Below are positions 1 through 64,000 of a stretch of DNA of 64,000 bases, piece after piece. The notes under the pieces are model-generated. The model was given only the letters and a program-made list of their open reading frames with translations, was not told the origin of the DNA and made no database searches. Each line of letters opens with the position of its first letter. Position 1 is the stretch's first letter. This DNA is from Rhodanobacter soli (GTDB lineage: Bacteria > Pseudomonadota > Gammaproteobacteria > Xanthomonadales > Rhodanobacteraceae): contig NZ_JBEPSD010000003.1 of NCBI RefSeq assembly GCF_040548735.1, positions 248,001 to 312,000 of the forward strand, in the 5' to 3' direction. Both the position numbers and the translations under genes were made by a program.

Positions 1-491
1 CGGTACGGCACGGCCAGCAGCGGCATGTTGGCTTCCTGCGGGGTGCGGTTGCTCTTCTTCAGGTTGCACGCAAGGCAGGCGCTGACCACGTTCTCCCACT
101 CGTCCTTGCCGCGCTTGGAAATCGGCAGCACATGGTCGCGGGTGAGCTCGGCGCGGACGAAGTGCTCGCCGCAATACAGGCAGATGTGGCGGTCGCGGGC
201 AAACAGCGCGGTGTTGGTCAGTGCCGGTGCCGGGTCGATCGCATGCTCGCGGCAGTGGCCGGTGCTGGCGATGATCGGGTGCAGTTGCAGCAGGCTCTGC
301 GCGCCGAGCACGCGGTTGTGGCCCCCGTGCACGGTGAGGCAGGGGTCGCCCAGGGTCCAGGCGACCGCGTCACGGACGTACAGGCAAACCGCCTCCTGCC
401 AGCTGATCCAGTCGAGGATGCGGCCGGCGGCGTCCAGTGACAATACGCGGGTCGCATTGAGATCGGCCCGACTTGGCACTTCCATCAGCAT
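1..491 (-). CDS. HNH endonuclease family protein (3' end outside window)
   Basis: The reading frame is open from an ATG at 491 to the left edge, so the C-terminus is missing. 163 residues are visible. The C-terminal half carries an HNH/zinc core: CLYC at about residues 104-107, the RDHVLPISKRG segment with the HNH histidine at about 120, an Asn at about 134 (EWENV), and CLAC at about 139-142. This is the two-CxxC HNH fold of McrA-like nucleases. An AAGGACGA ribosome site lies about 5 bases before the ATG. The same arrangement is common in standalone HNH proteins of Xanthomonadales next to a SapC-family gene. The substrate is unknown. Nuclease fold is likely, specific role not known. Confidence 0.85.
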   Translation of the reverse strand, partial: MLMEVPSRADLNATRVLSLDAAGRILDWISWQEAVCLYVRDAVAWTLGDPCLTVHGGHNRVLGAQSLLQLHPIIASTGHCREHAIDPAPALTNTALFARDRHICLYCGEHFVRAELTRDHVLPISKRGKDEWENVVSACLACNLKKSNRTPQEANMPLLAVPY

Positions 492-640
492 GTAAATCGT
501 CCTTCAGCCAGGGGCTTCGAAAGAGCGTTCAGGCAATGCAGGGTGCTTGTCTGGAGCCAGCATAGAACAATTTCGTTGCAATTCGCATGCAAATGGGGCA
601 GCAGCCCCCTGGCGGGGCAGTCGCCGTTGCGGATAAGCAC

Positions 641-649
641 TGATATGAT
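641..649 (+). promoter_or_regulatory. possible extended -10 promoter for the SapC-family gene
   Basis: The sequence TGATATGAT matches an extended -10 element (TGn followed by TATGAT). It lies about 84 bases upstream of the GTG start at 733, in the divergent gap between the HNH and SapC genes. No good -35 is seen at 17 bases, which extended -10 promoters can tolerate. Prediction from sequence only. Confidence 0.3.
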
Positions 650-732
650 TGCCAGTCAACACAGACCCGACGCCGGGTTTGGTAGGGGCGCTTGGTGGTG
701 ACCCGGCACGGCGGTGGGCAGAGGTGGACAAC

Positions 733-1515
733 GTGGCTGAAGTTCTTTTCTACGAGCATCCGGTACCGCTCAACCGTGTCGAGCACAAAGACCTGCGCAT
801 GAAGGCCGTGCCGAACGTCAAGTTCGCCATGAACGCGCATTCCGTGCCGCTGACCGGCGTCGAGTTCGGCATCGCCGCGCGCGACCTGCTGATCGTGTTC
901 GCCGGTACCAGCGTCACCGACGCCGGCCCGGTGGCCCTGCTCGGCCTGCGCCAGAACGAAAATCTGTACGTCGACGCCGACGGCCAGTGGTCGCCGGACA
1001 CCTATGTCCCGGCCTTCGTGCGCCGCTACCCGTTCGTGCTGGCCGAGAAGCCGGCGGGGCAGGAAGGCGACGACTTCACCGTGTTCCTCGACGAGCGTTA
1101 CGAGGGCTTCAACGCGACCGAAGGCCAGCGCCTGTTCAAGGAAGACGGCACCGACAGCGAGCTGCTGGCCAATGCCGTGGGCTTCCTCGGCGATTTCCAG
1201 CAGAACGTGACGCGCACCAAGTGGTTCATGGAGCAGCTGAACAAGCACGGCCTGCTGGAGCCGCGCAACGTGCAGTTGCAGAAGGAAGGCAAGGACGGCC
1301 AGCAGGGCAAGTCGATCAATCTCAACGGCCTGTTCGTGGTCAACGAGGAGAAGCTGCGTACGCTGGACGAGAAGACTTGCCAGGAGTTCCTGCGCGAGGG
1401 CGTGCTCGGCTGGATCTACGCGCACCTGCTGTCGCTGACCAATATCGACCGCCTGGCCCGTCGGCTGGACGTGCGCGAGCAGGCCGAGGCGGCTGCCGGC
1501 GCGGTCACGAACTGA
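733..1515 (+). CDS. SapC family protein
   Basis: 260 residues. The N-terminus LFYEHPVPLNRVEHKDLR, followed by FAMNAHSVPLTGVEF and AARDLLIVF, is the conserved SapC-family signature (named from Campylobacter S-layer locus proteins). The biochemical role is unknown. The GTG at 733 is preferred over upstream codons because AGAGGTGG lies 6-10 bases before it and the conserved family region begins directly after it. No signal peptide or membrane span is evident, so it is probably cytoplasmic. It stands alone, followed by a terminator shared with the convergent acetyltransferase gene. Confidence 0.85.
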   Translation: MAEVLFYEHPVPLNRVEHKDLRMKAVPNVKFAMNAHSVPLTGVEFGIAARDLLIVFAGTSVTDAGPVALLGLRQNENLYVDADGQWSPDTYVPAFVRRYPFVLAEKPAGQEGDDFTVFLDERYEGFNATEGQRLFKEDGTDSELLANAVGFLGDFQQNVTRTKWFMEQLNKHGLLEPRNVQLQKEGKDGQQGKSINLNGLFVVNEEKLRTLDEKTCQEFLREGVLGWIYAHLLSLTNIDRLARRLDVREQAEAAAGAVTN

Positions 1516-1539
1516 TCGTTCCATTCCGCCGATCGCAAG

Positions 1540-1565
1540 GAAGCCGCCCTCGGGCGGCTTCTTTC
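1540..1565 (+). terminator. bidirectional Rho-independent terminator
   Basis: A GAAGCCGCC / GGGCGGCTTC stem with a short CTC loop is followed by TTTC. It lies 25 bases after the SapC stop and just before the stop of the convergent acetyltransferase gene, so it can serve both. Confidence 0.75.
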
Positions 1566-1575
1566 GTTGGCGCGT

Positions 1576-2052
1576 TCAGCGGACCGGCTTGGCCAGCCGC
1601 AGCAGGTCGGGTGTGTAGCCGGAGGCTTCGTACAGGGCGCGGGCGCGCTCGTTGCCGGGGAACACCGCCAGCGTCACCAGCTGGCATTGATGCTCGCGTG
1701 CCCAGGTCTCGGCGTGCGCCAGCAGCGCCTTGCCGACGCCACGCCCCTCGTGCTGCGGCGCCACCGCAATGTCGGAGATATGGCAATTGCTGCGCCCGGT
1801 GAAGAAGTCCGCGGTGCGCTGCAGGTGGATGAAACCGGCCCGTTCGCCGTCTTCGTCCTCGGCCACGAACAGGTAGCTGTTCGCCGGCTGGTCCTCAAGA
1901 TGGCGCAGCAGGTCGTTGCGGATGCCCTCGATGCATTCGTGGCGGCGCCGCCATGGCGGCAGCGTGAAATCCACGAAACGCGGCACCTGATCGAGGATGA
2001 AATCGTCGTCGTCTTCTTCGGCCAGGCGAATCAGCAGGGACATGTCGGTCAT
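1576..2052 (-). CDS. GNAT family N-acetyltransferase
   Basis: 158 residues with a complete GNAT fold signature. The acetyl-CoA pyrophosphate-binding motif QHEGRGVGKALL is at about residues 100-111, preceded by the beta4 strand HISDIAVAP. The ERARALYEASGY motif B is at about 135-146. It should transfer an acetyl group from acetyl-CoA to an amine; the substrate cannot be read from sequence. A second in-frame ATG three codons in (MSLLIRLA) is an alternative start. It converges on the SapC gene and shares its terminator. Confidence 0.85.
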   Translation of the reverse strand: MTDMSLLIRLAEEDDDDFILDQVPRFVDFTLPPWRRRHECIEGIRNDLLRHLEDQPANSYLFVAEDEDGERAGFIHLQRTADFFTGRSNCHISDIAVAPQHEGRGVGKALLAHAETWAREHQCQLVTLAVFPGNERARALYEASGYTPDLLRLAKPVR

Positions 2053-2213
2053 GAGGATCGACTCAGTGGCTGGGTGACGGTGCCGTTTCTACACCTTGCA
2101 TGGTGGCTGCGGTAGTCCCTGCCGGCACGTGTATATTTTGCGGAGCGCGACAAGGGCCGGGGCGATACGTCGGCCTCGTCTTGCCGAACGGCATCCACGC
2201 AAGGAAATCGCCC

Positions 2214-3653
2214 ATGTCGACCACCCGCCGCCTCCACATCCAGCCTGCCGGGGATCCCGTGCTCGCGCAGGGCATGCGCGACATCCACGACGACTTGAAG
2301 CTGCCGTCGGCGTTCCCGCCGGAAGTCGAGGCAGCCGCGGCGCAGGCGGCCGCGAACCCGCGGCTGCCGGAGCTGGATCGCAGCGACATCGCCCTGGTGA
2401 CCATCGACCCGCCCGGCTCGATGGACCTGGACCAGGCGATGCATGTCGAACGCACCGATGGCGGCTATCGGGTGTGCTACGCGATTGCCGACGTCGCCGC
2501 CTTCGTCAGCGCCGGCGACCCGGTCGACCTGGAGGCGAACCGGCGCGGCGAGACGCTGTACGGCGCGGACGCGAAGATCCCGCTGCACCCGAAGGTGCTG
2601 TCCGAAGGTGCCGCCTCGCTGCTGCCCGGCCAGTTGCGGCCGGCGCTGTTGTGGACGATCGATCTGGACCAGACCGGCGAAGGCATCGCCGTCGACGTGC
2701 GGCGCGCGAAGGTCAGCAGCCGCGCCCGGCTCGACTACGCCGGCATGCAGCAACGCATCGACGCGGGCACGGCCGACCCGATGTGGGCGGTGTTGCGCGA
2801 GATCGGCGAGTTGCGCCGGCAGCGCGAGTTCGCCCGCGGCGGCGTCAGCCTGCCGCTGCCGGAGCAGGAAGTCAGCGTCGTCGATGGCCGCTGGAGGCTG
2901 GCGTTTCGCGCGCGCCTGCCGATCGAGGACTGGAACGAGCAGATCTCGCTGCTCACCGGGATGGCCGCGGCGCACCTGATGGTGCAGGCGAAGGTCGGCC
3001 TGCTGCGCACCCTGCCGCCGGCCGATCCGCGCGCGATCGAGCGCTTGCGCGTCACCGCGCGGGCACTCGGCATCAGCTGGCCGCCCGGGCTGGATTATCC
3101 CGGCTTCATCCGTTCGCTGGATCCGTCGAACGACGTGCATGTGGCGATGCTGACCGCCTGCACCAGCGTGCTGCGCGGGGCCGGCTATGCGGCGTTCGAC
3201 GGCGCGCTGCCCGCGCAGCCGATGCACTCGGCGCTGGCTGCGCAATACACCCACGCCACCGCGCCGCTGCGCCGGCTGGTCGATCGCTACACCGGCGAGA
3301 TCTGCGTGGCGCTGTGCGCGAAGCAGCCGATACCGGCGTGGGCGCTGGCCGCGCTGCCGGGCCTGCCGGCCACCATGCAGGTCTCCGGCCATCGCGCCGG
3401 CCAGTACGAAAGCGCCGTGCTCAACCTGGCCGAAGCCGCCGTGCTGGCCCCGCGCGTGGGCGAAGTCTTCAACGGCGCGATCGTCGAGGTGGCCCATGAC
3501 GATCCGGGCAAGGGCACGGTCATCGTGCGCGACCCGGCGATCGAGGCCAGCGTATCCGGCAGCGCGAGTCTTCCGCTCGGTGCCGACGTCAGGGTGAGCC
3601 TGGTCGAGGCCGATCCGGTTCGGCGGGTGACGCGTTTCGAGCTGGCTGGTTAG
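2214..3653 (+). CDS. RNB-domain ribonuclease (RNase II-like)
   Basis: 479 residues dominated by an RNB catalytic domain. TIDPPGSMDLDQAM at about residues 63-76 supplies the metal-binding Asp set (Asp65, Asp71, Asp73). The position of the fourth Asp in E. coli RNase II is Gln here, as in a subset of short RNB proteins I recall from other bacteria. Further family blocks are YAIADVAAFV, ETLYG and LSEGAASLLP. E. coli-type cold-shock domains at the N-terminus appear absent, so this is a minimal RNB protein. Expected role is 3'-5' RNA hydrolysis in the cytoplasm. The ATG at 2214 is chosen because AAGGAAA lies 7 bases upstream; an ATG at 2100 would add an unrelated-looking leader. Confidence 0.85.
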   Translation: MSTTRRLHIQPAGDPVLAQGMRDIHDDLKLPSAFPPEVEAAAAQAAANPRLPELDRSDIALVTIDPPGSMDLDQAMHVERTDGGYRVCYAIADVAAFVSAGDPVDLEANRRGETLYGADAKIPLHPKVLSEGAASLLPGQLRPALLWTIDLDQTGEGIAVDVRRAKVSSRARLDYAGMQQRIDAGTADPMWAVLREIGELRRQREFARGGVSLPLPEQEVSVVDGRWRLAFRARLPIEDWNEQISLLTGMAAAHLMVQAKVGLLRTLPPADPRAIERLRVTARALGISWPPGLDYPGFIRSLDPSNDVHVAMLTACTSVLRGAGYAAFDGALPAQPMHSALAAQYTHATAPLRRLVDRYTGEICVALCAKQPIPAWALAALPGLPATMQVSGHRAGQYESAVLNLAEAAVLAPRVGEVFNGAIVEVAHDDPGKGTVIVRDPAIEASVSGSASLPLGADVRVSLVEADPVRRVTRFELAG

Positions 3654-3671
3654 CCGGAGTCTCCGCGCAAG

Positions 3672-4676
3672 TCACGGCGAGCGGCTGCGAATCGCGCGCG
3701 AGAAATCGTCTACCGCCTTGCTGTTTCTCGCCCGTTCGGTGATCCGGCCGCGTTGACGCAGGACGTCGACCGGCACGCTGCGATCCACCGCGCCCACCTT
3801 GTGCAGGTATTCCGGCAAGTAGCCGGTCAGCAGCAGGCGGATGTCGTGCGGCAGGCCCGGATCGATCTGCCGGGCCATACGGTAGACGATCGTGGTGCAG
3901 TTCGAGGTGATCGTGTTGTAGAACTTCGGTGTCACCGCCATCTTGTTGGCGGCGTGCACGTAGGAGAGGAACAGCGCGCGCATGGCCGCCTTGTCCATGC
4001 GCAGGGGATACAGGTAGTCGTCCTCGCCGCGCACATTGGTGCGCACGCGGATGATGTCGTGTTCGTCGGCGGCTACCAGCACCGTCTCGAACTGCTTGAA
4101 GAAGCCGCCGATCGGCGAGTACTGCTCGCCGCGTTCGCGGCGGATCTCCACCGAGAACACCACGTGGCTGCCGTCGTCGAAGCCGAACGAGATCATCGCG
4201 TGGGCGATCGCCTGGCTGCCCCAGTACGACAGCACCGCGTCGGCCGAGGCGAGGCGGTCCAGGTCGTAATGGCGGGTCTCCCAGTGCACGTCGTAGTCGT
4301 CGTCACTGCGCCAGTCGAAGTCGCGCACGTTGTCGAGGGTCACCTCGCTGCCGTTCACCATGCCGGTGAACTGGCGCGAAACGTCGTCGGCCCAGATCCG
4401 CGTGCCGGATGGCGCGATGCTCGCCCACCACAGCAGCAGCAGCGCGTACATCGCCGCGTAGACACCCAGCGGAAGCCAGCTGCGGCGGGCGGTTGCGATG
4501 GCGACAAGGGCGATCACGGCAAGTGCCCACAGCACGCCGCCGAGTGTGCGCACGGTCGCGTTGCCGGGCAGCTGGTACCACAGCGCCATGGCGCCCCACG
4601 CACCGGAGACGAAGGTGGCGAGTGACACCGCCGCGATGAGCGCCGCCCTGCCGATCATTCCGTGCGCCTTTGCCAT
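3672..4676 (-). CDS. DUF4105 domain membrane protein
   Basis: 334 residues. Three hydrophobic segments in the first 80 residues predict inner-membrane anchoring. The soluble part contains the DUF4105 block, with FDDGSHVVFSVEIRRERGE, a YNTITSNCTT motif (Asn and Cys conserved in the family) and a C-terminal LLTGYLPEYLHKVGAVD. The function is unknown; the conserved Cys suggests a papain-like or NlpC-like fold, which is inference. The ATG at 4676 is taken; an in-frame ATG at 4691 is equally possible since neither has a strong ribosome site. It converges with the RNB gene. Confidence 0.75.
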   Translation of the reverse strand: MAKAHGMIGRAALIAAVSLATFVSGAWGAMALWYQLPGNATVRTLGGVLWALAVIALVAIATARRSWLPLGVYAAMYALLLLWWASIAPSGTRIWADDVSRQFTGMVNGSEVTLDNVRDFDWRSDDDYDVHWETRHYDLDRLASADAVLSYWGSQAIAHAMISFGFDDGSHVVFSVEIRRERGEQYSPIGGFFKQFETVLVAADEHDIIRVRTNVRGEDDYLYPLRMDKAAMRALFLSYVHAANKMAVTPKFYNTITSNCTTIVYRMARQIDPGLPHDIRLLLTGYLPEYLHKVGAVDRSVPVDVLRQRGRITERARNSKAVDDFSRAIRSRSP

Positions 4677-4808
4677 CTCGTTCCCGGGCATCCGTCCATG
4701 GCACAAGCGTGCGGCTTTGGCCGTGGCATGGCAATGCCGGGGCCTCGACGTGGTGGTTACAATCCCCGCACCACCCGCCCGGGCCATGACGCCGATGAGA
4801 GCACGCCG

Positions 4809-6713
4809 ATGATGACCGGAACCTGCGCCCGGGTCGCGCGTTGCATCGCCATCATCGGGCTGCTCGGCCTCAATGCCTGCGCGATGGTCGGGGTGAGCCG
4901 CGTCAAGACCAACGACTATGCCAACCAGCGGCGCGCCGATGTGATCGGTACCAACCGCCTGAGCGACCGCACCGTGCAGTCGCTCAACGTGGTGGCGCTG
5001 GCGGTCGACAGTTGCCAGCGCGAGTTCACCGCCTGCACGGATACCGTCGCCCGCTCGACGGGGCTGACCGACGAGCAGCGGCTCTCCGCGCTGGCCGAAC
5101 TGTGGTTGGGCTTGGCGCTCAAGGCGGAACGGTCGCGGCCCGGCGCGGCGATGGACGATCCGACGCTGGATGCCTACCTGCAATCCGCACGCTACGCCTA
5201 CGCCTATCTGTTCTACACCGTGCGCACACCCGCCGAGCGCGCGTTCGAATTGCGCCAGGTGCAGGTGACGGGGTTCTACAACCTGGCCGTGCAGCGGGTG
5301 ATGAGCCGCCTCTTCCTGGAGCTGCCGCGGCTGGATCCGCACTGGACGCAGGCCACGTTGGCCGGCTGGACCGTGCTGCGCCCGCAGAGTGACGTGCGTC
5401 TGGCCGGCAATGCCCGCGTGCCGGCGGAGCTGATTCCGGCAGCCAATCTGCGTTTCAACGGCCTGCGCAACGTCTACCGCCGCGACGGCTTCGGTTCCGA
5501 CTTCGTGGCCGTTGCGCCGGAGGAGAAAGCCGATACCGAGGTGCCGTGGCGCGAACCCGACTACGTCTCGATGACCGGTGCGTTGGTGTTCGACGGCGGC
5601 ACGCTGGATGAAGTGCTGGCGACGCGGCAGGTACGCCTGCTGGTGCGGTCTCCGTACCGCGACGACACCATCACGATAGGCGGGCGAGTAGTGCCGCTGG
5701 GCGCGAACTTCACCGCCGCCTACGGCGTGTGGCTGGCCCGCTCGGGTTTCGCCAGCCAGTCGATCCGTTCGCTGCTGGGCCGCGAAGGCGGCATCCGCAC
5801 GCCGCGCGTGCTGCTGATGCAGCCGTACGATCCCGACCGGCTCACGGTGGTGATGCTGCATGGCCTGGCCGGCAGCCCGGAGGCGTGGATCAACGTGGCG
5901 AACGACGTGATGGGCGACGAGGAACTGCGCCGCAATTACCAGGTATGGGAGGTCTACTACCCGACCAACCTGCCGGTCGCGGTCAACCTGGCGAACATCC
6001 GCAAGGCGCTGGACGCCACCCTGAAACACTACGACCCGTCCGGCCAGGCGCGTGCCTCGCAGAACATGGTGCTGATTGGCCACAGCATGGGCGGCGTGAT
6101 CGCGCGCCTGCTGGTATCGTCCAGCGGCGACAGGCTGTGGAGCCTGATCCCGCTGCGCGCGAACCTGTCGGCGGCGAAGCGCGCCCGATTTCGCGAACGC
6201 CTGAGCCGCTACCTGCAGTTCACCCCGATGCCGCAGGTGAACCGCGCCGTCTTCCTGGCCTCGCCGCATCGAGGCACGCCTTACGCGCAACATCGCCTCG
6301 CGCGCTGGATCGGCAATCTGATCCGCCTGCCGGTCAGCGTGCTGAAAGAAATGGCGAGCATCACCGAGCTGATCAAGAGCGACGGCGACGAAGGCGGCAA
6401 CGCTCCGCTGCTGCGCATCCCCAACAGCATCGACAACCTCAGCGACGCCGACCCGTTTATCGCCGCCGCGGCGAACCTGCCGATCTCGCCGCGCGTGCAC
6501 TACCACACCATCGTCGGCGTCTATAAATCGAAGGGCCCGTTGCAGGACAGCAACGACGGCGTGGTGCCGTACCGCAGCGCGCACCTGGACGGCGCCGACT
6601 CCGAGCTCGCCATCCCGTCATGGCACAGCGTGCAGGAAACGCCGGCGGCGATCCTGGAGCTGCGGCGGATTCTGCGGCTGCAGATATCCGCGGCGAAGGG
6701 CGATCAGGGTTAG
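4809..6713 (+). CDS. lipoprotein alpha/beta hydrolase (PGAP1/lipase-like)
   Basis: 634 residues. The N-terminus has a hydrophobic stretch ending in the lipobox LNAC (about residues 22-25), so it is a predicted lipoprotein. The C-terminal half is an alpha/beta hydrolase: oxyanion block MLHGLAGSPEAW, nucleophile elbow LIGHSMGGVIARLL with Ser at about 426, FLASPHRGTPYA, and a late His in the DGVVP...H region. Probable surface or periplasmic esterase or lipase; substrate unknown. It is divergent from the DUF4105 gene with about 130 bases between them. Confidence 0.8.
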   Translation: MMTGTCARVARCIAIIGLLGLNACAMVGVSRVKTNDYANQRRADVIGTNRLSDRTVQSLNVVALAVDSCQREFTACTDTVARSTGLTDEQRLSALAELWLGLALKAERSRPGAAMDDPTLDAYLQSARYAYAYLFYTVRTPAERAFELRQVQVTGFYNLAVQRVMSRLFLELPRLDPHWTQATLAGWTVLRPQSDVRLAGNARVPAELIPAANLRFNGLRNVYRRDGFGSDFVAVAPEEKADTEVPWREPDYVSMTGALVFDGGTLDEVLATRQVRLLVRSPYRDDTITIGGRVVPLGANFTAAYGVWLARSGFASQSIRSLLGREGGIRTPRVLLMQPYDPDRLTVVMLHGLAGSPEAWINVANDVMGDEELRRNYQVWEVYYPTNLPVAVNLANIRKALDATLKHYDPSGQARASQNMVLIGHSMGGVIARLLVSSSGDRLWSLIPLRANLSAAKRARFRERLSRYLQFTPMPQVNRAVFLASPHRGTPYAQHRLARWIGNLIRLPVSVLKEMASITELIKSDGDEGGNAPLLRIPNSIDNLSDADPFIAAAANLPISPRVHYHTIVGVYKSKGPLQDSNDGVVPYRSAHLDGADSELAIPSWHSVQETPAAILELRRILRLQISAAKGDQG

Positions 6714-6807
6714 CGCCACCTGGCGGCCTTGCGCGTGCGGGTTGTGAACGGAGTGCGCCGCATGTCAGATTCGCGGCTTCGTCGACAGGTCCGGAAGGGG
6801 GAAATCC

Positions 6808-7839
6808 ATGCGTAAATCCATCGCCGCCGCCGTGTGGCTGTCCGCGGGCGCCATGTTGCCCGTGCCATGCCCGGGCCAGGAAAAACCCAGGCCGCCGATC
6901 GTCACCGATCCGATTTACGCGAAGCCTCAGCAACTGGTGGAGATGGGTCACGGACGCCGCATGAACCTGTACTGCCGCGGTTCCGGTTCGCCCACGGTGG
7001 TTCTCGACGCCGGCATGGGCGACTCCACGATTTCCTGGGCGCTGGTGCAGCCGGCGCTGGCGAAGCGGACGCGGACCTGCTCGTACGACCGTGCCGGCCT
7101 GGGTTTCAGCGATGCGGCCACGCGTCCCGGCACGGTCGCCAACATGGCGGAAGACTTGCACGCCTTGCTGCGGGCCGCGCATGTCGCGCCGCCGTACGTG
7201 CTGGTCGGCCATTCGCTGGCCGGCATGACCGTGCGCGTGTTCGCCGATCGCTATCGTGACGAAGTGGCCGGCCTGGTGTTGGTCGAGGGCTCGCACGAGG
7301 ATCAGTCCACGCGCGGCTGGGCCATCGGCGAACCCGGCCAGAAGGCCAAATGGGACGTATACCTGAAAGATGCGCACGCCTGCGTGGACGAAGCGCGCAA
7401 GGGCCTGGTCAAGGGCACGCCGGCCTTCGCGAAATGCGTCGGTGACGACGACCCCCGCTTCAGCAAAGCCATCAACGAGGCGCAGCTGGCTTACGGGGCG
7501 AGCGTGAAATGGCAGTCTGCCGTGGCTTCCGAACGTGAGAACCTGTTTTACGCGAGCGCGGAACAGGCCCGCGGCACGCGCAAGGACTTCGGCGCCATGC
7601 CGATCATCGTGCTGACCCACGCGCCCTACCCGAAGTCGAAAGACGAGACGCAGGAGCAGCGCAACCAGCGCACCCTGCTATGGGAAGACCTGCACACGCA
7701 GGTGGCCGCGATGTCGACCCACGGCGTGAACATGATCGTGCCGGGAAGCGGGCATTACGTGCAGTACGACCGCCCGGAAATCGTCATCGATGCGGTGAAT
7801 CAAGCGCTGGCGATCGCGAAGGAACAGCGCGCGAACTGA
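6808..7839 (+). CDS. secreted alpha/beta hydrolase
   Basis: 343 residues with an N-terminal signal-like segment (MRKS followed by a hydrophobic run, cleavage near PCPGQ). The alpha/beta hydrolase core shows VVLDAGMGDSTISW (oxyanion loop), SYDRAGLGFSD, and VLVGHSLAGMTVRVFA with the nucleophile Ser at about 136. GSGHYVQYDRPE near the C-terminus supplies the catalytic His. A GGAAGGGGGAAA ribosome site precedes the ATG. It follows the lipase gene by 94 bases, possibly cotranscribed. Substrate unknown. Confidence 0.8.
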   Translation: MRKSIAAAVWLSAGAMLPVPCPGQEKPRPPIVTDPIYAKPQQLVEMGHGRRMNLYCRGSGSPTVVLDAGMGDSTISWALVQPALAKRTRTCSYDRAGLGFSDAATRPGTVANMAEDLHALLRAAHVAPPYVLVGHSLAGMTVRVFADRYRDEVAGLVLVEGSHEDQSTRGWAIGEPGQKAKWDVYLKDAHACVDEARKGLVKGTPAFAKCVGDDDPRFSKAINEAQLAYGASVKWQSAVASERENLFYASAEQARGTRKDFGAMPIIVLTHAPYPKSKDETQEQRNQRTLLWEDLHTQVAAMSTHGVNMIVPGSGHYVQYDRPEIVIDAVNQALAIAKEQRAN

Positions 7840-7852
7840 TCTTCGCAGTGCT

Positions 7853-7882
7853 CCCACCCCTGCAAGGCAGGGGTGGGGTTGC
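7853..7882 (+). terminator. Rho-independent terminator / dispersed palindrome
   Basis: Arms CCCACCCCTGC and GCAGGGGTGGG flank an AAG loop and are followed by GTTGCTTTT. It sits just after the hydrolase stop. The same palindrome type recurs after the fumarase gene at 46353-46376. Confidence 0.7.
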
Positions 7883-7950
7883 TTTTGATCTGGTCGCTCG
7901 GCTCAAAAGCGAACCCCGCCCGACTTCCCCAGCGACCGAAGGAGGTCCCA

Positions 7951-8601
7951 TCAATACACACGGAAGCACGCAGCCGCTGGCGAAGGCAGGTAGCTGTCCT
8001 CGCCCACCCGGCGGCAGTGGGCGATCAGGCCGGCTTCGGCGCGACGGGCCTGCTGCCAGTGTTCACGCGTGAACGCAAACCCGCCGACCTCGCGGCCACG
8101 CAGCCCGGCTTCGATCGCGCGCAGGCGGCAGTAGTCGAGGTAGCAGTCGACCTCGCCGGCCAGCTGCGGCCAGGCGGCATCGATCAGGATGGCGTCGTCG
8201 AGTCGCCCGACCAGCGGCACGCTGTCCGGAATCAGGTCGTGATCACCGTGCACGTAATCCATCACCACACGGGCCGGCTCGACGGCTTCGCTGGCCGGCT
8301 GCCAGGTCGCGTCGGTGATCATCCGGTCGACCGCGCTGGCCAGTTGCAGTCGTTGTTCGATGCTTGCCGGGCGCTGCCCGTCGACCGAGCGACCCAGCTC
8401 GCGCGAAGCCGTGGCCAGCTGGTCGCAGTCGAGCGGGAAGTGATGCAGTCGTACCAGCAATTGGTTGAAGTGGGCCAGCGCCTCGGCTTCGAGCAGGAAG
8501 CCTCCGACAAAATGGCGCCGGGCGGGGCGGTTCAGGCTCGTCCATGCGGGCGACTGCAGGGCGGCTGACAGGGGTTGCAAGATGGCAATCTGGGCATACA
8601 T
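7951..8601 (-). CDS. DUF1232 (YkvA-like) domain protein
   Basis: 216 residues. The centre carries a DUF1232 signature: DYVHGDHDLIPDSVPLVGRL followed by DDAILIDAAW at about residues 114-143. The rest is not recognisable. YkvA-like proteins are small and of unknown function, often membrane-associated; this version is longer and lacks clear membrane helices. It converges with the preceding hydrolase gene. Confidence 0.6.
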   Translation of the reverse strand: MYAQIAILQPLSAALQSPAWTSLNRPARRHFVGGFLLEAEALAHFNQLLVRLHHFPLDCDQLATASRELGRSVDGQRPASIEQRLQLASAVDRMITDATWQPASEAVEPARVVMDYVHGDHDLIPDSVPLVGRLDDAILIDAAWPQLAGEVDCYLDYCRLRAIEAGLRGREVGGFAFTREHWQQARRAEAGLIAHCRRVGEDSYLPSPAAACFRVY

Positions 8602-8738
8602 GGCAGATCCTCGGGTGGTGGCGCCACGGAATGCGGCGCAGGTTCAGATTCCACCGCATGGCGGTTTGAGTCATGATGGACAGGCAGGGCTTGTATGAGC
8701 GAACACTGAGGTTTATGTGATCGCCTGAGGGCTTCCCG

Positions 8739-11039
8739 ATGAACCGGATGGAATCGGGCGCGCGCAGCAGGGGAGCTACGCCTTATCGCTTTGACGACAT
8801 CGTGGTCGACCCGGCCGCGCACAGCTTGGTGCGGGCGGGCGTGCCCCAGCCGGTGGAGCCCAAGGCCTTCGCCGTCCTGCTTGCGCTGCTGCAGCACCCC
8901 GGCGAACTGATCGGTCGCGATGACCTGCTCGACCTGGTCTGGGGCCATCGCCATGTCACGCCGGGCGTGCTGACCCGGGTGATCGCGCAGTTGCGCCACG
9001 CGCTGGGTGACGATCCCCAGCAGCCACGCTACATCCAGACACGGCATGCCCTGGGCTACAGCTTCATCGGGCAACTGCAGGACGACGCGGATACCGGGAC
9101 TCCGCCAGCGCCGGCGCCGGACCGGGCTAGCGTCGATGACCTTCCGGCAACCGGGTTGCAGGTCGCGTCGCCGGACTTGCCGACGAGCCAGCGTGAACAG
9201 GTTGGATCGCCTCGGCGGGAGCGGGTCGATCCGGAATCGGCATGGAGCACCCCCGAGTCGACACCGGTGCATGGGTGGGGCATCGATCGGCGCTGGAAGC
9301 AACGTCCCTGGTTGGCGCTGACGGTGCTGCTGTCTTGCGCACTGGTGACCTGGGCCGTGATCCAGCGGGTCACGGCACCGGCGTCGCGGCTCGCCGCGTC
9401 GATCGCCGTGATGCCTTTCACCAGCCTCAGCAGCCACCCTGGCGACGAGTACTTCGCCGAGGGATTGGCCGAGGAGATGCGCGATGCCTTGGCTGGCGTG
9501 AAGGGCCTGAAGGTCGCTGCACCGCTTTCGCCGGACGCCAGGAACGGTGCTGCCGACGCCAAGGCTCTGGGGACCAGGCTCGGAGTGGCCACGATCCTGG
9601 ATGCCAGCGTTCGCCGCGAGGGTCAGCGCATCCGCATTACCGCCCACCTGTCCGACACCGCCACCGGGTTCACGCTGTGGAGCCATACCTATGATCGCGA
9701 GCTCTCCGATGTGTTCGATACCCAGAGCGAGATCGCCGGCGAGGTAGTGCATGCGCTGCTGGGGGCGATTCCCGGCGAGAGCGATGCCCTGGCGAAGCGC
9801 TTGACGCCCACGCACAACGAGGCCGCGTTCGACATCTACCTGCAGGGCCTGAATCTGCTGCACCGCGCGCCCTCGTCCGACACCGCCGACAAGGCGATCG
9901 AGCGCTTCGGCCAGGCGCTGAAAGAGGACAGCGGGTTCGCCAAGGCGCAAGCGGGGATTTGCCGGGCCGAAATCTGGCGCCTGGAAAGCAAGCACAGCGC
10001 CGAGGCCTTCGACAATGCCAAGCTCGCCTGCCAGCGCGCCGCGCAAATGGATCCGACGCTGCCCGAGGTGGATCTGGCGATGGGCGATCTGTACCGCGTG
10101 GCCGGCGATGCCGAGCGTGCGTTGCAGTACTACCGCAACAGTATGCGGGCGCCGGCCATGCGGGTTAAAGCGCATATCGGTGCCGCCGAGGTCTACGCGG
10201 CCCGAGGCCAGCACGATCTGTCCGTGCAGGAATTCCAGCAGGCGTTGCAACTGAGCCCCGGCGATCCTGGCGTGCTGGCCCATCTCGGCTATCAGCAGTA
10301 TCTCGATGGCAACGTGCCGCGGGCGGTGGTCTCCTTCCGCGAAGCGGTGGAGCTGCGGCCGAGCGACGCCATTCTGTGGGGCACGCTGGGCGCGCTGTAC
10401 ATGGCAGCCGGCAACAATGCCGACGCCGAGCAGGCGCTGGAGCATTCGATCGCGCTTGAGCCGGCGGCTGCCACCTTGACCAATCTGGGATTGCTCAAGT
10501 ACCAGGCGGGCGATTATGCCGCGGCGGTCGATCTGCGGCGCCAGGCAACCGTGCTGGACCCGCAGGATTTCATGACCTGGGGCAATCTGGGCGACGCGTT
10601 GCGGGCGGATCCCCAGGCCAGCGCCGCGGATGTGCACAAGGCGTATGAGCAAGCTGCGGCCCGCGCCGAGGCTTACCTGAAAGTCCAGCCGAACGATGCC
10701 CGCGCGGTCGCCTTGCTGGGCCTCTACCAGGTCGTGCTGGGCGATGCGGCCAGCGCCCGCATGCTGATCAAGCGCGCCGAATCGCTGCCCGGCCAGCCCG
10801 GCGAAGTGGCGTTGCAGAATGCGGAAACGCTGGCGCTGCTGGGCGACATCGAGCCGGCCCGCCAGCGGCTGGCGGCGGCCCGTGCGGCGGGTATCGCCGA
10901 AACGGTGATCGCGAGCAATCTCACCTTCCGTCGTCTGGGCCTGCTGTCTCCACCGGGGACGGCAGGCAGGAGCCTCGGCGCGGAACCACCCGCCTCGCGC
11001 ACGAGCAAGGGGCACCCACCCGGAGAACGACATGAGTGA
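8739..11039 (+). CDS. CadC-like membrane transcriptional regulator with TPR domain
   Basis: 766 residues. Residues about 15-110 are an OmpR/CadC winged-helix DNA-binding domain (FDDIVVDPAAHSLVRAG, PKAFAVLLALLQHPGELI, LRHALGDDPQQPRYIQT, GYSFIG). A linker is followed by one membrane span at about 188-208 (WLALTVLLSCALVTWAVI). Next comes the TolB-N-like segment IAVMPFTSLSSHPGDEYFAEG found in many such regulators, then TPR repeats over about 350-620. It therefore binds DNA in the cytoplasm and presents a periplasmic TPR sensor. Its target is unknown. Its last 8 bases overlap a small downstream ORF (ATGAGTGA), which suggests coupled translation. Confidence 0.85.
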   Translation: MNRMESGARSRGATPYRFDDIVVDPAAHSLVRAGVPQPVEPKAFAVLLALLQHPGELIGRDDLLDLVWGHRHVTPGVLTRVIAQLRHALGDDPQQPRYIQTRHALGYSFIGQLQDDADTGTPPAPAPDRASVDDLPATGLQVASPDLPTSQREQVGSPRRERVDPESAWSTPESTPVHGWGIDRRWKQRPWLALTVLLSCALVTWAVIQRVTAPASRLAASIAVMPFTSLSSHPGDEYFAEGLAEEMRDALAGVKGLKVAAPLSPDARNGAADAKALGTRLGVATILDASVRREGQRIRITAHLSDTATGFTLWSHTYDRELSDVFDTQSEIAGEVVHALLGAIPGESDALAKRLTPTHNEAAFDIYLQGLNLLHRAPSSDTADKAIERFGQALKEDSGFAKAQAGICRAEIWRLESKHSAEAFDNAKLACQRAAQMDPTLPEVDLAMGDLYRVAGDAERALQYYRNSMRAPAMRVKAHIGAAEVYAARGQHDLSVQEFQQALQLSPGDPGVLAHLGYQQYLDGNVPRAVVSFREAVELRPSDAILWGTLGALYMAAGNNADAEQALEHSIALEPAAATLTNLGLLKYQAGDYAAAVDLRRQATVLDPQDFMTWGNLGDALRADPQASAADVHKAYEQAAARAEAYLKVQPNDARAVALLGLYQVVLGDAASARMLIKRAESLPGQPGEVALQNAETLALLGDIEPARQRLAAARAAGIAETVIASNLTFRRLGLLSPPGTAGRSLGAEPPASRTSKGHPPGERHE

Positions 11040-11211
11040 AAACCACACCCTCACCCTCAAACCCGGCACCTACTGCCTCGACCTCGGCGATCGCGACGAC
11101 GTCCAGAGCGTCAGCGTCAACACCATCGTGGTGCCGAAACCACCGCGGATCTGCGTGGAGATCGTGGTGGTGCCGAAACCAAAGCTGCGTGGTCCTGAGC
11201 AGAGCGCATAA
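11032..11211 (+). CDS. 59-residue ORF overlapping the regulator, with duplicated VVPKP motif
   Basis: A short frame starts at an ATG inside the last codons of the CadC-like gene (overlap ATGAGTGA) and ends at TAA 11209-11211. A GGAGAACGAC ribosome site lies just upstream. The product has no signal peptide. Its C-terminal half repeats the block IVVPKP...R / VVVPKP...R, and two Cys residues (15 and 41) are present. No family is recognised. The overlap with a regulator gene, the ribosome site and the internal duplication argue for a real gene. A peptide of the ribosomally made, modified kind or a small regulator partner are both speculative. Confidence 0.55.
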   Translation: MSENHTLTLKPGTYCLDLGDRDDVQSVSVNTIVVPKPPRICVEIVVVPKPKLRGPEQSA

Positions 11212-11405
11212 CCGGGCACTGCGTTGACGCAGGCGGACGGGGACGTTGCGTCAGCGCAACCGTACCCAGGAATGCGCGCAGATGAGGTGGCTGCGCCGAG
11301 GCGATGTCGCGGTGCAGCCGCGCTGCGCGCGGTCGCTTCGGCGCAGACGTACCGCGGCACCGCTTGGCAGTGACGTGGCGCCGTTGCTGATCCTCCTCCG
11401 TGCGC

Positions 11406-13370
11406 TCAGCCTCCCACCACCGGCAACGCAATGAAGCTCGCCTGCGCCGGCGTGTGATACACGCGCTGCGTGGCCTTTATGTAATCCGCCGGCTTGGCCA
11501 GGAAGATGTTCGGCACGAAGGTTTGCGGATTGCGGTCGTACAGCGGGAACCAACTGGATTGCACCTGCACCATGATGCGGTGGCCCGGCAGGAAGACGTG
11601 GTTGGCGGCGGGCAGGGCGAAGCGGTAGGCAAGGGGCTGGTTGGCGGCGATCGGCCTGGCTTCGGTGAAGCCTTCGCGGTAGCGGCCGCGGAAGATGTCC
11701 ATCGCCACGGCGAGCTGGTAGCCGCCCATCTCCGGTTGCTCGGCAACCTGGTCGGGATAGACGTCGATCAGCTTGACCACCCAGTCGCTGTCGGTACCGC
11801 TGGTCGCGGCGACCAGGTTCACCTCGGGCGCGCCGCTGATCGTCACAGGCGCGGTGAGCGGTTCGGAGACATAGCTGAGCACATCGGTGCGGCCGGAGGC
11901 CTCGCGCTGGTCGTCGACCAGCCATTGCGACCAGGTCTGGCCGTCGCCGTAGCCGATCGGCTGGATCGGGCGCGCGCGGAACGGCACCGGGTGGGCGGGA
12001 TCGGAGACGTATTCGTCGTAGGCATCGCCGCCGGCGGGTGCGTCGAAGCCGAGCTTGTGATCGGCCTGCAGGTATAGCGGGCGGCTTTTTGCGGCGCAGC
12101 CGTTCTCGCAGGCGAGTGGCCAGCGCGGCAGCCGCTGCCACTGGTTGCTGCCCGTCTGGTACGCGGTGACCGGCGCGAGGTCGGCTTTCGGCGCGCCGTC
12201 CTTGAGGTATTGCGCCAGGTACGGGCGCAGGATCTTTTCGCGGAAATACTTCGCGGTGTCGCTGCCGAAGCGGATCGCGCCGAGCGAGCTGCCCTCGTCG
12301 ATCTCCTGGCCGTGATGCCACGGCCCCATCACCAGCCTGACCATGTTGCCGCTGCTGTCCTTCGGCTTGATCGCACGGTAGACGGCGAGCGCGCCGTAGA
12401 TGTCTTCCTGGTCCCACAGGCTGTGCACCAGCATCACCGGCACCTTCAGCGGTTCCTTGGCGAGCAGCTTGTCCACCGCCTGCTCGCTCCAGAAGCTGTC
12501 GTAGGCAGGGTGCGCCAGCAGCTTGTTCCAGAAGCCGAGCTGGCGCATGCCGTAGGCGTCGGCGAGCGCGCCGGCGGAGCCGTAGTGCATGAACAGGTCG
12601 TACTCGTCGTGGTAGCTGGTCCACCACTTGATCGAATTGTCGCGGCTGGCGACCTGCTCGTAGATGTAGCTCAGGTTCTGCTGGCGGAACGCGCCGTGGT
12701 GGAACCAGTCGTCGCCCATCCAGCCGTCGACCATCGGATTCATCGGCACCGACACTTTCAGTGCCGGGTGCGGGTTGAACAGCGCCATCAGCGGCTCGAA
12801 GCCGTCGTAGGAGATGCCCAGCGTGCCGACCTTGCCGTTCGATTCGGGGATGTTCTTCACCAGCCAGTCGATGGTGTCGTACGTGTCGGTGGCGTCGTCC
12901 ACCGGGGTGGGATTCAGCGGGCCGTGCAGCGGCCGGTTCATCACGTAGTCGCCCTCGGAGCCGTACTTGCCGCGGATGTCCTGCACCACGCGGATATAGC
13001 CGTCCTCGACGATGATGTCGGTGGCGTTGTCGTAGCCCTGCAGCATCGGGCCGAGGTGGCCGCTCATGCTGTGCGTGGTCAGCGCGTTCGCGTCGTACGG
13101 CGTGCGGGTGAGCAGGATGCCGGCGTGGCTGGCGCCCTTCGGCACCAGGATGACGGTGTGCAGCTTCACGCCGTCGCGCATCGGGATCATCACGTCGCGC
13201 TTGACGTAGTCGAAGCCGGCGGTGGACGGCACGAACTTCGCCGGCGTCTCGCTGGGGTAGTCCGGGTACTTCGCCTGCGGCGTCTCGGCGGCCTGCAGTG
13301 TGCCGCTCAAGGTGAGCAGCAGGGCGAACAGTATCGGCTTCAGACAGGCCATGCGTTGACTCGATCTCAC
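11406..13370 (-). CDS. CocE/NonD family hydrolase (secreted)
   Basis: 654 residues. The N-terminus is a signal peptide (ACLKPILFALLLTLSGTLQAAE). The X-Pro peptidase S15/CocE domain shows MIPMRDGVKLHTVILVPKG, RTPYDA, VVQDIRGKYGSEG and the nucleophile motif TLGISYDGF (Ser at about 187). The C-terminal jelly-roll region follows (APEVNLVAATSGTDSDWVVK). Enzymes of this type hydrolyse acyl, ester or X-Pro bonds; several are annotated as glutaryl-7-ACA acylases. Likely periplasmic. The GTG at 13370 is chosen because GGGGGGAA lies 5 bases upstream; an ATG six codons later would keep the signal peptide. Confidence 0.85.
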   Translation of the reverse strand: MRSSQRMACLKPILFALLLTLSGTLQAAETPQAKYPDYPSETPAKFVPSTAGFDYVKRDVMIPMRDGVKLHTVILVPKGASHAGILLTRTPYDANALTTHSMSGHLGPMLQGYDNATDIIVEDGYIRVVQDIRGKYGSEGDYVMNRPLHGPLNPTPVDDATDTYDTIDWLVKNIPESNGKVGTLGISYDGFEPLMALFNPHPALKVSVPMNPMVDGWMGDDWFHHGAFRQQNLSYIYEQVASRDNSIKWWTSYHDEYDLFMHYGSAGALADAYGMRQLGFWNKLLAHPAYDSFWSEQAVDKLLAKEPLKVPVMLVHSLWDQEDIYGALAVYRAIKPKDSSGNMVRLVMGPWHHGQEIDEGSSLGAIRFGSDTAKYFREKILRPYLAQYLKDGAPKADLAPVTAYQTGSNQWQRLPRWPLACENGCAAKSRPLYLQADHKLGFDAPAGGDAYDEYVSDPAHPVPFRARPIQPIGYGDGQTWSQWLVDDQREASGRTDVLSYVSEPLTAPVTISGAPEVNLVAATSGTDSDWVVKLIDVYPDQVAEQPEMGGYQLAVAMDIFRGRYREGFTEARPIAANQPLAYRFALPAANHVFLPGHRIMVQVQSSWFPLYDRNPQTFVPNIFLAKPADYIKATQRVYHTPAQASFIALPVVGG

Positions 13371-13467
13371 GGTGATTCCCCCCGGCGGACGAAGTGATCT
13401 AGCGTAACCGCATTGATTCCCCGAATGAGACCGCTGACCTTGGCAAGCCTATTGCTTGACTGATCGC

Positions 13468-13707
13468 ATGAGCGACCTTGCCTACGACATCACCTATCTG
13501 ATCGAATCCGAATCGGCCGAGCCTGCGGCACCGTCGCGGGCGCCGATCAGGGCGCCGGCTGCCGTGGCGCCACCACCGGCAAATGCCGTCAGTGCGCAGG
13601 AAGCGCTGGCACGGGAACTGTTGCAGGTGGCCGATGCCCATGAGGCACTGATCCAGCAGTATCTGCGGTTCAGCGGCGCCACCTCTCAGGGTACTTCCCG
13701 GCCGTAA
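13468..13707 (+). CDS. small hypothetical protein
   Basis: 79 residues beginning MSDLAYDITYLIESES, with an Ala/Pro-rich middle and a helical, charged C-terminal half (AQEALARELLQVADAHEAL). No family is recognised. It sits alone, divergent from the CocE hydrolase gene with about 97 bases between them. Codon use is that of the chromosome, so it is probably real, but the evidence is only the open frame. Confidence 0.45.
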   Translation: MSDLAYDITYLIESESAEPAAPSRAPIRAPAAVAPPPANAVSAQEALARELLQVADAHEALIQQYLRFSGATSQGTSRP

Positions 13708-13863
13708 CCTGCCGGAGGGTTGCCACTCTGTAAGAAAAGCTGACACTTTTCGGCACACTGGCCGACGCGGACCGACGGTGAAAGCGCCGCGTTGACCCTT
13801 CCCAGCGGGACATGCCCGGGCTCATTGACGGCGGACCCGCGCCTGGTGCGCTTCGAGCCGGCT

Positions 13864-14637
13864 CTATTTGACCGACCTCGAAAACCGATACCTGAGGTAC
13901 TGGCCCAGGGTGGGGTGATACCAGAGCCCGGAGGGGCCGACGCCGTCGCGACAGGCAAGGGTGCCGTCGACCGCGTCGCGCAAGGCCTGCTTCATCAGCG
14001 GGATGGCGCCGGCCAGCTGGTGCAGCGGATAGGTGTTGAAGCCGTCGCTGCTCTCGATGTGGATCCGTTGCTGGTACAGCACGCCGCCGGTGTCCACCCC
14101 GGTATCCACCAGGTGCACGGTGACGCCGCAGTTTTCGGCATCGCCGTGGACCAGTGCCCAGTAGCCACCGTGCACGCCGCGGTAACGCGGGGTGATGCCG
14201 ACGTGGGTGTTGATGAAGGGGCGGTCGATGCACTCGATCACGGCGCGCGAAATGATCCGTGTGCCGTTCACCACGACCGCGTCGACGTCGAGCTTCCTGA
14301 GCAGCCGCCGCACCGCCGCCGCGTTGACGCTGTGCACCCGGTGGGTGATGGCTGCCGGCGGCAGGTCGGCGTGCAGCCCGTAGCGAAGGATCAGCTCGTC
14401 GATGCGGCGGCGCTGCAGTCGCGCCAGCAGCCGGTTGAACGCGATGAAGGCCAGCTGGCCGATGACCGTGGACCAGCCCAGTTGGCGCAGCCGATGGTGG
14501 ATCATGGCCCGGGGCGAGGGCTTGCGCTCCACCACCACGGCGAGGATCTGCGCCTCGCCGGCCAGCGCGTTGTACATGAACCAGGACGACGGCCCGTCGC
14601 CGCACAGCATGGCGATGCGCGGAAGCCGTCGGTTCAT
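13864..14637 (-). CDS. formyltransferase-like protein
   Basis: 257 residues. The formyltransferase N-terminal fold is supported by FINTHVGITPRYRGVHGGYW at about residues 141-160 and by HLVDTGVDTGGVL at about 175-187. These give the Asn143/His145/Asp182 triad typical of methionyl-tRNA and sugar N-formyltransferases. The C-terminal tRNA-binding domain of Fmt is absent, so a sugar or small amine acceptor with a formyl-tetrahydrofolate donor is more likely. It overlaps the upstream deacetylase by 4 bases (ATGA), so the two are translationally coupled and probably act in one pathway on a surface carbohydrate. That pathway is inference. Confidence 0.75.
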   Translation of the reverse strand: MNRRLPRIAMLCGDGPSSWFMYNALAGEAQILAVVVERKPSPRAMIHHRLRQLGWSTVIGQLAFIAFNRLLARLQRRRIDELILRYGLHADLPPAAITHRVHSVNAAAVRRLLRKLDVDAVVVNGTRIISRAVIECIDRPFINTHVGITPRYRGVHGGYWALVHGDAENCGVTVHLVDTGVDTGGVLYQQRIHIESSDGFNTYPLHQLAGAIPLMKQALRDAVDGTLACRDGVGPSGLWYHPTLGQYLRYRFSRSVK

Positions 14638-15605
14638 CGCGCCGCCAGTGCGTCGGCAAGTTCGGCCATGCCCAGCGAACGCATGCCGTCATCGCGGCGC
14701 AGGCGTTCGAACTCCTCGATCACCTGCTCCAGGAAGTGCATGTTCTGGTCGGTGTCGACGCCGAAATTGTGCGGATGCCACCACAGATGGAAGATTTCGT
14801 GATGCCGGGCGGCGTGGCGCATGGCGCGCTTGATCCGGCGCAGCCGCAGGCCGTCCAGCCAGGCTAGGCGCGGGTCGTGGGGGCGCAGGAAACGGCTGGC
14901 CGGAAAGTTGAACGGAGGCGCGCCGGCGCAGCTTTCCAGCGTGTACGTGTGGTGGCCGCTGAGGTTGATGTAGCTGTCCAGCAGGCGGCCCATGCGGCGC
15001 ACGGCGTTCTGTCCGACGTTGTCGGTCGCGGCATACAGCCAGCCGTGCTCGTTGCCGCGATAGGCGGTGATGCCGTGTTCCGCCAGTATCGCCAGGTAGT
15101 CGGGGTGCCACTGGTTGCGGGGAAACACGAGGCTGCGCGGGGTGATGCCGCGTGTCGCGGCGATGCGGATGGCGGCGGCGAGGTCGGCCCTGAACGTCGC
15201 GGCCGTCTGTCCGGCTTCGCGGCAGTAGTAGTGCGAGTAGGTGTGGGTCGCGATCTCCTGGTGCGGTGTCGCGGCGATCAGGTCGATCAGTGCGGGCGCG
15301 AAGTGGTAACGCTCGTCGATATCCGTCGACTGTTCCAGATAGCGGTACGGGCAGAGCGCATGGTTGTCGTAGTGGGGCCGTTCGGGCGGAGCCGCCGACA
15401 AGGCCTCGTTGCGGTCATGGCAATACAGGAAGCCCACGGCTGCCCAGGTGGCATGGATGTGATGCTGCTCGAACAGGCTCAGCATGCGCGGGATGGCTTG
15501 CCGGACGCCATCCAGATGCTCGCGGTAAGCATCGAGGCTACGTGTGTCGCGCACGCCCCAGTAGAGCTCGAAATCGATGGATATTGTGAATGCGCCGGTG
15601 TTCAT
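14634..15605 (-). CDS. polysaccharide deacetylase family protein
   Basis: 323 residues. NodB-type motifs are present: TISIDFELYWG at about residues 7-17 with Asp11, and HTYSHYYC with the zinc His121 and His125. A distal block HEIFHLWWHPHNF supplies further conserved His. Such enzymes remove N-acetyl or N-formyl groups from sugars. No signal peptide is seen, so it probably acts in the cytoplasm on a lipid- or nucleotide-linked sugar. It is the first gene of a two-gene unit with the formyltransferase. The combination recalls the ArnA formyltransferase and ArnD deformylase steps of aminoarabinose synthesis, but no other arn genes are nearby. Confidence 0.8.
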   Translation of the reverse strand: MNTGAFTISIDFELYWGVRDTRSLDAYREHLDGVRQAIPRMLSLFEQHHIHATWAAVGFLYCHDRNEALSAAPPERPHYDNHALCPYRYLEQSTDIDERYHFAPALIDLIAATPHQEIATHTYSHYYCREAGQTAATFRADLAAAIRIAATRGITPRSLVFPRNQWHPDYLAILAEHGITAYRGNEHGWLYAATDNVGQNAVRRMGRLLDSYINLSGHHTYTLESCAGAPPFNFPASRFLRPHDPRLAWLDGLRLRRIKRAMRHAARHHEIFHLWWHPHNFGVDTDQNMHFLEQVIEEFERLRRDDGMRSLGMAELADALAAR

Positions 15606-15699
15606 GCCACCCCCAGCCTGCTTCCCGCCGGCACGAGCGTATCAGCTTCAGATGAACGCCGGTTTCACCCACCGGCCTGCGACCTGCCGGTACACCCAT

Positions 15700-15732
15700 C
15701 CGAAAAAGCCCGGGCTGGCCGGGCTTTTTCGG
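15700..15732 (-). terminator. Rho-independent terminator
   Basis: A near-perfect palindrome CCGAAAAAGCCCGG ... CCGGGCTTTTTCGG provides a T-rich tail on both strands. It lies 24 bases beyond the stop of the acyl-CoA dehydrogenase gene, which reads toward it. Confidence 0.8.
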
Positions 15733-15755
15733 GCACGCGTGGTTGTAGCGGTGTT

Positions 15756-17546
<1,791 letters not shown>

Positions 17547-17576
17547 GGTGATTCCTTCGGTGGAAAGCGGGGATGC

Positions 17577-18053
17577 CTAGCGATACGTGTTGGGGATGCC
17601 CGGCACCGGCGAGATCCAGTCGTTGCCGTTGAAGTCGAACGAGCGCGGCTTGTCTTCCTGCTCGGGCTTGGCGCTGGCGCTGCCGCCGATGCGATAGGCC
17701 AGCGCGCCGGCGCTGCCCTTGGCGGCGATCGCCTGCAGCGCCTTGGTCATCGCCGCGGTGGGCAGCACGTTGAGCTGGATCACGTCGCCGGCAAGCTCGG
17801 GAATGTCGAGGTCGAAGGTGGCGTGCAGCCGCACCGGCACCAGTTCGGCGAGCTGCAGCTGGCCATCCAGCGACTTGAAGTCCATCCCGCCGTAGCTGTT
17901 GTTCTGGATGCGCAGGGTCAGCTGCCATTGCCCGCTCGGCAGCACCACCAGCTGCTGGATGCTCAGGGTCGGCGGGTACACGCTCTTCTTCGTCGGACCG
18001 CAGGCGGCCAGGCCCAGCAGCAGGACGGGGATGATCCAGCGCAGCAGACGCAT
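17577..18053 (-). CDS. LEA-type-2-like lipoprotein
   Basis: 158 residues. A signal peptide ends in the lipobox LAAC (LLLGLAACG), so it is a predicted outer-membrane or periplasmic lipoprotein. The rest (LSIQQLVVLPSGQWQLTLRI, NNSYGGMDFKSLDGQLQLAE, VRLHATFDLDIPELAGD) resembles the beta-rich LEA14/WHy fold. Function unknown. The ATG at 18053 places the signal peptide correctly. It is probably cotranscribed with the acyl-CoA dehydrogenase, 30 bases apart. Confidence 0.7.
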   Translation of the reverse strand: MRLLRWIIPVLLLGLAACGPTKKSVYPPTLSIQQLVVLPSGQWQLTLRIQNNSYGGMDFKSLDGQLQLAELVPVRLHATFDLDIPELAGDVIQLNVLPTAAMTKALQAIAAKGSAGALAYRIGGSASAKPEQEDKPRSFDFNGNDWISPVPGIPNTYR

Positions 18054-18294
18054 CGCGGCTTCTCCAAACGATCGTTTGAATACCGATTCTAACCGCGATT
18101 GGGGCCGGGCGCGCCAGTACCGATTGCAGTGATGACTGCGACGAACCGGCACATGGCGAGCGTGGGTGCGCTGCGGAGCGGGCCGGGCCGCATACGCTCA
18201 GCGCGCTGCGTCAACGGCGGGCGCGACCGGGGTCGACATCGGCGACGGTGCCCCGCCGCACGGGGGGATGAAGGGAAGCGGAACGTGCAGGCCG

Positions 18295-19317
18295 TCAGCG
18301 CGTGGCCGGTTCGACCATGACCAGCTTGATGCCGTGCTTGCTGGCGAACTTCTTCGCGTTCTGGTGCTGGATCGAGCCGAATTTCGCATCGAGCACCATC
18401 TCGCTGATGCCTCCGGTGAAGGGCAGTTCGCTGAAGACGTGCCCTTCCAGCAGCAGTTTCTCGTCGGCGGTGTCGGGCAGGACCATGTCGAAGTAGCAGC
18501 TCTGGATGATCGCGTCGAGCATGACTGGCTTGGCCCATGCCACCAGCGAGCCCAGCACGTGGAACGCCGCCTGCGACGAGGCATCCTGGATATAGAACGT
18601 GTCGCTGGGGTAGTACAACGCATTCACCTTGAACTTCGGGTTCAGCACCAGGTGGCTGCCGCCGTAGTCGATGGTGGAACCGTGCAGGCGCCGCCCATAG
18701 TTGAGTGCGGCGAAGACCTGCTTGGCTTCCGGGTTGAAGCGGCGGTTGCCGGAGTCGGCGTACTTGCTGTCCTTGCCCGTGGCGGCCGGGGCGGCCACCG
18801 TGCGCACGTTCGGGTTGGCCCGGAATTCCATCTGCTCGCGGATACGGTCCATGCCCTGGCGTCCCGGCGCCAGGCCGCGCGCGGGCGCCTTCGCACTGGC
18901 TGCGCCGGTCGCGTTGTTGAAGGTGATCCGGTCGTCGGCCTGGGCGCGGATCACCGGCGGGTTCTTCGCGTCGCCCAACAGCTGCGCCTGCGCGCCGTTG
19001 CGGCCCGAACGCGCATAGGCCTGGGCATAGGTGGGAAAGTGATTCTCGGTGGAGAACCAGCTGTCCGCGTTGAAATTGATCGTGAGCGAAGCGGCCTGCA
19101 GGCTGAGGTTGATCTTTTCGTAGACCTTCAGCCACCTGTCGCCGCCAAGCTTCATGCCGGCAAGCCGCGGGTTGCCGGCCAGGGCCTGCGCCACCAAGCG
19201 CTCCAGATCCTTGTTGCGCCGGTACAGTGCTTCAACACGCCCCTCGACATAATGCTGCTGCACCAGTCCGGCGGATGGGCCGGTCACCTTTTTCCACAAG
19301 GTCTGGGGAGGCGACAT
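18295..19317 (-). CDS. DUF3626-like hypothetical protein
   Basis: 340 residues. AAAGGAG at 6 bases before the ATG fixes the start at 19317. The product has LTINFNADSW near residue 65-75 and later FAALNYGRRLHGSTIDYGG, SHLVLNPKFKV and SDTFYIQD. This order (TiNFhPD, then a YGALN-like block, then G.SHLVL) resembles DUF3626, a family of unknown function; the match is from memory and is weak. No signal peptide or membrane segment is visible. It stands alone between a lipoprotein gene and a SET-domain gene. Confidence 0.5.
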   Translation of the reverse strand: MSPPQTLWKKVTGPSAGLVQQHYVEGRVEALYRRNKDLERLVAQALAGNPRLAGMKLGGDRWLKVYEKINLSLQAASLTINFNADSWFSTENHFPTYAQAYARSGRNGAQAQLLGDAKNPPVIRAQADDRITFNNATGAASAKAPARGLAPGRQGMDRIREQMEFRANPNVRTVAAPAATGKDSKYADSGNRRFNPEAKQVFAALNYGRRLHGSTIDYGGSHLVLNPKFKVNALYYPSDTFYIQDASSQAAFHVLGSLVAWAKPVMLDAIIQSCYFDMVLPDTADEKLLLEGHVFSELPFTGGISEMVLDAKFGSIQHQNAKKFASKHGIKLVMVEPATR

Positions 19318-19525
19318 GGACAACTCCTTTGGCAGACAAGGTGTGTAGCGAAGATCCGGATGCAGGGACTCGCCGACTCTAGCGCAGGGATCTGCGCCGG
19401 GAAAGACCGATGGCGGGGTGGCTCCCGATCGTTCGGTGGCCTGGCGAGGCGATGGCGAACGCTTCCGCGGCTGGTCGCAAACGGGCATCATCGCCGCTTC
19501 ACTTTCACCCGCAGGGTTCCGCCGC

Positions 19526-19993
19526 ATGTCACGACGCTTTGTTGCACGCCGCTCGCCGATCCACGGCAACGGCGTGTTCGCCACCGCCCCGATCGCCAAA
19601 GGCGAGGAAATCATCGAGTACAAGGGCAAGTTGATAAGTCACGCGGAGGCGGACGATCTGTACGGCGACGGCGGCGAGACCGGCCACACTTTCCTGTTCA
19701 CGCTCAACGACGACTACATCATCGACGCCAACCAGAACGGCAACAGCGCGCGCTGGATCAACCACAGCTGCGCGCCGAACTGCCGCGCGCTGGTCGAGGA
19801 AAGCGCCAGCGGCGATCCGCGCAGGGACCGCGTGGTGATCGAGGCGATCCGCAACATCAAGCCGGGCGAGGAGCTCACCTACGACTACGGCATCGTGCTC
19901 GACGTGCCGCACACGGCGCGCCTGAAAAAGCTGTGGAAGTGCCTGTGCGGGTCGCCGAAATGCAGCGGCACCCTGCTCAAGCCGAAGCGCTGA
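19526..19993 (+). CDS. SET domain lysine methyltransferase-like protein
   Basis: 155 residues, almost entirely a SET domain. RRSPIHGNGVFATAPIAKGE opens the fold, ARWINHSCAPNC is the AdoMet-binding NHSC motif, and EELTYDYG contains the active-site Tyr. A post-SET-like CLCGSPKCSG ends the protein. It should transfer methyl groups from S-adenosylmethionine to a lysine side chain. Short bacterial SET proteins are widespread but their targets are mostly unknown. The ATG at 19526 is chosen because the fold begins directly after it. Confidence 0.85.
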   Translation: MSRRFVARRSPIHGNGVFATAPIAKGEEIIEYKGKLISHAEADDLYGDGGETGHTFLFTLNDDYIIDANQNGNSARWINHSCAPNCRALVEESASGDPRRDRVVIEAIRNIKPGEELTYDYGIVLDVPHTARLKKLWKCLCGSPKCSGTLLKPKR

Positions 19994-19997
19994 GGGC

Positions 19998-20072
19998 AGG
20001 AATGAGTGGAGAGGAATGGAAAACGAGAGAAGCCTCCATTCATTTTTCCCACTCACTCCTCGCTTCATTCCT
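19998..20072. terminator. inverted repeat between convergent genes
   Basis: AGGAATGA (19998-20005) pairs with TCATTCCT (20065-20072), with further partial complementarity (GAGTGG / CCACTC) inside. It lies between the SET gene and the convergent EF-G-like gene and overlaps the stop of the latter. Probably a transcription end; no T tract is evident. Confidence 0.35.
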
Positions 20073-22110
20073 AATCCTCTTCCGCGTGCGGCTTCCATGC
20101 CTCGCTGAGCTGCTTCTGCACGGTCGGCGGTACCGCTTCGTAGTGGCTGAGATCGAGGCTGTAGCGGCCGCGGCCGCCGGTCATCGACTTCAGCTCGGTG
20201 GGGTAGTCGGTCAACTCCGCCAGCGGCGCCTGCGCCTTGATCACCAGCTCGCCGCCGCGCTGGGTGTCGGTGCCCAGGATGCGTGCCCGCTTGCCGGCGA
20301 GGCCGCCGGTGACGTCGCCGACGTTGTGTTCGGGAATCGCCACCTCGACGTTGACGATCGGCTCCAGCACGATCGGCTTCGCCTTGCCGACGGCGTCCAG
20401 GAACGCCTTCTTGCCGGCGCTGATGAAGGCGACCTCCTTCGAGTCGACCGGGTGGTACTTGCCGTCGTACACGGTCACGCGCAGGTCCTGCAGCGGGTAG
20501 CCGGCGACGGCGCCGTGCTCCATCGCCTGGCGCACGCCTTTCTCGATCGCCGGCAGGAACTGGCCGGGGATCACGCCGCCCTTCACCGCGTCGACGAATT
20601 CGAAACCGGCGCCGCGCTCGAGCGGTTCGATGCGCAGGAACACTTCGCCGAACTGGCCGGCGCCGCCGGTCTGCTTCTTGTGCTTGTGGTGGCCCTCGGC
20701 GTGGCCGGCGATGGTCTCGCGATACGCGATCCGCGGCGGGTGCGAGTCCACCTCGACGCCGTAGCGCTCGCGCATGCGCTCCAGCATCACCTTCAGGTGC
20801 AGGTCGGACAAGCCGCGCACCACCGTCTCGTTGAGCTCCTTGTGGTGCTCGACGCGAAAGCACGGGTCTTCCTCGGCCAGCCGCCCCAGCGCGTTGGAGA
20901 GTTTCTGTTCCTGGCCCTTGTGCCGCGGCTCCAGCGCCAGCCCGAACATCGGCGAGGGGAACGCCAGCGGCGCCAGCGTGATCAGGTCCTCGTCGTGCGA
21001 ATCGTGCAGCACCGCGTCGAAATGGATCTCCTCCACCTTCGCCACGGCGGCGATGTCGCCGGGAATCGCCGCCTCGATCTCCACATGGGTCTTGCCCTGC
21101 AGGCGGAACAGGTGGCCGACCTTGAACGGCTTGCGGCCGTCGTCGACCAGCAACTGGCTGTCGCGGCGGATCGTGCCCTGCCACACGCGGAACACGCCGA
21201 GCTTGCCCACGAACGGATCGTTGACGATCTTGAACACGTCAGCGATCACGTGGGCCGCGGGATCGGCGCTGATCTTGAGCGGCGTGCCGTCGCCGCGCGC
21301 GAACGGCGGCGGGTTGCCCTCGCCCGGGTTCGGCAACAGCCGCGCGGCCACGTCCAGCAGTTCGGCCACGCCTGCGCCGGTGCGCGCGCTGACGAAGCAG
21401 ATCGGCACCAGGTGGCCTTCGCGCAGGCACTGCTCGAACGCGTCGTGCAGCTGCTGCGGCGTCAGCGCGCCTTCGCCGGCATCCAGGTAGCGGTCCATCA
21501 CGCTTTCGTCGACCTCGACCACCTGGTCAAGGATGCGCTGGTGCGCCTCCGCCAGCGAGGAAAAGTCGGTGGCGCCCTCGGTGTGGAAGAAGCAGTCCAG
21601 CACCCGGTTGCCGCGGTTGGCGGGCAGGTTCACCGGCAGGCATTCGCTGCCGAACTCCTCGCGCAGCGCGTCCACCAATGCGGCCAGTTTGGCGCCGTCG
21701 TAGTCGATCTTGTTGATTACCAGCACGCGGGCCAGGCCGCGCTTGTGCGCGTGCATCATCATGCGGCGGGTGCCGTACTCGATGCCGTTGATCGCATTGA
21801 CCACGACCGCCACGGTTTCCACCGCGGACAACGACGCCAGCGTGGCGCCGCGGAAGTCGGCGTAGCCAGCGGTGTCGATCAGGTTGAGGTGACAGTCGCC
21901 GTGGTCGAGGTGCGCGATGCAACTGTCGATGGAATGGACGCGCGCCTTTTCCTGCGTGTCGCTGTCGGACACCGTATTGCCGCGCTCGACTGTACCCGGC
22001 GTCTGGATCACGCCGCCGGCCACCAGCAGCGCTTCGAACAACGTGGTCTTGCCCACGCCGGCGTGTCCGGCGAGCGCGATGTTGCGGATGCTTTCCGTGG
22101 AATGCGTCAC
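20071..22110 (-). CDS. elongation factor G-like GTPase (EF-G paralogue)
   Basis: 679 residues with the EF-G layout: P-loop GHAGVGKTT at about residues 15-23, DTAGYADF (G3), NKID (G4), then domains II to V (RETIAGHAEGHHKHKKQTGG, GAGFEFVDAVKGGVIPGQF, MTGGRGRYSLDLSHYEAVPP). The G2/switch I region is shorter and more divergent than in the housekeeping FusA and the protein is not beside rpsL/rpsG/tuf. It is therefore a paralogue of the EF-G2 type rather than the main translocase. Role: GTPase acting on the ribosome, exact function unknown. Confidence 0.85.
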   Translation of the reverse strand: MTHSTESIRNIALAGHAGVGKTTLFEALLVAGGVIQTPGTVERGNTVSDSDTQEKARVHSIDSCIAHLDHGDCHLNLIDTAGYADFRGATLASLSAVETVAVVVNAINGIEYGTRRMMMHAHKRGLARVLVINKIDYDGAKLAALVDALREEFGSECLPVNLPANRGNRVLDCFFHTEGATDFSSLAEAHQRILDQVVEVDESVMDRYLDAGEGALTPQQLHDAFEQCLREGHLVPICFVSARTGAGVAELLDVAARLLPNPGEGNPPPFARGDGTPLKISADPAAHVIADVFKIVNDPFVGKLGVFRVWQGTIRRDSQLLVDDGRKPFKVGHLFRLQGKTHVEIEAAIPGDIAAVAKVEEIHFDAVLHDSHDEDLITLAPLAFPSPMFGLALEPRHKGQEQKLSNALGRLAEEDPCFRVEHHKELNETVVRGLSDLHLKVMLERMRERYGVEVDSHPPRIAYRETIAGHAEGHHKHKKQTGGAGQFGEVFLRIEPLERGAGFEFVDAVKGGVIPGQFLPAIEKGVRQAMEHGAVAGYPLQDLRVTVYDGKYHPVDSKEVAFISAGKKAFLDAVGKAKPIVLEPIVNVEVAIPEHNVGDVTGGLAGKRARILGTDTQRGGELVIKAQAPLAELTDYPTELKSMTGGRGRYSLDLSHYEAVPPTVQKQLSEAWKPHAEED

Positions 22111-22360
22111 GATGCGACCCTCCCATGCAGGGCGTGGCCTCGTGGCATGAACGGCGCCGCGCGAGGCCGCGCGTTGGCGGCTGACGATGGCGGGCCGTCA
22201 TGGTCGTCTTGCACCTGCGCAGGGCGTGGCGTGCGTCGGGCAACGGCGGTCATGGCGGAGAGACGGCGCGTGGCACCGTCCGCCTAGCCTTGAGCGAACC
22301 ACCGGTGCGGTCAAGCTGCAGTGCGGGGAACCGGCGTCGTGCCGCGGCGGTCTCAGTGAA

Positions 22361-23416
22361 ATGCGTCGCGCCCCCTTCCGCCGCCGTCCGACGCGGGGCG
22401 GAGGTTCAAGCGCCATCGGCCATCCTGTTCGCCGTCACCCTCCGCGAGGCACCGTCATCGTCCATTCGCAGCAGCTTGCCCGGCATCGCCCACCGCCGGA
22501 CCCGGAACCCGGCCAGTTGCCGGGTCGCGGCCTGAGTCCGCTGGACGGCGCGGCGCGGGCGCTGCTGCGGCAACGGCGCTGGCGCGAGCCACAGCACGAG
22601 CGGCGCCAGCGCTGGCTGGCGCTGGTGGTGGCCGGCTTGCTGCATGCGCTGTTCGTGCTGGTGATCTGGCAGCAGATGCAGCCGCCGACGGTCCGGACCA
22701 CGGTGCGCACGCAAGCGGACGACGTGCTGCAGGTGCGCTTCATCACGCGCGCACCGGACACCGCGGCCGCACCGCCACCGCCGGCCACGCCAGTGCCGCC
22801 GAGGCCCCGCGTGCCGTCCCGTCCGCACGAGCCGCCCGCGAAGAACGCGATGACCTTGCAGGTGCCCACGCCGGCACCGGCCGCGCCGCGCCTGTATGAC
22901 GAGCACGGCCAGCCGTTGCTGCCCGCGGCCGCTGCCAGCGCGCCCACGCCCGACTACGTGCAGCATCTGCCGCAGGGCGACGCGCGGATCATGCAGCACC
23001 GCAGCCCGGTCACCTATCAGGCCACGCGCTTCGAGAAGGACTGGAACAGCAACAGCAATGCGATCGACAGCGCGCTGCAGAAGCTGGTGGACAAGACCAC
23101 GGTGAAGAAGACCATCCGCCTGCCCGGCGGCGTGCGCATCCACTGCGGTGTTTCGCTCGCCATGCTGGCCGGCGGCTGCGGCGGCGACCCGCCGCCACCG
23201 CCTTCGGCCAAGGACGGCGACGAGCGCCTCAGCATGGCGCCGGCGAAGCCGCTGGCGGGCGGCACGCATGCGCCGCCGAAGCCCAGCGAGAAGGCGTGCA
23301 TCGCGATGTATCGCGCCGGCAAACCGCTGGCATGGGGCTGCCCGGTCGACACGCCGAATCGCGCGGTCGACGCCGAACTGCGCGAACGCGCCGCGGGAGC
23401 CGCCAGGCAACACTAA
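22361..23416 (+). CDS. proline-rich single-pass membrane protein, paralogue 1
   Basis: About 351 residues from the ATG at 22361; the start is uncertain because no good ribosome site is visible. One membrane span lies at about residues 86-104 after an Arg-rich cytoplasmic stretch. A proline/alanine-rich periplasmic linker follows, then a C-terminal domain containing YVQHLPQGDARIMQHRSPVTYQATRFEKDW. The layout is that of TonB/TolA-like energy transducers, but the TonB C-terminal fold is not recognisable. The C-terminal domain is shared with the next gene (positions 24900-25200), so the two are tandem paralogues 29 bases apart. Function unknown. Confidence 0.6.
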   Translation: MRRAPFRRRPTRGGGSSAIGHPVRRHPPRGTVIVHSQQLARHRPPPDPEPGQLPGRGLSPLDGAARALLRQRRWREPQHERRQRWLALVVAGLLHALFVLVIWQQMQPPTVRTTVRTQADDVLQVRFITRAPDTAAAPPPPATPVPPRPRVPSRPHEPPAKNAMTLQVPTPAPAAPRLYDEHGQPLLPAAAASAPTPDYVQHLPQGDARIMQHRSPVTYQATRFEKDWNSNSNAIDSALQKLVDKTTVKKTIRLPGGVRIHCGVSLAMLAGGCGGDPPPPPSAKDGDERLSMAPAKPLAGGTHAPPKPSEKACIAMYRAGKPLAWGCPVDTPNRAVDAELRERAAGAARQH

Positions 23417-23445
23417 GAGCAGGTGCGCCCATTACACTGGCCGGC

Positions 23446-25416
23446 ATGCCCCTGCCACCCCCGGATCAACCCGCCGCCGGCCGCCCCGTCAATCCTGCGC
23501 GGGTGATGCTGAATTCGCCGCTGGCGGCGGCCACGCGAGCCCGGGTTTATCACCAGCGTACCCGTCCGCGCCCGCGCGAACGCGGCCTGCGCATCCTCGC
23601 CATGGCGGGCGCGCTGCTGGTGCATCTGATCTTCCTGTTCGGCTTCGTGCTCGGCCCGGCGTACGAGGTGATGCCGCCGCCGGAATCGCGGCAGCAGTTG
23701 CTGCAGGTACGCCTGATCGAGCCGCCCGAACCGCCGCCACCGCCGCCGGTGCGCGGCACGCCGCCCAAAGAGCGCGGCCCGCGCCACCAGGGCCGCAGCA
23801 GCCGGCCCGCGCCGAGCAGCGAGCGCAGCGCGAACACCACGGCCGTGATCGCGCCGAAGCCGGCTACCGCCGCGGCGACGCCGGTGATCGCGAAGGCCGC
23901 GAAGCCGCACGCGCCGATGCCGAAGCCGGTCGCTGCCCCACCAGCGCCGGTGAGCCTGCCGCAACCGGCGCCGACGCCGGAACTGCGGCCCATCCCGCTG
24001 GCCGGCGAGCCACCGGCCGTGACGCTGCCGACGCCGGCCATGCAACCGCCGGTGCCGCCGAAGTTCCAGCCCGAGTCGGTGCGCAAGCCGCAACTGGAAG
24101 GCAACCGCCCGATGCCGCCACCGCCGTCGCTGGTATTGCCGGAACTGCCGCCGCAGGCAGCGCCGCCGATCACCGTGTCGAGCATCGCGTTGAATACCGA
24201 GGTACCCAAGTCCAGCGCACCGGCCAGTGTGACGCCGGCCCGTGCGCAGCTTCCCGCTGCGCCGCCGGTACCCGAATTGCAGCCCGTCCCGCTGCCCGCA
24301 CAAGCTTCGCCGAGCGTGAACGTGCAGGCGCCGCTGAGCGTGCCGACGCCGACCGTGCCGATCGAGAAACCGCAGCTGCAGGCACCGGCAGCCGAGGTAG
24401 CCGAGGCGGAACTCGAGGCGGTTCCGCTGGCGCCGCCGGCCCCCGCACGAATGGAGCCGCAGGCACCGAGTGCGAAGATCGAGGTCGCTGACGCGGCACG
24501 CGAAACAGCCGTCCAGCCGTCCATCGAACGACCGCAGTTGAGCGCGCCGCCCGCCATCGCTGCCGCCGCCACGCCGGCTCCGCCGGCAACAAGTCCACCG
24601 GCGGAGTCGGCGTCGCCCGCGGCGACCGAGCAGGCTGCACCCAGTCCCACGGAAACCAGCAGCGGGCGCGACGTCAGCCGCGCCCCCGACGCCACGCCGC
24701 AAGGCAGCGACCTGGCCATCCCCGGCAAGCCTGAAGGCGTGGTCGCCGCACCGGAAAGCGCCAGCACCGGCACCGCAGCCGCCCAGCCCGCGGCGCGCCA
24801 GGGCAGTGACCAGGGCCGCAGCGGCAGGCAGCCGGGCGAGGGCCAGCCCGGCGGCAACCAGCCCGGTGCGGAGCAGGGCGAGCCGCAGGCCGCGTTGGGC
24901 AGCTACGTGCAACTGAAGCCGCACGGCGATACCGAGATCATGAGCCACGGCACGCCGAACATCGGCTACCAGCCGACCCGTTTCGAAAAGGACTGGGCGC
25001 CCGAAGGCGAAAGCTCGATCGACACCGCACTGCGTCGTGCCGTCGAGAAAACCGCGGTCAGCCACACCTTCCACCTGCCGCGCGGCGTGCGCGTGGAATG
25101 CACAGTAATGCCGCTGCTGCCGATAGCCCTGTTCGGTTGCAACAACCCCGATCCGCCCGCGAAGCCGGTCGACGACAAAGTCTACGAGCGCTTGCACCTG
25201 GCGCCGGCCAATCCCGTGGCGGCGCCTGCGCCGGCGGCCAGCAGCGCCACCCCGGCGCTGATGGTCAGGTTCGACAACAGCGCCGAGTGCGCCGCCGCCC
25301 GCGTCGCCGGCAGCCCGCCACCACCCGGCTGCGAAGGCATCGTGTTGCCGGTGAAGCCGGCCGCACCCGCATCGTCATCCAGCTCGTGGGTACCGGCGAG
25401 CGACCAGTTCCACTGA
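23446..25416 (+). CDS. proline-rich single-pass membrane protein, paralogue 2
   Basis: 656 residues. One span at about residues 48-70, then some 400 residues very rich in Pro, Ala and Val, spanning the periplasm. A C-terminal domain follows with YVQLKPHGDTEIMSHGTP, then YQPTRFEKDWAPEGES, HTFHLPRGVRVEC and two further Cys. The pattern IM.H..P..YQ.TRFEKDW is shared with paralogue 1, including an amphipathic segment DTALRRAVEKT / DSALQKLVDKT. It resembles TonB-like transducers only in layout. It probably forms an operon with paralogue 1. Confidence 0.65.
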   Translation: MPLPPPDQPAAGRPVNPARVMLNSPLAAATRARVYHQRTRPRPRERGLRILAMAGALLVHLIFLFGFVLGPAYEVMPPPESRQQLLQVRLIEPPEPPPPPPVRGTPPKERGPRHQGRSSRPAPSSERSANTTAVIAPKPATAAATPVIAKAAKPHAPMPKPVAAPPAPVSLPQPAPTPELRPIPLAGEPPAVTLPTPAMQPPVPPKFQPESVRKPQLEGNRPMPPPPSLVLPELPPQAAPPITVSSIALNTEVPKSSAPASVTPARAQLPAAPPVPELQPVPLPAQASPSVNVQAPLSVPTPTVPIEKPQLQAPAAEVAEAELEAVPLAPPAPARMEPQAPSAKIEVADAARETAVQPSIERPQLSAPPAIAAAATPAPPATSPPAESASPAATEQAAPSPTETSSGRDVSRAPDATPQGSDLAIPGKPEGVVAAPESASTGTAAAQPAARQGSDQGRSGRQPGEGQPGGNQPGAEQGEPQAALGSYVQLKPHGDTEIMSHGTPNIGYQPTRFEKDWAPEGESSIDTALRRAVEKTAVSHTFHLPRGVRVECTVMPLLPIALFGCNNPDPPAKPVDDKVYERLHLAPANPVAAPAPAASSATPALMVRFDNSAECAAARVAGSPPPPGCEGIVLPVKPAAPASSSSSWVPASDQFH

Positions 25417-25820
25417 GGCACGGCGAGGCGGCTGGTTTCTCGCCATGTCTGCGGGACGATATGGTTGCCTTCAAGGCGTGAGAGACAGGGCGTCGCCGGG
25501 CGAGTGGGGGCAGATCATCGTGTCCGACGTTCACCGAGTTTCGCCGGCATGCGCCCTTCCAATGCACGGACGGTGGCGCCTTAAACGCATGCATGCATCC
25601 GATCCAGCAACCGCGGCGTTTTCGCCCCTGGTACACCCGCACTTTCGCCTGTGTAACTCATACACCCCCAAAAGTGTCGGATAACACCGGCAGCCTGCAT
25701 CCGCATTCGCGATGACGCTGCAGTGCAAGCGCATGATCTGCTGCAGAAATTCGCAGCTTGAACGGTCAGGAGCGGAACTGCATACTCGGCGCAACACCCC
25801 ACTTTTGGGGTCTACTAAGC
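25417..25820. other. gene-poor left boundary of the cassette array
   Basis: About 400 bases between the last chromosomal gene and the first cassette. No convincing gene on either strand and no recognisable integrase remnant. It holds small inverted repeats: GTGTA/TACAC at 25651-25665, and CCCCAAAAGTG (25666-25676) pairing with CACTTTTGGGG (25800-25810). It ends with GTTAGAA at 25821, the first cassette boundary, so an attI-like site may lie here. Confidence 0.4.
25666..25810. repeat. 11-bp inverted repeats bounding a 145-bp segment at the array edge
   Basis: CCCCAAAAGTG at 25666-25676 is the exact reverse complement of CACTTTTGGGG at 25800-25810. The segment between has no gene. It ends 10 bases before the first G/TTAG boundary. 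Could be a mini-element, an attI-like folded site or a remnant. Confidence 0.4.
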
Positions 25821-25831
25821 GTTAGAACTCA

Positions 25832-26122
25832 ATGGCCGCTTCGCGCAAAATTGTTCTTCATTCACTGCACGGCTATCGCCCGGAACTCGATGCCGTCGTG
25901 ACGCAATGGATCCATGAGCGCGTCGGCTATGTTGGGGTTGTTGGCGTTGATGCATCAAGGATCGAGGACATCATCGATGATCTGTGTGTTGGGGATGGCT
26001 CAAACTCATACTTCATGCTCACAGCGTCCCACGGCCCAGACGAGACACTTCAAGACGCTATCTTTCTTGCAGAGCAAATTTCAGGTGAGCTCGCCGGCGA
26101 TGTACACGTCGTTGAGTTCTAA
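25832..26122 (+). CDS. cassette 1: hypothetical protein
   Basis: 96 residues, probably soluble (IVLHSLHGYRPELDAVVTQW, VGVVGVDASRIEDIIDDLCV, YFMLTASHGPDETLQD). No family recognised with certainty. The ATG lies 5 bases after the GTTAGAA boundary. The stop TAA is part of the core of attC 1. Confidence 0.7.
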   Translation: MAASRKIVLHSLHGYRPELDAVVTQWIHERVGYVGVVGVDASRIEDIIDDLCVGDGSNSYFMLTASHGPDETLQDAIFLAEQISGELAGDVHVVEF

Positions 26123-26172
26123 CATTTCATTCAAGCGGACGGCTACGCCGCCGCTTAATTCCAGCGTTAGGC
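26117..26172 (+). repeat. attC site 1
   Basis: 56 bp from TTCTAAC to GTTAGGC. The hairpin arm reads AAGCGGACGG, lacking the extra G seen in most sites of this array. Confidence 0.9.
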
Positions 26173-26183
26173 ATCATCTAGCC

Positions 26184-26429
26184 ATGCAAGACGAAATCGC
26201 TAATAGCGTTGTTGCCGTCGTCAAGTTCGTCGCGTACTACATCATCTGGTCATTCGTTCTGTTCAACCTGGGTCGCATGTCGCTGCTTCTGGTTACGCTT
26301 GGTCAGTATCCGCGGGGCCTTGATGCTCAACGTCACGCCAACCAAATTTCGCTCGTTGGCACTCTTGTGCTCGTCTTGGCTTGGTCGGCTATTGCCATCT
26401 ACAACAACACTCTTGGCGTCCCTGCCTAA
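26184..26429 (+). CDS. cassette 2: small membrane protein
   Basis: 81 residues with two predicted membrane helices (VVAVVKFVAYYIIWSFVLFN and SLVGTLVLVLAWSAIAIYN) joined by a loop LGQYPRGLDAQRHANQ. No family recognised. Start ATG 12 bases after the attC boundary; the stop TAA lies in the next attC core. Confidence 0.65.
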   Translation: MQDEIANSVVAVVKFVAYYIIWSFVLFNLGRMSLLLVTLGQYPRGLDAQRHANQISLVGTLVLVLAWSAIAIYNNTLGVPA

Positions 26430-26480
26430 CATCTCATTCGAGGCGGACGGCTACGCCGCCGCTCAATTCCAGCGTTAGAC
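26424..26480 (+). repeat. attC site 2
   Basis: 57 bp from GCCTAAC to GTTAGAC, with CGAGGCGG in the left arm instead of CAAGGCGG. Confidence 0.92.
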
Positions 26481-26498
26481 ATCACAGGGGGCACTGAC

Positions 26499-26735
26499 AT
26501 GGACATGTTTTCCGGCGTACTTGGTCTGATCGTTATTCTCTTTCTGTTTGTACTCGCTGTGCTGTGGTTTTTCCTCCCGTTCGCGATCTTCGGAACCAAG
26601 GACAAACTCGCAGCCTTGATCGTAGAATCCAAGAAGGCGAACGTGGAGCTTGCCCGCGTCGTTGCAGAGCTTGCAGCCACGCGCGCTGAAATGGCACAAA
26701 CGCGTCCCCTTCAAAATGGTTCGGGCAGTGTCTAA
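26499..26735 (+). CDS. cassette 3: membrane-anchored coiled-coil protein
   Basis: 78 residues. One or two tight hydrophobic segments (LIVILFLFVLAVLWFFLPFA) followed by a charged helix with heptad character (VESKKANVELARVVAELAAT). No family recognised. A GGGGGCA ribosome-like site precedes the ATG. The stop lies in the next attC core. Confidence 0.65.
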   Translation: MDMFSGVLGLIVILFLFVLAVLWFFLPFAIFGTKDKLAALIVESKKANVELARVVAELAATRAEMAQTRPLQNGSGSV

Positions 26736-26786
26736 CATCTCATTCGAGGCGGACGGCTACGCCGCCGCTCAATTCCAGCGTTAGTG
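26730..26786 (+). repeat. attC site 3
   Basis: 57 bp from GTCTAAC to GTTAGTG; left arm CGAGGCGG as in site 2. Confidence 0.92.
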
Positions 26787-26789
26787 CCC

Positions 26790-27161
26790 ATGAAAACTCT
26801 TCTACTCGCCCTCACAATCGTTGCTTCGGCTTTGCCGAGCTATGCGTTGGCATGTAGTCCGGCTTATCCAGACGAGTCGATGGCACATGAATCAAAGGGT
26901 CTTTTCGTTGGCACAGCTGTCAGCTCTCGCTGGTCCGATGAGCGCCCGCACCTAAACGTGAGGGTCAAAGTCACCGAGGTTCTTCGCGGAAAAGCTTCTG
27001 GTGAGATTTTCGCCATCTCGCCCTGTGCTCTTCCTATCAACGATGGCGAGCGAGTCGTTGTCGTCCAATATGAGGACGGTAAATATGACTACGATCACGT
27101 GGTGTATCCCGCTGACATGGCCGAAAAAGTATTCCGGGCGGGCCTGCGCGCTGGGCACTAA
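26790..27161 (+). CDS. cassette 4: secreted Cys-containing protein (TIMP/netrin-like?)
   Basis: 123 residues. A signal peptide (KTLLLALTIVASALPSYALA) is followed at once by CSPAYPDE. The mature part has LFVGTAVSSRW, VRVKVTEVLRGKASGEIF, a second Cys in ISPCALP, and DGERVVVVQYEDG. A leading Cys followed by a beta-rich block with TEVLRG is reminiscent of TIMP/netrin-like domains. That is a fold guess only. A lipoprotein is unlikely because the residues before Cys (YALA) also fit signal peptidase I. The stop lies in the next attC core. Confidence 0.65.
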   Translation: MKTLLLALTIVASALPSYALACSPAYPDESMAHESKGLFVGTAVSSRWSDERPHLNVRVKVTEVLRGKASGEIFAISPCALPINDGERVVVVQYEDGKYDYDHVVYPADMAEKVFRAGLRAGH

Positions 27162-27212
27162 CAACTCGTTCAAGGCGGACGGCTACGCCGCCGCTTAACT
27201 CTAGCGTTAGAC
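27156..27212 (+). repeat. attC site 4
   Basis: 57 bp ending in GTTAGAC. The left core is CACTAAC, deviating from RYYYAAC at the first two positions. Confidence 0.9.
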
Positions 27213-27225
27213 ACAGGGGAATAAC

Positions 27226-27606
27226 GTGCGTCACTTAGCCAAATTGCTCGTAGCTGCTGCTGCCTTCTGCGTCCTCGCAGCCTCCGCCGAGGAAGTGACG
27301 GTCACAAAAGAACTTCAGGCCGCAATGCAAGATATCGCAGTCCATTCCAAGGTCGTGACCGTGGACGGCGCAGGAGCCACTCCAGAAAACTTTCACCAGG
27401 ACTTCGATCCCGCAACTCTTCAAATCGTAATGCTGGCCAAGCCTTCAGACGGGGCTGCTCAAGTTTCCAGCGATGGCGAGGTCATCTTTCTACAAAAGGA
27501 CACTTCGGAGAAAGAGCAGCAGTCACTGTTTGCAACGGCCTTTTATCTCAAGGCCAAAGCCCGCGAGGCCACTTCGCAACCCGCTGGCGCACACAGCTCA
27601 CCGTAG
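27226..27606 (+). CDS. cassette 5: secreted hypothetical protein
   Basis: 126 residues from a GTG preceded by AGGGGAATAAC, a good ribosome site. A signal peptide (HLAKLLVAAAAFCVLAASAEE) predicts export. The mature part (VTKELQAAMQDIAVHSKVVT, LQIVMLAKPSDGAAQVSSDG) has no recognised family. Stop TAG just before attC 5. Confidence 0.65.
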   Translation: MRHLAKLLVAAAAFCVLAASAEEVTVTKELQAAMQDIAVHSKVVTVDGAGATPENFHQDFDPATLQIVMLAKPSDGAAQVSSDGEVIFLQKDTSEKEQQSLFATAFYLKAKAREATSQPAGAHSSP

Positions 27607-27607
27607 T

Positions 27608-27664
27608 GTCTAACATCTCGTTCAAGGCGGACGGCTACGCCGCCGCTTAACTCCAGCGTTAGAC
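27608..27664 (+). repeat. attC site 5
   Basis: 57 bp from GTCTAAC to GTTAGAC; loop TAC. Confidence 0.93.
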
Positions 27665-27665
27665 C

Positions 27666-27992
27666 ATGAAGACCAAAGCAATCCTTGACCCTGAGACTAT
27701 TGCGGCGTGGCAGCTAGCTGCCGCAGGCTCTCAGCAAAAATTCAAATTGGTATTCGCCTCTCTCTTCATGGCTCTCCTTTGTCTTGGCATCGGAATTTTT
27801 CTTCACAACATTTACATTTTTGGCCTCTTCTTCGTCTTGGCGTTCATCGCGCTGGCAGCCAATGCAGCAATTCGCCTCAACCTAGCGTGCCCTCACTGCG
27901 CTCAGTGCCCCCTAACTCCGTTTGTCTTAAGTTCGCCATCTACCATCGAGTTTTGCCCGCATTGCTTTTACTGGTTAAAGTCACCGTGGTAG
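27666..27992 (+). CDS. cassette 6: two-helix membrane protein with zinc-ribbon-like tail
   Basis: 108 residues. Two adjacent membrane helices (KLVFASLFMALLCLGIGIFL and IYIFGLFFVLAFIALAANAA) are followed by a cytoplasmic tail with CPHCAQC and CPHCFYWLK, a likely zinc-binding ribbon. No family recognised. The ATG is only 2 bases after the GTTAGAC boundary core, so there is no room for a cassette-borne ribosome site. Confidence 0.65.
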   Translation: MKTKAILDPETIAAWQLAAAGSQQKFKLVFASLFMALLCLGIGIFLHNIYIFGLFFVLAFIALAANAAIRLNLACPHCAQCPLTPFVLSSPSTIEFCPHCFYWLKSPW

Positions 27993-28002
27993 GCATCCGG
28001 TC

Positions 28003-28059
28003 GCCTAACCACTCGTTCAAGGCGGACGGCTTCGCCGCCGCTTAACTCCAGCGTTAGGC
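28003..28059 (+). repeat. attC site 6
   Basis: 57 bp from GCCTAAC to GTTAGGC; loop TTC. Confidence 0.93.
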
Positions 28060-28063
28060 CGCT

Positions 28064-28438
28064 ATGAGGCATATTCGAATCATTGAGATTCCTCCTGGTG
28101 AAGCTCCAGAGCGGGTCCGCGCGGCTTGGGTAGGGGTGACCATCCAGCTTGCTGACATCCCAGAGCCACAGCCAAGTATTTGGTCCACGACCGGAGTTCT
28201 AGGCAGGGATCACGGTTTGCTGGCTAGGTTCAAGAATCTCTTTGGCGTACCGGTCGCCGAGCAACCCAACGTGGCCTATGTTGTCGACGTTATCGCTGCC
28301 ATTGAGTCTCTGCGCGCACAATCACCGTCTGCCGCTGCGTGGTGGGAGCGCCACACTCCGCACCTGCTCAAACTGGGCAAAAGGTTCTGTTTTGCCGCGT
28401 CGTGCTCTGAGGAAACCGCACATGGTGACGCGGCCTAA
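28064..28438 (+). CDS. cassette 7: hypothetical protein
   Basis: 124 residues, soluble, no signal peptide (IIEIPPGEAPERVRAAWVGV, YVVDVIAAIESLRAQ, AAAWWERHTPHLLKLGKRFC). No family recognised. The ATG is 4 bases after the attC; the stop TAA is in the next attC core. Confidence 0.6.
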   Translation: MRHIRIIEIPPGEAPERVRAAWVGVTIQLADIPEPQPSIWSTTGVLGRDHGLLARFKNLFGVPVAEQPNVAYVVDVIAAIESLRAQSPSAAAWWERHTPHLLKLGKRFCFAASCSEETAHGDAA

Positions 28439-28489
28439 CATCTCGTTCAAGGCGGACGGCTTCGCCGCCGCTTAACTCCAGCGTTAGAG
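28433..28489 (+). repeat. attC site 7
   Basis: 57 bp from GCCTAAC to GTTAGAG; loop TTC. Confidence 0.93.
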
Positions 28490-28492
28490 CGC

Positions 28493-28783
28493 ATGAAGCA
28501 GACTACGGCGGCAAATCTGGCTTTGATTCTGGTTGTGGCCGGTTGGCTGCTAGCCTTCTATGGCGTCACTTCGCAACTTGGCGACCCATCACCCTCCGCC
28601 CCACGGGCACAAATCGAAGCTGCTCGGCATCTGTCACTTACAATACTGGGCGTCGGTGTCGTGTGCATACTGGCCGCCCTTTGTCTTTCCGGTTTCAGTT
28701 TTACTGCAGCCAAAGTTCGTGCCAGTGTTTGCGCTGCGCTAGGCTTTCTGCCTGCAATCGCTGTTATCTGGAGCATGCTGTGA
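28493..28783 (+). CDS. cassette 8: membrane protein
   Basis: 96 residues with three predicted membrane helices (ANLALILVVAGWLLAFYGV, LTILGVGVVCILAALCLSGF, CAALGFLPAIAVIWSML). No family recognised. The ATG is 3 bases after the attC. Confidence 0.6.
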   Translation: MKQTTAANLALILVVAGWLLAFYGVTSQLGDPSPSAPRAQIEAARHLSLTILGVGVVCILAALCLSGFSFTAAKVRASVCAALGFLPAIAVIWSML

Positions 28784-28794
28784 GTGGCAGTGCG

Positions 28795-28851
28795 CTCTAA
28801 CTACTCGTTCAAGGCGGACGGCTTCGCCGCCGCTTAACTCAAGCGTTAGGC
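28795..28851 (+). repeat. attC site 8
   Basis: 57 bp from CTCTAAC to GTTAGGC; loop TTC. Confidence 0.92.
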
Positions 28852-28871
28852 TCATACTAAATCGTACGACA

Positions 28872-29159
28872 ATGGAAAAAGACACCGACCGCAGCATGTC
28901 ACTCTTTATTGCCATCATCACCAAGATAGGCTCAGCCATATTTATGGCAGCGGCGCCATTGATATTTCTAGGAATCCTTTACCAAGGCGGGCTTGGTACG
29001 GTTCCCGTCTACAATCGTGGCGGGCAGGTAATTTTCTACGTCAACAATGTCGTTGCAGCTCTCATCTTTTCTTGGCTTTGGTTCTCAATCAGTGCGCTGA
29101 TGTTCTCCTTCTCAAAGAAGGCCGTGGCTAAATTTCGCAAGCAGCGTGATGCGGCCTAA
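28872..29159 (+). CDS. cassette 9: membrane protein
   Basis: 95 residues, two predicted helices (IGSAIFMAAAPLIFLGIL and VVAALIFSWLWFSISALMF) and a basic C-terminal tail (SKKAVAKFRKQRD). No family recognised. Stop TAA in the attC core. Confidence 0.6.
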   Translation: MEKDTDRSMSLFIAIITKIGSAIFMAAAPLIFLGILYQGGLGTVPVYNRGGQVIFYVNNVVAALIFSWLWFSISALMFSFSKKAVAKFRKQRDAA

Positions 29160-29210
29160 CAGTTCGTTCAAGGCGGACGGCTTCGCCGCCGCTTAACTCC
29201 AGCGTTAGGC
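29154..29210 (+). repeat. attC site 9
   Basis: 57 bp from GCCTAAC to GTTAGGC; loop TTC. Confidence 0.93.
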
Positions 29211-29217
29211 CGCAGTC

Positions 29218-29457
29218 ATGCCTTTAAAGAATCCTGTCATTTTTACGATTCTGGTGCTTGCTGTGTTGCTTGCCGCAGGCATCGTCACGTATATCTATGG
29301 CTTGCCCCTGCTGCAAGGATCTCAGGTGGGTTGCCAGATCGGCGGAGGCATCAAATCATTTGGTTGTTCTACCTCGTTCGGATTCTTCATGGTCTGGGTT
29401 TTAATTGTGGTCGGCTTTGCAATTGGTGCAATCTGGACAAAATTTGGTCAACAATAA
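29218..29457 (+). CDS. cassette 10: membrane protein
   Basis: 79 residues, two predicted helices (FTILVLAVLLAAGIVTYIYG and FFMVWVLIVVGFAIGAIW) separated by a Gly/Cys loop (VGCQIGGGIKSFGCS) that could carry a disulfide. No family recognised. About 34 bases separate the stop from attC 10. Confidence 0.6.
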   Translation: MPLKNPVIFTILVLAVLLAAGIVTYIYGLPLLQGSQVGCQIGGGIKSFGCSTSFGFFMVWVLIVVGFAIGAIWTKFGQQ

Positions 29458-29491
29458 ACACGTGTTCGGCCTCACCGATTCTAGGGTTGCG

Positions 29492-29547
29492 GCCTAACAT
29501 CTCATTCAAGCGGACGGCTGCGCCGCCGCTTAATTCAAGCGTTAGGG
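29492..29547 (+). repeat. attC site 10
   Basis: 56 bp from GCCTAAC to GTTAGGG; AAGCGGACGG arm without the extra G; loop TGC. Confidence 0.9.
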
Positions 29548-29553
29548 CCAACC

Positions 29554-29871
29554 ATGCTCCGTCATGTTCTCGCTGCAGCAAATACGCTCTTCGCAGCCAT
29601 TGCAGCGTTCATGATCTATGTTGTTATGCCGTATAGCCGCCAGCTTTTCTGTGAGTCTTGGCGCATGGAATGCGAGCCGCTATCTAACATTGCTGTCGCC
29701 GCTTGGGCGGCCCTGCCAATCGCTGCAGTAGTTATGTCGCTCTGGGCTGGCTACCGCATCCGTTCGCATCACGAGCGTGTTAGTTTGGGGCTCTTCCTGT
29801 GGTATCCGATCTTCTTCACTGTCACAGCGTTTTTTCTCTTCGCAAACCGGGTCCCAGCCTCTGGGCCCTAA
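29554..29871 (+). CDS. cassette 11: membrane protein
   Basis: 105 residues with three predicted helices (AANTLFAAIAAFMIYVVM, IAVAAWAALPIAAVVMSLWA, LFLWYPIFFTVTAFFLFA) and a loop with two Cys (LFCESWRMECEP). No family recognised. Stop TAA in the next attC core. Confidence 0.6.
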   Translation: MLRHVLAAANTLFAAIAAFMIYVVMPYSRQLFCESWRMECEPLSNIAVAAWAALPIAAVVMSLWAGYRIRSHHERVSLGLFLWYPIFFTVTAFFLFANRVPASGP

Positions 29872-29922
29872 CATTTCGTTCAAGGCGGACGGCTTCGCCG
29901 CCGCTTAACTCTAGCGTTAGGC
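29866..29922 (+). repeat. attC site 11
   Basis: 57 bp from CCCTAAC to GTTAGGC; loop TTC. Confidence 0.92.
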
Positions 29923-29938
29923 CGCAAGGAGCCCGCTC

Positions 29939-30191
29939 GTGCGATACCGAATCGAACAGGAGTCTGGGCATGACACTTCGGGCAACTACACCTTTCGCAT
30001 CTACAGTAATGACCGACTCGTCGCTCGGTACTGGCACGACTATCGCGGTGACGAGCACGGCATCGAGTTCGTCAACGGTAAAAAAACAAGCCTGTCCCGG
30101 TCAAGCGGCTAGCTTCATCACAGGTGGCGGGCCACAGCCACTGGTGCTCTCGGAGCAGGCTGCGTCTTACCTCGACCGGGAGTTGGCGTAA
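29939..30191 (+). pseudogene. cassette 12: hypothetical protein, frameshifted at an A7 tract
   Basis: A GTG at 29939 has AAGGA 8 bases upstream and opens MRYRIEQESGHDTSGNYTF, which reaches a TAG at 30110-30112 after 57 residues. The neighbouring frame continues coherently (FITGGGPQPLVLSEQAASYL) to a TAA at 30189-30191. The two frames join if one A is dropped from the A7 run at 30080-30086, giving about 83 residues. Either a real inactivating indel, a sequencing error in the homopolymer, or slippage during expression. No family recognised. Confidence 0.55.
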
Positions 30192-30219
30192 ATGCTTAGG
30201 GGTAGTCCCGCGTCGTGCG

Positions 30220-30276
30220 GCCTAACATTTCGTTCAAGACGGACGGCTACGCCGCCGCTTAACTCCAGCGTTAGGT
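30220..30276 (+). repeat. attC site 12
   Basis: 57 bp from GCCTAAC to GTTAGGT; left arm CAAGACGG differs from the usual CAAGGCGG; loop TAC. Confidence 0.92.
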
Positions 30277-30281
30277 CCCAG

Positions 30282-30527
30282 ATGGGCGCACTGTCGAGAC
30301 TTCGAAAATGGGCCAATCGAGATGATGGTCATTTCTACCAAATCGGCAACGAGTCTATCGATGTCCTCACGGTCGTCGGCGCGCTCGTTCTCATCGGTGC
30401 ACTTATCCTTTGGCAGCTTCACTCTCAGGTAGGTATTAGTAGTGTTTGGGCCATCGCGGTTGGCATTGTTGGCCCGGCTTTGCTCGTCGCAGGTGGCACG
30501 TCGGGCAGCAACGGCAGTGGCACCTAA
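30282..30527 (+). CDS. cassette 13: small membrane protein
   Basis: 81 residues with two predicted helices (VLTVVGALVLIGALILWQL and SSVWAIAVGIVGPALLVAGG) after a charged N-terminus (LSRLRKWANRDDGHFY). No family recognised. Stop TAA in the attC core. Confidence 0.6.
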   Translation: MGALSRLRKWANRDDGHFYQIGNESIDVLTVVGALVLIGALILWQLHSQVGISSVWAIAVGIVGPALLVAGGTSGSNGSGT

Positions 30528-30578
30528 CATCTCGTTCAAGGCGGACGGCTTCGCCGCCGCTTAACTCAAGCGTTAGAC
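30522..30578 (+). repeat. attC site 13
   Basis: 57 bp from ACCTAAC to GTTAGAC; loop TTC. Confidence 0.93.
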
Positions 30579-30583
30579 AGCTA

Positions 30584-30946
30584 ATGAAACAGATGCTCAA
30601 TTTTGCTTTTGCAACAGCGCTTCTAGCTTTGGTCGGCTGCACCGCTAAAGCTCCAGATCCGCGCGTGCAAACGCTGGAAAGGACGCTGGGGCTGCTTAAC
30701 CTCAAGAACCCGGCATCCGATGCGATGAAGAATTTCACCAAAGGTGACCTACGTTTGATTGGCGTCAACGGCTTCTCTTGTTCTCTTCCCGGCAGGCCTT
30801 CAGTGGCTCAAGAACAGCTGGCACAGCAAAACGGGATGTACTGTTTGGACGGAACTTCTGACGTTGGCCTTCGCGACCTTAATGAGCAGGCCGCCGTGTA
30901 TTCTGCTCGCTACAACGCGGCGCTCGTTAAGCTCATACACCGGTAG
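30584..30946 (+). CDS. cassette 14: lipoprotein
   Basis: 120 residues. A signal peptide ends with the lipobox LVGC (FAFATALLALVGCTA), predicting a lipoprotein. The mature part is alpha-helical and has two more Cys (FSCSLPG, MYCLDG). No family recognised. The ATG is 5 bases after the attC. Confidence 0.65.
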   Translation: MKQMLNFAFATALLALVGCTAKAPDPRVQTLERTLGLLNLKNPASDAMKNFTKGDLRLIGVNGFSCSLPGRPSVAQEQLAQQNGMYCLDGTSDVGLRDLNEQAAVYSARYNAALVKLIHR

Positions 30947-30948
30947 CT

Positions 30949-31005
30949 GTCTAACATTTCGTTCAAGGCGGACGGCTCCGCCGCCGCTCAATTCCAGCGT
31001 TAGGT
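30949..31005 (+). repeat. attC site 14
   Basis: 57 bp from GTCTAAC to GTTAGGT; loop TCC, right arm CTCAATTC. Confidence 0.92.
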
Positions 31006-31011
31006 GCCGCA

Positions 31012-31293
31012 ATGGAGATGCAACGCGAACTTGCAGCGGCAATCGAAGAGTTTGATGCCTGGGATCGCCCTTGGGAGTTCTATTCATCTGTGTCTTCGTC
31101 GTTGCGCCCGGCTGCTCGCTCCGAGCTCGAACGCATCTGGGCTACCGCAACAGACTCAGTTGGCTGGTCAACCTGTGAAGATCTTGCCCAAGGCTCCTCA
31201 CTTGCAGAGACCCGCCTCTCACAGAGCTTTCCGTGGCTCTCAGCAAAGGCACGGAAGCAGTTGGCTAGTGGTGCCGCTTACCAGTGGCGGTAG
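31012..31293 (+). CDS. cassette 15: hypothetical protein
   Basis: 93 residues, soluble and Trp-rich (FDAWDRPWEFYSSVSSSL, RIWATATDSVGWSTCEDL, SFPWLSAKARKQL). No family recognised. The ATG is 6 bases after the attC boundary. Confidence 0.6.
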   Translation: MEMQRELAAAIEEFDAWDRPWEFYSSVSSSLRPAARSELERIWATATDSVGWSTCEDLAQGSSLAETRLSQSFPWLSAKARKQLASGAAYQWR

Positions 31294-31297
31294 CGTC

Positions 31298-31357
31298 ACC
31301 TAACAACTCGTCCAAGCGGACGCGCGTACCGCGCGCCGCTTAACTTCAGCGTTAGGC
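31298..31357 (+). repeat. attC site 15 (variant stem)
   Basis: 60 bp from ACCTAAC to GTTAGGC. The stem is CGGACGCGCG / CGCGCGCCG around TAC, different in sequence from the others but still complementary. Confidence 0.88.
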
Positions 31358-31660
31358 GGCAGAGCATTTTTTCTTCGCAGTGCTTCGCGCGTTTCACGTC
31401 TTGGCTTCGTGTTGGCAAAGCGGCGTCTGCTGTTCCTGGCTGGCCTGCGTTGTTGTCTTTCGTGCGCTTGGTCGTCCGTCGTGCCTTGCGCGCGTTGGCG
31501 CACATCGCATCTTCATACTTTTTCGTGCGCGCGGTTCACGGCAGCGTGGCGTTTGTCGTCAGCGGTTCGTTCGTCGCACGCAGGCCACAAGTTGCGCGGC
31601 ATTGCCGGGCTTTCAAAGCAGCGCTATCGTGTTCGCACATGACGGTGTAACCGTGCTGCC
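31358..31660 (+). ncRNA. cassette 16: no convincing ORF; possible RNA or promoter cassette
   Basis: About 300 bases between attC 15 and attC 16 without a frame that has a plausible start and composition. The open frames present are Arg/Ser/Cys-rich and look non-coding. The strand is rich in CGT and GTCGTC runs. A Xanthomonas campestris integron cassette is known to encode a small RNA (sRNA-Xcc1), so an RNA here is plausible but unproven. Confidence 0.3.
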
Positions 31661-31717
31661 GTCTAACATCTCGTTCAAGGCGGACGGCTGCGCCGCCGCT
31701 TAACTCCAGCGTTAGCT
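31661..31717 (+). repeat. attC site 16
   Basis: 57 bp from GTCTAAC to GTTAGCT; loop TGC. Confidence 0.93.
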
Positions 31718-31736
31718 CAGCGGGGAAGGTCACGGC

Positions 31737-32063
31737 ATGCGAACGACCGGCGCTTTGTGGATTGTTACGATTGCTTTGGCTATCGCTCTAATTCCGTCAA
31801 TACCATATGGCTACTACTCTGTAATGCGTTGGCTTGTGTGCGCTTCATGCGCCTGGCTCTCTCTCGCCTCGTTTCGCAGCGAGCGAGAGGAGTGGGCTTG
31901 GTGCTGGGGAGTGATCGCAGGCATCTACAATCCAATCTTCCCGGTGCACGCCACTAGGGAAATTTGGTCGTTTGTCAATGTTGCAGCCATCGTGCTCGCA
32001 GCTTGGTATACCTTCAAAGCGTCTCGGCCAAACAGGGGGAAGCAAGATGGGGGAGAAGCTTGA
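31737..32063 (+). CDS. cassette 17, gene 1: DUF6804-like membrane protein
   Basis: 108 residues with about four predicted helices. GYYSVMRWLVCASCAWLSLA, WAWCWGVIAGIYNPIFPVH and TREIWSFVNVAAIVLAAW match my memory of small DUF6804-type membrane proteins (pattern GYY..LRW, then FNP..P..L.R..W). Function unknown. GGGGAAGG precedes the ATG. Overlaps the next gene by 17 bases in another frame. Confidence 0.65.
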   Translation: MRTTGALWIVTIALAIALIPSIPYGYYSVMRWLVCASCAWLSLASFRSEREEWAWCWGVIAGIYNPIFPVHATREIWSFVNVAAIVLAAWYTFKASRPNRGKQDGGEA

Positions 32064-32352
32064 GAACACAGCGGGTTGCGTTTTCGCAATCCTATTTTTC
32101 GGGTTCGGCTTGCTACAACTTGGCGCTGGCTGGGCGGGCATTGAGCATTCGTTTGGCTGGGGCTGGGGGGTTGCGGCAGCGGTTGCTGCAATTGGCTTTC
32201 GCTTTACGTTACCAATCGCTGTGGGAGCTTTCCTCTGCGCAAAAAACATCTGGGGCTGGCATTGGGTCTTCGCAGCACTCTTTGCAGCACCAGGCCTTCT
32301 GTTCATGGTCCCAGCTTTCTTTTCGTCACTTGTGGGCGCAGTGAAACGCTGA
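32047..32352 (+). CDS. cassette 17, gene 2: membrane protein
   Basis: 101 residues, two to three predicted helices (TAGCVFAILFFGFGLLQLGA, WGVAAAVAAIGFRFTLPIAV, WVFAALFAAPGLLFMVPAFF). It starts inside gene 1 of the same cassette, with GGGGGAAGC as ribosome site. No family recognised. The two genes move as one cassette, suggesting linked function. Confidence 0.6.
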   Translation: MGEKLENTAGCVFAILFFGFGLLQLGAGWAGIEHSFGWGWGVAAAVAAIGFRFTLPIAVGAFLCAKNIWGWHWVFAALFAAPGLLFMVPAFFSSLVGAVKR

Positions 32353-32408
32353 GCTAACAGTTCGTTCAAGGCGGACGGCTACGCCGCCGCTTAACTCAAG
32401 CGTTAGGT
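32352..32408 (+). repeat. attC site 17
   Basis: 57 bp from AGCTAAC to GTTAGGT; loop TAC. Confidence 0.92.
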
Positions 32409-32416
32409 TTTCCTCT

Positions 32417-32776
32417 ATGACAGATCTTCGCGGCCTACTGCAGCAGATAAAGGATGGCAAGAAGTCCTTTGGACCAGCTAGCAACAGCCCTGAAGACATG
32501 GCGGTATTCCAAGACATAGCGAAGGCCCTTGCATTCGCGAACGATGAGGGCCTCTTAGAAGGTTTCGCTTCGCACAAGGAAAGCTACACGGGCAATCGCT
32601 GGTATGTCGTGGTCATGGTAAAAAGCGGTCTCAGCTACCAAGGTCAGCAGTACTTGGAGCAGCCCGCTAAACCACCAGCACCAGCCCCGGGAGATATCGT
32701 GCAAATCAAGCCAAATTTTTATGGCATTAGCATCGACTTCAACGCACTGTGGCGTAGGCTGAGGGGCAGAACCTAA
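32417..32776 (+). CDS. cassette 18: hypothetical protein
   Basis: 119 residues, soluble (TDLRGLLQQIKDGKKSFGP, DMAVFQDIAKALAFANDEGL, VVMVKSGLSYQGQQYLEQP). The helical centre with GLSYQGQQYL recalls a winged-helix wing, a loose impression. No family recognised. Stop TAA in the next attC core. Confidence 0.6.
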   Translation: MTDLRGLLQQIKDGKKSFGPASNSPEDMAVFQDIAKALAFANDEGLLEGFASHKESYTGNRWYVVVMVKSGLSYQGQQYLEQPAKPPAPAPGDIVQIKPNFYGISIDFNALWRRLRGRT

Positions 32777-32828
32777 CATCTCGTCCAAGCGGACGGCGTA
32801 CCGCTGCCGCTTAACTCCAGCGTTAGGC
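32771..32828 (+). repeat. attC site 18 (variant stem)
   Basis: 58 bp from ACCTAAC to GTTAGGC; stem CGGACGGCG / CGCTGCCG with TAC loop. Confidence 0.9.
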
Positions 32829-32840
32829 CCCGGAGGGGAA

Positions 32841-33218
32841 ATGAAGCGCAACTGGGACATCATTCGTGAAATCCTCACGCACCTTGAGGAGCTGCCGAAC
32901 ACAGATTCCATGCTTGAGCTTTCAGATTTCCCGGAAGACCGCGCCTTCGAGTACGCGTATCACGTTGAGCTCCTCATTGAGGCAGGACTGGTTGAGGGAC
33001 AAATGGCCGGAACCTTGGGAGGTGGGCCGGCAGATTTCTTTGCCAGGCGCCTCACGTGGCCTGGCCACGAGTTCCTAGACTCCATTCGATCTGACACTGT
33101 CTGGAGCAAAACCAAAAGGACATTTACATCAAAAGGTATCGACATGACGTTTGACTTGGTCAAGTCGGTCGCATCTGAGATCTCGGTGGCCCTTATCCGC
33201 GGGGCAACCGGGGTCTAA
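32841..33218 (+). CDS. cassette 19: DUF2513 domain protein
   Basis: 125 residues. The sequence MKRNWDIIREILTHLEEL, YHVELLIEAGLVEG and RLTWPGHEFLDSIRSDTVW follows the DUF2513 pattern. This family resembles a winged-helix and is common in prophages and accessory regions; function unknown. A GGAGGGGAA ribosome site lies directly upstream. Stop TAA in the attC core. Confidence 0.8.
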   Translation: MKRNWDIIREILTHLEELPNTDSMLELSDFPEDRAFEYAYHVELLIEAGLVEGQMAGTLGGGPADFFARRLTWPGHEFLDSIRSDTVWSKTKRTFTSKGIDMTFDLVKSVASEISVALIRGATGV

Positions 33219-33269
33219 CATCTCGTTCAAGGCGGACGGCTTCGCCGCCGCTTAACTCCAGCGTTAGCC
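33213..33269 (+). repeat. attC site 19
   Basis: 57 bp from GTCTAAC to GTTAGCC; loop TTC. Confidence 0.93.
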
Positions 33270-33283
33270 CCACTAGGGCATTT

Positions 33284-33847
33284 ATGACCGACCCAACAAT
33301 CGACCAAGTCGTTCAAGCAGGGGCAGCCTCGTGCCGGAGTCTGTCGCGTTGCAACAACTTCTTTGTCTTTGAGCATTCGGATAGTTGGCTCGGGTGGGAG
33401 AACTGGCTCACGGTGGACATTGTTCGTCGCCTAAACCACAGAGCAGTCGTCCGCTTTGGTGCATACTCAAACGGATCAACGCGCTCCGATATTTTCTTAA
33501 AGACGAAACAAAAAATTGCCGTTGAGATTAAGGTTAACTATATAGATGACAACGAGCTTGATAAATGGATCGGCAAAAAACATGGGCTTCCTAAGCGCGT
33601 CGCGGACGACCTCAAAAAGCTCACTAAGTCTATTCGTAATGCAGATCGTCTTATGCTAATGGCAACAGCGCTTGAGTCGAGTCGTCGCAGTAGCGAGTAT
33701 CGCGCTCTAATCGACGAAGACCTCTCAAGCAACTGGCCTAAATGGACAAGAGAATGGGCCAAGTGCGGAAATATTCTCCTTCTGAGCTTAGTTATCCCGC
33801 ACGGAGCTAACAATTCGTTCAAGGCGGACGCCTCCGGCGCCGCTTAA
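33284..33847 (+). CDS. cassette 20: PD-(D/E)XK nuclease-like protein, reading through attC
   Basis: 187 residues, among the longest cassette products. GSTRSDIFLKTKQ followed by IAVEIKVNYIDD gives a D ... ExK arrangement typical of PD-(D/E)XK nucleases, between strand-like segments. A charged helical region (KRVADDLKKLTKSIRNADRL) follows. The frame does not stop at the attC core; it runs through the site and ends at TAA 33845-33847, so the last 13 residues (ANNSFKADASGAA) are attC-encoded. Nuclease assignment is a motif-level inference. Confidence 0.6.
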   Translation: MTDPTIDQVVQAGAASCRSLSRCNNFFVFEHSDSWLGWENWLTVDIVRRLNHRAVVRFGAYSNGSTRSDIFLKTKQKIAVEIKVNYIDDNELDKWIGKKHGLPKRVADDLKKLTKSIRNADRLMLMATALESSRRSSEYRALIDEDLSSNWPKWTREWAKCGNILLLSLVIPHGANNSFKADASGAA

Positions 33848-33861
33848 CTCCGGCGTTAGAC
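33805..33861 (+). repeat. attC site 20 (variant stem)
   Basis: 57 bp from AGCTAAC to GTTAGAC; stem CGGACGCC / GGCGCCG with TCC loop, complementary although changed in sequence. Its left part is translated as the end of cassette 20. Confidence 0.9.
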
Positions 33862-33873
33862 CGCACACAAACT

Positions 33874-34356
33874 ATGCCTGCGACTCAGACATGCACTAGC
33901 TGTGGTAAGACGCTCCCAATGAGCCGGGAGTTCTTTGGCAACACGCCAAGTGGCGGGTTCCGACGCAAGTGCAGGGACTGCATGGCCGCACATACACGAG
34001 CCCACTCGATCGAAAATCCGGAGCAAAAGCGAGCCAGAGCACTTCTCCGTAAAGCTCGCGAGAATGCTGCCGGACTGCGTTATTTCGACCATGACATTGC
34101 TTCCTTGCGTAAAGCCCAGGAAGACCGGTGCGCCTACTGTAATTCTGAATTGCTTGGAGCAGGTCAGGTTGACCACATGACGCCCGTCGCGCAAGGTGGT
34201 GCAAATGCACTTGAGAATTTGGTGTTAGCCTGTTTTCAGTGCAACACTGAGAAGCATGCCAAAACTGCTCATGAGTACTTTTGTTGGCGTTCTAGTCACG
34301 ACCTGCCCGTATATGGCCATGCATATGCATACATTCTACTTTACGGACGTAAGTAG
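33874..34356 (+). CDS. cassette 21: HNH endonuclease with extra zinc ribbon
   Basis: 160 residues. An N-terminal zinc ribbon (CTSCGKTLP ... CRDCMAAH, about residues 7-40) is followed by a basic helix. The HNH core then follows: CAYCNSELLGAGQVDHMTPV, GGANALENLVLACFQCN. It should cut DNA; specificity unknown. It lies directly after the PD-(D/E)XK-like cassette. Its attC is broken by an IS element, so this cassette probably can no longer be excised. Confidence 0.8.
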   Translation: MPATQTCTSCGKTLPMSREFFGNTPSGGFRRKCRDCMAAHTRAHSIENPEQKRARALLRKARENAAGLRYFDHDIASLRKAQEDRCAYCNSELLGAGQVDHMTPVAQGGANALENLVLACFQCNTEKHAKTAHEYFCWRSSHDLPVYGHAYAYILLYGRK

Positions 34357-34360
34357 TGCG

Positions 34361-34387
34361 ATCTAACAATTCGTTCAAGGCGGACGG
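34361..34387 (+). repeat. attC site 21, left half (split by IS)
   Basis: ATCTAAC and the left stem arm to CGGACGG, then the IS begins. The last three bases CGG (34385-34387) are the target duplication. Confidence 0.88.
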
Positions 34388-34440
34388 GATAGTTCCTCCG
34401 CTTTAGTGGACACCCTGAACTAACCTTTCAGGAGTGTTCC

Positions 34441-34797
34441 ATGCCCAAGCCAGGTCCCCGAACCACCACTCGCTACAGCGACGAATTCAAGGCCACGGCC
34501 GTGCGTTTGAGCACGCTTCCTGGCGTGCTCGTACAGGATGTCGCGGCGTCGCTTTACATCCATCCCTTCATGCTGTCTCGTTGGCGCAAACAGGTGCGCG
34601 AGGGCGAGATCATGACGAAGGGTACGACGGTCGATCCGGTGGTAGCCGCCGAGCTGAAAGAGTTGCGGCGGGTCAAGAAGGCCTACGAGCAACTGAAGAT
34701 TGAGCATGATGTTCTAAAAAAAGCGATCGCGTTCACTTCCGCTCGAAAAGCGAACGCTTTGCCTTCATCGAGCAACAGCAGGAAGCCGTCGCGGTGA
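34441..34797 (+). CDS. IS3-family transposase OrfA
   Basis: 118 residues in frame to its own stop. The N-terminal helix-turn-helix ([40 protein letters not shown]) is the transposase-8 domain that binds the IS ends. It is followed by the leucine-zipper-like [20 protein letters not shown]. Translation can slip -1 at the A7 run 34716-34722 to enter the orfB frame; residues after LKKA in this frame are probably not in the fusion product. Confidence 0.85.
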
Positions 34798-35596
34798 GAG
34801 TCCTTTGCCGCCTTTTCGGCGTCAGCGCCAGCGGCTACTACGCCTGGCGCGCTCGCCCGGCCAGCGAACGCGCACAGGGGGATGCACGCCTGATCGCCCG
34901 GGTCCGCCAGGTGCACCGCGACAGTCAGGAAACCTATGGCAGCCCGCGCGTGCACGCCGAACTGCGCCAACAAGGCGAGAACGTGGGTCGCCGCCGGATC
35001 GAGCGGTTGATGCGTGAGCATGCCGTGCCTGCTCGGCCACGCTGTATCGGCGCACGCCGGGGCTCGATCGATTCTTTGCCAGCGTCGACAACCAGGTTCA
35101 TGCGATGACCGTGGATCGGATCGATCAGGTGTGGGTGACGGATGTGACGTATCTGAAAGTCTCTGGCACGTGGCGTTATCTGGCCACGGTGATGGATCGG
35201 CATTCACGTCGCCTGCTCGGATGGGCGCTGGGCACGGAGAAGTCGGCGCAGCTGACCGGCCGCGCACTGCGTGCGGCTGTGCGCCACCGAAAGCCACCGC
35301 CGGGCACGGTGGTGCACAGCGATCGCGGCGTGGAGTTGTCCTCACGGTTCAAGCAGGCGTTGGCAAGCGCTGCGCTGGTGCAGAGCGTCAACCGGCCACG
35401 CCGCATGACCGACAACGCGCACATGGAGTCGTGGAACAAGTCGATGAAGGCGGACATGTATCACCGCCAGTCCTTCACCAGCGAACGGACCCTGCGCTCG
35501 GCCCTGCGCAGCTACATCGACTTTTACAATAAGCACCGCTTGCACTCCGCCCTGGGCTACCGTTCTCCGGTAGAGTTCGAAGCTCAAGGCGTCTGA
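34719..35596 (+). pseudogene. IS3-family transposase OrfB, frameshifted
   Basis: The orfB frame begins after the A7 slip site ([43 protein letters not shown]) and is lost near 35040, after EHAVPARPR. The coding sense resumes one frame away ([20 protein letters not shown], then [12 protein letters not shown]) and runs to a TGA at 35596. A single base appears missing around 35040. The DDE residues are in the second part ([27 protein letters not shown]). The break separates the helical N-terminus from the catalytic core. Confidence 0.8.
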
Positions 35597-35629
35597 TCCG
35601 TCGGTGTCCACTTTTGCGTAGGAACTCTC

Positions 35630-35662
35630 CGGCTTCGCCGCCGCTTAACTCAAGCGTTAGAC
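35630..35662 (+). repeat. attC site 21, right half
   Basis: Begins with the duplicated CGG, then CTTCGCCGCCGCTTAAC and GTTAGAC. Together with 34361-34387 it rebuilds a normal TTC-loop attC. Confidence 0.88.
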
Positions 35663-35692
35663 GTCTACACCAACAGAGCCGGGAGATTGCCA

Positions 35693-36100
35693 ATGAGGAA
35701 GCTTCTGGCCCTGATCACGGCAGCTACGGTTTCGGCTTTCACCGGCAACACCCAGGCACAAACATCAGCACCGCATAGCTACTGCTTCCAACCTTGTACG
35801 ACGTCTTTGTCAGGGCGTTTGTCTGTTGAACATGTGCGCATGGACGATCCCAAGATGCACTTCGACGCGTACGTCCTTACCCTGCCCAATCCGATTTCAG
35901 TGCCCGATAGCGGCATGTTTCAGGGAGTGCCTCGCGAGAGTCGTGTGCAACTCGAGTTTGTCCCCCACAACCAGAGGTACTTGGCAGGCCAATGCGTAGT
36001 CGCAACTGGTGAGCTGACTGGACCCGTAACCGCATCTGACATCGGTTCGTTGGTCATGCACGTCCAATCAGTGCATGCGTGCAAAGCCGGCACACTGTAG
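35693..36100 (+). CDS. cassette 22: secreted DUF4431-like protein
   Basis: 135 residues. A signal peptide (KLLALITAATVSAFTGNTQA) precedes the mature part with two Cys (YCFQPCTTSLSGRLS). Later blocks YVLTLPNPISVPDSGMFQG, VQLEFVPHNQRYLAGQCVVA and TGELTGPV fit my memory of DUF4431 (a beta-barrel-like periplasmic domain), with moderate confidence. The ATG at 35693 follows GGGAGATTGCC. Confidence 0.65.
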   Translation: MRKLLALITAATVSAFTGNTQAQTSAPHSYCFQPCTTSLSGRLSVEHVRMDDPKMHFDAYVLTLPNPISVPDSGMFQGVPRESRVQLEFVPHNQRYLAGQCVVATGELTGPVTASDIGSLVMHVQSVHACKAGTL

Positions 36101-36110
36101 GTACCTTCGT

Positions 36111-36167
36111 GTCTAACATTCCGTTCAAGGCGGACGGCTTCGCCGCCGCTCAACTCAAGCGTTAGAC
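36111..36167 (+). repeat. attC site 22 (last recognisable)
   Basis: 57 bp from GTCTAAC to GTTAGAC; loop TTC, right arm CTCAACTC. Confidence 0.93.
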
Positions 36168-36170
36168 GCC

Positions 36171-36569
36171 ATGCAAATCGTCCTCCGCGGCAGAGTGCAG
36201 TCTGGGAAGAATGATGCTTCCCGCTGGCTGGGCCTCTTCAATGAGGCCTACAGCCGCAAGCTTGGTGCAGCCATCTATCCGGGCTCACTGAATCTGGCGC
36301 TGGATCATGCGTTCGATTGGTCCGCTCCTTGTTTCCAACCGCACATGATCCAGTTCCAACGGGGAGAATATGGTGGCGAGCGAGACATAGTCCTGTTGCC
36401 CTGTGTCCTCGCCAACCTCGGTCATCGAAAGGCTTGGCTTTGGAGCACAACGATCGCAGCGAAGAGCCGCCCCGATCCGCACGTCGTAGAAATCATCTGC
36501 GGCGTCAAGCTGCGGGAAGCGTATGCCCTCGGCGATGGAGACTTTGTGCAATTCGAGCTGCCAGCTTAG
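36171..36569 (+). CDS. cassette 23: DUF120-type (CTP-dependent riboflavin kinase-like) protein
   Basis: 132 residues. VLRGRVQSGKNDASRWLG, then AAIYPGSLNLALDH, and HVVEIICGVKLREAYAL with GDGDFVQFEL at the end. This follows the order of archaeal CTP-dependent riboflavin kinase (G.V.SG, yPGTLN, DVIEIIAPVKLRE.L.L.DGD.VEI). The enzyme would phosphorylate riboflavin to FMN. Whether this bacterial cassette form is active is unknown. It starts 3 bases after attC 22 and has no attC behind it, so it marks the array end or has lost its site. Confidence 0.65.
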   Translation: MQIVLRGRVQSGKNDASRWLGLFNEAYSRKLGAAIYPGSLNLALDHAFDWSAPCFQPHMIQFQRGEYGGERDIVLLPCVLANLGHRKAWLWSTTIAAKSRPDPHVVEIICGVKLREAYALGDGDFVQFELPA

Positions 36570-36963
36570 CTCCGTCGCAAGAAATGCCAATGTACACGCA
36601 CGCCTCGGCCAGGCAACTGGCGTTTAAACCCTTCCTGTATGGACTCCTCGTGCAACTAGCCGAGATTGCCTGATCGACAAGAAACGTCGGCCAGCTGTGG
36701 CGCCATCTCCTCGTTTCTGTGACCGCCATCAAGCTGCGCGATGCATTCTGTTCGTTCGCATGAAATTGCGGCCGATTGAAAGGTTGCTGGAAGTTGCGTG
36801 GTGCCACATGCCGGCACCTCTTCGCGGGGGCGCGGCATCGCATGCTGCGATGCGGAGAGGCATCACCGGCATGGGCTTGCGGATCGACTCCGGCAGGATC
36901 CGGTTCGTCGCAAGCCCATCCGGTTCAGAGAAAGCCAACGCTGTTTTCTGGAGGGAGAATCCT
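36570..36963. other. gene-poor right boundary of the cassette array
   Basis: About 390 bases between the last cassette gene and the secreted-protein gene. No attC, no convincing gene on either strand. Probably holds the degraded end of the array and the promoter of the downstream gene. Confidence 0.4.
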
Positions 36964-38562
36964 ATGTCATTGCCCAAGTCCGGCGGCCTCAGCCTCGCGC
37001 TGTGTGCCGCCATCAGTCTTGCCATCGCTGGAAGCGTCCAGGCCGCCGTCACCACGGGGCCCGAAATCACGCCGGCGGTACAGCACGACACCTTGCATTC
37101 GCTGCGCGGCGTGATGCCGCGTCCGGATGATTTCGCCAAGAACTCGCACGCACATCCAGCCCATCCGCTGCCCTTCATCGACGGTCCGGGGACCCAGACC
37201 GATGGCGCCGTGCAGAGCAGTCCCACCGGCAGCTTCGCGCCTGCGCTCGGCGCAGGTTTCGACGGCGTGGGCCAGGGCTTCAGCGGCCCGCAGGGTACGT
37301 TCACCGTCAACAGCGCGCCACCGGACACCAACGGTGCCGTCGGCGCCACCCAGTACGTGCAGATCGTCAACAGCGCGTTCGCGGTGTTCGACAAGTCGAC
37401 CAAGGCCGTGACCTACGGCCCGGTGACGACGAACACGCTGTGGTCCGGTTTCGGCGGTCCGTGCGAAGCCGACAACGACGGCGACGCCACCGTGGTGTAC
37501 GACAAGGCGGCCGGCCGCTGGATCGTCTCCCAGTTTGCGGTGACCGCCGCGCCTTACTACCAGTGCGTGGCGGTATCGGCCACCAGCGACGCCACCGGTG
37601 CCTACTACCGCTACGCGTTCCCGTACGGCAGCATTTTCCCGGACTACCCGAAGATGGGCGTCTGGCCGGATGCCTATTACGAAACGTTCAACATGTTCAA
37701 CGGCAACACGTTCGCCGGGGCGAAGCTGTGCGCCTACGACCGCAATGCGATGCTGAGCGGCGCCGCGGCCACGCAGCAGTGCTTCCAGCTGTCCAGCAGC
37801 TACGGCGGCGTGCTGCCGGCCGACCTCGATGGCGCCACGGCGCCGCCGGCCGGTTCGCCGAACTACCTGATGAACTTCGGCTCCAGCAAGCTGAACCTGT
37901 GGAAGTTCCACGTCGACTGGGCGAACACCGCCAACACCACGCTGACCGGGCCGATCAGCATCCCGGTGGCCTCGTTCGCCGCGGCCTGCGGCGGCGGCAC
38001 CTGCATCCCGCAGGCCGGTGTCAGCCAGAAGCTCGACTCGCTGGCCGACCGCTTGATGTTCCGCCTGGCCTACCGCAACTTCGGCGATCACGAGTCGCTG
38101 GTAGTGAGCCATTCGGTCCAGGTCGGCACCACGCACAAGAACCCGTACACCGGGGTGCGCTGGTACGAGATCCGCAGCCCGGGCACGACGCCGGTGGTGT
38201 ACCAGCAGTCCACCTTCTCGCCGGACACCAGCTACCGCTGGATGGGCTCGGTGGCGATGGACAAGGTGGGCAACATGGCGCTTGGCTACAGCGTGTCCAG
38301 CAGCGCGCTGCACCCGGCGATCCGCTACACCGGCCGCCTGGCCAGCGACACGCCGAGCACGATGCAGGCCGAGAGCAGCATCATCGAGGGCCTGGGTTCG
38401 CAAAGCGGCTACAACCTGTCGCGCTGGGGCGACTACAGCGCGATGACGGTCGACCCGGTCGACGACTGTACCTTCTGGTACACCACCGAGTACCTGAAGA
38501 GCACCGGCGCGTTCAACTGGAACACGCGCATCGCGTCGTTCAAGTTCCCGACCTGCCAGTAA
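36964..38562 (+). CDS. large secreted protein of unknown function
   Basis: 532 residues. A strong GGAGGGAGA ribosome site fixes the ATG at 36964, and a signal peptide follows (LSLALCAAISLAIAGSVQAA). The mature protein contains repeated beta-type blocks (APPDTNGAVGATQYVQIVNS, AAGRWIVSQFAVTA, WPDAYYETFNMFNGN, YRWMGSVAMDKVGNMALGYS, WGDYSAMTVDPVDDCTFWYT). This looks like a secreted beta-propeller-like protein; no catalytic motif is evident. Six or more Cys may form disulfides. It belongs to the GC-rich backbone, not the array. Confidence 0.65.
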   Translation: MSLPKSGGLSLALCAAISLAIAGSVQAAVTTGPEITPAVQHDTLHSLRGVMPRPDDFAKNSHAHPAHPLPFIDGPGTQTDGAVQSSPTGSFAPALGAGFDGVGQGFSGPQGTFTVNSAPPDTNGAVGATQYVQIVNSAFAVFDKSTKAVTYGPVTTNTLWSGFGGPCEADNDGDATVVYDKAAGRWIVSQFAVTAAPYYQCVAVSATSDATGAYYRYAFPYGSIFPDYPKMGVWPDAYYETFNMFNGNTFAGAKLCAYDRNAMLSGAAATQQCFQLSSSYGGVLPADLDGATAPPAGSPNYLMNFGSSKLNLWKFHVDWANTANTTLTGPISIPVASFAAACGGGTCIPQAGVSQKLDSLADRLMFRLAYRNFGDHESLVVSHSVQVGTTHKNPYTGVRWYEIRSPGTTPVVYQQSTFSPDTSYRWMGSVAMDKVGNMALGYSVSSSALHPAIRYTGRLASDTPSTMQAESSIIEGLGSQSGYNLSRWGDYSAMTVDPVDDCTFWYTTEYLKSTGAFNWNTRIASFKFPTCQ

Positions 38563-38570
38563 CCCGACGC

Positions 38571-38597
38571 GCCGCCCGGCCGTGCAGGCCGGGCGGC
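38571..38597 (+). terminator. strong hairpin after the secreted-protein gene
   Basis: Perfect 11-bp stem GCCGCCCGGCC / GGCCGGGCGGC with loop GTGCA, 8 bases after the stop. No T tract follows, so termination efficiency is uncertain. Confidence 0.55.
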
Positions 38598-39027
38598 CTC
38601 GGCGAGTCGTACGGAACGGGGCCGCCACCGGACGGCGACGCTCGTCGCTGTCCGATGGCTCGGTCCCCACTTTGCCCGTCACTCCCATTTCGTTACATCG
38701 AACGAATGCATCTCGGGATGCTCCGCAAGCGCCATCAAGCCGAGGTGGCTCGTTTGAAAGGTTGGCAATGACGTAGCCACCTGGCTATCGTGTGCTCGCT
38801 TTCTTGCGTGGAAATTGCCGTCGCCTGGCAAATCCCGCCGCGCTGAAATCTGACGGCTTCCTTGAACGGGCCGGATGGTTCCCGCGATTCGGCGGCACTC
38901 TGGCGCCATGGCCTTGGTGATGGAATCGGAGCGGTGCCGTGGCGCGGCCTTCGACTCTGGCCTTGCGGCCCAGGCTCGGGGTGAACGGGGCAGGGAGTGG
39001 GCGACGTGTCGGTTTTCGGAGGATCCC
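38598..39027. other. intergenic region without a recognisable gene
   Basis: About 430 bases between the hairpin and the DUF1272 gene. Open frames exist on both strands but none has a ribosome site or familiar product. Likely holds the DUF1272 promoter. Confidence 0.35.
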
Positions 39028-39276
39028 ATGCTGCAGATGCGTCCGAACTGCGAGTGCTGCGACCGCGACCTGCCGGCGGATGCCGCAGGCGCGATGATCT
39101 GTTCGTTCGAGTGCACGTTCTGCACGTCATGCGTGGAAACGGTGCTGCACGGAACGTGCCCGAACTGCGGCGGCGGTTTCAGCCCGCGCCCGCCGCGTGC
39201 GGCGGAGCTGCTCGGCAAGTACCCGCCGTCGGCGGAGCGCGTGTACAAGCCGGATGGCTGCACGAAGGCCGGTTGA
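39028..39276 (+). CDS. DUF1272 zinc-ribbon protein
   Basis: 82 residues. MLQMRPNCECCDRDLPADA, ICSFECTFCTSC and CPNCGGGFSPRPPR match DUF1272, a short protein with paired Cys motifs that should bind zinc. The function is unknown. CGGAGGATCCC sets the start at 39028. It converges with the molybdenum hydroxylase genes, only 9 bases apart. Confidence 0.85.
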   Translation: MLQMRPNCECCDRDLPADAAGAMICSFECTFCTSCVETVLHGTCPNCGGGFSPRPPRAAELLGKYPPSAERVYKPDGCTKAG

Positions 39277-39285
39277 GTCCGGCGC

Positions 39286-41544
39286 TTACAGCAACCGCAG
39301 CAGCTCCTTCATCAGCGGCAGCCGGCGCACGCGCACGGCGCTGGCGCGGAATACCGCGTTGGCCAGCGCGGGGGCGGCGGTGGGCATGGCGAGGAAGCTG
39401 GCGCCGGCCGGCGCGCGGTCGCCGGCGACGGTGATGACTTCGACGTCGTTCGGCAGCTGCGCCATGCTGGCCAGCGGGTAGTCCTTGTAGCTGTGCTGCT
39501 GCACCTGGCCACCCTTGATGGTGATGGCCGCGTTCAGCGCGATGGACAGCGCGTCCAGCGTGGCGCCGGCCACCTGGCCTTCCAGTCCCAGCGGGTTGAT
39601 CACGCGGCCGACGTCGACGGCGCAGACGACATGCTCGATCACCAACTGTTCGCCCTGCATCGCCACTTCGATCGCGTGCGCCACGTAGGCGCCGTCGACG
39701 TGCCAGCAGGCGATGCCGAGGCCATTGACGGTACGCAGCCAGTTCTTCCATTCGATGCGGTCGGCGACCAGCTTGAGCACGTTGGCCAGGCGGCCGGTGT
39801 CCAGCGTGCCGCCGCTGCTCAGCGGCAACGCGCGCGGCTCGCCGAGAATGCGCAGGCGCGTCTTCAGCGGGTCCTCGCGCATCGTGTGAGCGATCTCGTC
39901 GATGAAGCTTTCCACCGCGAACGCGTTGCTGAGGTGCGGCATGCCGCGCGCGGGGCCGCGCGGGGTCGCCGACGCCAGCGCGTACCAGTCGCTGCGGTAG
40001 TTCGGCACCAGTGCGGCGGGCAACTGGTCGGCCTGCAGTTCGGACGTCCACAGGCGGTCGTCCGGCATGCCGCGATGGACCAGCGCGGAGGCGCTGGCCA
40101 TGCGCTGGTTCCAGGCCAGCAGCTGGCGCTTGCGGTCGATGATCACATGGATCTGGTGCACGCTGCCGGCGCGGTAGTAGTCGTGGCCGAAATCCTGTTC
40201 GCGCGTCCACATCAGGCGCACCGGCTTGTTGACGGCCTTGGCCAGCATCACCGCTTCGGCGACGTAGTCGTGGTCGAGCCGGCGGCCGTAACCGCCGCCG
40301 ACGCGCGGCACGCGGATGTCGATCTGGTCGGCGGCGAGGCCGGTCAGGCGCTGCACCACGGCCCAGGCTTTCTGCGGCGCCTGGGTCGGCACGACCAGGC
40401 TGGCGCGATCCTTGTCCAGCCGCACCAGGCAGTTCATCGGTTCGGCGGTGGCGTGTGCCAGCCACGGTTGCACATAGGTGGCGTCGAGCCGGCGCGCGGC
40501 CTTCTTGCCGGCGGCGTCGACGTCGCCGTCGTTGCGCACGCGGGTGGTGGGGGCAGCGGTGTCGTCGGCGAGCAGGGCGGTGGCCTGCTGCTCAAGACCA
40601 GCGCTGCTTTCGCCGGCGCTGGCGCCGGGCTTCCATTCGAGCTTGAGCTTGTCGCGGCCTTGCAGTGCGGCCCAGGTGTTCTCGGCCAGCACCGCCACGG
40701 CCGGGGCGATCACCGTGCTGCCCGGCGGCTGGCCGGGTTCGGGTTTCAGCTGCACCACTTTCACGACGCCCTGGACGGCGAGCGCATCGGTGGTGTCGAT
40801 GCGTGCCAGCGTGCCGTCAGGCCACGGGCAGTGCACCAGCACGGCGACCAGCGCGTCGCCGTAGTGGTGGTCGATCGCGTAGCGGGCCTGGCCGGTGACG
40901 ATCGCGCGCGCGTCGACGTCTCCGGTGCCGTGACCGATCAGCTTGTAGTCGGCCGCATTCTTCAGCGGCGGCACGCGATCCGGCAGCGCGATCTTGCTGG
41001 CATCCGCGGCCAGGGTGCCGTAGCCGAAGCGGCGGCCGTCCGGGGCGATCACCATGCCGGCGTCGCAACGCAGGCGGCTGGCCGGCACGCCGAGCCGGCG
41101 CGCTGCCGCCTGCAGCAGCAGCCAGCGCGCCACCGCGCCGACCTGGCGCAGCTCGTTCCACGCGGCCGGAATCGAGCCGCCGACGCCGCCGACCTGGCGC
41201 CCGTAGGTCCAGCGCGGCTTGCCGTTGTCGCTGCTCACGCCGAGGCCGAGCGCCACCACGCCGACGCGGTTCCAGTCGGCGTCGAGTTCCTCGGCGATGA
41301 TCCGCGGCAGCGCCGTGGCCACGCCGGTACCGGTGTCCGGGTCGCGCGCGCCGATCAGCACGTTGCCGTCGGCGTCGATGCGCACGTAGGCGCCGAGGTT
41401 GTAGAGGTTGTCGCCGAGCATGGCCGGCGGCAGCGGTGCGTCGGCGGCGTCGGCGATGCGGATGCCGACGATGAGCGCGCCGGCGCTGCCGGCCAGTACC
41501 TGCAGGAAACGGCGGCGCGAAAGACGGATGCCGTTGCCGCTCAT
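39286..41544 (-). CDS. molybdopterin-dependent dehydrogenase, large subunit (IorB/xanthine-oxidase family)
   Basis: 752 residues. The N-terminus has a Tat signal (LSRRRFLQVLAGSAGALIVG), so it is exported folded with cofactor. The aldehyde oxidase/xanthine dehydrogenase fold shows VGGVGGSIPAAWNEL, PRVGGGYGRRLDHDYVAEAV, RLMWTREQDFGHDYYRAGS and a late VCAVDVGRVINPLGLEGQ. The arrangement (Tat signal plus separate FeS subunit) is that of isoquinoline 1-oxidoreductase beta-type subunits. Likely a periplasmic aldehyde or heterocycle oxidation enzyme; substrate unknown. It overlaps the small subunit gene by 4 bases (ATGA). Confidence 0.85.
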   Translation of the reverse strand: MSGNGIRLSRRRFLQVLAGSAGALIVGIRIADAADAPLPPAMLGDNLYNLGAYVRIDADGNVLIGARDPDTGTGVATALPRIIAEELDADWNRVGVVALGLGVSSDNGKPRWTYGRQVGGVGGSIPAAWNELRQVGAVARWLLLQAAARRLGVPASRLRCDAGMVIAPDGRRFGYGTLAADASKIALPDRVPPLKNAADYKLIGHGTGDVDARAIVTGQARYAIDHHYGDALVAVLVHCPWPDGTLARIDTTDALAVQGVVKVVQLKPEPGQPPGSTVIAPAVAVLAENTWAALQGRDKLKLEWKPGASAGESSAGLEQQATALLADDTAAPTTRVRNDGDVDAAGKKAARRLDATYVQPWLAHATAEPMNCLVRLDKDRASLVVPTQAPQKAWAVVQRLTGLAADQIDIRVPRVGGGYGRRLDHDYVAEAVMLAKAVNKPVRLMWTREQDFGHDYYRAGSVHQIHVIIDRKRQLLAWNQRMASASALVHRGMPDDRLWTSELQADQLPAALVPNYRSDWYALASATPRGPARGMPHLSNAFAVESFIDEIAHTMREDPLKTRLRILGEPRALPLSSGGTLDTGRLANVLKLVADRIEWKNWLRTVNGLGIACWHVDGAYVAHAIEVAMQGEQLVIEHVVCAVDVGRVINPLGLEGQVAGATLDALSIALNAAITIKGGQVQQHSYKDYPLASMAQLPNDVEVITVAGDRAPAGASFLAMPTAAPALANAVFRASAVRVRRLPLMKELLRLL

Positions 41545-42074
41545 GGCCGGCCCGCCTTGCCGGCGGCGCGCTTGATCGCGCGGCGCACGCGGGTCTGGCA
41601 ACCGCAGCGGCACAGGTTCGGCAACTGATCGATGTCGCCGTCGTTGGGATGGGGCTTGCGCCGCAGCAGGTCGACCCCGGCGATCAGCCAGCCCGGGGTG
41701 CAGTAGCCGCAGCCGATCGCGTCCTCGTCGATGAAGGCCTGCTGCAACGGGTGCAGGCTGCCGTCGTTCGCGGCCAGGCCTTCCACCGTGGTCACCGCCT
41801 TGCCGGCCAGTCCGGCGAGCGGCACGGTGATCGCGGAAACCGCCTTGCCGTCGAGCAGTACCAGGTCGGCGCCGTTCTCGCCATGCTCGCCGCCGTACTT
41901 GGTGCCGGTCAGCCGCAGCACGTCGCGCAGGTACCACAGCAGCGGCATCTGCGCATCGCCGGTGTGGCGGAAGTGCTCGCCGTTGACCTCAAGGTCGATG
42001 CCGTCACGTACCTTCTCGGCCACGATGCCGCTTTCCTGGCTGATCGGCAGAACCTGGGCTTGCACGGGCACCAT
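41541..42074 (-). CDS. (2Fe-2S)-binding-type small subunit lacking the first cluster ligands
   Basis: 177 residues. The second [2Fe-2S] domain is intact: IGCGYCTPGWLIAGVDLL and LPNLCRCGCQTRVRRAI. In the first, plant-ferredoxin-like domain the usual motif GTKxGCGxGxCGACTV reads GTKYGGEHGENGADLVLLDG, and the following Cys is replaced as well (KAVSA). All four expected ligands are therefore absent. The fold otherwise matches the small subunits of the xanthine oxidase family. AAGGAG lies 7 bases before the ATG. Electron transfer from the Mo centre would use only one cluster. Confidence 0.85.
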   Translation of the reverse strand: MVPVQAQVLPISQESGIVAEKVRDGIDLEVNGEHFRHTGDAQMPLLWYLRDVLRLTGTKYGGEHGENGADLVLLDGKAVSAITVPLAGLAGKAVTTVEGLAANDGSLHPLQQAFIDEDAIGCGYCTPGWLIAGVDLLRRKPHPNDGDIDQLPNLCRCGCQTRVRRAIKRAAGKAGRP

Positions 42075-42125
42075 CCATCATCTCCTTGAAGTCGATCCGC
42101 ACATTGTGGCATTGCTGCCGCCCGC

Positions 42126-43445
42126 TTAGGGCAGCGTGCGGCTGAACAGGCGGCGCCAGACCATGTAGACGGGCACGCCGGCCGCCATGATCAGCAGGCC
42201 GATACCGGTGTTGCGCGGGTTGTCGCGCAGCGACAGCACCACCACCACCGTCACCGCGGCGATGAACAGCAGCGGCAGCCACGGGTAGCCGGGCACGCGG
42301 AAGCCGCCGGATGCGCGGTCGTGGCGGCGATACCAGAACAGCGTACCCACGCCGATCGCGCAGGCCAGCCAGTCGCCGAAGGTGGCGTAGTCCAGCAACT
42401 GGCCGTAGCTGCCCGACAGCGCCAGCACGATCGCCCAGCCGGAGAGCAGCAGCAGGGCGGTGTTCGGCGTGCGCCAGCGCGGATGCAGCCGCGCCACCGC
42501 GCGGAAGAATAGTCCGTCCTCGCCCATCACTTGCAGCACCCGTGCACCGGCGACCAGGGTGATGTTGCAAAAGCCGAGGGTGGAGATTGCCACGCCCAGC
42601 GCGATCACTTTCGCGCCGACCGGGCCGGCCACCTGCTGCATCACGTCCGCCGCCGGCGCGGTGCTGGCGGCGAGCCCGGCGTGGCCGAGCACGGCGAGAT
42701 AGGCCACGTTGACCAGCGCGTAGGCGCCGATCACCAGCACCATGCCCAGGGTCAGCGCGCGCGGCAGCGTGCGCTGCGGGTCGCGCACTTCGCCGGCAAG
42801 GTTGTTGAGGTAGGTGAAGCCGGAATACGCGAACAGCACCGGCAGCGCCGCGCCCATGAAGCCCACGCCGCTGCGCGCCGGATCGGCGGCCAGCACCTGG
42901 CCGTGTCCGGCGCCGGCGAGGAACAGGCCGCACATCACCAGCACCGCCACCGCCAGCAGCTTGAGCAGGGCGAACAGGTTCTGGATCTGCGCGCCGAGGC
43001 GGATGCCGAACAGGTTGATGCCGCCGACGAAGACCAGCGCGCCGACGGTCAGCGGCAGCGCCCAGGCCGGCGGCAGCCCGAACAGCGCGGCGGCGTAGCT
43101 GGCGAAGATCGTCGCCACCGCTGCGCTGGAGCCTGAGTAGATCACCAGCAGCATGGTCCAGCCGAACAGGAAACCGGCCAGCGGCCCGAACGCCTCGCGC
43201 AGGTAGACGTAGGTGCCGCCCGCGTGCGGCCGGCGCGCGCCGAGCTCGGCGTAGCACAGCGCGCCGATCAGGGTGAGTACGCCGGCGGCCACCCACATCA
43301 GCAGCAGCGCCAGCCCCGATTCGGTGCGCTGCGCCACGATGCCGGGGTTGAGGAAGATGCCGCCGCCGATGATGCCGCCGACCACGATCAGGGCCGCGTC
43401 CCACGGGCGCAGGCTGCGCACATAGCCGGGAGAGGTGTCGTTCAT
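42126..43445 (-). CDS. APC family amino acid permease
   Basis: 439 residues with about 12 hydrophobic segments. The start LRPWDAALIVVGGIIGGGIF carries the G-G-x-I-G-x-G-I-F signature of the amino acid/polyamine/organocation superfamily, followed by LTLIGALCYAELGARRPHAG. It should import amino acids or an antiporter substrate across the inner membrane; specificity unknown. Likely transcribed with the molybdenum hydroxylase genes downstream (51 bases apart). Confidence 0.88.
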   Translation of the reverse strand: MNDTSPGYVRSLRPWDAALIVVGGIIGGGIFLNPGIVAQRTESGLALLLMWVAAGVLTLIGALCYAELGARRPHAGGTYVYLREAFGPLAGFLFGWTMLLVIYSGSSAAVATIFASYAAALFGLPPAWALPLTVGALVFVGGINLFGIRLGAQIQNLFALLKLLAVAVLVMCGLFLAGAGHGQVLAADPARSGVGFMGAALPVLFAYSGFTYLNNLAGEVRDPQRTLPRALTLGMVLVIGAYALVNVAYLAVLGHAGLAASTAPAADVMQQVAGPVGAKVIALGVAISTLGFCNITLVAGARVLQVMGEDGLFFRAVARLHPRWRTPNTALLLLSGWAIVLALSGSYGQLLDYATFGDWLACAIGVGTLFWYRRHDRASGGFRVPGYPWLPLLFIAAVTVVVVLSLRDNPRNTGIGLLIMAAGVPVYMVWRRLFSRTLP

Positions 43446-43517
43446 GCAGGGAGGTCGCTGGCGGAAGGAGCCGTAGCTTGGCGGGCGCCGCGTGGACGGG
43501 CAAGCGTTCGGAGACTC

Positions 43518-44399
43518 TCAGTCCAGCTGAAGCTCGCCACGGATGCCCACGGCACAGGCGCCGCCGATGGTGATGCTGTCGTCCGTCGCATCGCGCACCA
43601 CCTCGACGCAGCCGTCGCGACCCACCTCGCGGCCCTGGCTGGCGCGATAGCGCAGGCCGTAACCGGCGGGATCGCCGCTGTCGGCGAGGAAGGCCATGAT
43701 CGCGGCGTTGGCGCTGCCGGTGACCGGGTCCTCGGGGATGCCGTCGGCCGGGCAGAACGCGCGCACCGCCATGCTCGCCTCGCCCGCGCGCTGCCGGCCG
43801 AACACGCTGACGCCAACGGCGCCAGCGGCTTCGCAGAGCGCGCCGATCGCGGCCAGGTCGGGCTGCAACTGCCGCACCGCGGCCTCCTCGCGCAGATCGC
43901 AGACGAACCACAGCGGCCCGTTGTCGACCAGGCGCAGCTGGCTTTCCGCCAGGTCGGCATGCACGGCCTGGCCGAGCAGGGCGCGCTGGTGTGCTGCCAC
44001 GGCGCGCAGTTTGGCCCGCGGCGCCTGCACGTGGATGATCCGCCCGCTACCGCTGCCCTCGACGCGCACCGGCAGCAACCCGGCCGCGCATTCCTGCAGC
44101 AGTTGCCGCTTGTCGGGCGGTACCAGCCCGGACTCGATCGCGGCATACGCGCTGCCCACGCTGGGATGGCCGGCGAACGGCAGTTCCCGGCGCGGGGTGA
44201 AGATGCGCACGCGGTAGTCCGCCGCAGCGCTGCTCGGCGGCAGCAGGAAGGTGGTTTCGGAAAGGTTGGTCCAGCGCGCGAACGCCTGCATCGTGGCGTC
44301 GTCGAGGCCGTCGCCGTCGATCACCACGGCCAGCGGATTGCCCAGCAGCGGCTTGCCGGAGAACACGTCGAGCTGGATGAAGCGGCGGCTGCGGGGCAT
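43518..44399 (-). CDS. PhzF family protein (isomerase/epimerase fold)
   Basis: 293 residues. QLDVFSGKPLLGNPLAVVID, FARWTNLSETTFLLPP (catalytic Glu in SET) and ELPFAGHPSVGSAYA (the GHPS motif) define the PhzF/diaminopimelate-epimerase-like fold. PEDPVTGSANAAI and YRASQGREVGRDG complete the second half. Substrate unknown; PhzF itself isomerises a phenazine precursor, but no other phz genes are here. The ATG at 44399 is chosen since the fold begins at once. 73 bases upstream of the permease gene. Confidence 0.85.
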   Translation of the reverse strand: MPRSRRFIQLDVFSGKPLLGNPLAVVIDGDGLDDATMQAFARWTNLSETTFLLPPSSAAADYRVRIFTPRRELPFAGHPSVGSAYAAIESGLVPPDKRQLLQECAAGLLPVRVEGSGSGRIIHVQAPRAKLRAVAAHQRALLGQAVHADLAESQLRLVDNGPLWFVCDLREEAAVRQLQPDLAAIGALCEAAGAVGVSVFGRQRAGEASMAVRAFCPADGIPEDPVTGSANAAIMAFLADSGDPAGYGLRYRASQGREVGRDGCVEVVRDATDDSITIGGACAVGIRGELQLD

Positions 44400-44722
44400 G
44401 GCGGTTTTCCGGGCGGGCAATCGCCGACGATTGCACCGGCGGGTGTTCCCGGGCAAGTGGTCGACCCGCGCGGGCGACAGCACCGCCCCGCAAGGACGGT
44501 CGGAACATGCCGATCGGAACGCGCCGGAGAACACGGCCAGAGCGCTGGCCGCTGCCGCTGCGCAGTGGGGGACGCCTCGCAGGATCACGGCGTTCACGGC
44601 ATGGCGCGTCGGTGCGGTTTCGGGCAAGGAGGCGATTTGCGGCACAATAAGAGGGTTATGCGCCGTGAACAGCCGTTCGCCGGCGCCTGGATTCCCGAAT
44701 CGAAGCTGCCTGTCCAGACCCC
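44400..44722. other. divergent intergenic region (PhzF gene / fumarase)
   Basis: About 320 bases. No gene seen. It must hold promoters for the leftward PhzF gene and the rightward fumarase gene; no convincing -35/-10 pair could be picked by eye. Confidence 0.35.
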
Positions 44723-46240
44723 ATGACCACCATCAAGCAAGAAGACCTGATCCAGTCCGTCGCCGACGCGCTGCAATACATCAGCTACTACCACCCGGTC
44801 GACTACATCAAGAGCCTGGCCGCCGCGTACGAGCGCGAGGAATCGCCCGCCGCGAAGGATGCGATGGCGCAGATCCTGATCAACTCGCGCATGGCTGCCG
44901 AAGGCCACCGGCCGCTGTGCCAGGACACCGGCATCGTCACCGTATTCCTCAAGGTGGGCATGAACGTGCGCTGGGACGACGCGACCATGTCGCTGGAGGA
45001 CATGGCCAACGAGGGCGTGCGCCGCGCGTACAACGACCCGGACAACAAGCTGCGCGCCAGCGTGCTGGCCGACCCGGCCGGCAAGCGCATCAACACGAAG
45101 GACAACACCCCCTCGGTGGTCAACATGTCGATCGTGCCCGGCGACACCGTCGAGGTGATCGTGGCCGCCAAGGGCGGCGGTTCCGAGGCGAAGTCGAAGT
45201 TCGCCATGCTCAACCCGTCCGACTCGATCGTCGACTGGGTGCTGAAGACCGTGCCCACGATGGGCGCCGGCTGGTGTCCGCCGGGCATGCTCGGCATCGG
45301 CATCGGCGGCACCGCCGAGAAGGCGATGCTGATGGCGAAGGAAGCGCTGATGGAGTCGATCGACATCCAGGAGCTGATCGCGCGCGGTCCGCGGAACCGT
45401 GCCGAGGAACTGCGCATCGAGCTGTACGAGAAGGTCAACGCGCTGGGTATCGGTGCGCAGGGCCTGGGCGGCCTCACCACCGTGCTCGACGTGAAGGTGA
45501 AGGATTTCCCGACCCACGCGGCGAACCTGCCGGTGGCGCTGATCCCGAACTGCGCCGCCACCCGCCACGCGCACTTCGTGCTGGACGGCAGCGGCCCGGT
45601 GATGCTCGACCCGCCGTCGCTGGAAGACTGGCCGAAGCTCACCTACGACGCCTCCAAGGGCCGCCGGGTGAACCTCGACACGGTGACCCGCGAGGAAGTG
45701 GCGAGCTGGAAGCCGGGCGAGACCCTGCTGCTCAACGGCAAGCTGCTCACCGGCCGCGATGCCGCGCACAAGCGCATGGTCGAGATGCTCAACCGGGGCG
45801 AGCCGCTGCCGGTGGATTTCAACGGCCGCTTCATCTACTACGTGGGGCCGGTCGATCCGGTGCGCGAGGAAGTGGTGGGCCCGGCCGGCCCCACCACCGC
45901 CACGCGCATGGACAAGTTCACCGAACAGGTGCTCAGCGAAACCGGCCTGCTCGGCATGGTCGGCAAGGCCGAACGCGGTCCGGCCGCGATCGAGGCGATC
46001 AAGAAGCACCGCTCCGTGTACCTGATGGCCGTGGGCGGCGCCGCGTACCTCGTCTCCAAGGCGATCAAGGCCTCGCGCGTCGTCGGCTTCGCCGACCTGG
46101 GCATGGAGGCGATCTACGAATTCACCGTGGAAGACATGCCCGTCACCGTGGCGGTCGACTCGGGCGGCAGCTCGGTGCACCAGACCGGTCCCCGCGAATG
46201 GCAGGCAAGGATCGGGAAGATCCCCGTGGTTGTTCAATGA
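44723..46240 (+). CDS. fumA: class I fumarate hydratase (iron-sulfur type)
   Basis: 505 residues, typical of single-chain class I fumarase. RPLCQDTGIVTVFLKVG has the first cluster Cys (about residue 66); others are expected in GAGWCPPGMLGIGIGG and IPNCAATRHAHF. The C-terminal beta domain includes VGPVDPVREEVVGPAGPTTA and RMDKF. It interconverts fumarate and L-malate in the citric acid cycle using a [4Fe-4S] cluster. Cytoplasmic. Symbol is by class only; FumA and FumB cannot be told apart here. Confidence 0.92.
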   Translation: MTTIKQEDLIQSVADALQYISYYHPVDYIKSLAAAYEREESPAAKDAMAQILINSRMAAEGHRPLCQDTGIVTVFLKVGMNVRWDDATMSLEDMANEGVRRAYNDPDNKLRASVLADPAGKRINTKDNTPSVVNMSIVPGDTVEVIVAAKGGGSEAKSKFAMLNPSDSIVDWVLKTVPTMGAGWCPPGMLGIGIGGTAEKAMLMAKEALMESIDIQELIARGPRNRAEELRIELYEKVNALGIGAQGLGGLTTVLDVKVKDFPTHAANLPVALIPNCAATRHAHFVLDGSGPVMLDPPSLEDWPKLTYDASKGRRVNLDTVTREEVASWKPGETLLLNGKLLTGRDAAHKRMVEMLNRGEPLPVDFNGRFIYYVGPVDPVREEVVGPAGPTTATRMDKFTEQVLSETGLLGMVGKAERGPAAIEAIKKHRSVYLMAVGGAAYLVSKAIKASRVVGFADLGMEAIYEFTVEDMPVTVAVDSGGSSVHQTGPREWQARIGKIPVVVQ

Positions 46241-46269
46241 AAGGGGTGCGCGCAGCGCACGCGTTTGCC

Positions 46270-46290
46270 TCCTCCCCTCTCAGGGGAGGA
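46270..46290. terminator. palindrome after fumarase
   Basis: TCCTCCCCT / AGGGGAGGA with a 3-base loop, 29 bases after the fumarase stop. Related in sequence to the palindromes at 46353 and 7853. Confidence 0.5.
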
Positions 46291-46352
46291 TTGAGGAGGG
46301 TTAGCGCAGGGTCACCGCAAACCCCGCGATCAAAAAAGCACCCCACCCCAGC

Positions 46353-46376
46353 CCTCCCCTGCAAGCAGGGGAGGGA
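46353..46376. repeat. dispersed palindrome CCCTCCCCTGC / GCAGGGGAGGG
   Basis: Perfect 11-bp arms with an AA loop between fumarase and the aspartate kinase fusion. On the minus strand it is followed by GGCTGGGGTGGGGTGC and TTTTTT. Same family as 7853-7882. Confidence 0.6.
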
Positions 46377-46527
46377 TCCTCGATCGCCTGCGCCCTCTTT
46401 GCCGGCCGAGCGACATAATCCATTCAGCCGTCCATACGTCCAAACGAAATCCACACAGAAACCATTTGCAATTCCAATGCCGCAGCGCAACACTGACCGA
46501 ATCATTTTCCCCTGACAGCGAACTCCC

Positions 46528-49143
46528 GTGACCTCGCCAACCTCCGCGCCGCTGCCCGCCGACGCTCCCTGGATCGTGATGAAGTTCGGCGGCACCAGCG
46601 TCGCCACGCTGCCGCGCTGGCAGAACATCCGTGAGCTGGTCGCCAGCCGCCGCGCCGAAGGCGCGCGCGTGCTGGTCGTCGTTTCCGCGCTGACCGGCAT
46701 CACCGACGCGCTGAAACAGCTGTGCGGCGAGGGCGGGCAGGACAAGCGCAAGGCGGCGGCCGGCGCGATCGCGCAACGCCACTACGACTTGCTGGAGCAC
46801 ATGCAGCTGGCGCTGCCGGACACGCTCGGCTCGCGTCTGTCCGACCTGGCCGGGATGGCCGCCGACGGCCCGGCGCCGCGCGGCGAGCTGGCCTGGCAGG
46901 CGCAGGTGCAGGCGCACGGCGAGCTGATGTCCAGCGCGCTCGGCGCGGCCTTCCTCAGCCATAGCGGCCTGCCCACGCAGTGGCTGGACGCGCGCGACTG
47001 CCTGGCGGCGGTCGCGCTGCCGAACCAGAACGAGCGCACCCGCTTGCTCTCGGCCATGGTCGAGGCGAAGCCCGATCCGGCGCTGAACGCGCGCCTGGCC
47101 GCACTCGGCGACGTGTTCATCACCCAGGGCTTCATCGCGCGCGAACAGCATGGCCGCACCGTGCTGCTGGGGCGCGGCGGTTCGGATACCTCGGCGGCGT
47201 ACTTCGGCGCGCTGCTGAAGGCGTCGCGGGTAGAAATATGGACCGACGTGGCCGGCATGTTCACCGCCAACCCGCGCCAGGTGCCGGGCGCGCGCCTGCT
47301 GCAGCGGCTGGATTACGAAGAGGCGCAGGAAATCGCCTCCACCGGCGCCAAGGTGCTGCACCCGCGTTGCCTGTCGCCGCTGCGCGAACCGCGCGTGCCG
47401 CTGCTGATCAAGGACACCAACCGGCCCGAACTCGAAGGCACCGTGATCGGCCCCGAAGTGCGCGCGCACGCGCCGAGCGTCAAGGCGATCAGCGCGCGCA
47501 AGGGCATCACCCTGGTGTCGATGGAGTCGGTGGGCATGTGGCAGCAGGTCGGCTTCCTCGCCGACGTGTTCGCGCATTTCAAGCAGCACGGCCTGTCGGT
47601 GGACCTGATCGGTTCGGCCGAGACCAATGTCACCGTCTCGCTCGATCCCACCGAGAACCTGCTCGACTCCGACGCGATCGCCGCGCTGGCCAGCGACCTG
47701 GCCAAGGTGTGCCGCGTGAAGGTGATCGCGCCGTGCGCGGCGATCACCCTGGTCGGCCGCGGCATGCGCTCGCTGCTGCACACGCTGTCCGGCGTGCTGG
47801 CCGAGTTCGGCCAGCTGCGCGTGCACATGATTTCGCAGTCGTCGAACAACCTCAACCTCACCTTCGTGGTGGACGAGGAAGTGGTCGATGCGCTGCTGCC
47901 GCACCTGCACGATTTGCTGATCGGCGCAGGCGCCCTGCGCACCGACGACAGCGCGCTGTTCGGCCCCAGCTGGCAGATGCTGTATGGCGGCGGAGAGGTC
48001 GTTCCCGCCGTACCGGCGTGGTGGCGCGAGGCGCAGCGGCCGCGCCTGCTGGAGCTGGCCGCCGAGGCCACGCCGCGCTACGTCTACCACCTGCCCACGG
48101 TGCGCCAGCAGGCACGCGAGCTGAAGTCGCTGGCGGCGGTGGACCGGCTGCACTACGCGGTGAAGGCGAACACTCATCCAGCGATCCTGCGCGCGCTGGC
48201 GGTGGAGGGTTTCGCGTTCGAGTGCGTGTCGCCGGGTGAATTGAAGGCGGTCGCCGCGGTGGTGGCGGAGTCGGTGCCGCTGCTGTTCACGCCGAACTTC
48301 GCGCCGCGCGGGGATTACGTCCATGCGCTGGGCACCCGCGCCACCGTCACGCTCGACGCGCTGCACCCGCTGCAGCATTGGGGCGAACTGTTCCGCGGCC
48401 GCGAGATCGTGCTGCGGATCGACCTGGGCCGCGGCCTGGGCCATCACGAGAAGGTGCGTACCGGCGGTAGCGGCAGCAAGTTCGGCTTGCCGCTGGATCA
48501 GCTTCCGCTGTTCCTGCAGCTGGCCGAGACGCATGGCGTCAGCGTTCGCGGCCTGCACGCGCACCTGGGCTCGGGCGTGCTCGATGCCGCGCATTGGGGC
48601 GAGGTGTATGCGCAGCTGGCCAGTCTGGCCGAGCGCATCGCCAGCGTCACCTTCCTCAATATCGGCGGCGGCCTCGGCGTGCCGGCGCATCCGGGCGAAG
48701 CGCCGCTGGACATCGCCGCGCTCGACCGTGCGCTGCGCGAGGTCAAGGCCGTCTATCCGCAGTACCAGCTGTGGATGGAGCCGGGCCGCTACCTGGTGGC
48801 CGACGCCGGCGTGCTGCTGACGCGGGTGACCCAGCAGAAGGACAAGGGCGGCTTCCGCTACCTCGGCGTGGACACCGGCATGAACAGCCTGATCCGTCCT
48901 GCGCTGTACGACGCCTGGCACAAGATCGTCAACCTCAGCCGGCTCGGCGAGCCGGCCACCGCGCTGTACCAGGTGGTCGGCCCGATCTGCGAGAGCGGCG
49001 ACGTGCTGGGCACCGACCGCCGCCTGCCCGAGGCTCAGGAGGGCGATGTGATCCTGATCGCGCAGGCTGGCGCCTATGGCAAGGTGATGTCCTCGCATTA
49101 CAACCTGCGCGACGAGGCTGACGAGGTGGTGATCGACGCCTGA
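46528..49143 (+). CDS. bifunctional aspartate kinase / diaminopimelate decarboxylase
   Basis: 871 residues from a GTG. The N-terminal half is aspartate kinase: VMKFGGTSVATL, GRGGSDTSAAYFGALLKASR, then ACT-type regulatory segments (TNVTVSLDPT, SSNNLNLTFVVD). The C-terminal half (from about residue 505) is a PLP-dependent diaminopimelate decarboxylase: YAVKANTHPAIL with the PLP lysine at about 546, GGSGSKFGLP, HLGSGVLD, and VVGPICESGDVLG. The protein carries the first and last steps of lysine synthesis in one chain, known from Xanthomonas relatives. Cytoplasmic. The ACT region implies feedback control, probably by lysine. Confidence 0.92.
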   Translation: MTSPTSAPLPADAPWIVMKFGGTSVATLPRWQNIRELVASRRAEGARVLVVVSALTGITDALKQLCGEGGQDKRKAAAGAIAQRHYDLLEHMQLALPDTLGSRLSDLAGMAADGPAPRGELAWQAQVQAHGELMSSALGAAFLSHSGLPTQWLDARDCLAAVALPNQNERTRLLSAMVEAKPDPALNARLAALGDVFITQGFIAREQHGRTVLLGRGGSDTSAAYFGALLKASRVEIWTDVAGMFTANPRQVPGARLLQRLDYEEAQEIASTGAKVLHPRCLSPLREPRVPLLIKDTNRPELEGTVIGPEVRAHAPSVKAISARKGITLVSMESVGMWQQVGFLADVFAHFKQHGLSVDLIGSAETNVTVSLDPTENLLDSDAIAALASDLAKVCRVKVIAPCAAITLVGRGMRSLLHTLSGVLAEFGQLRVHMISQSSNNLNLTFVVDEEVVDALLPHLHDLLIGAGALRTDDSALFGPSWQMLYGGGEVVPAVPAWWREAQRPRLLELAAEATPRYVYHLPTVRQQARELKSLAAVDRLHYAVKANTHPAILRALAVEGFAFECVSPGELKAVAAVVAESVPLLFTPNFAPRGDYVHALGTRATVTLDALHPLQHWGELFRGREIVLRIDLGRGLGHHEKVRTGGSGSKFGLPLDQLPLFLQLAETHGVSVRGLHAHLGSGVLDAAHWGEVYAQLASLAERIASVTFLNIGGGLGVPAHPGEAPLDIAALDRALREVKAVYPQYQLWMEPGRYLVADAGVLLTRVTQQKDKGGFRYLGVDTGMNSLIRPALYDAWHKIVNLSRLGEPATALYQVVGPICESGDVLGTDRRLPEAQEGDVILIAQAGAYGKVMSSHYNLRDEADEVVIDA

Positions 49144-49295
49144 TCCGGAACGCGCCTGCCCAGGGATGCGGGCAGGGCGAAAGTTGCGGGATCGTCGTCT
49201 GCACCGCCTTTTGCCCGCCGAAAGCCATCGGACCGGCACCGCTCGAAGCTAGAATCAGCCTGTTCGCTCCCGTGATGCGGGCGATGGAGAAAGAT

Positions 49296-50636
49296 GTGAG
49301 CAACACGATCCAACCGCGCCTCACCAAGGTCTTCCGCTTCGTGCGCGCGAGCTACGCCGACGGCGTGGCCGAGCTGGCGTACGCGTTCGACGATGGCGAG
49401 GAACTGGTCGAGCGGATCCGCTTTCCGCATGCGCCGGCGATCCCGGCCGCGCGTGCGGCGGCGTTCGACGCCGCCTTGAAACTGCTGCACCTGATCGCGG
49501 GCGTCAGCTACTACAAGGCCGGCGTGCCGCCGCGGATCGAGCTGGCCGATGGCCCGCTCGACGACGCCACCGCCGAGCTGCTGGACCAGCTGTACCTGCA
49601 CGGCCTGGCCGAATTCGCCTACCGCAACGGGCTGGACTTGCGCGGGCGGATTTCGTTTCCGCGTGGCGGCGCGGCGCCCGCGGTTGGCGCGCTGGCTCTG
49701 CCGAAACGCACCCTGGTACCGATCGGCGGCGGCAAGGATTCGCTTGTGGCGGTGGAGGCGATCAAGTCGATCGGCGGCGAGGCGACCGCGGTGTGGGTCG
49801 GCAATTCCGCGCTGATCGCGGCCTGCGCCGAACGCACCGGCCTGCCCACCTTGAACATCCAGCGCGAACTGGCGCCGGGCCTGTTCGAGTTGAACCGGCT
49901 CGGTGCGTGGAACGGGCACATCCCGGTGACCGCAGTGAATTCGGCGATCCTCGCCGTGGCCGCGATCCTGTACGGCTACGATTCGATCACGTTCGCCAAC
50001 GAGCGTTCCGCCTCCGCCGCCACGCTGGAGTACGACGGCCAGCAGGTGAACCACCAATGGAGCAAGAGCCTCGCATTCGAGCGCCTGCTCGGCGACTGGC
50101 TGCACACCCACGTGGCCGCCGACCTCGACTACTGCTCGCTGCTGCGGCCGTACTCGGAACTGGCGATCACCCGCGCCTTCGCGAAACTGACGCCGTACTT
50201 CGACGTGTTCTCCAGCTGCAACCGCAACTTCAAGCTGCTCGGCCCGAAGCCGGTCGACCGCTGGTGCGGGCAGTGCCCGAAATGCCACTTCGTGTTCCTC
50301 GCGCTGGCGCCGTTCCTGCCCAAGCCGCGGCTGCTGGCGATCTTCGGCCGCAACCTGCTGGACGACGAGACGCAGGCCGCCGGCTTCGACGCGCTGCTGG
50401 AATACCAGGACCACAAGCCGTTCGAGTGCGTGGGCGAGGGCGCCGAGGCGCGCGCCGCGATGCAGGCGCTGAGCCAGCGGCCGGAGTGGCAGGAAGACGC
50501 ACTGGTGGAGCGCTTCCGCAGCGAGATCCTGCCGCAGCTCGACGTCGCGCAGCTGGCGCTGGAGCCGTGGCTTGAGCCGTCCGCCGAACATCGCGTGCCG
50601 GCCCGACTGCAGCCTGCGCTGGCGGCGATCGGTTGA
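49296..50636 (+). CDS. murL: MurL, UDP-MurNAc-L-Ala-L-Glu epimerase
   Basis: 446 residues. VPIGGGKDSLVAVEAIKSIG, VTAVNSAILAVAAILYG, FANERSASAATLEY and the metal-like CPKC motif in RWCGQCPKCHFVF fit MurL of Xanthomonas, which converts the terminal L-Glu of the peptidoglycan precursor to D-Glu with ATP. It overlaps the murD2 stop/start by one base (TGATG), as in the known pair. GGAGA 5 bases before GTG 49296 supports this start; an in-frame ATG at 49284 is possible. Confidence 0.88.
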   Translation: MSNTIQPRLTKVFRFVRASYADGVAELAYAFDDGEELVERIRFPHAPAIPAARAAAFDAALKLLHLIAGVSYYKAGVPPRIELADGPLDDATAELLDQLYLHGLAEFAYRNGLDLRGRISFPRGGAAPAVGALALPKRTLVPIGGGKDSLVAVEAIKSIGGEATAVWVGNSALIAACAERTGLPTLNIQRELAPGLFELNRLGAWNGHIPVTAVNSAILAVAAILYGYDSITFANERSASAATLEYDGQQVNHQWSKSLAFERLLGDWLHTHVAADLDYCSLLRPYSELAITRAFAKLTPYFDVFSSCNRNFKLLGPKPVDRWCGQCPKCHFVFLALAPFLPKPRLLAIFGRNLLDDETQAAGFDALLEYQDHKPFECVGEGAEARAAMQALSQRPEWQEDALVERFRSEILPQLDVAQLALEPWLEPSAEHRVPARLQPALAAIG

Positions 50637-51991
50637 TGCGTATTGCCGACCTGGCAGGTCGCCGTGTGGCGATATGGGGTTTCGGTCGCGAGGGCCACGC
50701 GGTCATCAAGGCCCTGCGCATGCGTCTGCCGGCGCAACCATTGACCCTGTTCTGCAGCGACGCCGAAGTCGATGCGGCGCGCACGTTCGACGCCTCGCTG
50801 GAAATTGTCGTCGGCGAACCGGACGCCACAACGCTGAGCCGGTTCGACGTGGTGGTGAAGTCGCCCGGCATCTCCGCCTACAAGCCGGCATTGCTGGCCG
50901 CGCAGGCGCAGGGTACGCAGTTCATTTCGGGCACCGCGCTGTGGTTCGGCGAGTACCCCGATGCACGCGTGATCGCGGTCACCGGCACCAAGGGCAAGAG
51001 CACCACCAGCGCGCTGGTCGCGCACCTGGCGCGCGCACTCGGCATGCGCTCCGCGCTGGCTGGCAACATCGGCCTGCCGCTGCTGGAGCTGCTCGACCAG
51101 CGCGCCGAGCTGTGGGTGATCGAGCTGTCCAGCTTCCAGACCGGCGAAGCCGGCCCGCTGGAGCTGGGCGTGGTCACCAGCCTGTACGAGGAACACCTTG
51201 ACTGGCACGGCTCGCGCGAGCGCTACGTGGCCGACAAGCTGAAGCTGGCCGACGCCGCGCGTACGCTGTTGGTCAACGGGCAGCAGCCGGGTTTGCTGGA
51301 ACGTACCGCCGCGCACCCGCATCGCCTGCTGTTCGGCACGCCGGAACGCTGGCACGTGCGCGACGGCGCGATCCGCCGCGGCGGGCAGGCGGTATTCGAC
51401 ACCGCCGCGCTGGCGGCGCCCGGCCTGCACAACGCACTCAACGCCTGCGCTGCGCTGGCTGCGCTGGAAGCCATCGGCATGGACGCACTGGCCGCCGCGC
51501 CCGCGCTGGCGCACTTCCGTCCGCTGCCGCATCGCCTGCAGCCGCTGGGCGAGCGCGACAGATGGCACTGGGTCAACGACTCGATCAGCACCACGCCGCT
51601 GGCCACGCTGGCCGCGTTGGAAAGCCTGCATGGCCGCGCGGTGACCGTGCTGGTCGGCGGCCACGACCGCGGCTTGGACTGGACGCCGTTCGTCGACGCC
51701 ATGCGCAGCACGCCACCCAATGCGATCGTCTGCATGGGCAGCAACGGCGCACGCATCGAAGCAGCACTGCGCAGCGCGGAAATAGCTTGCCCGATCATGC
51801 GCGTCGCCGATCTCGCCGGCGCCGTGGCCGAGGCGAAGACGCATACTCCGCATGGCGGCGTGATCCTGCTCTCTCCCGGCGCGCCCAGCTTCGATCAGTT
51901 CAAGGATTACGCCGAACGCGGCCGCCGCTTCGCCGCGCTGGCTGGTTTCGATGTCGCGATCACCGGCATCGAAGGCCTGGGCATCGGCTGA
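50636..51991 (+). CDS. murD2: MurD2, UDP-MurNAc-L-alanine--L-glutamate ligase
   Basis: 451 residues with the Mur ligase layout: nucleotide-sugar domain (RRVAIWGFGREGHAV), P-loop VTGTKGKSTTSALVAHLA (about residues 115-132), SSFQTGEAGPLELGVVTSLY, and the C-terminal block LLSPGAPSFDQFKDYAERG. In Xanthomonas MurD2 adds L-Glu to UDP-MurNAc-L-Ala instead of the D-Glu used by MurD, and MurL then epimerises it. The pair bypasses glutamate racemase. Cytoplasmic, ATP-dependent. Translationally coupled to murL. Confidence 0.9.
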   Translation: MRIADLAGRRVAIWGFGREGHAVIKALRMRLPAQPLTLFCSDAEVDAARTFDASLEIVVGEPDATTLSRFDVVVKSPGISAYKPALLAAQAQGTQFISGTALWFGEYPDARVIAVTGTKGKSTTSALVAHLARALGMRSALAGNIGLPLLELLDQRAELWVIELSSFQTGEAGPLELGVVTSLYEEHLDWHGSRERYVADKLKLADAARTLLVNGQQPGLLERTAAHPHRLLFGTPERWHVRDGAIRRGGQAVFDTAALAAPGLHNALNACAALAALEAIGMDALAAAPALAHFRPLPHRLQPLGERDRWHWVNDSISTTPLATLAALESLHGRAVTVLVGGHDRGLDWTPFVDAMRSTPPNAIVCMGSNGARIEAALRSAEIACPIMRVADLAGAVAEAKTHTPHGGVILLSPGAPSFDQFKDYAERGRRFAALAGFDVAITGIEGLGIG

Positions 51992-52131
51992 TCCCGGATG
52001 AATGCACCGGGCAATACAGTGATCGCCAGCGCATAACGGGCGGACGCGGCGAAGGCCGACTTGTGGCGCGTCGCCAGTTTTGCTATTCAGGCTGCTTTGA
52101 CGTTCCATGGAAGCTGGCCACGGGGGTGGCA

Positions 52132-52683
52132 ATGGAAGTGCAGCGGAGCGAGCGGGATGCCGCGAACGGGTGCGGGACGGCGGCGTTCCTGGGGGGAAAG
52201 TCTTTCTGGCGTTTTTCACGCATCGGGCCAAGGCTATTGCCCGGGCTGCTTGTGTGTGCGCTGTTGTTGACGACTGCTGACGAGGCGAATGCCATGGGCA
52301 AGATGTGTCTTTTCTCGGCGGTACGCGGAGTGGTGCTCGATCACGGCAAGCCGGTCGAGGGGGCGCGGATCGAGCGCAGCTACAAATGGAGTTGGAAGAA
52401 CGAGGGTGGAAGTGATCAGGCCACCACCGACGCGCAGGGGGCATTCGCGCTGCCTGCGATATGGGGACGCTCGCTGCTCGGGTCGCTGTTGCCGCACGAA
52501 CCCTTCGTGGAACAGACGATCCTGATTCACCACGCCGGCAATACCTATAAGGCGTGGATGCTGGACAAGCGCAATTACAACGAAAACGGCGAACTCGGGG
52601 GGCGTCCGGTTTCTCTGGTTTGCCGATTGGAAGCAGAGGTCGTACATCACGGCAAGGTTTACGGCATCTGCGAGCCGCAGTGA
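52132..52683 (+). CDS. DUF6795-like exported protein (possible immunity/chaperone partner)
   Basis: About 183 residues from the ATG at 52132 (start uncertain; a GTG lies two codons upstream). A hydrophobic segment LLPGLLVCALLLTTADEANA follows a basic N-terminus and predicts export. The mature part (MCLFSAVRGVVLDHGKPVEG, TTDAQGAFALPAIWGRSLLG, NYNENGELGGRPVSLVC) fits my memory of DUF6795, a carboxypeptidase-regulatory-like beta fold found beside type VI secretion lipase effectors. It directly precedes a lipase gene. Confidence 0.65.
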   Translation: MEVQRSERDAANGCGTAAFLGGKSFWRFSRIGPRLLPGLLVCALLLTTADEANAMGKMCLFSAVRGVVLDHGKPVEGARIERSYKWSWKNEGGSDQATTDAQGAFALPAIWGRSLLGSLLPHEPFVEQTILIHHAGNTYKAWMLDKRNYNENGELGGRPVSLVCRLEAEVVHHGKVYGICEPQ

Positions 52684-52713
52684 CGCTGTGTTTACCCAAC
52701 AAGGAGGGGTTTC

Positions 52714-53883
52714 ATGAGCACACTTATGCCTCATCAGGCTGCCCTGATCGCCGGTGGCGTCTATAGCCTGCGCGAACGTACCGTCAGTCAGTCGGCGGAT
52801 CGGGGCGTGAAGCTCGGCTGCGAGGACATGTTTGCTGTGGACGGCAGCTCACGGTTCACCGGCCGCTCCGGCGGGCTGATCTCGGTCAAGCAGCTCAGTG
52901 GTTTCGGTTACATCGCGGCGGGCACCGGTTCGTACCAGAACGAGGTGCTGGTGGCCACGCGTGGCACCGAAACGATGTATGACTGGCTCAGCAATTTCAA
53001 CATAGGCATGCAGCTGGGACCCGGTGGGCAACTCGTCCATGCCGGCTTCCATGAAGTATGGAAATCGTTCTCCGTGGATGTGGCCAACTTCCTGCGAGGA
53101 CGCAACCCCACGGTGATCCACTGCGTGGGCCACAGCCTTGGCGGTGCGCTGGCCACGCTCAATGCCGACTACTTCTCCAGTATCGGAGCAGCCGAGGTGA
53201 AGCTGTATACCTTCGGTTCGCCACGCGCCGGCGGAGCATTTTTCGCGCGCAGCCTGACTCGCCGGGTCGGCCGACAGAACATGTACCGCGTGCATCATCG
53301 CTCCGATCCGGTTCCGAAGATTCCCCTGTTTCCATTCATCCATGTGCCGACTGCGGAGCCGGGGTACCAGCTGACCGCAGGTCCGTCGGGGTTGATCAAC
53401 ACCGATGCGCATTCGATGGAGTTGAGCTATGTCCCCGGTGTTGGCCGGGACAGTTGGCAGGCGCTGGCACGCCGTGGCGTGAGCGGGGAAGACGATATGA
53501 ATGCCCAGCTTTGGCTGGATCAGGTAAGCGCAGGCGGCGGCGGTATTCTGATGGGTGGTGCATGGGGCCTGATGATGATCGGCAAGGCGCTGAACTGGCT
53601 GATGGGCAAGATCGGCACACTGGCGCTCAACGCACTTGGCCTGCAATTTACCATGGGGATGACGGTGCTCGATCAGCTGGCATGGCTGCTCAGCAAAGGG
53701 GCCGAGCTGTCCATCGAGGTCTCGTCCTACGTCGGTGCGATCATCACGGCGATCTTCCGTTTTCTCGGCCGTACCGCTACGGCTGGCGCCTCGCTGACGG
53801 TGAGCTTCATCCGCTGGGTACTCGGCCTGTTGTTCAAGGCTCTCGTTACAGTCGCGAATCGGGCATTCATGCTGGTGAGCTGA
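52714..53883 (+). CDS. class 3 lipase with C-terminal membrane segments
   Basis: 389 residues. The lipase core has VATRGTETMYDWLSNFNIGM, IHCVGHSLGGALATLNADYF (nucleophile Ser at about 141), YTFGSPRAGGAFFA and HHRSDPVPKIP, i.e. a class 3 (Rhizopus-type) alpha/beta hydrolase. The last 130 residues hold several hydrophobic helices (ILMGGAWGLMMIGKALNWLM onward), unusual for a secreted lipase and like membrane-inserting toxins. AAGGAGGGG is a strong ribosome site. It follows the DUF6795 gene by 30 bases, so the two are an operon. A phospholipase toxin is likely but not proven. Confidence 0.78.
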   Translation: MSTLMPHQAALIAGGVYSLRERTVSQSADRGVKLGCEDMFAVDGSSRFTGRSGGLISVKQLSGFGYIAAGTGSYQNEVLVATRGTETMYDWLSNFNIGMQLGPGGQLVHAGFHEVWKSFSVDVANFLRGRNPTVIHCVGHSLGGALATLNADYFSSIGAAEVKLYTFGSPRAGGAFFARSLTRRVGRQNMYRVHHRSDPVPKIPLFPFIHVPTAEPGYQLTAGPSGLINTDAHSMELSYVPGVGRDSWQALARRGVSGEDDMNAQLWLDQVSAGGGGILMGGAWGLMMIGKALNWLMGKIGTLALNALGLQFTMGMTVLDQLAWLLSKGAELSIEVSSYVGAIITAIFRFLGRTATAGASLTVSFIRWVLGLLFKALVTVANRAFMLVS

Positions 53884-53930
53884 GCCACGGTCCGGCCGGC
53901 ACCGCTACGCCGCCACGAGACCGAAACAAA

Positions 53931-53969
53931 CAGGGCCGTAATCCATCAGGATCACGGCCCTGTCGTTTT
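53931..53969 (+). terminator. Rho-independent terminator after the lipase gene
   Basis: A 14-bp stem CAGGGCCGTAATCC / GGATCACGGCCCTG with one mismatch, loop ATCA, followed by TCGTTTTT. It also faces the convergent M13 peptidase gene. Confidence 0.85.
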
Positions 53970-53984
53970 TGCCCGATGCGCGAC

Positions 53985-56036
53985 CTACCAGATCTTCACC
54001 CGATCCTTCGGCGCCAGGTACAGCTTCTCGCCCGGCTTCACTTCGAACGCGGGGTACCACGGGTCGAGGTTGCGCACGGTCTGTGCGCGGAAGTCGGCGG
54101 GGGCGTGCACGTCGGTGGCGAGGCGCTGGCGCTGGGCGGCGTCGCGGATCTTCGAGCGCCAGGCCTGGCCATAGGCGAGGAAGAAGCGCTGGTCGCCGCT
54201 GAGGCCGTCGATCACCGGCGCCGGCTTGCCGCCGAGCGACTTGTGATAGGCCAGGTAGGCGATGGTCAGGCCGGAGACGTCGGCGATGTTTTCGCCCAGC
54301 GTCTGTTCGCCGTTGACATGCAGGCCGGGCAGCGCCTCGTACTGGTCGAACTGCTTCGCCAGCTGCTTGCCGGCGGCCCTGAAGTGGGCCAGGTCTTCCG
54401 GCGTCCACCAGTTCGCGAGGCGGCCCTCGGCGTCGAATTCGGCGCCCATATTGTCGAAGCTGTGGCTGATCTCGTGGCCGATCACCGAACCGATCGCGCC
54501 GTAGTTGGCGGCGGCGTCGGCGTTCGGGTCGAAGAACGGCGGCTGCAGGATCGCGGCGGGGAAGTTCAGCGCGTTCTGCAGCGGCAGGTTCACCGCGTTG
54601 ACGGTCTGCGGGGTCATCCACCATTCAGCGCGATCGACCGGCCGGCCCAGCTTGGCGCGCTGGTGTTCGTATTCGAACTTTTCGGCGCGGCGCTGGTTGC
54701 CGAGTGCGTCGTCGGCGCGGATCTCCAGCGCGGCGTAGTCGCGCCAGGTGTCCGGGTAACCGACGCCGACGCGCACCGTGGCGAGCTTGGCCTTCGCCTT
54801 TGCGCGCGTGGCCGGTGTCATCCAGCCCAGCGTGTCGATACGCTCGTCGAACGCGGCGAGCAGGTTCTTCACCAGTTGCTCCACTTCCGCCCTGGACGAA
54901 GCCGGGAAGTAATGCTTCACGTAGAGCTGGCCCACGGCGTCGCCGAGGTCGTTGCTGGTGGCGCCCACCGCGCGCTTCCAGCGCGGCCGCTGCTCGGGCG
55001 TGCCCTGCAGGGTGCGGCCGTGGAAGTCGAAGCCGAGGTCGGCAAAGGCCTTGGGCAGCAACGGGGCGCTCTGGTCCAGGGTGTGGAAGAGCAGCAGGTC
55101 CTTCCAGGCCTGCAGCGGCTCGCTGGCGGTCAGCGCGGACAGGCCGGTGATCGCGGCCGGCTGCCACACGTCGATCTGCGGTTGGCCGTCCAGGCCGGCG
55201 GCCTTGAAATACGCAATCCAGTCCAGTCCCGGCGCCTTCTGCGCGAAGTCAGCCATGCGCCACAGGTTGTTCGCCTTGTGCACGTCCTCGCTGTCGAGCA
55301 GGCTCGCCTGCGCCCTGGCGATTTTCGTCTCCAGATCGAGGACGGTTTTTGCCTTCGCTTCTGCGTCGGCCATGCCGGCCTGCTTCAGCAACGCGCCGAT
55401 GTAGGCGAGGTACTTGGCCCGGGTCGCGACCATGTGGGTGTCGTCGGACAGGTAGTAGTCGCGGCTGGGCATGACCAGGCCGCCCTGCAGCAGATAGGCG
55501 AGGTTGCGCGAGGGGTCTTCCAGCCCCTGCGTCACGAACAGGCCGAACAGGTTTTCGGTGTGGTAGTTGGTGGCGTTCACCGGATCGACGTCGGCGCGCA
55601 GGCGGCTGCCCAGCACGCGCGCCAGCTCGGCGCGCGAGGCGATCGCGTCGATCCGTGCCAGTTCCGGCTTGAGCGGGGCCAGGCCGTGCCGCTCGATCGC
55701 CGCGGTGTCCATCCAGGCGGCGTAGTAGTCGGCGATCTTGCGCGCATTGCTGCCGGCGGCCGGGCGGCTGGCGCCGGCGTTGCGGATCAGCTCGGCGGTG
55801 TTCTTCTCGGCCTGTTCGAACACCTTGAGGAAGGTGCCGGTGCTGGAGCGGTCGGCGGGAATCTGCGCCGTCTTCAGCCAGCCGCCGTTGGCGTAGCGGA
55901 AGAAGTCGTCGCCTGGTTTCACGCCGTGGTCGATTCCGGCCAGGTCGATGCCGGAAGGCTGGCTCGCCGGCGTCGCCGCCCATGCCGCCGGACTGCACAG
56001 GATCGCCGCCGTCAGTACCCATCGCATGCGTTGCAT
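53985..56036 (-). CDS. M13 family metallopeptidase (neprilysin-like), exported
   Basis: 683 residues. A signal peptide (MRWVLTAAILCSPAAWAATP) precedes the M13 N-terminal lobe. The zinc site is VIGHEISHSFDNMGAEFDAEGR (HEISH), with the third ligand in GENIADVSGLTIAYLAY; VNAVNLPLQNALNFPAAILQPPFF is the conserved NAYY-like region. It should cut peptides in the periplasm or outside. AAGGAACGACC before ATG 56036 sets the start. About 100 bases from the TamB gene on the same strand. Confidence 0.9.
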   Translation of the reverse strand: MQRMRWVLTAAILCSPAAWAATPASQPSGIDLAGIDHGVKPGDDFFRYANGGWLKTAQIPADRSSTGTFLKVFEQAEKNTAELIRNAGASRPAAGSNARKIADYYAAWMDTAAIERHGLAPLKPELARIDAIASRAELARVLGSRLRADVDPVNATNYHTENLFGLFVTQGLEDPSRNLAYLLQGGLVMPSRDYYLSDDTHMVATRAKYLAYIGALLKQAGMADAEAKAKTVLDLETKIARAQASLLDSEDVHKANNLWRMADFAQKAPGLDWIAYFKAAGLDGQPQIDVWQPAAITGLSALTASEPLQAWKDLLLFHTLDQSAPLLPKAFADLGFDFHGRTLQGTPEQRPRWKRAVGATSNDLGDAVGQLYVKHYFPASSRAEVEQLVKNLLAAFDERIDTLGWMTPATRAKAKAKLATVRVGVGYPDTWRDYAALEIRADDALGNQRRAEKFEYEHQRAKLGRPVDRAEWWMTPQTVNAVNLPLQNALNFPAAILQPPFFDPNADAAANYGAIGSVIGHEISHSFDNMGAEFDAEGRLANWWTPEDLAHFRAAGKQLAKQFDQYEALPGLHVNGEQTLGENIADVSGLTIAYLAYHKSLGGKPAPVIDGLSGDQRFFLAYGQAWRSKIRDAAQRQRLATDVHAPADFRAQTVRNLDPWYPAFEVKPGEKLYLAPKDRVKIW

Positions 56037-56137
56037 GGTCGTTCCTTTGCCTTTGGAAACGTCCACGATAGTCCGCCCCGGCGGCCTTGTGTGCATGACC
56101 TATGGACTATCACCCGCGCTCGCCGATGCCCGCGCAA

Positions 56138-59100
56138 TTATTTTTCGATGCGATAGTTGAAGCTGGCGCGGCTGAACTCGGTGGCCTGCTGCGCCTCGAA
56201 GTTCCAGCGCTTGCTGAGGCGGTAGCGCAGGGTGATCACTTCGCCCGGCTCGAACAGGCCCACGCCGTAGCTGAGGTACAGCCGCGGCGACAGGAACTTG
56301 CCCACGGTGAATGCCGAGCTGCCGCCGAGCGCCTCGTTGCTGGACACGCCGACGTCGTCCACGCCCAGCTTCGAGCCGATGCTCTTGGCCAGCAGGTCGC
56401 CGGCGGCCGAGCCGAGCGCTTGCGCTGCCGCGCCCACCATGTCGCCTTCGCCGCCCTTCACCTGCGACAGCGGCTTGCCGGTGACCAGGTAGGACAGCGC
56501 GTCGGACTGCTCCATCACCGGGTTGGAGAACACGGTGAGGACCGGCCGCTGCGCGGTGCCGGAGACCAGCAGGCCGACTTCCTGGCCTTCATCGATGGTG
56601 GCGTTCGGGTTGAGCTTGCGCACCGCGCGGATGTTCAGGCCCGGGTTGTCGATCGGCGTGCTGGCGAACAGCAGCTGGCCGCGCTGGATCTGCAGGTTCT
56701 GGCCGTAGGCGCGATAGGTGCCGTTCACCGCGATCTGGCCCTGGCCCGTGGTGGCGCGGCCGGGGCGTTCGGCCACCGTGAGCACGCCGCTGACGCGGCC
56801 GTCCAGACCCATGCCGACGACGTGCGTCTTGCGGCCGAGATCCACCTTGACCAGGGCACGGATCGGCAGCTTGCTGGCGGCCTGCTGCTGCTGTTTCTCA
56901 TCGACCACCACCACGTCGGGCGAGGCCTGGGTGGCGCCAGCGCCGGGCAATTTTTCGGCATTCACGTCGGCGCTGTCGATGCTGACCGCGCCGCCGATGT
57001 CGATGCCGTTGGCGTCCTGTTTCACGGTCAGGTCGGGCGAGATCACCACCCTGGCGGCGGGAATGTCGGCGGCGGTGAACTGGCTGCCCTTGAGCGTGAG
57101 GTTGGCCCGGGCGTCCGCACCGAGGCCGGCGTTGCCGTCGATCGCCACGCTGCCCTTGCCCGATTGCACGCTGCCGTGGATCAGGAACTGCCGCGCGTCC
57201 GTGGTGCTGACCGTGAGCTGGCCCTGGCTCAGCTTGAGTCCGGCCGACGGTACCTCGGCGGCGAAGCCGCGCACGTTCGCCTGGCCAGTGACCGCGGGTT
57301 GCTTCAGCGTGCCGCCGAAGCGGAAGTTGCCGTCGACACCGCCCTTGACGCCGGCCACCTCGCTGCTGAACAGCTCGATGAAGGCGAGGCTGTTCAGGCG
57401 CAGGTCGAGCTGGCCGTCCAGGGTCTGCTGCGCGCCGCTCATCGTGACCTGACCGTCGATGCGGCCGCCGGCGTCGAGCCCGCCGTGCACGGCGATGCGC
57501 TGGCCGGTCGGCGCAAGGTCGGCGTCCACGCGCAACTGCTCGTAGCGCAGCAGCGGCTCGTCGGCACGGTCGGTGTAACTGATCGTGCCTTGCGCGGAGC
57601 TGAGCGAGGCGTTGCCGCTGAGCGCACCGGTGGCGCTGCGGCGGATCTTGCCGCTGCCCTCGATGACGCCATCGGCGCGCATCGGCAGGTCGGCGTTGCC
57701 GGTCGCGTTCAGCAGCAGCGCCAGCGGCAGCGCCTGCAGCCGATAGCTGGCATCGAGGTTGCCCGGCTTGTCTTGCCTGGCGGTTACGCATAGCCGCGGG
57801 TCGCCGGCCGTCAGGCACAGCTCGGACAGGCTCATCGCGCCGTCGTTGTAGCTCAGTTGCGACGGTTGCTGCAGACGCCAGCCGGGCATGCCCTGCGGTT
57901 CGAGGTCGAGAGTGGACAGCGTGCCGTTCCAGGCCGGGCCCTTCAGCGCGCCGTGCAGCGCGAGCCGGCCGGAGAGCTGGCCGCCGCGCGCGTCGAGCGT
58001 CAGTCGATGATTGCCCTGGCTGCCCTCGGCCAGCAGATCGAGGTGCTGGAACAGCAGGCCCTGCAGGTACGCGTTGCCGGCCTGCAGGTCGAGTTTGCCG
58101 GCCGGATGGCTGATGTCGGGAATGCCCACGATCAGCTGCAGCGTATCCGCCTTCTGCTGCCGCCAGGCCAGCGACTGCCCGTGCAGCTGGCCGTTGATGC
58201 TGAGCTGCGGCCGCCGGCCGCGGATGTTGAAATGGCCGTCCAGACGGCCACTCGCATCCGGCAGCCAGTCGCCCAGCGAGGCGATCGCCAGTTGCAGGTC
58301 GGCATCGTTGCTGGTGCCGGGGCGGGCATCCAGTTTCACCGTGCTGCCGCCCGAGGCGAGATCGAGCCGGCCGTCGACCACTTCGTCCGGCGACAGGTGC
58401 AGCTTGCCGTGGCCGCTGACCGCGCGTTCGCGCAGCTTGCCCGCCAGCCGGTGGATCTCCAGCGTGGCATCCGGGCCGTTCTGCGGCAGGCTGCCGTTGC
58501 TGGCGATGTCGAAATCCAGGGCGCCGTTCCAGCCGGCGAACAGCTGGCCGGGGTCGAGTTTGTCGGCGCTCGCTTCGGCCTGCCATGCCAGGTTCGGCTG
58601 CAGGGTCAGCGTGCCGTGCGCCTGCAGGCCGCCTTGTGCCTGTTTCAGTGCCAGCGTGTGCAGGGTGATCAGCTGCGCGGTGCCGTCCAGGTTCAGCGCC
58701 AGCTTCGCGAGCTTGCCCGGCGGGCCGATGTCGACGTCGCCTTCGGCGTGGTACTTGTCGGCGCTGCCGCTGGCCTTGAGCGCGCCACGGCTGGCCAGCG
58801 CCTGGCCGGCCAGGTCCGCCGGCAGCAGCAGGTCGTTCCAGCGGATGTCCAGTGCGGCGCTGAGTGGCTTGGCGGCGAGTTGCACGATGCCGCTGGCCTC
58901 CACGCTGCCCTTGATCTGCGGCGAACCCAGCTTGAGCTGCTGCAGGGCCAGCGTGTTGAAGTCATCGCTGAATTGCGCGCGCAGCGGCTGCAGCAGCAGC
59001 TGGTAGTCGTTGAGGTCGAGCCGGCCGTCGAGCGTGCCGCCGTGGCGATCGCCATGACCTTGCACGGCCATCGCCAGCGCCTTCAGCGAACTGTCACCGA

Positions 59101-59887
59101 GCAGCGGTTCCGGGTCGAAGCGCGGTGCGTCGAGCCGGCCGGTCCAGGCGTAGTCGCCGGACTGGACCAGGTCCACCTGCAGTCGGGCGACGGCCGGCGC
59201 CGTGAGCCGGAGGTCGAGCTGCGCCCGCTTGCCATCGCTGTGCGCATCGAGGCTGCCGGCGTAGCGGGTGTCGCCGATTTTCCAGGCGAAGGCGGCCTTG
59301 CCATTGCCCTGGTAACGCGTACCGATCGCCAGCTTGCCATCGAGGTTGGCGTGGCCGTAGGGCGCCTGCAGCACGAGCCGGCGCAGTTCGATGCCGCGGT
59401 CGGTCCAGCTGCCGGCTAGGTCGAGTTGATGGGAGGCGAACAGCGACTGGCCGTCCCGCGTCAGCTTCACCGTGCCCACATGCACGCGGTCGAGGATCAG
59501 TTCGATCGGTGGCTGCAGCGAGAAGCCGCCGGAGCGGGAGGTGTCATCCGGTGCGGACTTGGGCAATGCCACCTCGACGCCATCGGCGTCCAGCGCGAGT
59601 ACATGCAGGCGTCTGGCCAGCAGGGGCCAGAAGCGCAGATCCAGATGCGCCTTCGCCACGCTCGCCACGGTGCCCTTGCCGTCGTCGTAACGGATGCCGG
59701 CCAGGTCGAGCGGGCCGAGCAGCCGGCCGTGTGCCTGTTGTACTTGCAGCGCGCCGTGGGTGGCGGACTGGACCCGTGCCAACACAAAGCGCAGGCCGGC
59801 GCCGGTGCCGAGCAGCCACCACAGCGCCGCTGCCACGACCAGCAGCAGTGCGGCGAATGCGATGGCGATGCGTTTGAACCACTTCAT
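56138..59887 (-). CDS. tamB: TamB, translocation and assembly module inner component
   Basis: 1249 residues. An N-terminal membrane anchor (KWFKRIAIAFAALLLVVAAA) is followed by a very long beta-helical periplasmic region (AsmA-like, repeated LDGKL / LDLAG / GSVQ-like strands) and the C-terminal TamB (DUF490) block with ALSYLVTGKPL, LGVDDVGVSSNEALGGSSAF and LSPRLYLSYGVGLFEPGEVI. TamB links the inner membrane to TamA and moves phospholipids or autotransporters toward the outer membrane. It lies 73 bases downstream of tamA on the same strand, so the two form an operon. Confidence 0.92.
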   Translation of the reverse strand: MKWFKRIAIAFAALLLVVAAALWWLLGTGAGLRFVLARVQSATHGALQVQQAHGRLLGPLDLAGIRYDDGKGTVASVAKAHLDLRFWPLLARRLHVLALDADGVEVALPKSAPDDTSRSGGFSLQPPIELILDRVHVGTVKLTRDGQSLFASHQLDLAGSWTDRGIELRRLVLQAPYGHANLDGKLAIGTRYQGNGKAAFAWKIGDTRYAGSLDAHSDGKRAQLDLRLTAPAVARLQVDLVQSGDYAWTGRLDAPRFDPEPLLGDSSLKALAMAVQGHGDRHGGTLDGRLDLNDYQLLLQPLRAQFSDDFNTLALQQLKLGSPQIKGSVEASGIVQLAAKPLSAALDIRWNDLLLPADLAGQALASRGALKASGSADKYHAEGDVDIGPPGKLAKLALNLDGTAQLITLHTLALKQAQGGLQAHGTLTLQPNLAWQAEASADKLDPGQLFAGWNGALDFDIASNGSLPQNGPDATLEIHRLAGKLRERAVSGHGKLHLSPDEVVDGRLDLASGGSTVKLDARPGTSNDADLQLAIASLGDWLPDASGRLDGHFNIRGRRPQLSINGQLHGQSLAWRQQKADTLQLIVGIPDISHPAGKLDLQAGNAYLQGLLFQHLDLLAEGSQGNHRLTLDARGGQLSGRLALHGALKGPAWNGTLSTLDLEPQGMPGWRLQQPSQLSYNDGAMSLSELCLTAGDPRLCVTARQDKPGNLDASYRLQALPLALLLNATGNADLPMRADGVIEGSGKIRRSATGALSGNASLSSAQGTISYTDRADEPLLRYEQLRVDADLAPTGQRIAVHGGLDAGGRIDGQVTMSGAQQTLDGQLDLRLNSLAFIELFSSEVAGVKGGVDGNFRFGGTLKQPAVTGQANVRGFAAEVPSAGLKLSQGQLTVSTTDARQFLIHGSVQSGKGSVAIDGNAGLGADARANLTLKGSQFTAADIPAARVVISPDLTVKQDANGIDIGGAVSIDSADVNAEKLPGAGATQASPDVVVVDEKQQQQAASKLPIRALVKVDLGRKTHVVGMGLDGRVSGVLTVAERPGRATTGQGQIAVNGTYRAYGQNLQIQRGQLLFASTPIDNPGLNIRAVRKLNPNATIDEGQEVGLLVSGTAQRPVLTVFSNPVMEQSDALSYLVTGKPLSQVKGGEGDMVGAAAQALGSAAGDLLAKSIGSKLGVDDVGVSSNEALGGSSAFTVGKFLSPRLYLSYGVGLFEPGEVITLRYRLSKRWNFEAQQATEFSRASFNYRIEK

Positions 59888-59960
59888 GCTCTCAGCTTGC
59901 TCCGCTTGCCTTCAAACCATGCCCGCAAGAGGCCTTTCCCGATTCGCGATTCCCGGCCCG

Positions 59961-61736
59961 TCACAGATCCGGTCCGATCACCAGGTGCAACTGGATGCCG
60001 TGCGCGCGATCGTCGTGGATCGGCGTGCCCAGGTCGACGCGGATCATGCCCACCGGCGAGCGCCAGCGCAGGCCGAGGCCGGCGCCGATCTTCGGGCGAT
60101 AGTCGGTGCCGCTGAACGCGTTGCCGGCGTCGACGAAGGCGGCCATGCCCCAGTTGCGCGTGAAGTAGTGTTCGATCTCGCTGCTGGCGACCAGCAGGTT
60201 CTTGCCCCCGATCACACGGTCGGTGCTGTTGCGTGGGCCGATCGACTGGTAGCCGTAGCCGCGCACCGAACGGTCGCCGCCGGCGAAGAAGCGCAGTTGC
60301 GGCGGCAGCGCGGCGAAGTCGTTGGTCCAGGTCATGCCGGCGCTGCCGCGCAGGATCAGCCGGTTGCGGCTGCGCGTGCCGAACGCGCGGATCCACTTCG
60401 CGTCGGCAATCAGTTCGCTGAAGCTGGCGTCGGACAGCAGGCTGCTGGCCGTGCTGCGCGCGGCCACGCTGAGCAGCCAGCCGCGTCGCACGAAATCGGG
60501 GTTGTCGGCCTGCTTGCGCGTCAGCGCGGCCTCGCCGAACACCAGCGTGCTTTGCCCGTGTTCGATGCCGGGCGTGTTGTCCGGTTCATTGCCGCGCTTG
60601 CCCACGGTGAACGTGCCGGACAGCGCATGCACGCCCAGGGTGCGGGTCCAGCCGTGCCACTGGCGGGTCTCGTTGCCGACCAGTTCCAGCGTGCGCGATT
60701 GCGAGGTGGCGGTATTCGCGTCGCGGAAGTTCGCGCCGACGTTGTAGCTGCGCTGGTTGTCGCCGGGCAGCGGGATCGAGTACAGCGTGGACAGCGTCTT
60801 CAGCTTCTGCGCCACCACCAGTTCGTTCTTCCACTTGTGCCCGCGCCGGTTGACCCAGCGCCGCTCCATCCCGCCGCGCACGCCGAAGCCGGTGTCGGTG
60901 CCGATGAACGGGCCGCCGGTGTAGATCGTGCGCCTGGCCGGCGCCAGCTGCACGGTGACGTCGACCACGCCGTTCTTCGCCGCGTCCACGTCCGGCAGCA
61001 CGTTGACCACCGCGAAATAGTCCGCGCCGTTCAGCGCCTGCTGCAGTTCCAGCAGCTGGTTCTGCGAAAAGTAGTCGCCGGACTTGAACGGCACGTAGCG
61101 GTCGAGGAAGCCTTCCTTGAACTGCGAGCCGTCGAAGTGCACCTTGCCGTAGCGGTAACGCGGGCCGGCCTGCCACGCCAGCTTGATCGCCGCGCTGTGG
61201 TTGGCGCGGGTGACTTCGACCCGGTGGGTGAGCAGGCGGGCGTCGAGGAAGCCGTTGGCGGTGAGCTGCGCGCTGAGCGCGTCGCGCGCCGCATCGTAGG
61301 CGCCGTGGTTCAGCGGCTTGTCCTTGAGTCGTTCGATCGCGCGTTTCGCGCGGCGCAGCGGGGCGAGCTGCGCTGCCTCCTTGTCCAGTTGCACGTCGAC
61401 GGCGGTGACCTTGACCGGTTCGCCCGGTTGCACGTGCAGGGTCACCCGCCAGTCCTTGCCGATTTGCTGCAGGTCGCCGCTGACGGTGGCGTCGTAGTAG
61501 CCGTACGGCTCCAGCGCGGACTTCACCTGGCCGGGAGCGCGCTCGTACAGGCGCCGCACCTGCGCATCGCTGACTTCGCGGGTCGCGTATTGCGACAACT
61601 CCACGCCGGCGATCGCCGCCGCCTTGAGCGGATCCTCGACGCCATCCACCGTCAGCTGCACGCCGGCCCGGGCCTGTGTCGACAACAGCACCAGCGGCAG
61701 TAGCAGCAGACTCAGGCGTCGGGGGATTCGGCGCAT
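59961..61736 (-). CDS. tamA: TamA, outer-membrane assembly factor
   Basis: 591 residues. A signal peptide (RRLSLLLLPLVLLSTQARAG) leads to three POTRA-like domains (AAAIAGVELSQYATREVSDA, VKVTAVDVQLDKEAAQLAPL, YRYGKVHFDGSQFKEGFLDR). The Omp85 beta-barrel follows, with FFAGGDRSVRGYGYQSIGPR (the VRGY motif of strand 12), and ends GIQLHLVIGPDL. It is BamA-like and works with TamB. The ATG at 61736 starts the signal peptide directly. Confidence 0.92.
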   Translation of the reverse strand: MRRIPRRLSLLLLPLVLLSTQARAGVQLTVDGVEDPLKAAAIAGVELSQYATREVSDAQVRRLYERAPGQVKSALEPYGYYDATVSGDLQQIGKDWRVTLHVQPGEPVKVTAVDVQLDKEAAQLAPLRRAKRAIERLKDKPLNHGAYDAARDALSAQLTANGFLDARLLTHRVEVTRANHSAAIKLAWQAGPRYRYGKVHFDGSQFKEGFLDRYVPFKSGDYFSQNQLLELQQALNGADYFAVVNVLPDVDAAKNGVVDVTVQLAPARRTIYTGGPFIGTDTGFGVRGGMERRWVNRRGHKWKNELVVAQKLKTLSTLYSIPLPGDNQRSYNVGANFRDANTATSQSRTLELVGNETRQWHGWTRTLGVHALSGTFTVGKRGNEPDNTPGIEHGQSTLVFGEAALTRKQADNPDFVRRGWLLSVAARSTASSLLSDASFSELIADAKWIRAFGTRSRNRLILRGSAGMTWTNDFAALPPQLRFFAGGDRSVRGYGYQSIGPRNSTDRVIGGKNLLVASSEIEHYFTRNWGMAAFVDAGNAFSGTDYRPKIGAGLGLRWRSPVGMIRVDLGTPIHDDRAHGIQLHLVIGPDL

Positions 61737-61860
61737 GCGTGGGGGTTCCGTCCTTGCGGGGAGCTTCACGGGGTGAGGGCAGCTTACCCAACTGGATGTT
61801 GGCTGGGTATGAATGGCGCTCACTGCTTCGGCGGCAGAGCCAAAGCGTCAGGCCTGATTT

Positions 61861-61886
61861 GCCGGTGCGGCTGACGCCGCACCGGC
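61861..61886 (-). terminator. hairpin at the end of the GH17-GT2 gene
   Basis: A perfect 11-bp stem GCCGGTGCGGC / GCCGCACCGGC with loop TGAC, 9 bases beyond the stop of the leftward gene. No T tract on that strand, so a weak or Rho-assisted end. Confidence 0.45.
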
Positions 61887-61894
61887 AGGCCGCA

Positions 61895-64000
61895 TCAACC
61901 GGCCTTGTCGCCCGCCCTGTGCGCGATCCACGCGCCGATGACCGCCGAGACGTACGGGATCGACTGCGCGGCGAGGATGAACATCCACAAGGTGCCTTCG
62001 ATGTAGCGCGTGCCGTAGCCCAGCGCCATGCCGACGATGCACAAACCCAGCGCAATCGCCATCAGCAGCTCCTCGCGCACCGGTGCGAACGCGGCGAAGT
62101 TGCTGCCACCCAGGCGCCGGCTCTTGGCGGTGACCACGAACGAGGTCTTCTCTCGAGTGAGTCCGTGCAGGATGCCGCGCGCGATCGCGTGCGACAGGCC
62201 CATGCTGGCCAGCGAGGCCATCAAGGTGTCGTACCAGCCGCACGGCACGCGGGCGCGGTACAGCACGATGCCGAAGATCGCCTTGGCGAAGAAGAAGCCG
62301 ATCACCGGGATCAGGAACAGCTGCATCGGCAGGCTGAAATACTGCGGGTAGGCGACCATGCCGGCGGTCCAGAACAGCGCCATCAGGGTGAAGATCAGGT
62401 GCAGCGCGTCGGCGAACCAGCTGAACCAGCCGGTGAGGAAGTGGAAGCGCTGGCCGGCGCTGAGCGGGCCGCGCTCGGTCATCCAGCTCCAGCGCCCCTT
62501 GAGGATCTGCATCGCGCCGAACGCCCAGCGGTAGCGCTGGCTCTTGTACGCCTTGAAGTCGGCCGGGGTCAGGCCCTTGCCCATCAGTTCGTCGACGTAG
62601 ACCAGTTCGTAGCCGGCGTGCATCAGGCGCAGGCCCAGCTCGGCGTCCTCGCAGATCGTCCATTCGGACCAGCCGCCGGTGCCTTCCAGCGCACTGCGCC
62701 GGACCATCGTCATGGTGCCGTGCTGGATGATCGCGTTGCGCTCGTTGCGATGGTGCATGCCGATGCGGAAAAAGCCGTCGTATTCCCACGCGGTCATCCG
62801 GCGGAACGCGTTGTGCTCGAACTCGCGGTGCGCCTGCGGGCACTGCACCACGGCCACCTTCGGGTCGTGGAAGTAGCCGGTCAGCGTGGCCAGCCAGTCG
62901 GCACGCACTTCGTAGTCGGCATCGATCACCGCCACCACGTCGGCCTGCGGGTCGGTTTCCTTCAGGCCGAAGTTCAGCGCGCCGGCCTTGAAGCCCGGCC
63001 ACGGTGCCAGGTGGAAGAAGCGGAAGCGCTTGCCCAGTTTCTCGCAGTATTCCTGCACCGGCTGCCACACCGCCGGGTCCTTGGTGTTGTTGTCGATCAC
63101 CAGCACTTCGAAGTTCGCGTAGTCCAGCGCGGCCAGCGAATCGAGCGTGACGATCACCATCTCCGGCGGCTCGTTGTAGCAGGCCAGGTGGATGGACACG
63201 AACGGCTGCTTCTCGGGCGGATCGGGTTTCAGCATGCCGGCATGGCGGATCCACTCGCGCCGCCACAGCACCTCGGTGAACTCGAAGCCGTTGATCAGCA
63301 GGATCGCCAGGATCGCGATCTGCGCCGGGAACAGCAGCGTGAGCATGGTCCAGTCGACCCAGCTCAGGTAGAAGTTGAACGGCAGCGTGGCCGACCAGGT
63401 GATCAGCCCGCAGGCAAGCTGGATCAGCATGCAGAAGAACAGCCGGCCCATCAGCTTGAAGCGGCTGAAGCGACGGGCGAAGAAGATCATCGGGAACAAG
63501 GCCAGCAGGCTCGCCGCCAGCGCCTTCCAGGGCCATGCGGTGTCTTCGGTGACCGGGCCGGTCAGCGGGAATTTCAGCTGGCGGTCGGCGTTGAACATGC
63601 CCCAGTACGCGCCGGTGCGGCCCTCGCCCAGAGCTTCCTTCCATGGCTGGTCGAACGCTTCGAGCAGGAAATAATCGATGTGCTGAGCCTTGGCCGCGTT
63701 CATCCAGTCGCGAATGAAGATCGCCTCGTTGGAGACCGAGGGATCCGCGTACTCGTGGCGGTCGCCGTTCGATGGCCAGCCGATCTCGCCGACCACGACG
63801 GGCTTGTCCGGATAGCGCTGGCGGATCTGCTGGTAGGCGCCCAGCGCGGCGGGAACGGCGTCCTTGCGCGCGATGCCGTTCCAGAACGGGAACAGGTGGA
63901 TGGTGATGAAATCCACGTGCTGGGCCAGTTCGGGATACTTCAGCCAGATGTAGTCCGGCTCGGCGATCGATACCGGCTGGTGCACGGCGGCGCGCACCCG
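61895..64000 (-). CDS. GH17-GT2 beta-glucan synthase/transglycosylase (5' end outside window)
   Basis: 701 residues are visible; the N-terminus lies beyond the right edge. The N-terminal visible part is a GH17 glucanase domain (PVVVGEIGWPSNGDR holds the catalytic Glu, WMNAAKAQHIDYFLLEAFDQ). Two membrane helices follow, then a family 2 glycosyltransferase (IHLACYNEPPEMVIVTLDSL, VAVIDADYEVRADWL, CEDAELGLRLMHAG, QRYRWAFGAMQIL with QxxRW). Several C-terminal helices end the protein. The combination is that of NdvB-type beta-1,3-glucan synthases (Pseudomonas, Bradyrhizobium), whose GH17 part rearranges or cyclises the glucan. Inner membrane. Confidence 0.88.
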   Translation of the reverse strand, partial: RVRAAVHQPVSIAEPDYIWLKYPELAQHVDFITIHLFPFWNGIARKDAVPAALGAYQQIRQRYPDKPVVVGEIGWPSNGDRHEYADPSVSNEAIFIRDWMNAAKAQHIDYFLLEAFDQPWKEALGEGRTGAYWGMFNADRQLKFPLTGPVTEDTAWPWKALAASLLALFPMIFFARRFSRFKLMGRLFFCMLIQLACGLITWSATLPFNFYLSWVDWTMLTLLFPAQIAILAILLINGFEFTEVLWRREWIRHAGMLKPDPPEKQPFVSIHLACYNEPPEMVIVTLDSLAALDYANFEVLVIDNNTKDPAVWQPVQEYCEKLGKRFRFFHLAPWPGFKAGALNFGLKETDPQADVVAVIDADYEVRADWLATLTGYFHDPKVAVVQCPQAHREFEHNAFRRMTAWEYDGFFRIGMHHRNERNAIIQHGTMTMVRRSALEGTGGWSEWTICEDAELGLRLMHAGYELVYVDELMGKGLTPADFKAYKSQRYRWAFGAMQILKGRWSWMTERGPLSAGQRFHFLTGWFSWFADALHLIFTLMALFWTAGMVAYPQYFSLPMQLFLIPVIGFFFAKAIFGIVLYRARVPCGWYDTLMASLASMGLSHAIARGILHGLTREKTSFVVTAKSRRLGGSNFAAFAPVREELLMAIALGLCIVGMALGYGTRYIEGTLWMFILAAQSIPYVSAVIGAWIAHRAGDKAG

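What the first reader, a model, noticed from the sequence alone, without database searches (positions are those of the whole stretch)
25821..36569. Integrase-less array of about 22 attC sites and 23 cassettes
Twenty-two sites of 56-60 bp with the same ends (TAAC ... GTTAG) and hairpin core punctuate a 10.7-kb stretch, all in one direction, with small genes between. Neither flank encodes intI, unlike the classical Xanthomonas layout beside ilvD. The flanking genes (proline-rich membrane pair on the left, secreted protein on the right) are ordinary backbone. It is either an array that lost its integrase or a CALIN supplied in trans. It is the main accessory region here and most cassette products are undescribed.
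Basis: partly seen in the sequence, partly recalled or inferred. Interest (0 to 1): 0.85.

Follow-up and report, generated by a model that had tools for sequence, protein, structure and literature searches.

The report
Integron that lost its own integrase
A soil bacterium (Rhodanobacter) carries a row of 23 small mobile genes behind a preserved entry site and the first 24 codons of a deleted recombinase gene; near-identical mobile genes in a second array suggest that recombinases encoded elsewhere in the same genome may still fill it.

Summary
The array is real: 21 intact attC sites plus one split by an insertion sequence, all on the + strand. Window 25590-25825 is 81% identical to the start of a complete integron elsewhere in the genome: 24 codons of intI, the intergenic region and attI. 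So this is an integron that lost nearly all of intI, not a bare attC cluster. The genus is Rhodanobacter, not Xanthomonas. At the same site, after a proline-rich gene, 5 of 20 fetched relatives carry intact intI; one keeps both ends of a deleted intI. The own genome encodes two intact IntI with arrays of near-identical attC on another contig. Three window cassettes are 99.3-100% identical to cassettes of one of these arrays; two are nearly private to this genome. Comparable intI-less attI modules occur in about 14 surroundings in the genus. Where species share one truncated module, the readable first cassettes differ, and attI varies less than the adjoining spacer. Best reading: an eroded integron still served in trans. 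Known kind (CALIN), new variant (attI kept, several platforms per genome). Truncation is shown; service in trans is inferred, not shown.

The parts
20074..22110 (-). EF-G-like GTPase gene, conserved left neighbour used to find the orthologous locus
   Evidence: Pfam EFG_IV, GTP_EFTU and others; matches in 45 of 45 genus genomes, many further hits being paralogues
22436..23416 (+). proline-rich gene 1 (part of open frame 22187-23416; no Pfam hit)
23446..25416 (+). proline-rich gene 2 (Pro2; no Pfam hit), immediate left neighbour; intI follows it directly in 5 of 20 fetched relatives
25590..25661 (-). remnant of intI: first 24 codons, after which the frame ends (MSYTGESAGVPGAKTPRLLDRMHACV*)
   Evidence: tblastn 79% over 24 aa, E 5e-7
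25662..25825 (+). region upstream of intI and attI; core GTTAG at 25821-25825
   Evidence: 25590-25825 aligns at 81% over 240 columns with L007 9846-9611; conserved blocks in an alignment of 24 modules
25758..25786 (+). candidate cassette promoter Pc: TTGAAC, 17 bp, CATACT (8 of 12 to consensus; below the threshold of the promoter scan, which found 0)
   Evidence: inference
25821..26170 (+). cassette 1, 100% identical over 350 bp to a cassette of array B (C1:1563435-1563784)
26166..36165 (+). cassettes 2-22, mostly short ORFs; with cassette 1 they carry 21 intact attC and one split attC
28053..28487 (+). cassette 7, 99.7% identical to a cassette of array B; in the other 44 genus genomes only a 32-bp match (G014)
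29204..29545 (+). cassette 10, 99.3% identical to a cassette of array B; 72-80% copies in five other genomes
34388..35629 (+). insertion sequence (IS3-type by recall) inside an attC, CGG on both sides; second transposase frame is split
   Evidence: HTH_Tnp_1 and rve hits; ends read; frames
36171..36569 (+). last gene, CTP-dep_RFKase (DUF120) family, no attC behind it
   Evidence: PF01982 E 1e-9
   Evidence: matches in 19 of 45 genus genomes, some of them paralogous or partial

Best explanation
The locus is a sedentary chromosomal integron whose intI was deleted down to its first 24 codons, while attI, the region upstream of intI and the cassette array were kept (shown by sequence and by orthologous loci). 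The genome's two intact integrases, IntI-A (C1:2002774) and IntI-B (C1:1569357), sit beside arrays of the same kind of attC and are inferred to excise and insert cassettes here in trans, new cassettes entering at the retained attI. IntI-A is the likelier partner for attI: its own attI region is 81% identical to this one, while IntI-B's gave no blastn match (inferred). A promoter in the retained head would express the first cassettes (inferred, weak).
For: Head: 81% identity over 240 columns to the attI/intI start of integron A; 24 codons of intI. Ancestry: directly after Pro2, 5 of 20 fetched relatives have intact intI, and G030 (L109) has both a 5' and a 3' intI fragment. Integrases: 2 intact in the genome, with the conserved recombinase motifs. 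Exchange: cassettes 1, 7 and 10 are 100, 99.7 and 99.3% identical to array B; beyond the own genome, cassette 1 has one whole-length match, 84%, in G065, cassette 7 only 32 bp in G014. Turnover after loss, at other loci: L205, L206 and L208 share one truncated module and junction but unrelated cassettes, as do L219 and L224. Constraint: in L205-L208 the attI block varies in 10 of 72 columns, the spacer in 35 of 103 (p 0.003).
Against: No recombination was measured. The date of intI loss here is unknown, so cassettes 1, 7 and 10 could have arrived before it. The locus shows decay: an IS in one attC, a last gene without attC. The window cassettes shared at 95% or more are shared with array B, none with A (one A-W pair, 85.9%), although attI resembles A's. 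The turnover and constraint evidence comes from other loci, and several genomes there now hold only broken intI. Across the genus, A-type IntI and intI-less A-type modules do not coincide strictly.
Confidence: 0.7

Rival explanations
1. Static relic: the array stopped recombining when intI was lost and now only decays, as the Xanthomonas paper concludes for X. citri pv. citri (PMC12444791).
For: intI gone; IS inside an attC; last gene lacks attC. In G035, G024, G060 and G002 the same locus is reduced to one cassette or none (L105-L108).
Against: Near-identity of three cassettes with array B; nearly private cassettes 1 and 7; 21 intact attC; attI block conserved in comparable modules.
Confidence: 0.15
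2. Recent loss: the cassettes were exchanged while intI was still present here, and the deletion is young.
For: The 24-codon remnant is still in frame and 79% identical to IntI-A; nothing dates the deletion directly.
Against: The two nearest relatives of the 19 compared (EF-G gene 96.0 and 95.8% identical) also lack intI here, and 42 bp after the Pro2 stop align with one of them, G035, where intI would end. This is weak: 3 of 500 shuffles reach the spacer score, and an unrelated-looking match to L118 does nearly as well (4 of 500).
Confidence: 0.12
3. Secondary-site cluster: cassettes were inserted by an integrase at a non-att genomic site, and there was never an integron here.
For: Integrases can use non-classical attG sites (mentioned in passages).
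Against: attI and intI start are present; complete integrons at the same place in relatives.
Confidence: 0.03

Closest known systems
[quoted passage not shown]
   Same: At least two attC, one orientation, no complete intI nearby; IntegronFinder's rules as read would name it so (the program was not run).
   Different: Keeps attI and the intI start. IntegronFinder 2.0 does not detect attI outside class 1 (passage), so such cases are not separated from bare clusters.
Xanthomonas sedentary integrons with truncated or absent intI at ilvD, and CALINs at conserved positions (PMC12444791; passages, section 11)
   Same: Ancestral chromosomal platform, repeated intI loss, cassette arrays left behind.
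   Different: Other genus and other locus; here the same genome has two intact integrases, and cassettes look exchanged with one of their arrays.
Treponema phagedenis integron remnant (PMC3607928; passages)
   Same: attC sites left after intI loss.
   Different: intI reported lost from that genome and the structure considered static there.
Complete sedentary chromosomal integron
   Same: attI, homogeneous attC, long array of small cassettes.
   Different: intI missing in cis.

Membership tests
CALIN | at least 2 attC sites clustered | tested here: met
   21 intact attC
CALIN | no complete integron-integrase gene nearby | tested here: met
   only 24 codons remain; complete genes on another contig
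Complete sedentary chromosomal integron | intI adjacent and intact | tested here: not met
Complete sedentary chromosomal integron | attI site | tested here: met
   by similarity to the L007 attI region; recombination not tested
Complete sedentary chromosomal integron | cassette promoter Pc | tested here: inconclusive
   hexamers 8 of 12 to consensus; scan found 0 at its threshold
Eroded orthologue of the Pro2-site integron of Rhodanobacter | complete integron at the same site in relatives | tested here: met
   intact intI after Pro2 in 5 of 20 fetched loci
Platform served in trans | intact IntI elsewhere in the genome | tested here: met
   two
Platform served in trans | IntI recombines this attI and attC | not testable with these tools
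   needs a bench assay
Secondary-site (attG) cassette insertion | no attI at the array start | tested here: not met

The most novel reading that the evidence does not exclude
Rhodanobacter runs a distributed integron: one or two integrases per genome serve several attI-bearing platforms without intI at different chromosomal sites. The retained head (about 170-240 bp: attI, the intI upstream region and a short non-coding stretch of intI) is kept by selection as a trans-served entry and expression site, so a share of what databases call CALIN are live platforms.
Probability: 0.45. Interest if true: 0.75.

Novelty: new variant of a known kind. Interest (0 to 1): 0.6.

Why it matters
CALINs are about as numerous as complete integrons in the genomes surveyed by PMC9024848 (2961 against 2760; [quoted passage not shown] If a cluster keeps attI and the genome keeps an integrase, it could still gain and lose genes. 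Detecting attI would help sort live platforms from dead ones, and Rhodanobacter, with intact and truncated versions of the same sites in sister species, makes that testable.

Tried and rejected
Rfam search for attC: 0 hits at gathering thresholds. Promoter scan of 25550-25850: 0 found. Idea that the truncated modules spread as a mobile unit with a fixed end at codon 24: rejected, because among the 20 of 24 scanned loci where the match reaches into intI the ends vary from about codon 4 to codon 38 (3 matches stop before the intI start, L118 had none), and I saw no common motif at the junctions; five of the codon-23-to-25 ends are one orthologous locus (beside a GGDEF gene). Idea that the remnant encodes a kept peptide: rejected, because 3 of 4 orthologues at the GGDEF locus carry an extra base that breaks the intI frame and 2 of 4 lost the ATG, although the DNA there is conserved (12 of 80 columns vary against 35 of 103 in the spacer). 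Homology of the spacer after Pro2 as a date for the loss: only suggestive; of 19 loci compared, shuffles reaching the score were 3 of 500 for L105, 4 for L118 (at non-corresponding positions, so probably chance) and 20 for L110; the other 16 had 67 or more. PADLOC on 10 of the 23 scanned cassette ORFs: only the HNH endonuclease (33874-34353) gave hits, PtuB-like at best 2e-11, perhaps no more than a shared HNH fold. My draft said that L105 holds an attC relic; model R1 does not match it, so that rests on reading the sequence by eye.
Full report
WHAT IS THERE. The window holds 21 intact attC sites and one split by an insertion sequence, all on the + strand, between 26119 and 36165. TAAC-to-GTTAG length is 51-55 bp. 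A pattern taken from them matches 74 times in the own genome and 0 times in the reversed control. With covariance model R1 the own genome has 108 matches, and 43 of 45 searched genomes of the genus have at least one. R1 was built from 52 distinct sites of this window and of arrays A and B, so it serves the census but is no independent test of what the sites are; their place beside two intI genes is.

THE HEAD OF THE ARRAY. tblastn with the complete integrase of locus L007 finds its first 24 codons at 25661-25590 (79% identity, E 5e-7), and blastn aligns 25590-25825 with L007 9846-9611 at 81% over 240 columns. In L007 that stretch is the start of intI, the intergenic region and attI. The window array is therefore headed by an attI and by a truncated intI in the usual divergent layout.

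WHERE WE ARE. The named scan finds the closest relatives of this integrase in Rhodanobacter. The window's own record is unnamed; a 20-row tree of the EF-G-like gene groups it with G035 and G021 (support 99/98; 96.0 and 95.8% identity).

THE SAME SITE IN RELATIVES. I fetched 20 loci around the EF-G-like gene from 20 of the 44 other genus genomes (the rest were not fetched). Directly after Pro2: intact intI in 5 (L112-L116); A-type attI with an intI 5' fragment in 2 (L109, L110), besides the window; attC or cassette relics without an A-type head in 6 (L105, L106, L111, L117, L118, L119; L105 by eye only, L118 keeps a 5' fragment of another intI type); neither intI nor a nearby attC in 6 (L107, L108, L120, L121, L123, L124; L123 has one weak, opposite match 2 kb away); contig end in 1 (L122). 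L109 also keeps an intI 3' fragment, which shows deletion in place. Loci with nothing may be decayed beyond recognition.

TWO INTEGRASES IN THE SAME GENOME. IntI-A (C1:2002774-2003766) and IntI-B (C1:1569357-1570361) are 68% identical to each other, have no stops and carry the conserved motifs around R, H..R and Y (residue roles recalled). The neighbours (a glucan-synthase-like gene for A, an SRAP-like gene for B) are named from recall. Both head long arrays (24 and 37 core sites read). The genome is in 10 contigs, so the distance to the window is unknown.

CASSETTE EXCHANGE. All-against-all comparison of 90 cassettes of arrays A (24), B (37), window W (21, the IS-split pair counted as one) and the C2 array (8) gives, at 95% identity or more over more than 70% of the shorter one, 7 A-B pairs, 3 B-W pairs, 1 B-B pair and no A-W or C-W pair. 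The B-W pairs are cassettes 1 (100%), 7 (99.7%) and 10 (99.3%). Cassette 1 matches from just before the attI core to just past its attC (25818-26171). Cassette 7 has no match in G035 or G021, and cassette 1 none listed there beyond the attC end. Such moves are expected if IntI-A or IntI-B acts on the window array; they would also be expected if intI had been here until recently.

OTHER TRUNCATED MODULES. A search with 25585-25827 hit 26 of 45 genomes. I fetched 20 of the places that looked intI-less; shorter matches and some contig ends were not fetched. With the Pro2 site they lie in about 14 surroundings: 13 groups by comparing the left open frames plus Pro2; some single groups could merge. 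Of 24 loci scanned (these 20, the window, L109, L110, L118), 20 matches reach into intI and stop after about 4 to 38 codons, 3 stop before it, L118 has none. Longer broken intI also exist (G024, G030, G032, G035, G060), so erosion in steps is likely. Two sites are reciprocal: G000 has intact intI beside the glucan-synthase-like gene and a truncated one at Pro2; G013 has the reverse (L220, L115). In G031 the neighbour gene of G000's IntI-B adjoins a degenerate A-type head (L222). For most of the other surroundings I found no intact intI, so it is not shown that each once held a complete integron.

DID CASSETTES TURN OVER AFTER LOSS? L205, L206, L207 and L208 (four species) share the same junction between a GGDEF gene and about codon 24 of intI, so the truncation appears older than their split. 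The first cassettes that can be read (L205, L206, L208; L207 ends at the contig end) are unrelated; so are those of L219 and L224, whose 187-bp modules differ at 2 positions. Among 47 cassettes from 12 loci (two of which yielded none) four pairs matched: two window cassettes with cassettes of L219 and L214, and two pairs within G030; none between these orthologues. A changed first cassette behind an intact attI core points to an integrase acting in trans in the ancestors. Several of these genomes now show only broken or no A-type intI.

IS THE HEAD KEPT? In L205-L208, variable columns are 10 of 72 in the attI block, 12 of 80 in the intI remnant, 33 of 92 between them and 35 of 103 in the spacer outside (Fisher p 0.003 and 0.004 against the spacer). 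Columns are treated as independent, the region borders are mine, and only four related sequences were used. The remnant is conserved as DNA although its frame is broken in three and its ATG lost in two of the four.

CASSETTE CONTENT. I scanned 23 ORFs from 22 cassettes with Pfam (two from cassette 17, none from cassette 16, which has no convincing ORF; in cassettes 2, 3, 6, 12, 15, 17 and 21 I chose an ORF other than the longest). Four have a family at E 0.01: DUF6804, DUF2513, HNH endonuclease and CTP-dep_RFKase; 19 have none.

WHAT IS KNOWN. In PMC12444791 (passages; section 11) most Xanthomonas strains have lost intI activity and about half of genomes carry CALINs elsewhere; CALINs are said to be mobilisable in trans. 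[quoted passage not shown] PMC2426708 (passages) reports nearly a third of intI as pseudogenes and 20% of carriers with more than one. PMC9176274 (passages) lists Rhodanobacteraceae-like IntI among environmental classes. PMC9229058, PMC3607928, PMC12901181 and PMC11023631: passages only. In seven searches no title or abstract start that was listed described integrase-less attI platforms in Rhodanobacter or cassette turnover at them; the library lacks most subscription journals.

VERDICT. Array real; truncated integron shown; service in trans likely but inferred.

Noticed in passing
L039:4150-9311 (own genome C2, about 282149-287310): A further intI-less array whose head is 75-78% identical to the attI/intI start of a different integrase type that is intact in G020 and G031 but was not found intact here.
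   Followed up: partly
L040, L041, L042 (own genome C1:598 kb, C1:882 kb, C2:31 kb): Small attC clusters of 3, 3 and 4 matches, weak ones included; possibly relics or secondary-site insertions.
   Followed up: no
window 34388-35629: Insertion sequence in an attC hairpin with CGG on both sides; its second transposase frame is split.
   Followed up: partly
window 36171-36569: Last gene belongs to the CTP-dependent riboflavin kinase family (PF01982), which I recall as mainly archaeal.
   Followed up: no
window 31351-31715: Cassette 16 has no convincing ORF but an 83% relative in G026 (L214), so it may act as RNA or promoter.
   Followed up: no
L205-L208 module starts: The intI 5' stretch is conserved as DNA although its frame is mostly broken; it contains repeated GTTACACCC / GTAACTCATACACCC motifs and may be a regulatory site.
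   Followed up: partly
own genome C1, arrays A and B: Six cassette bodies are 100% identical between the arrays of the two intact integrons, a seventh 99.2%.
   Followed up: partly
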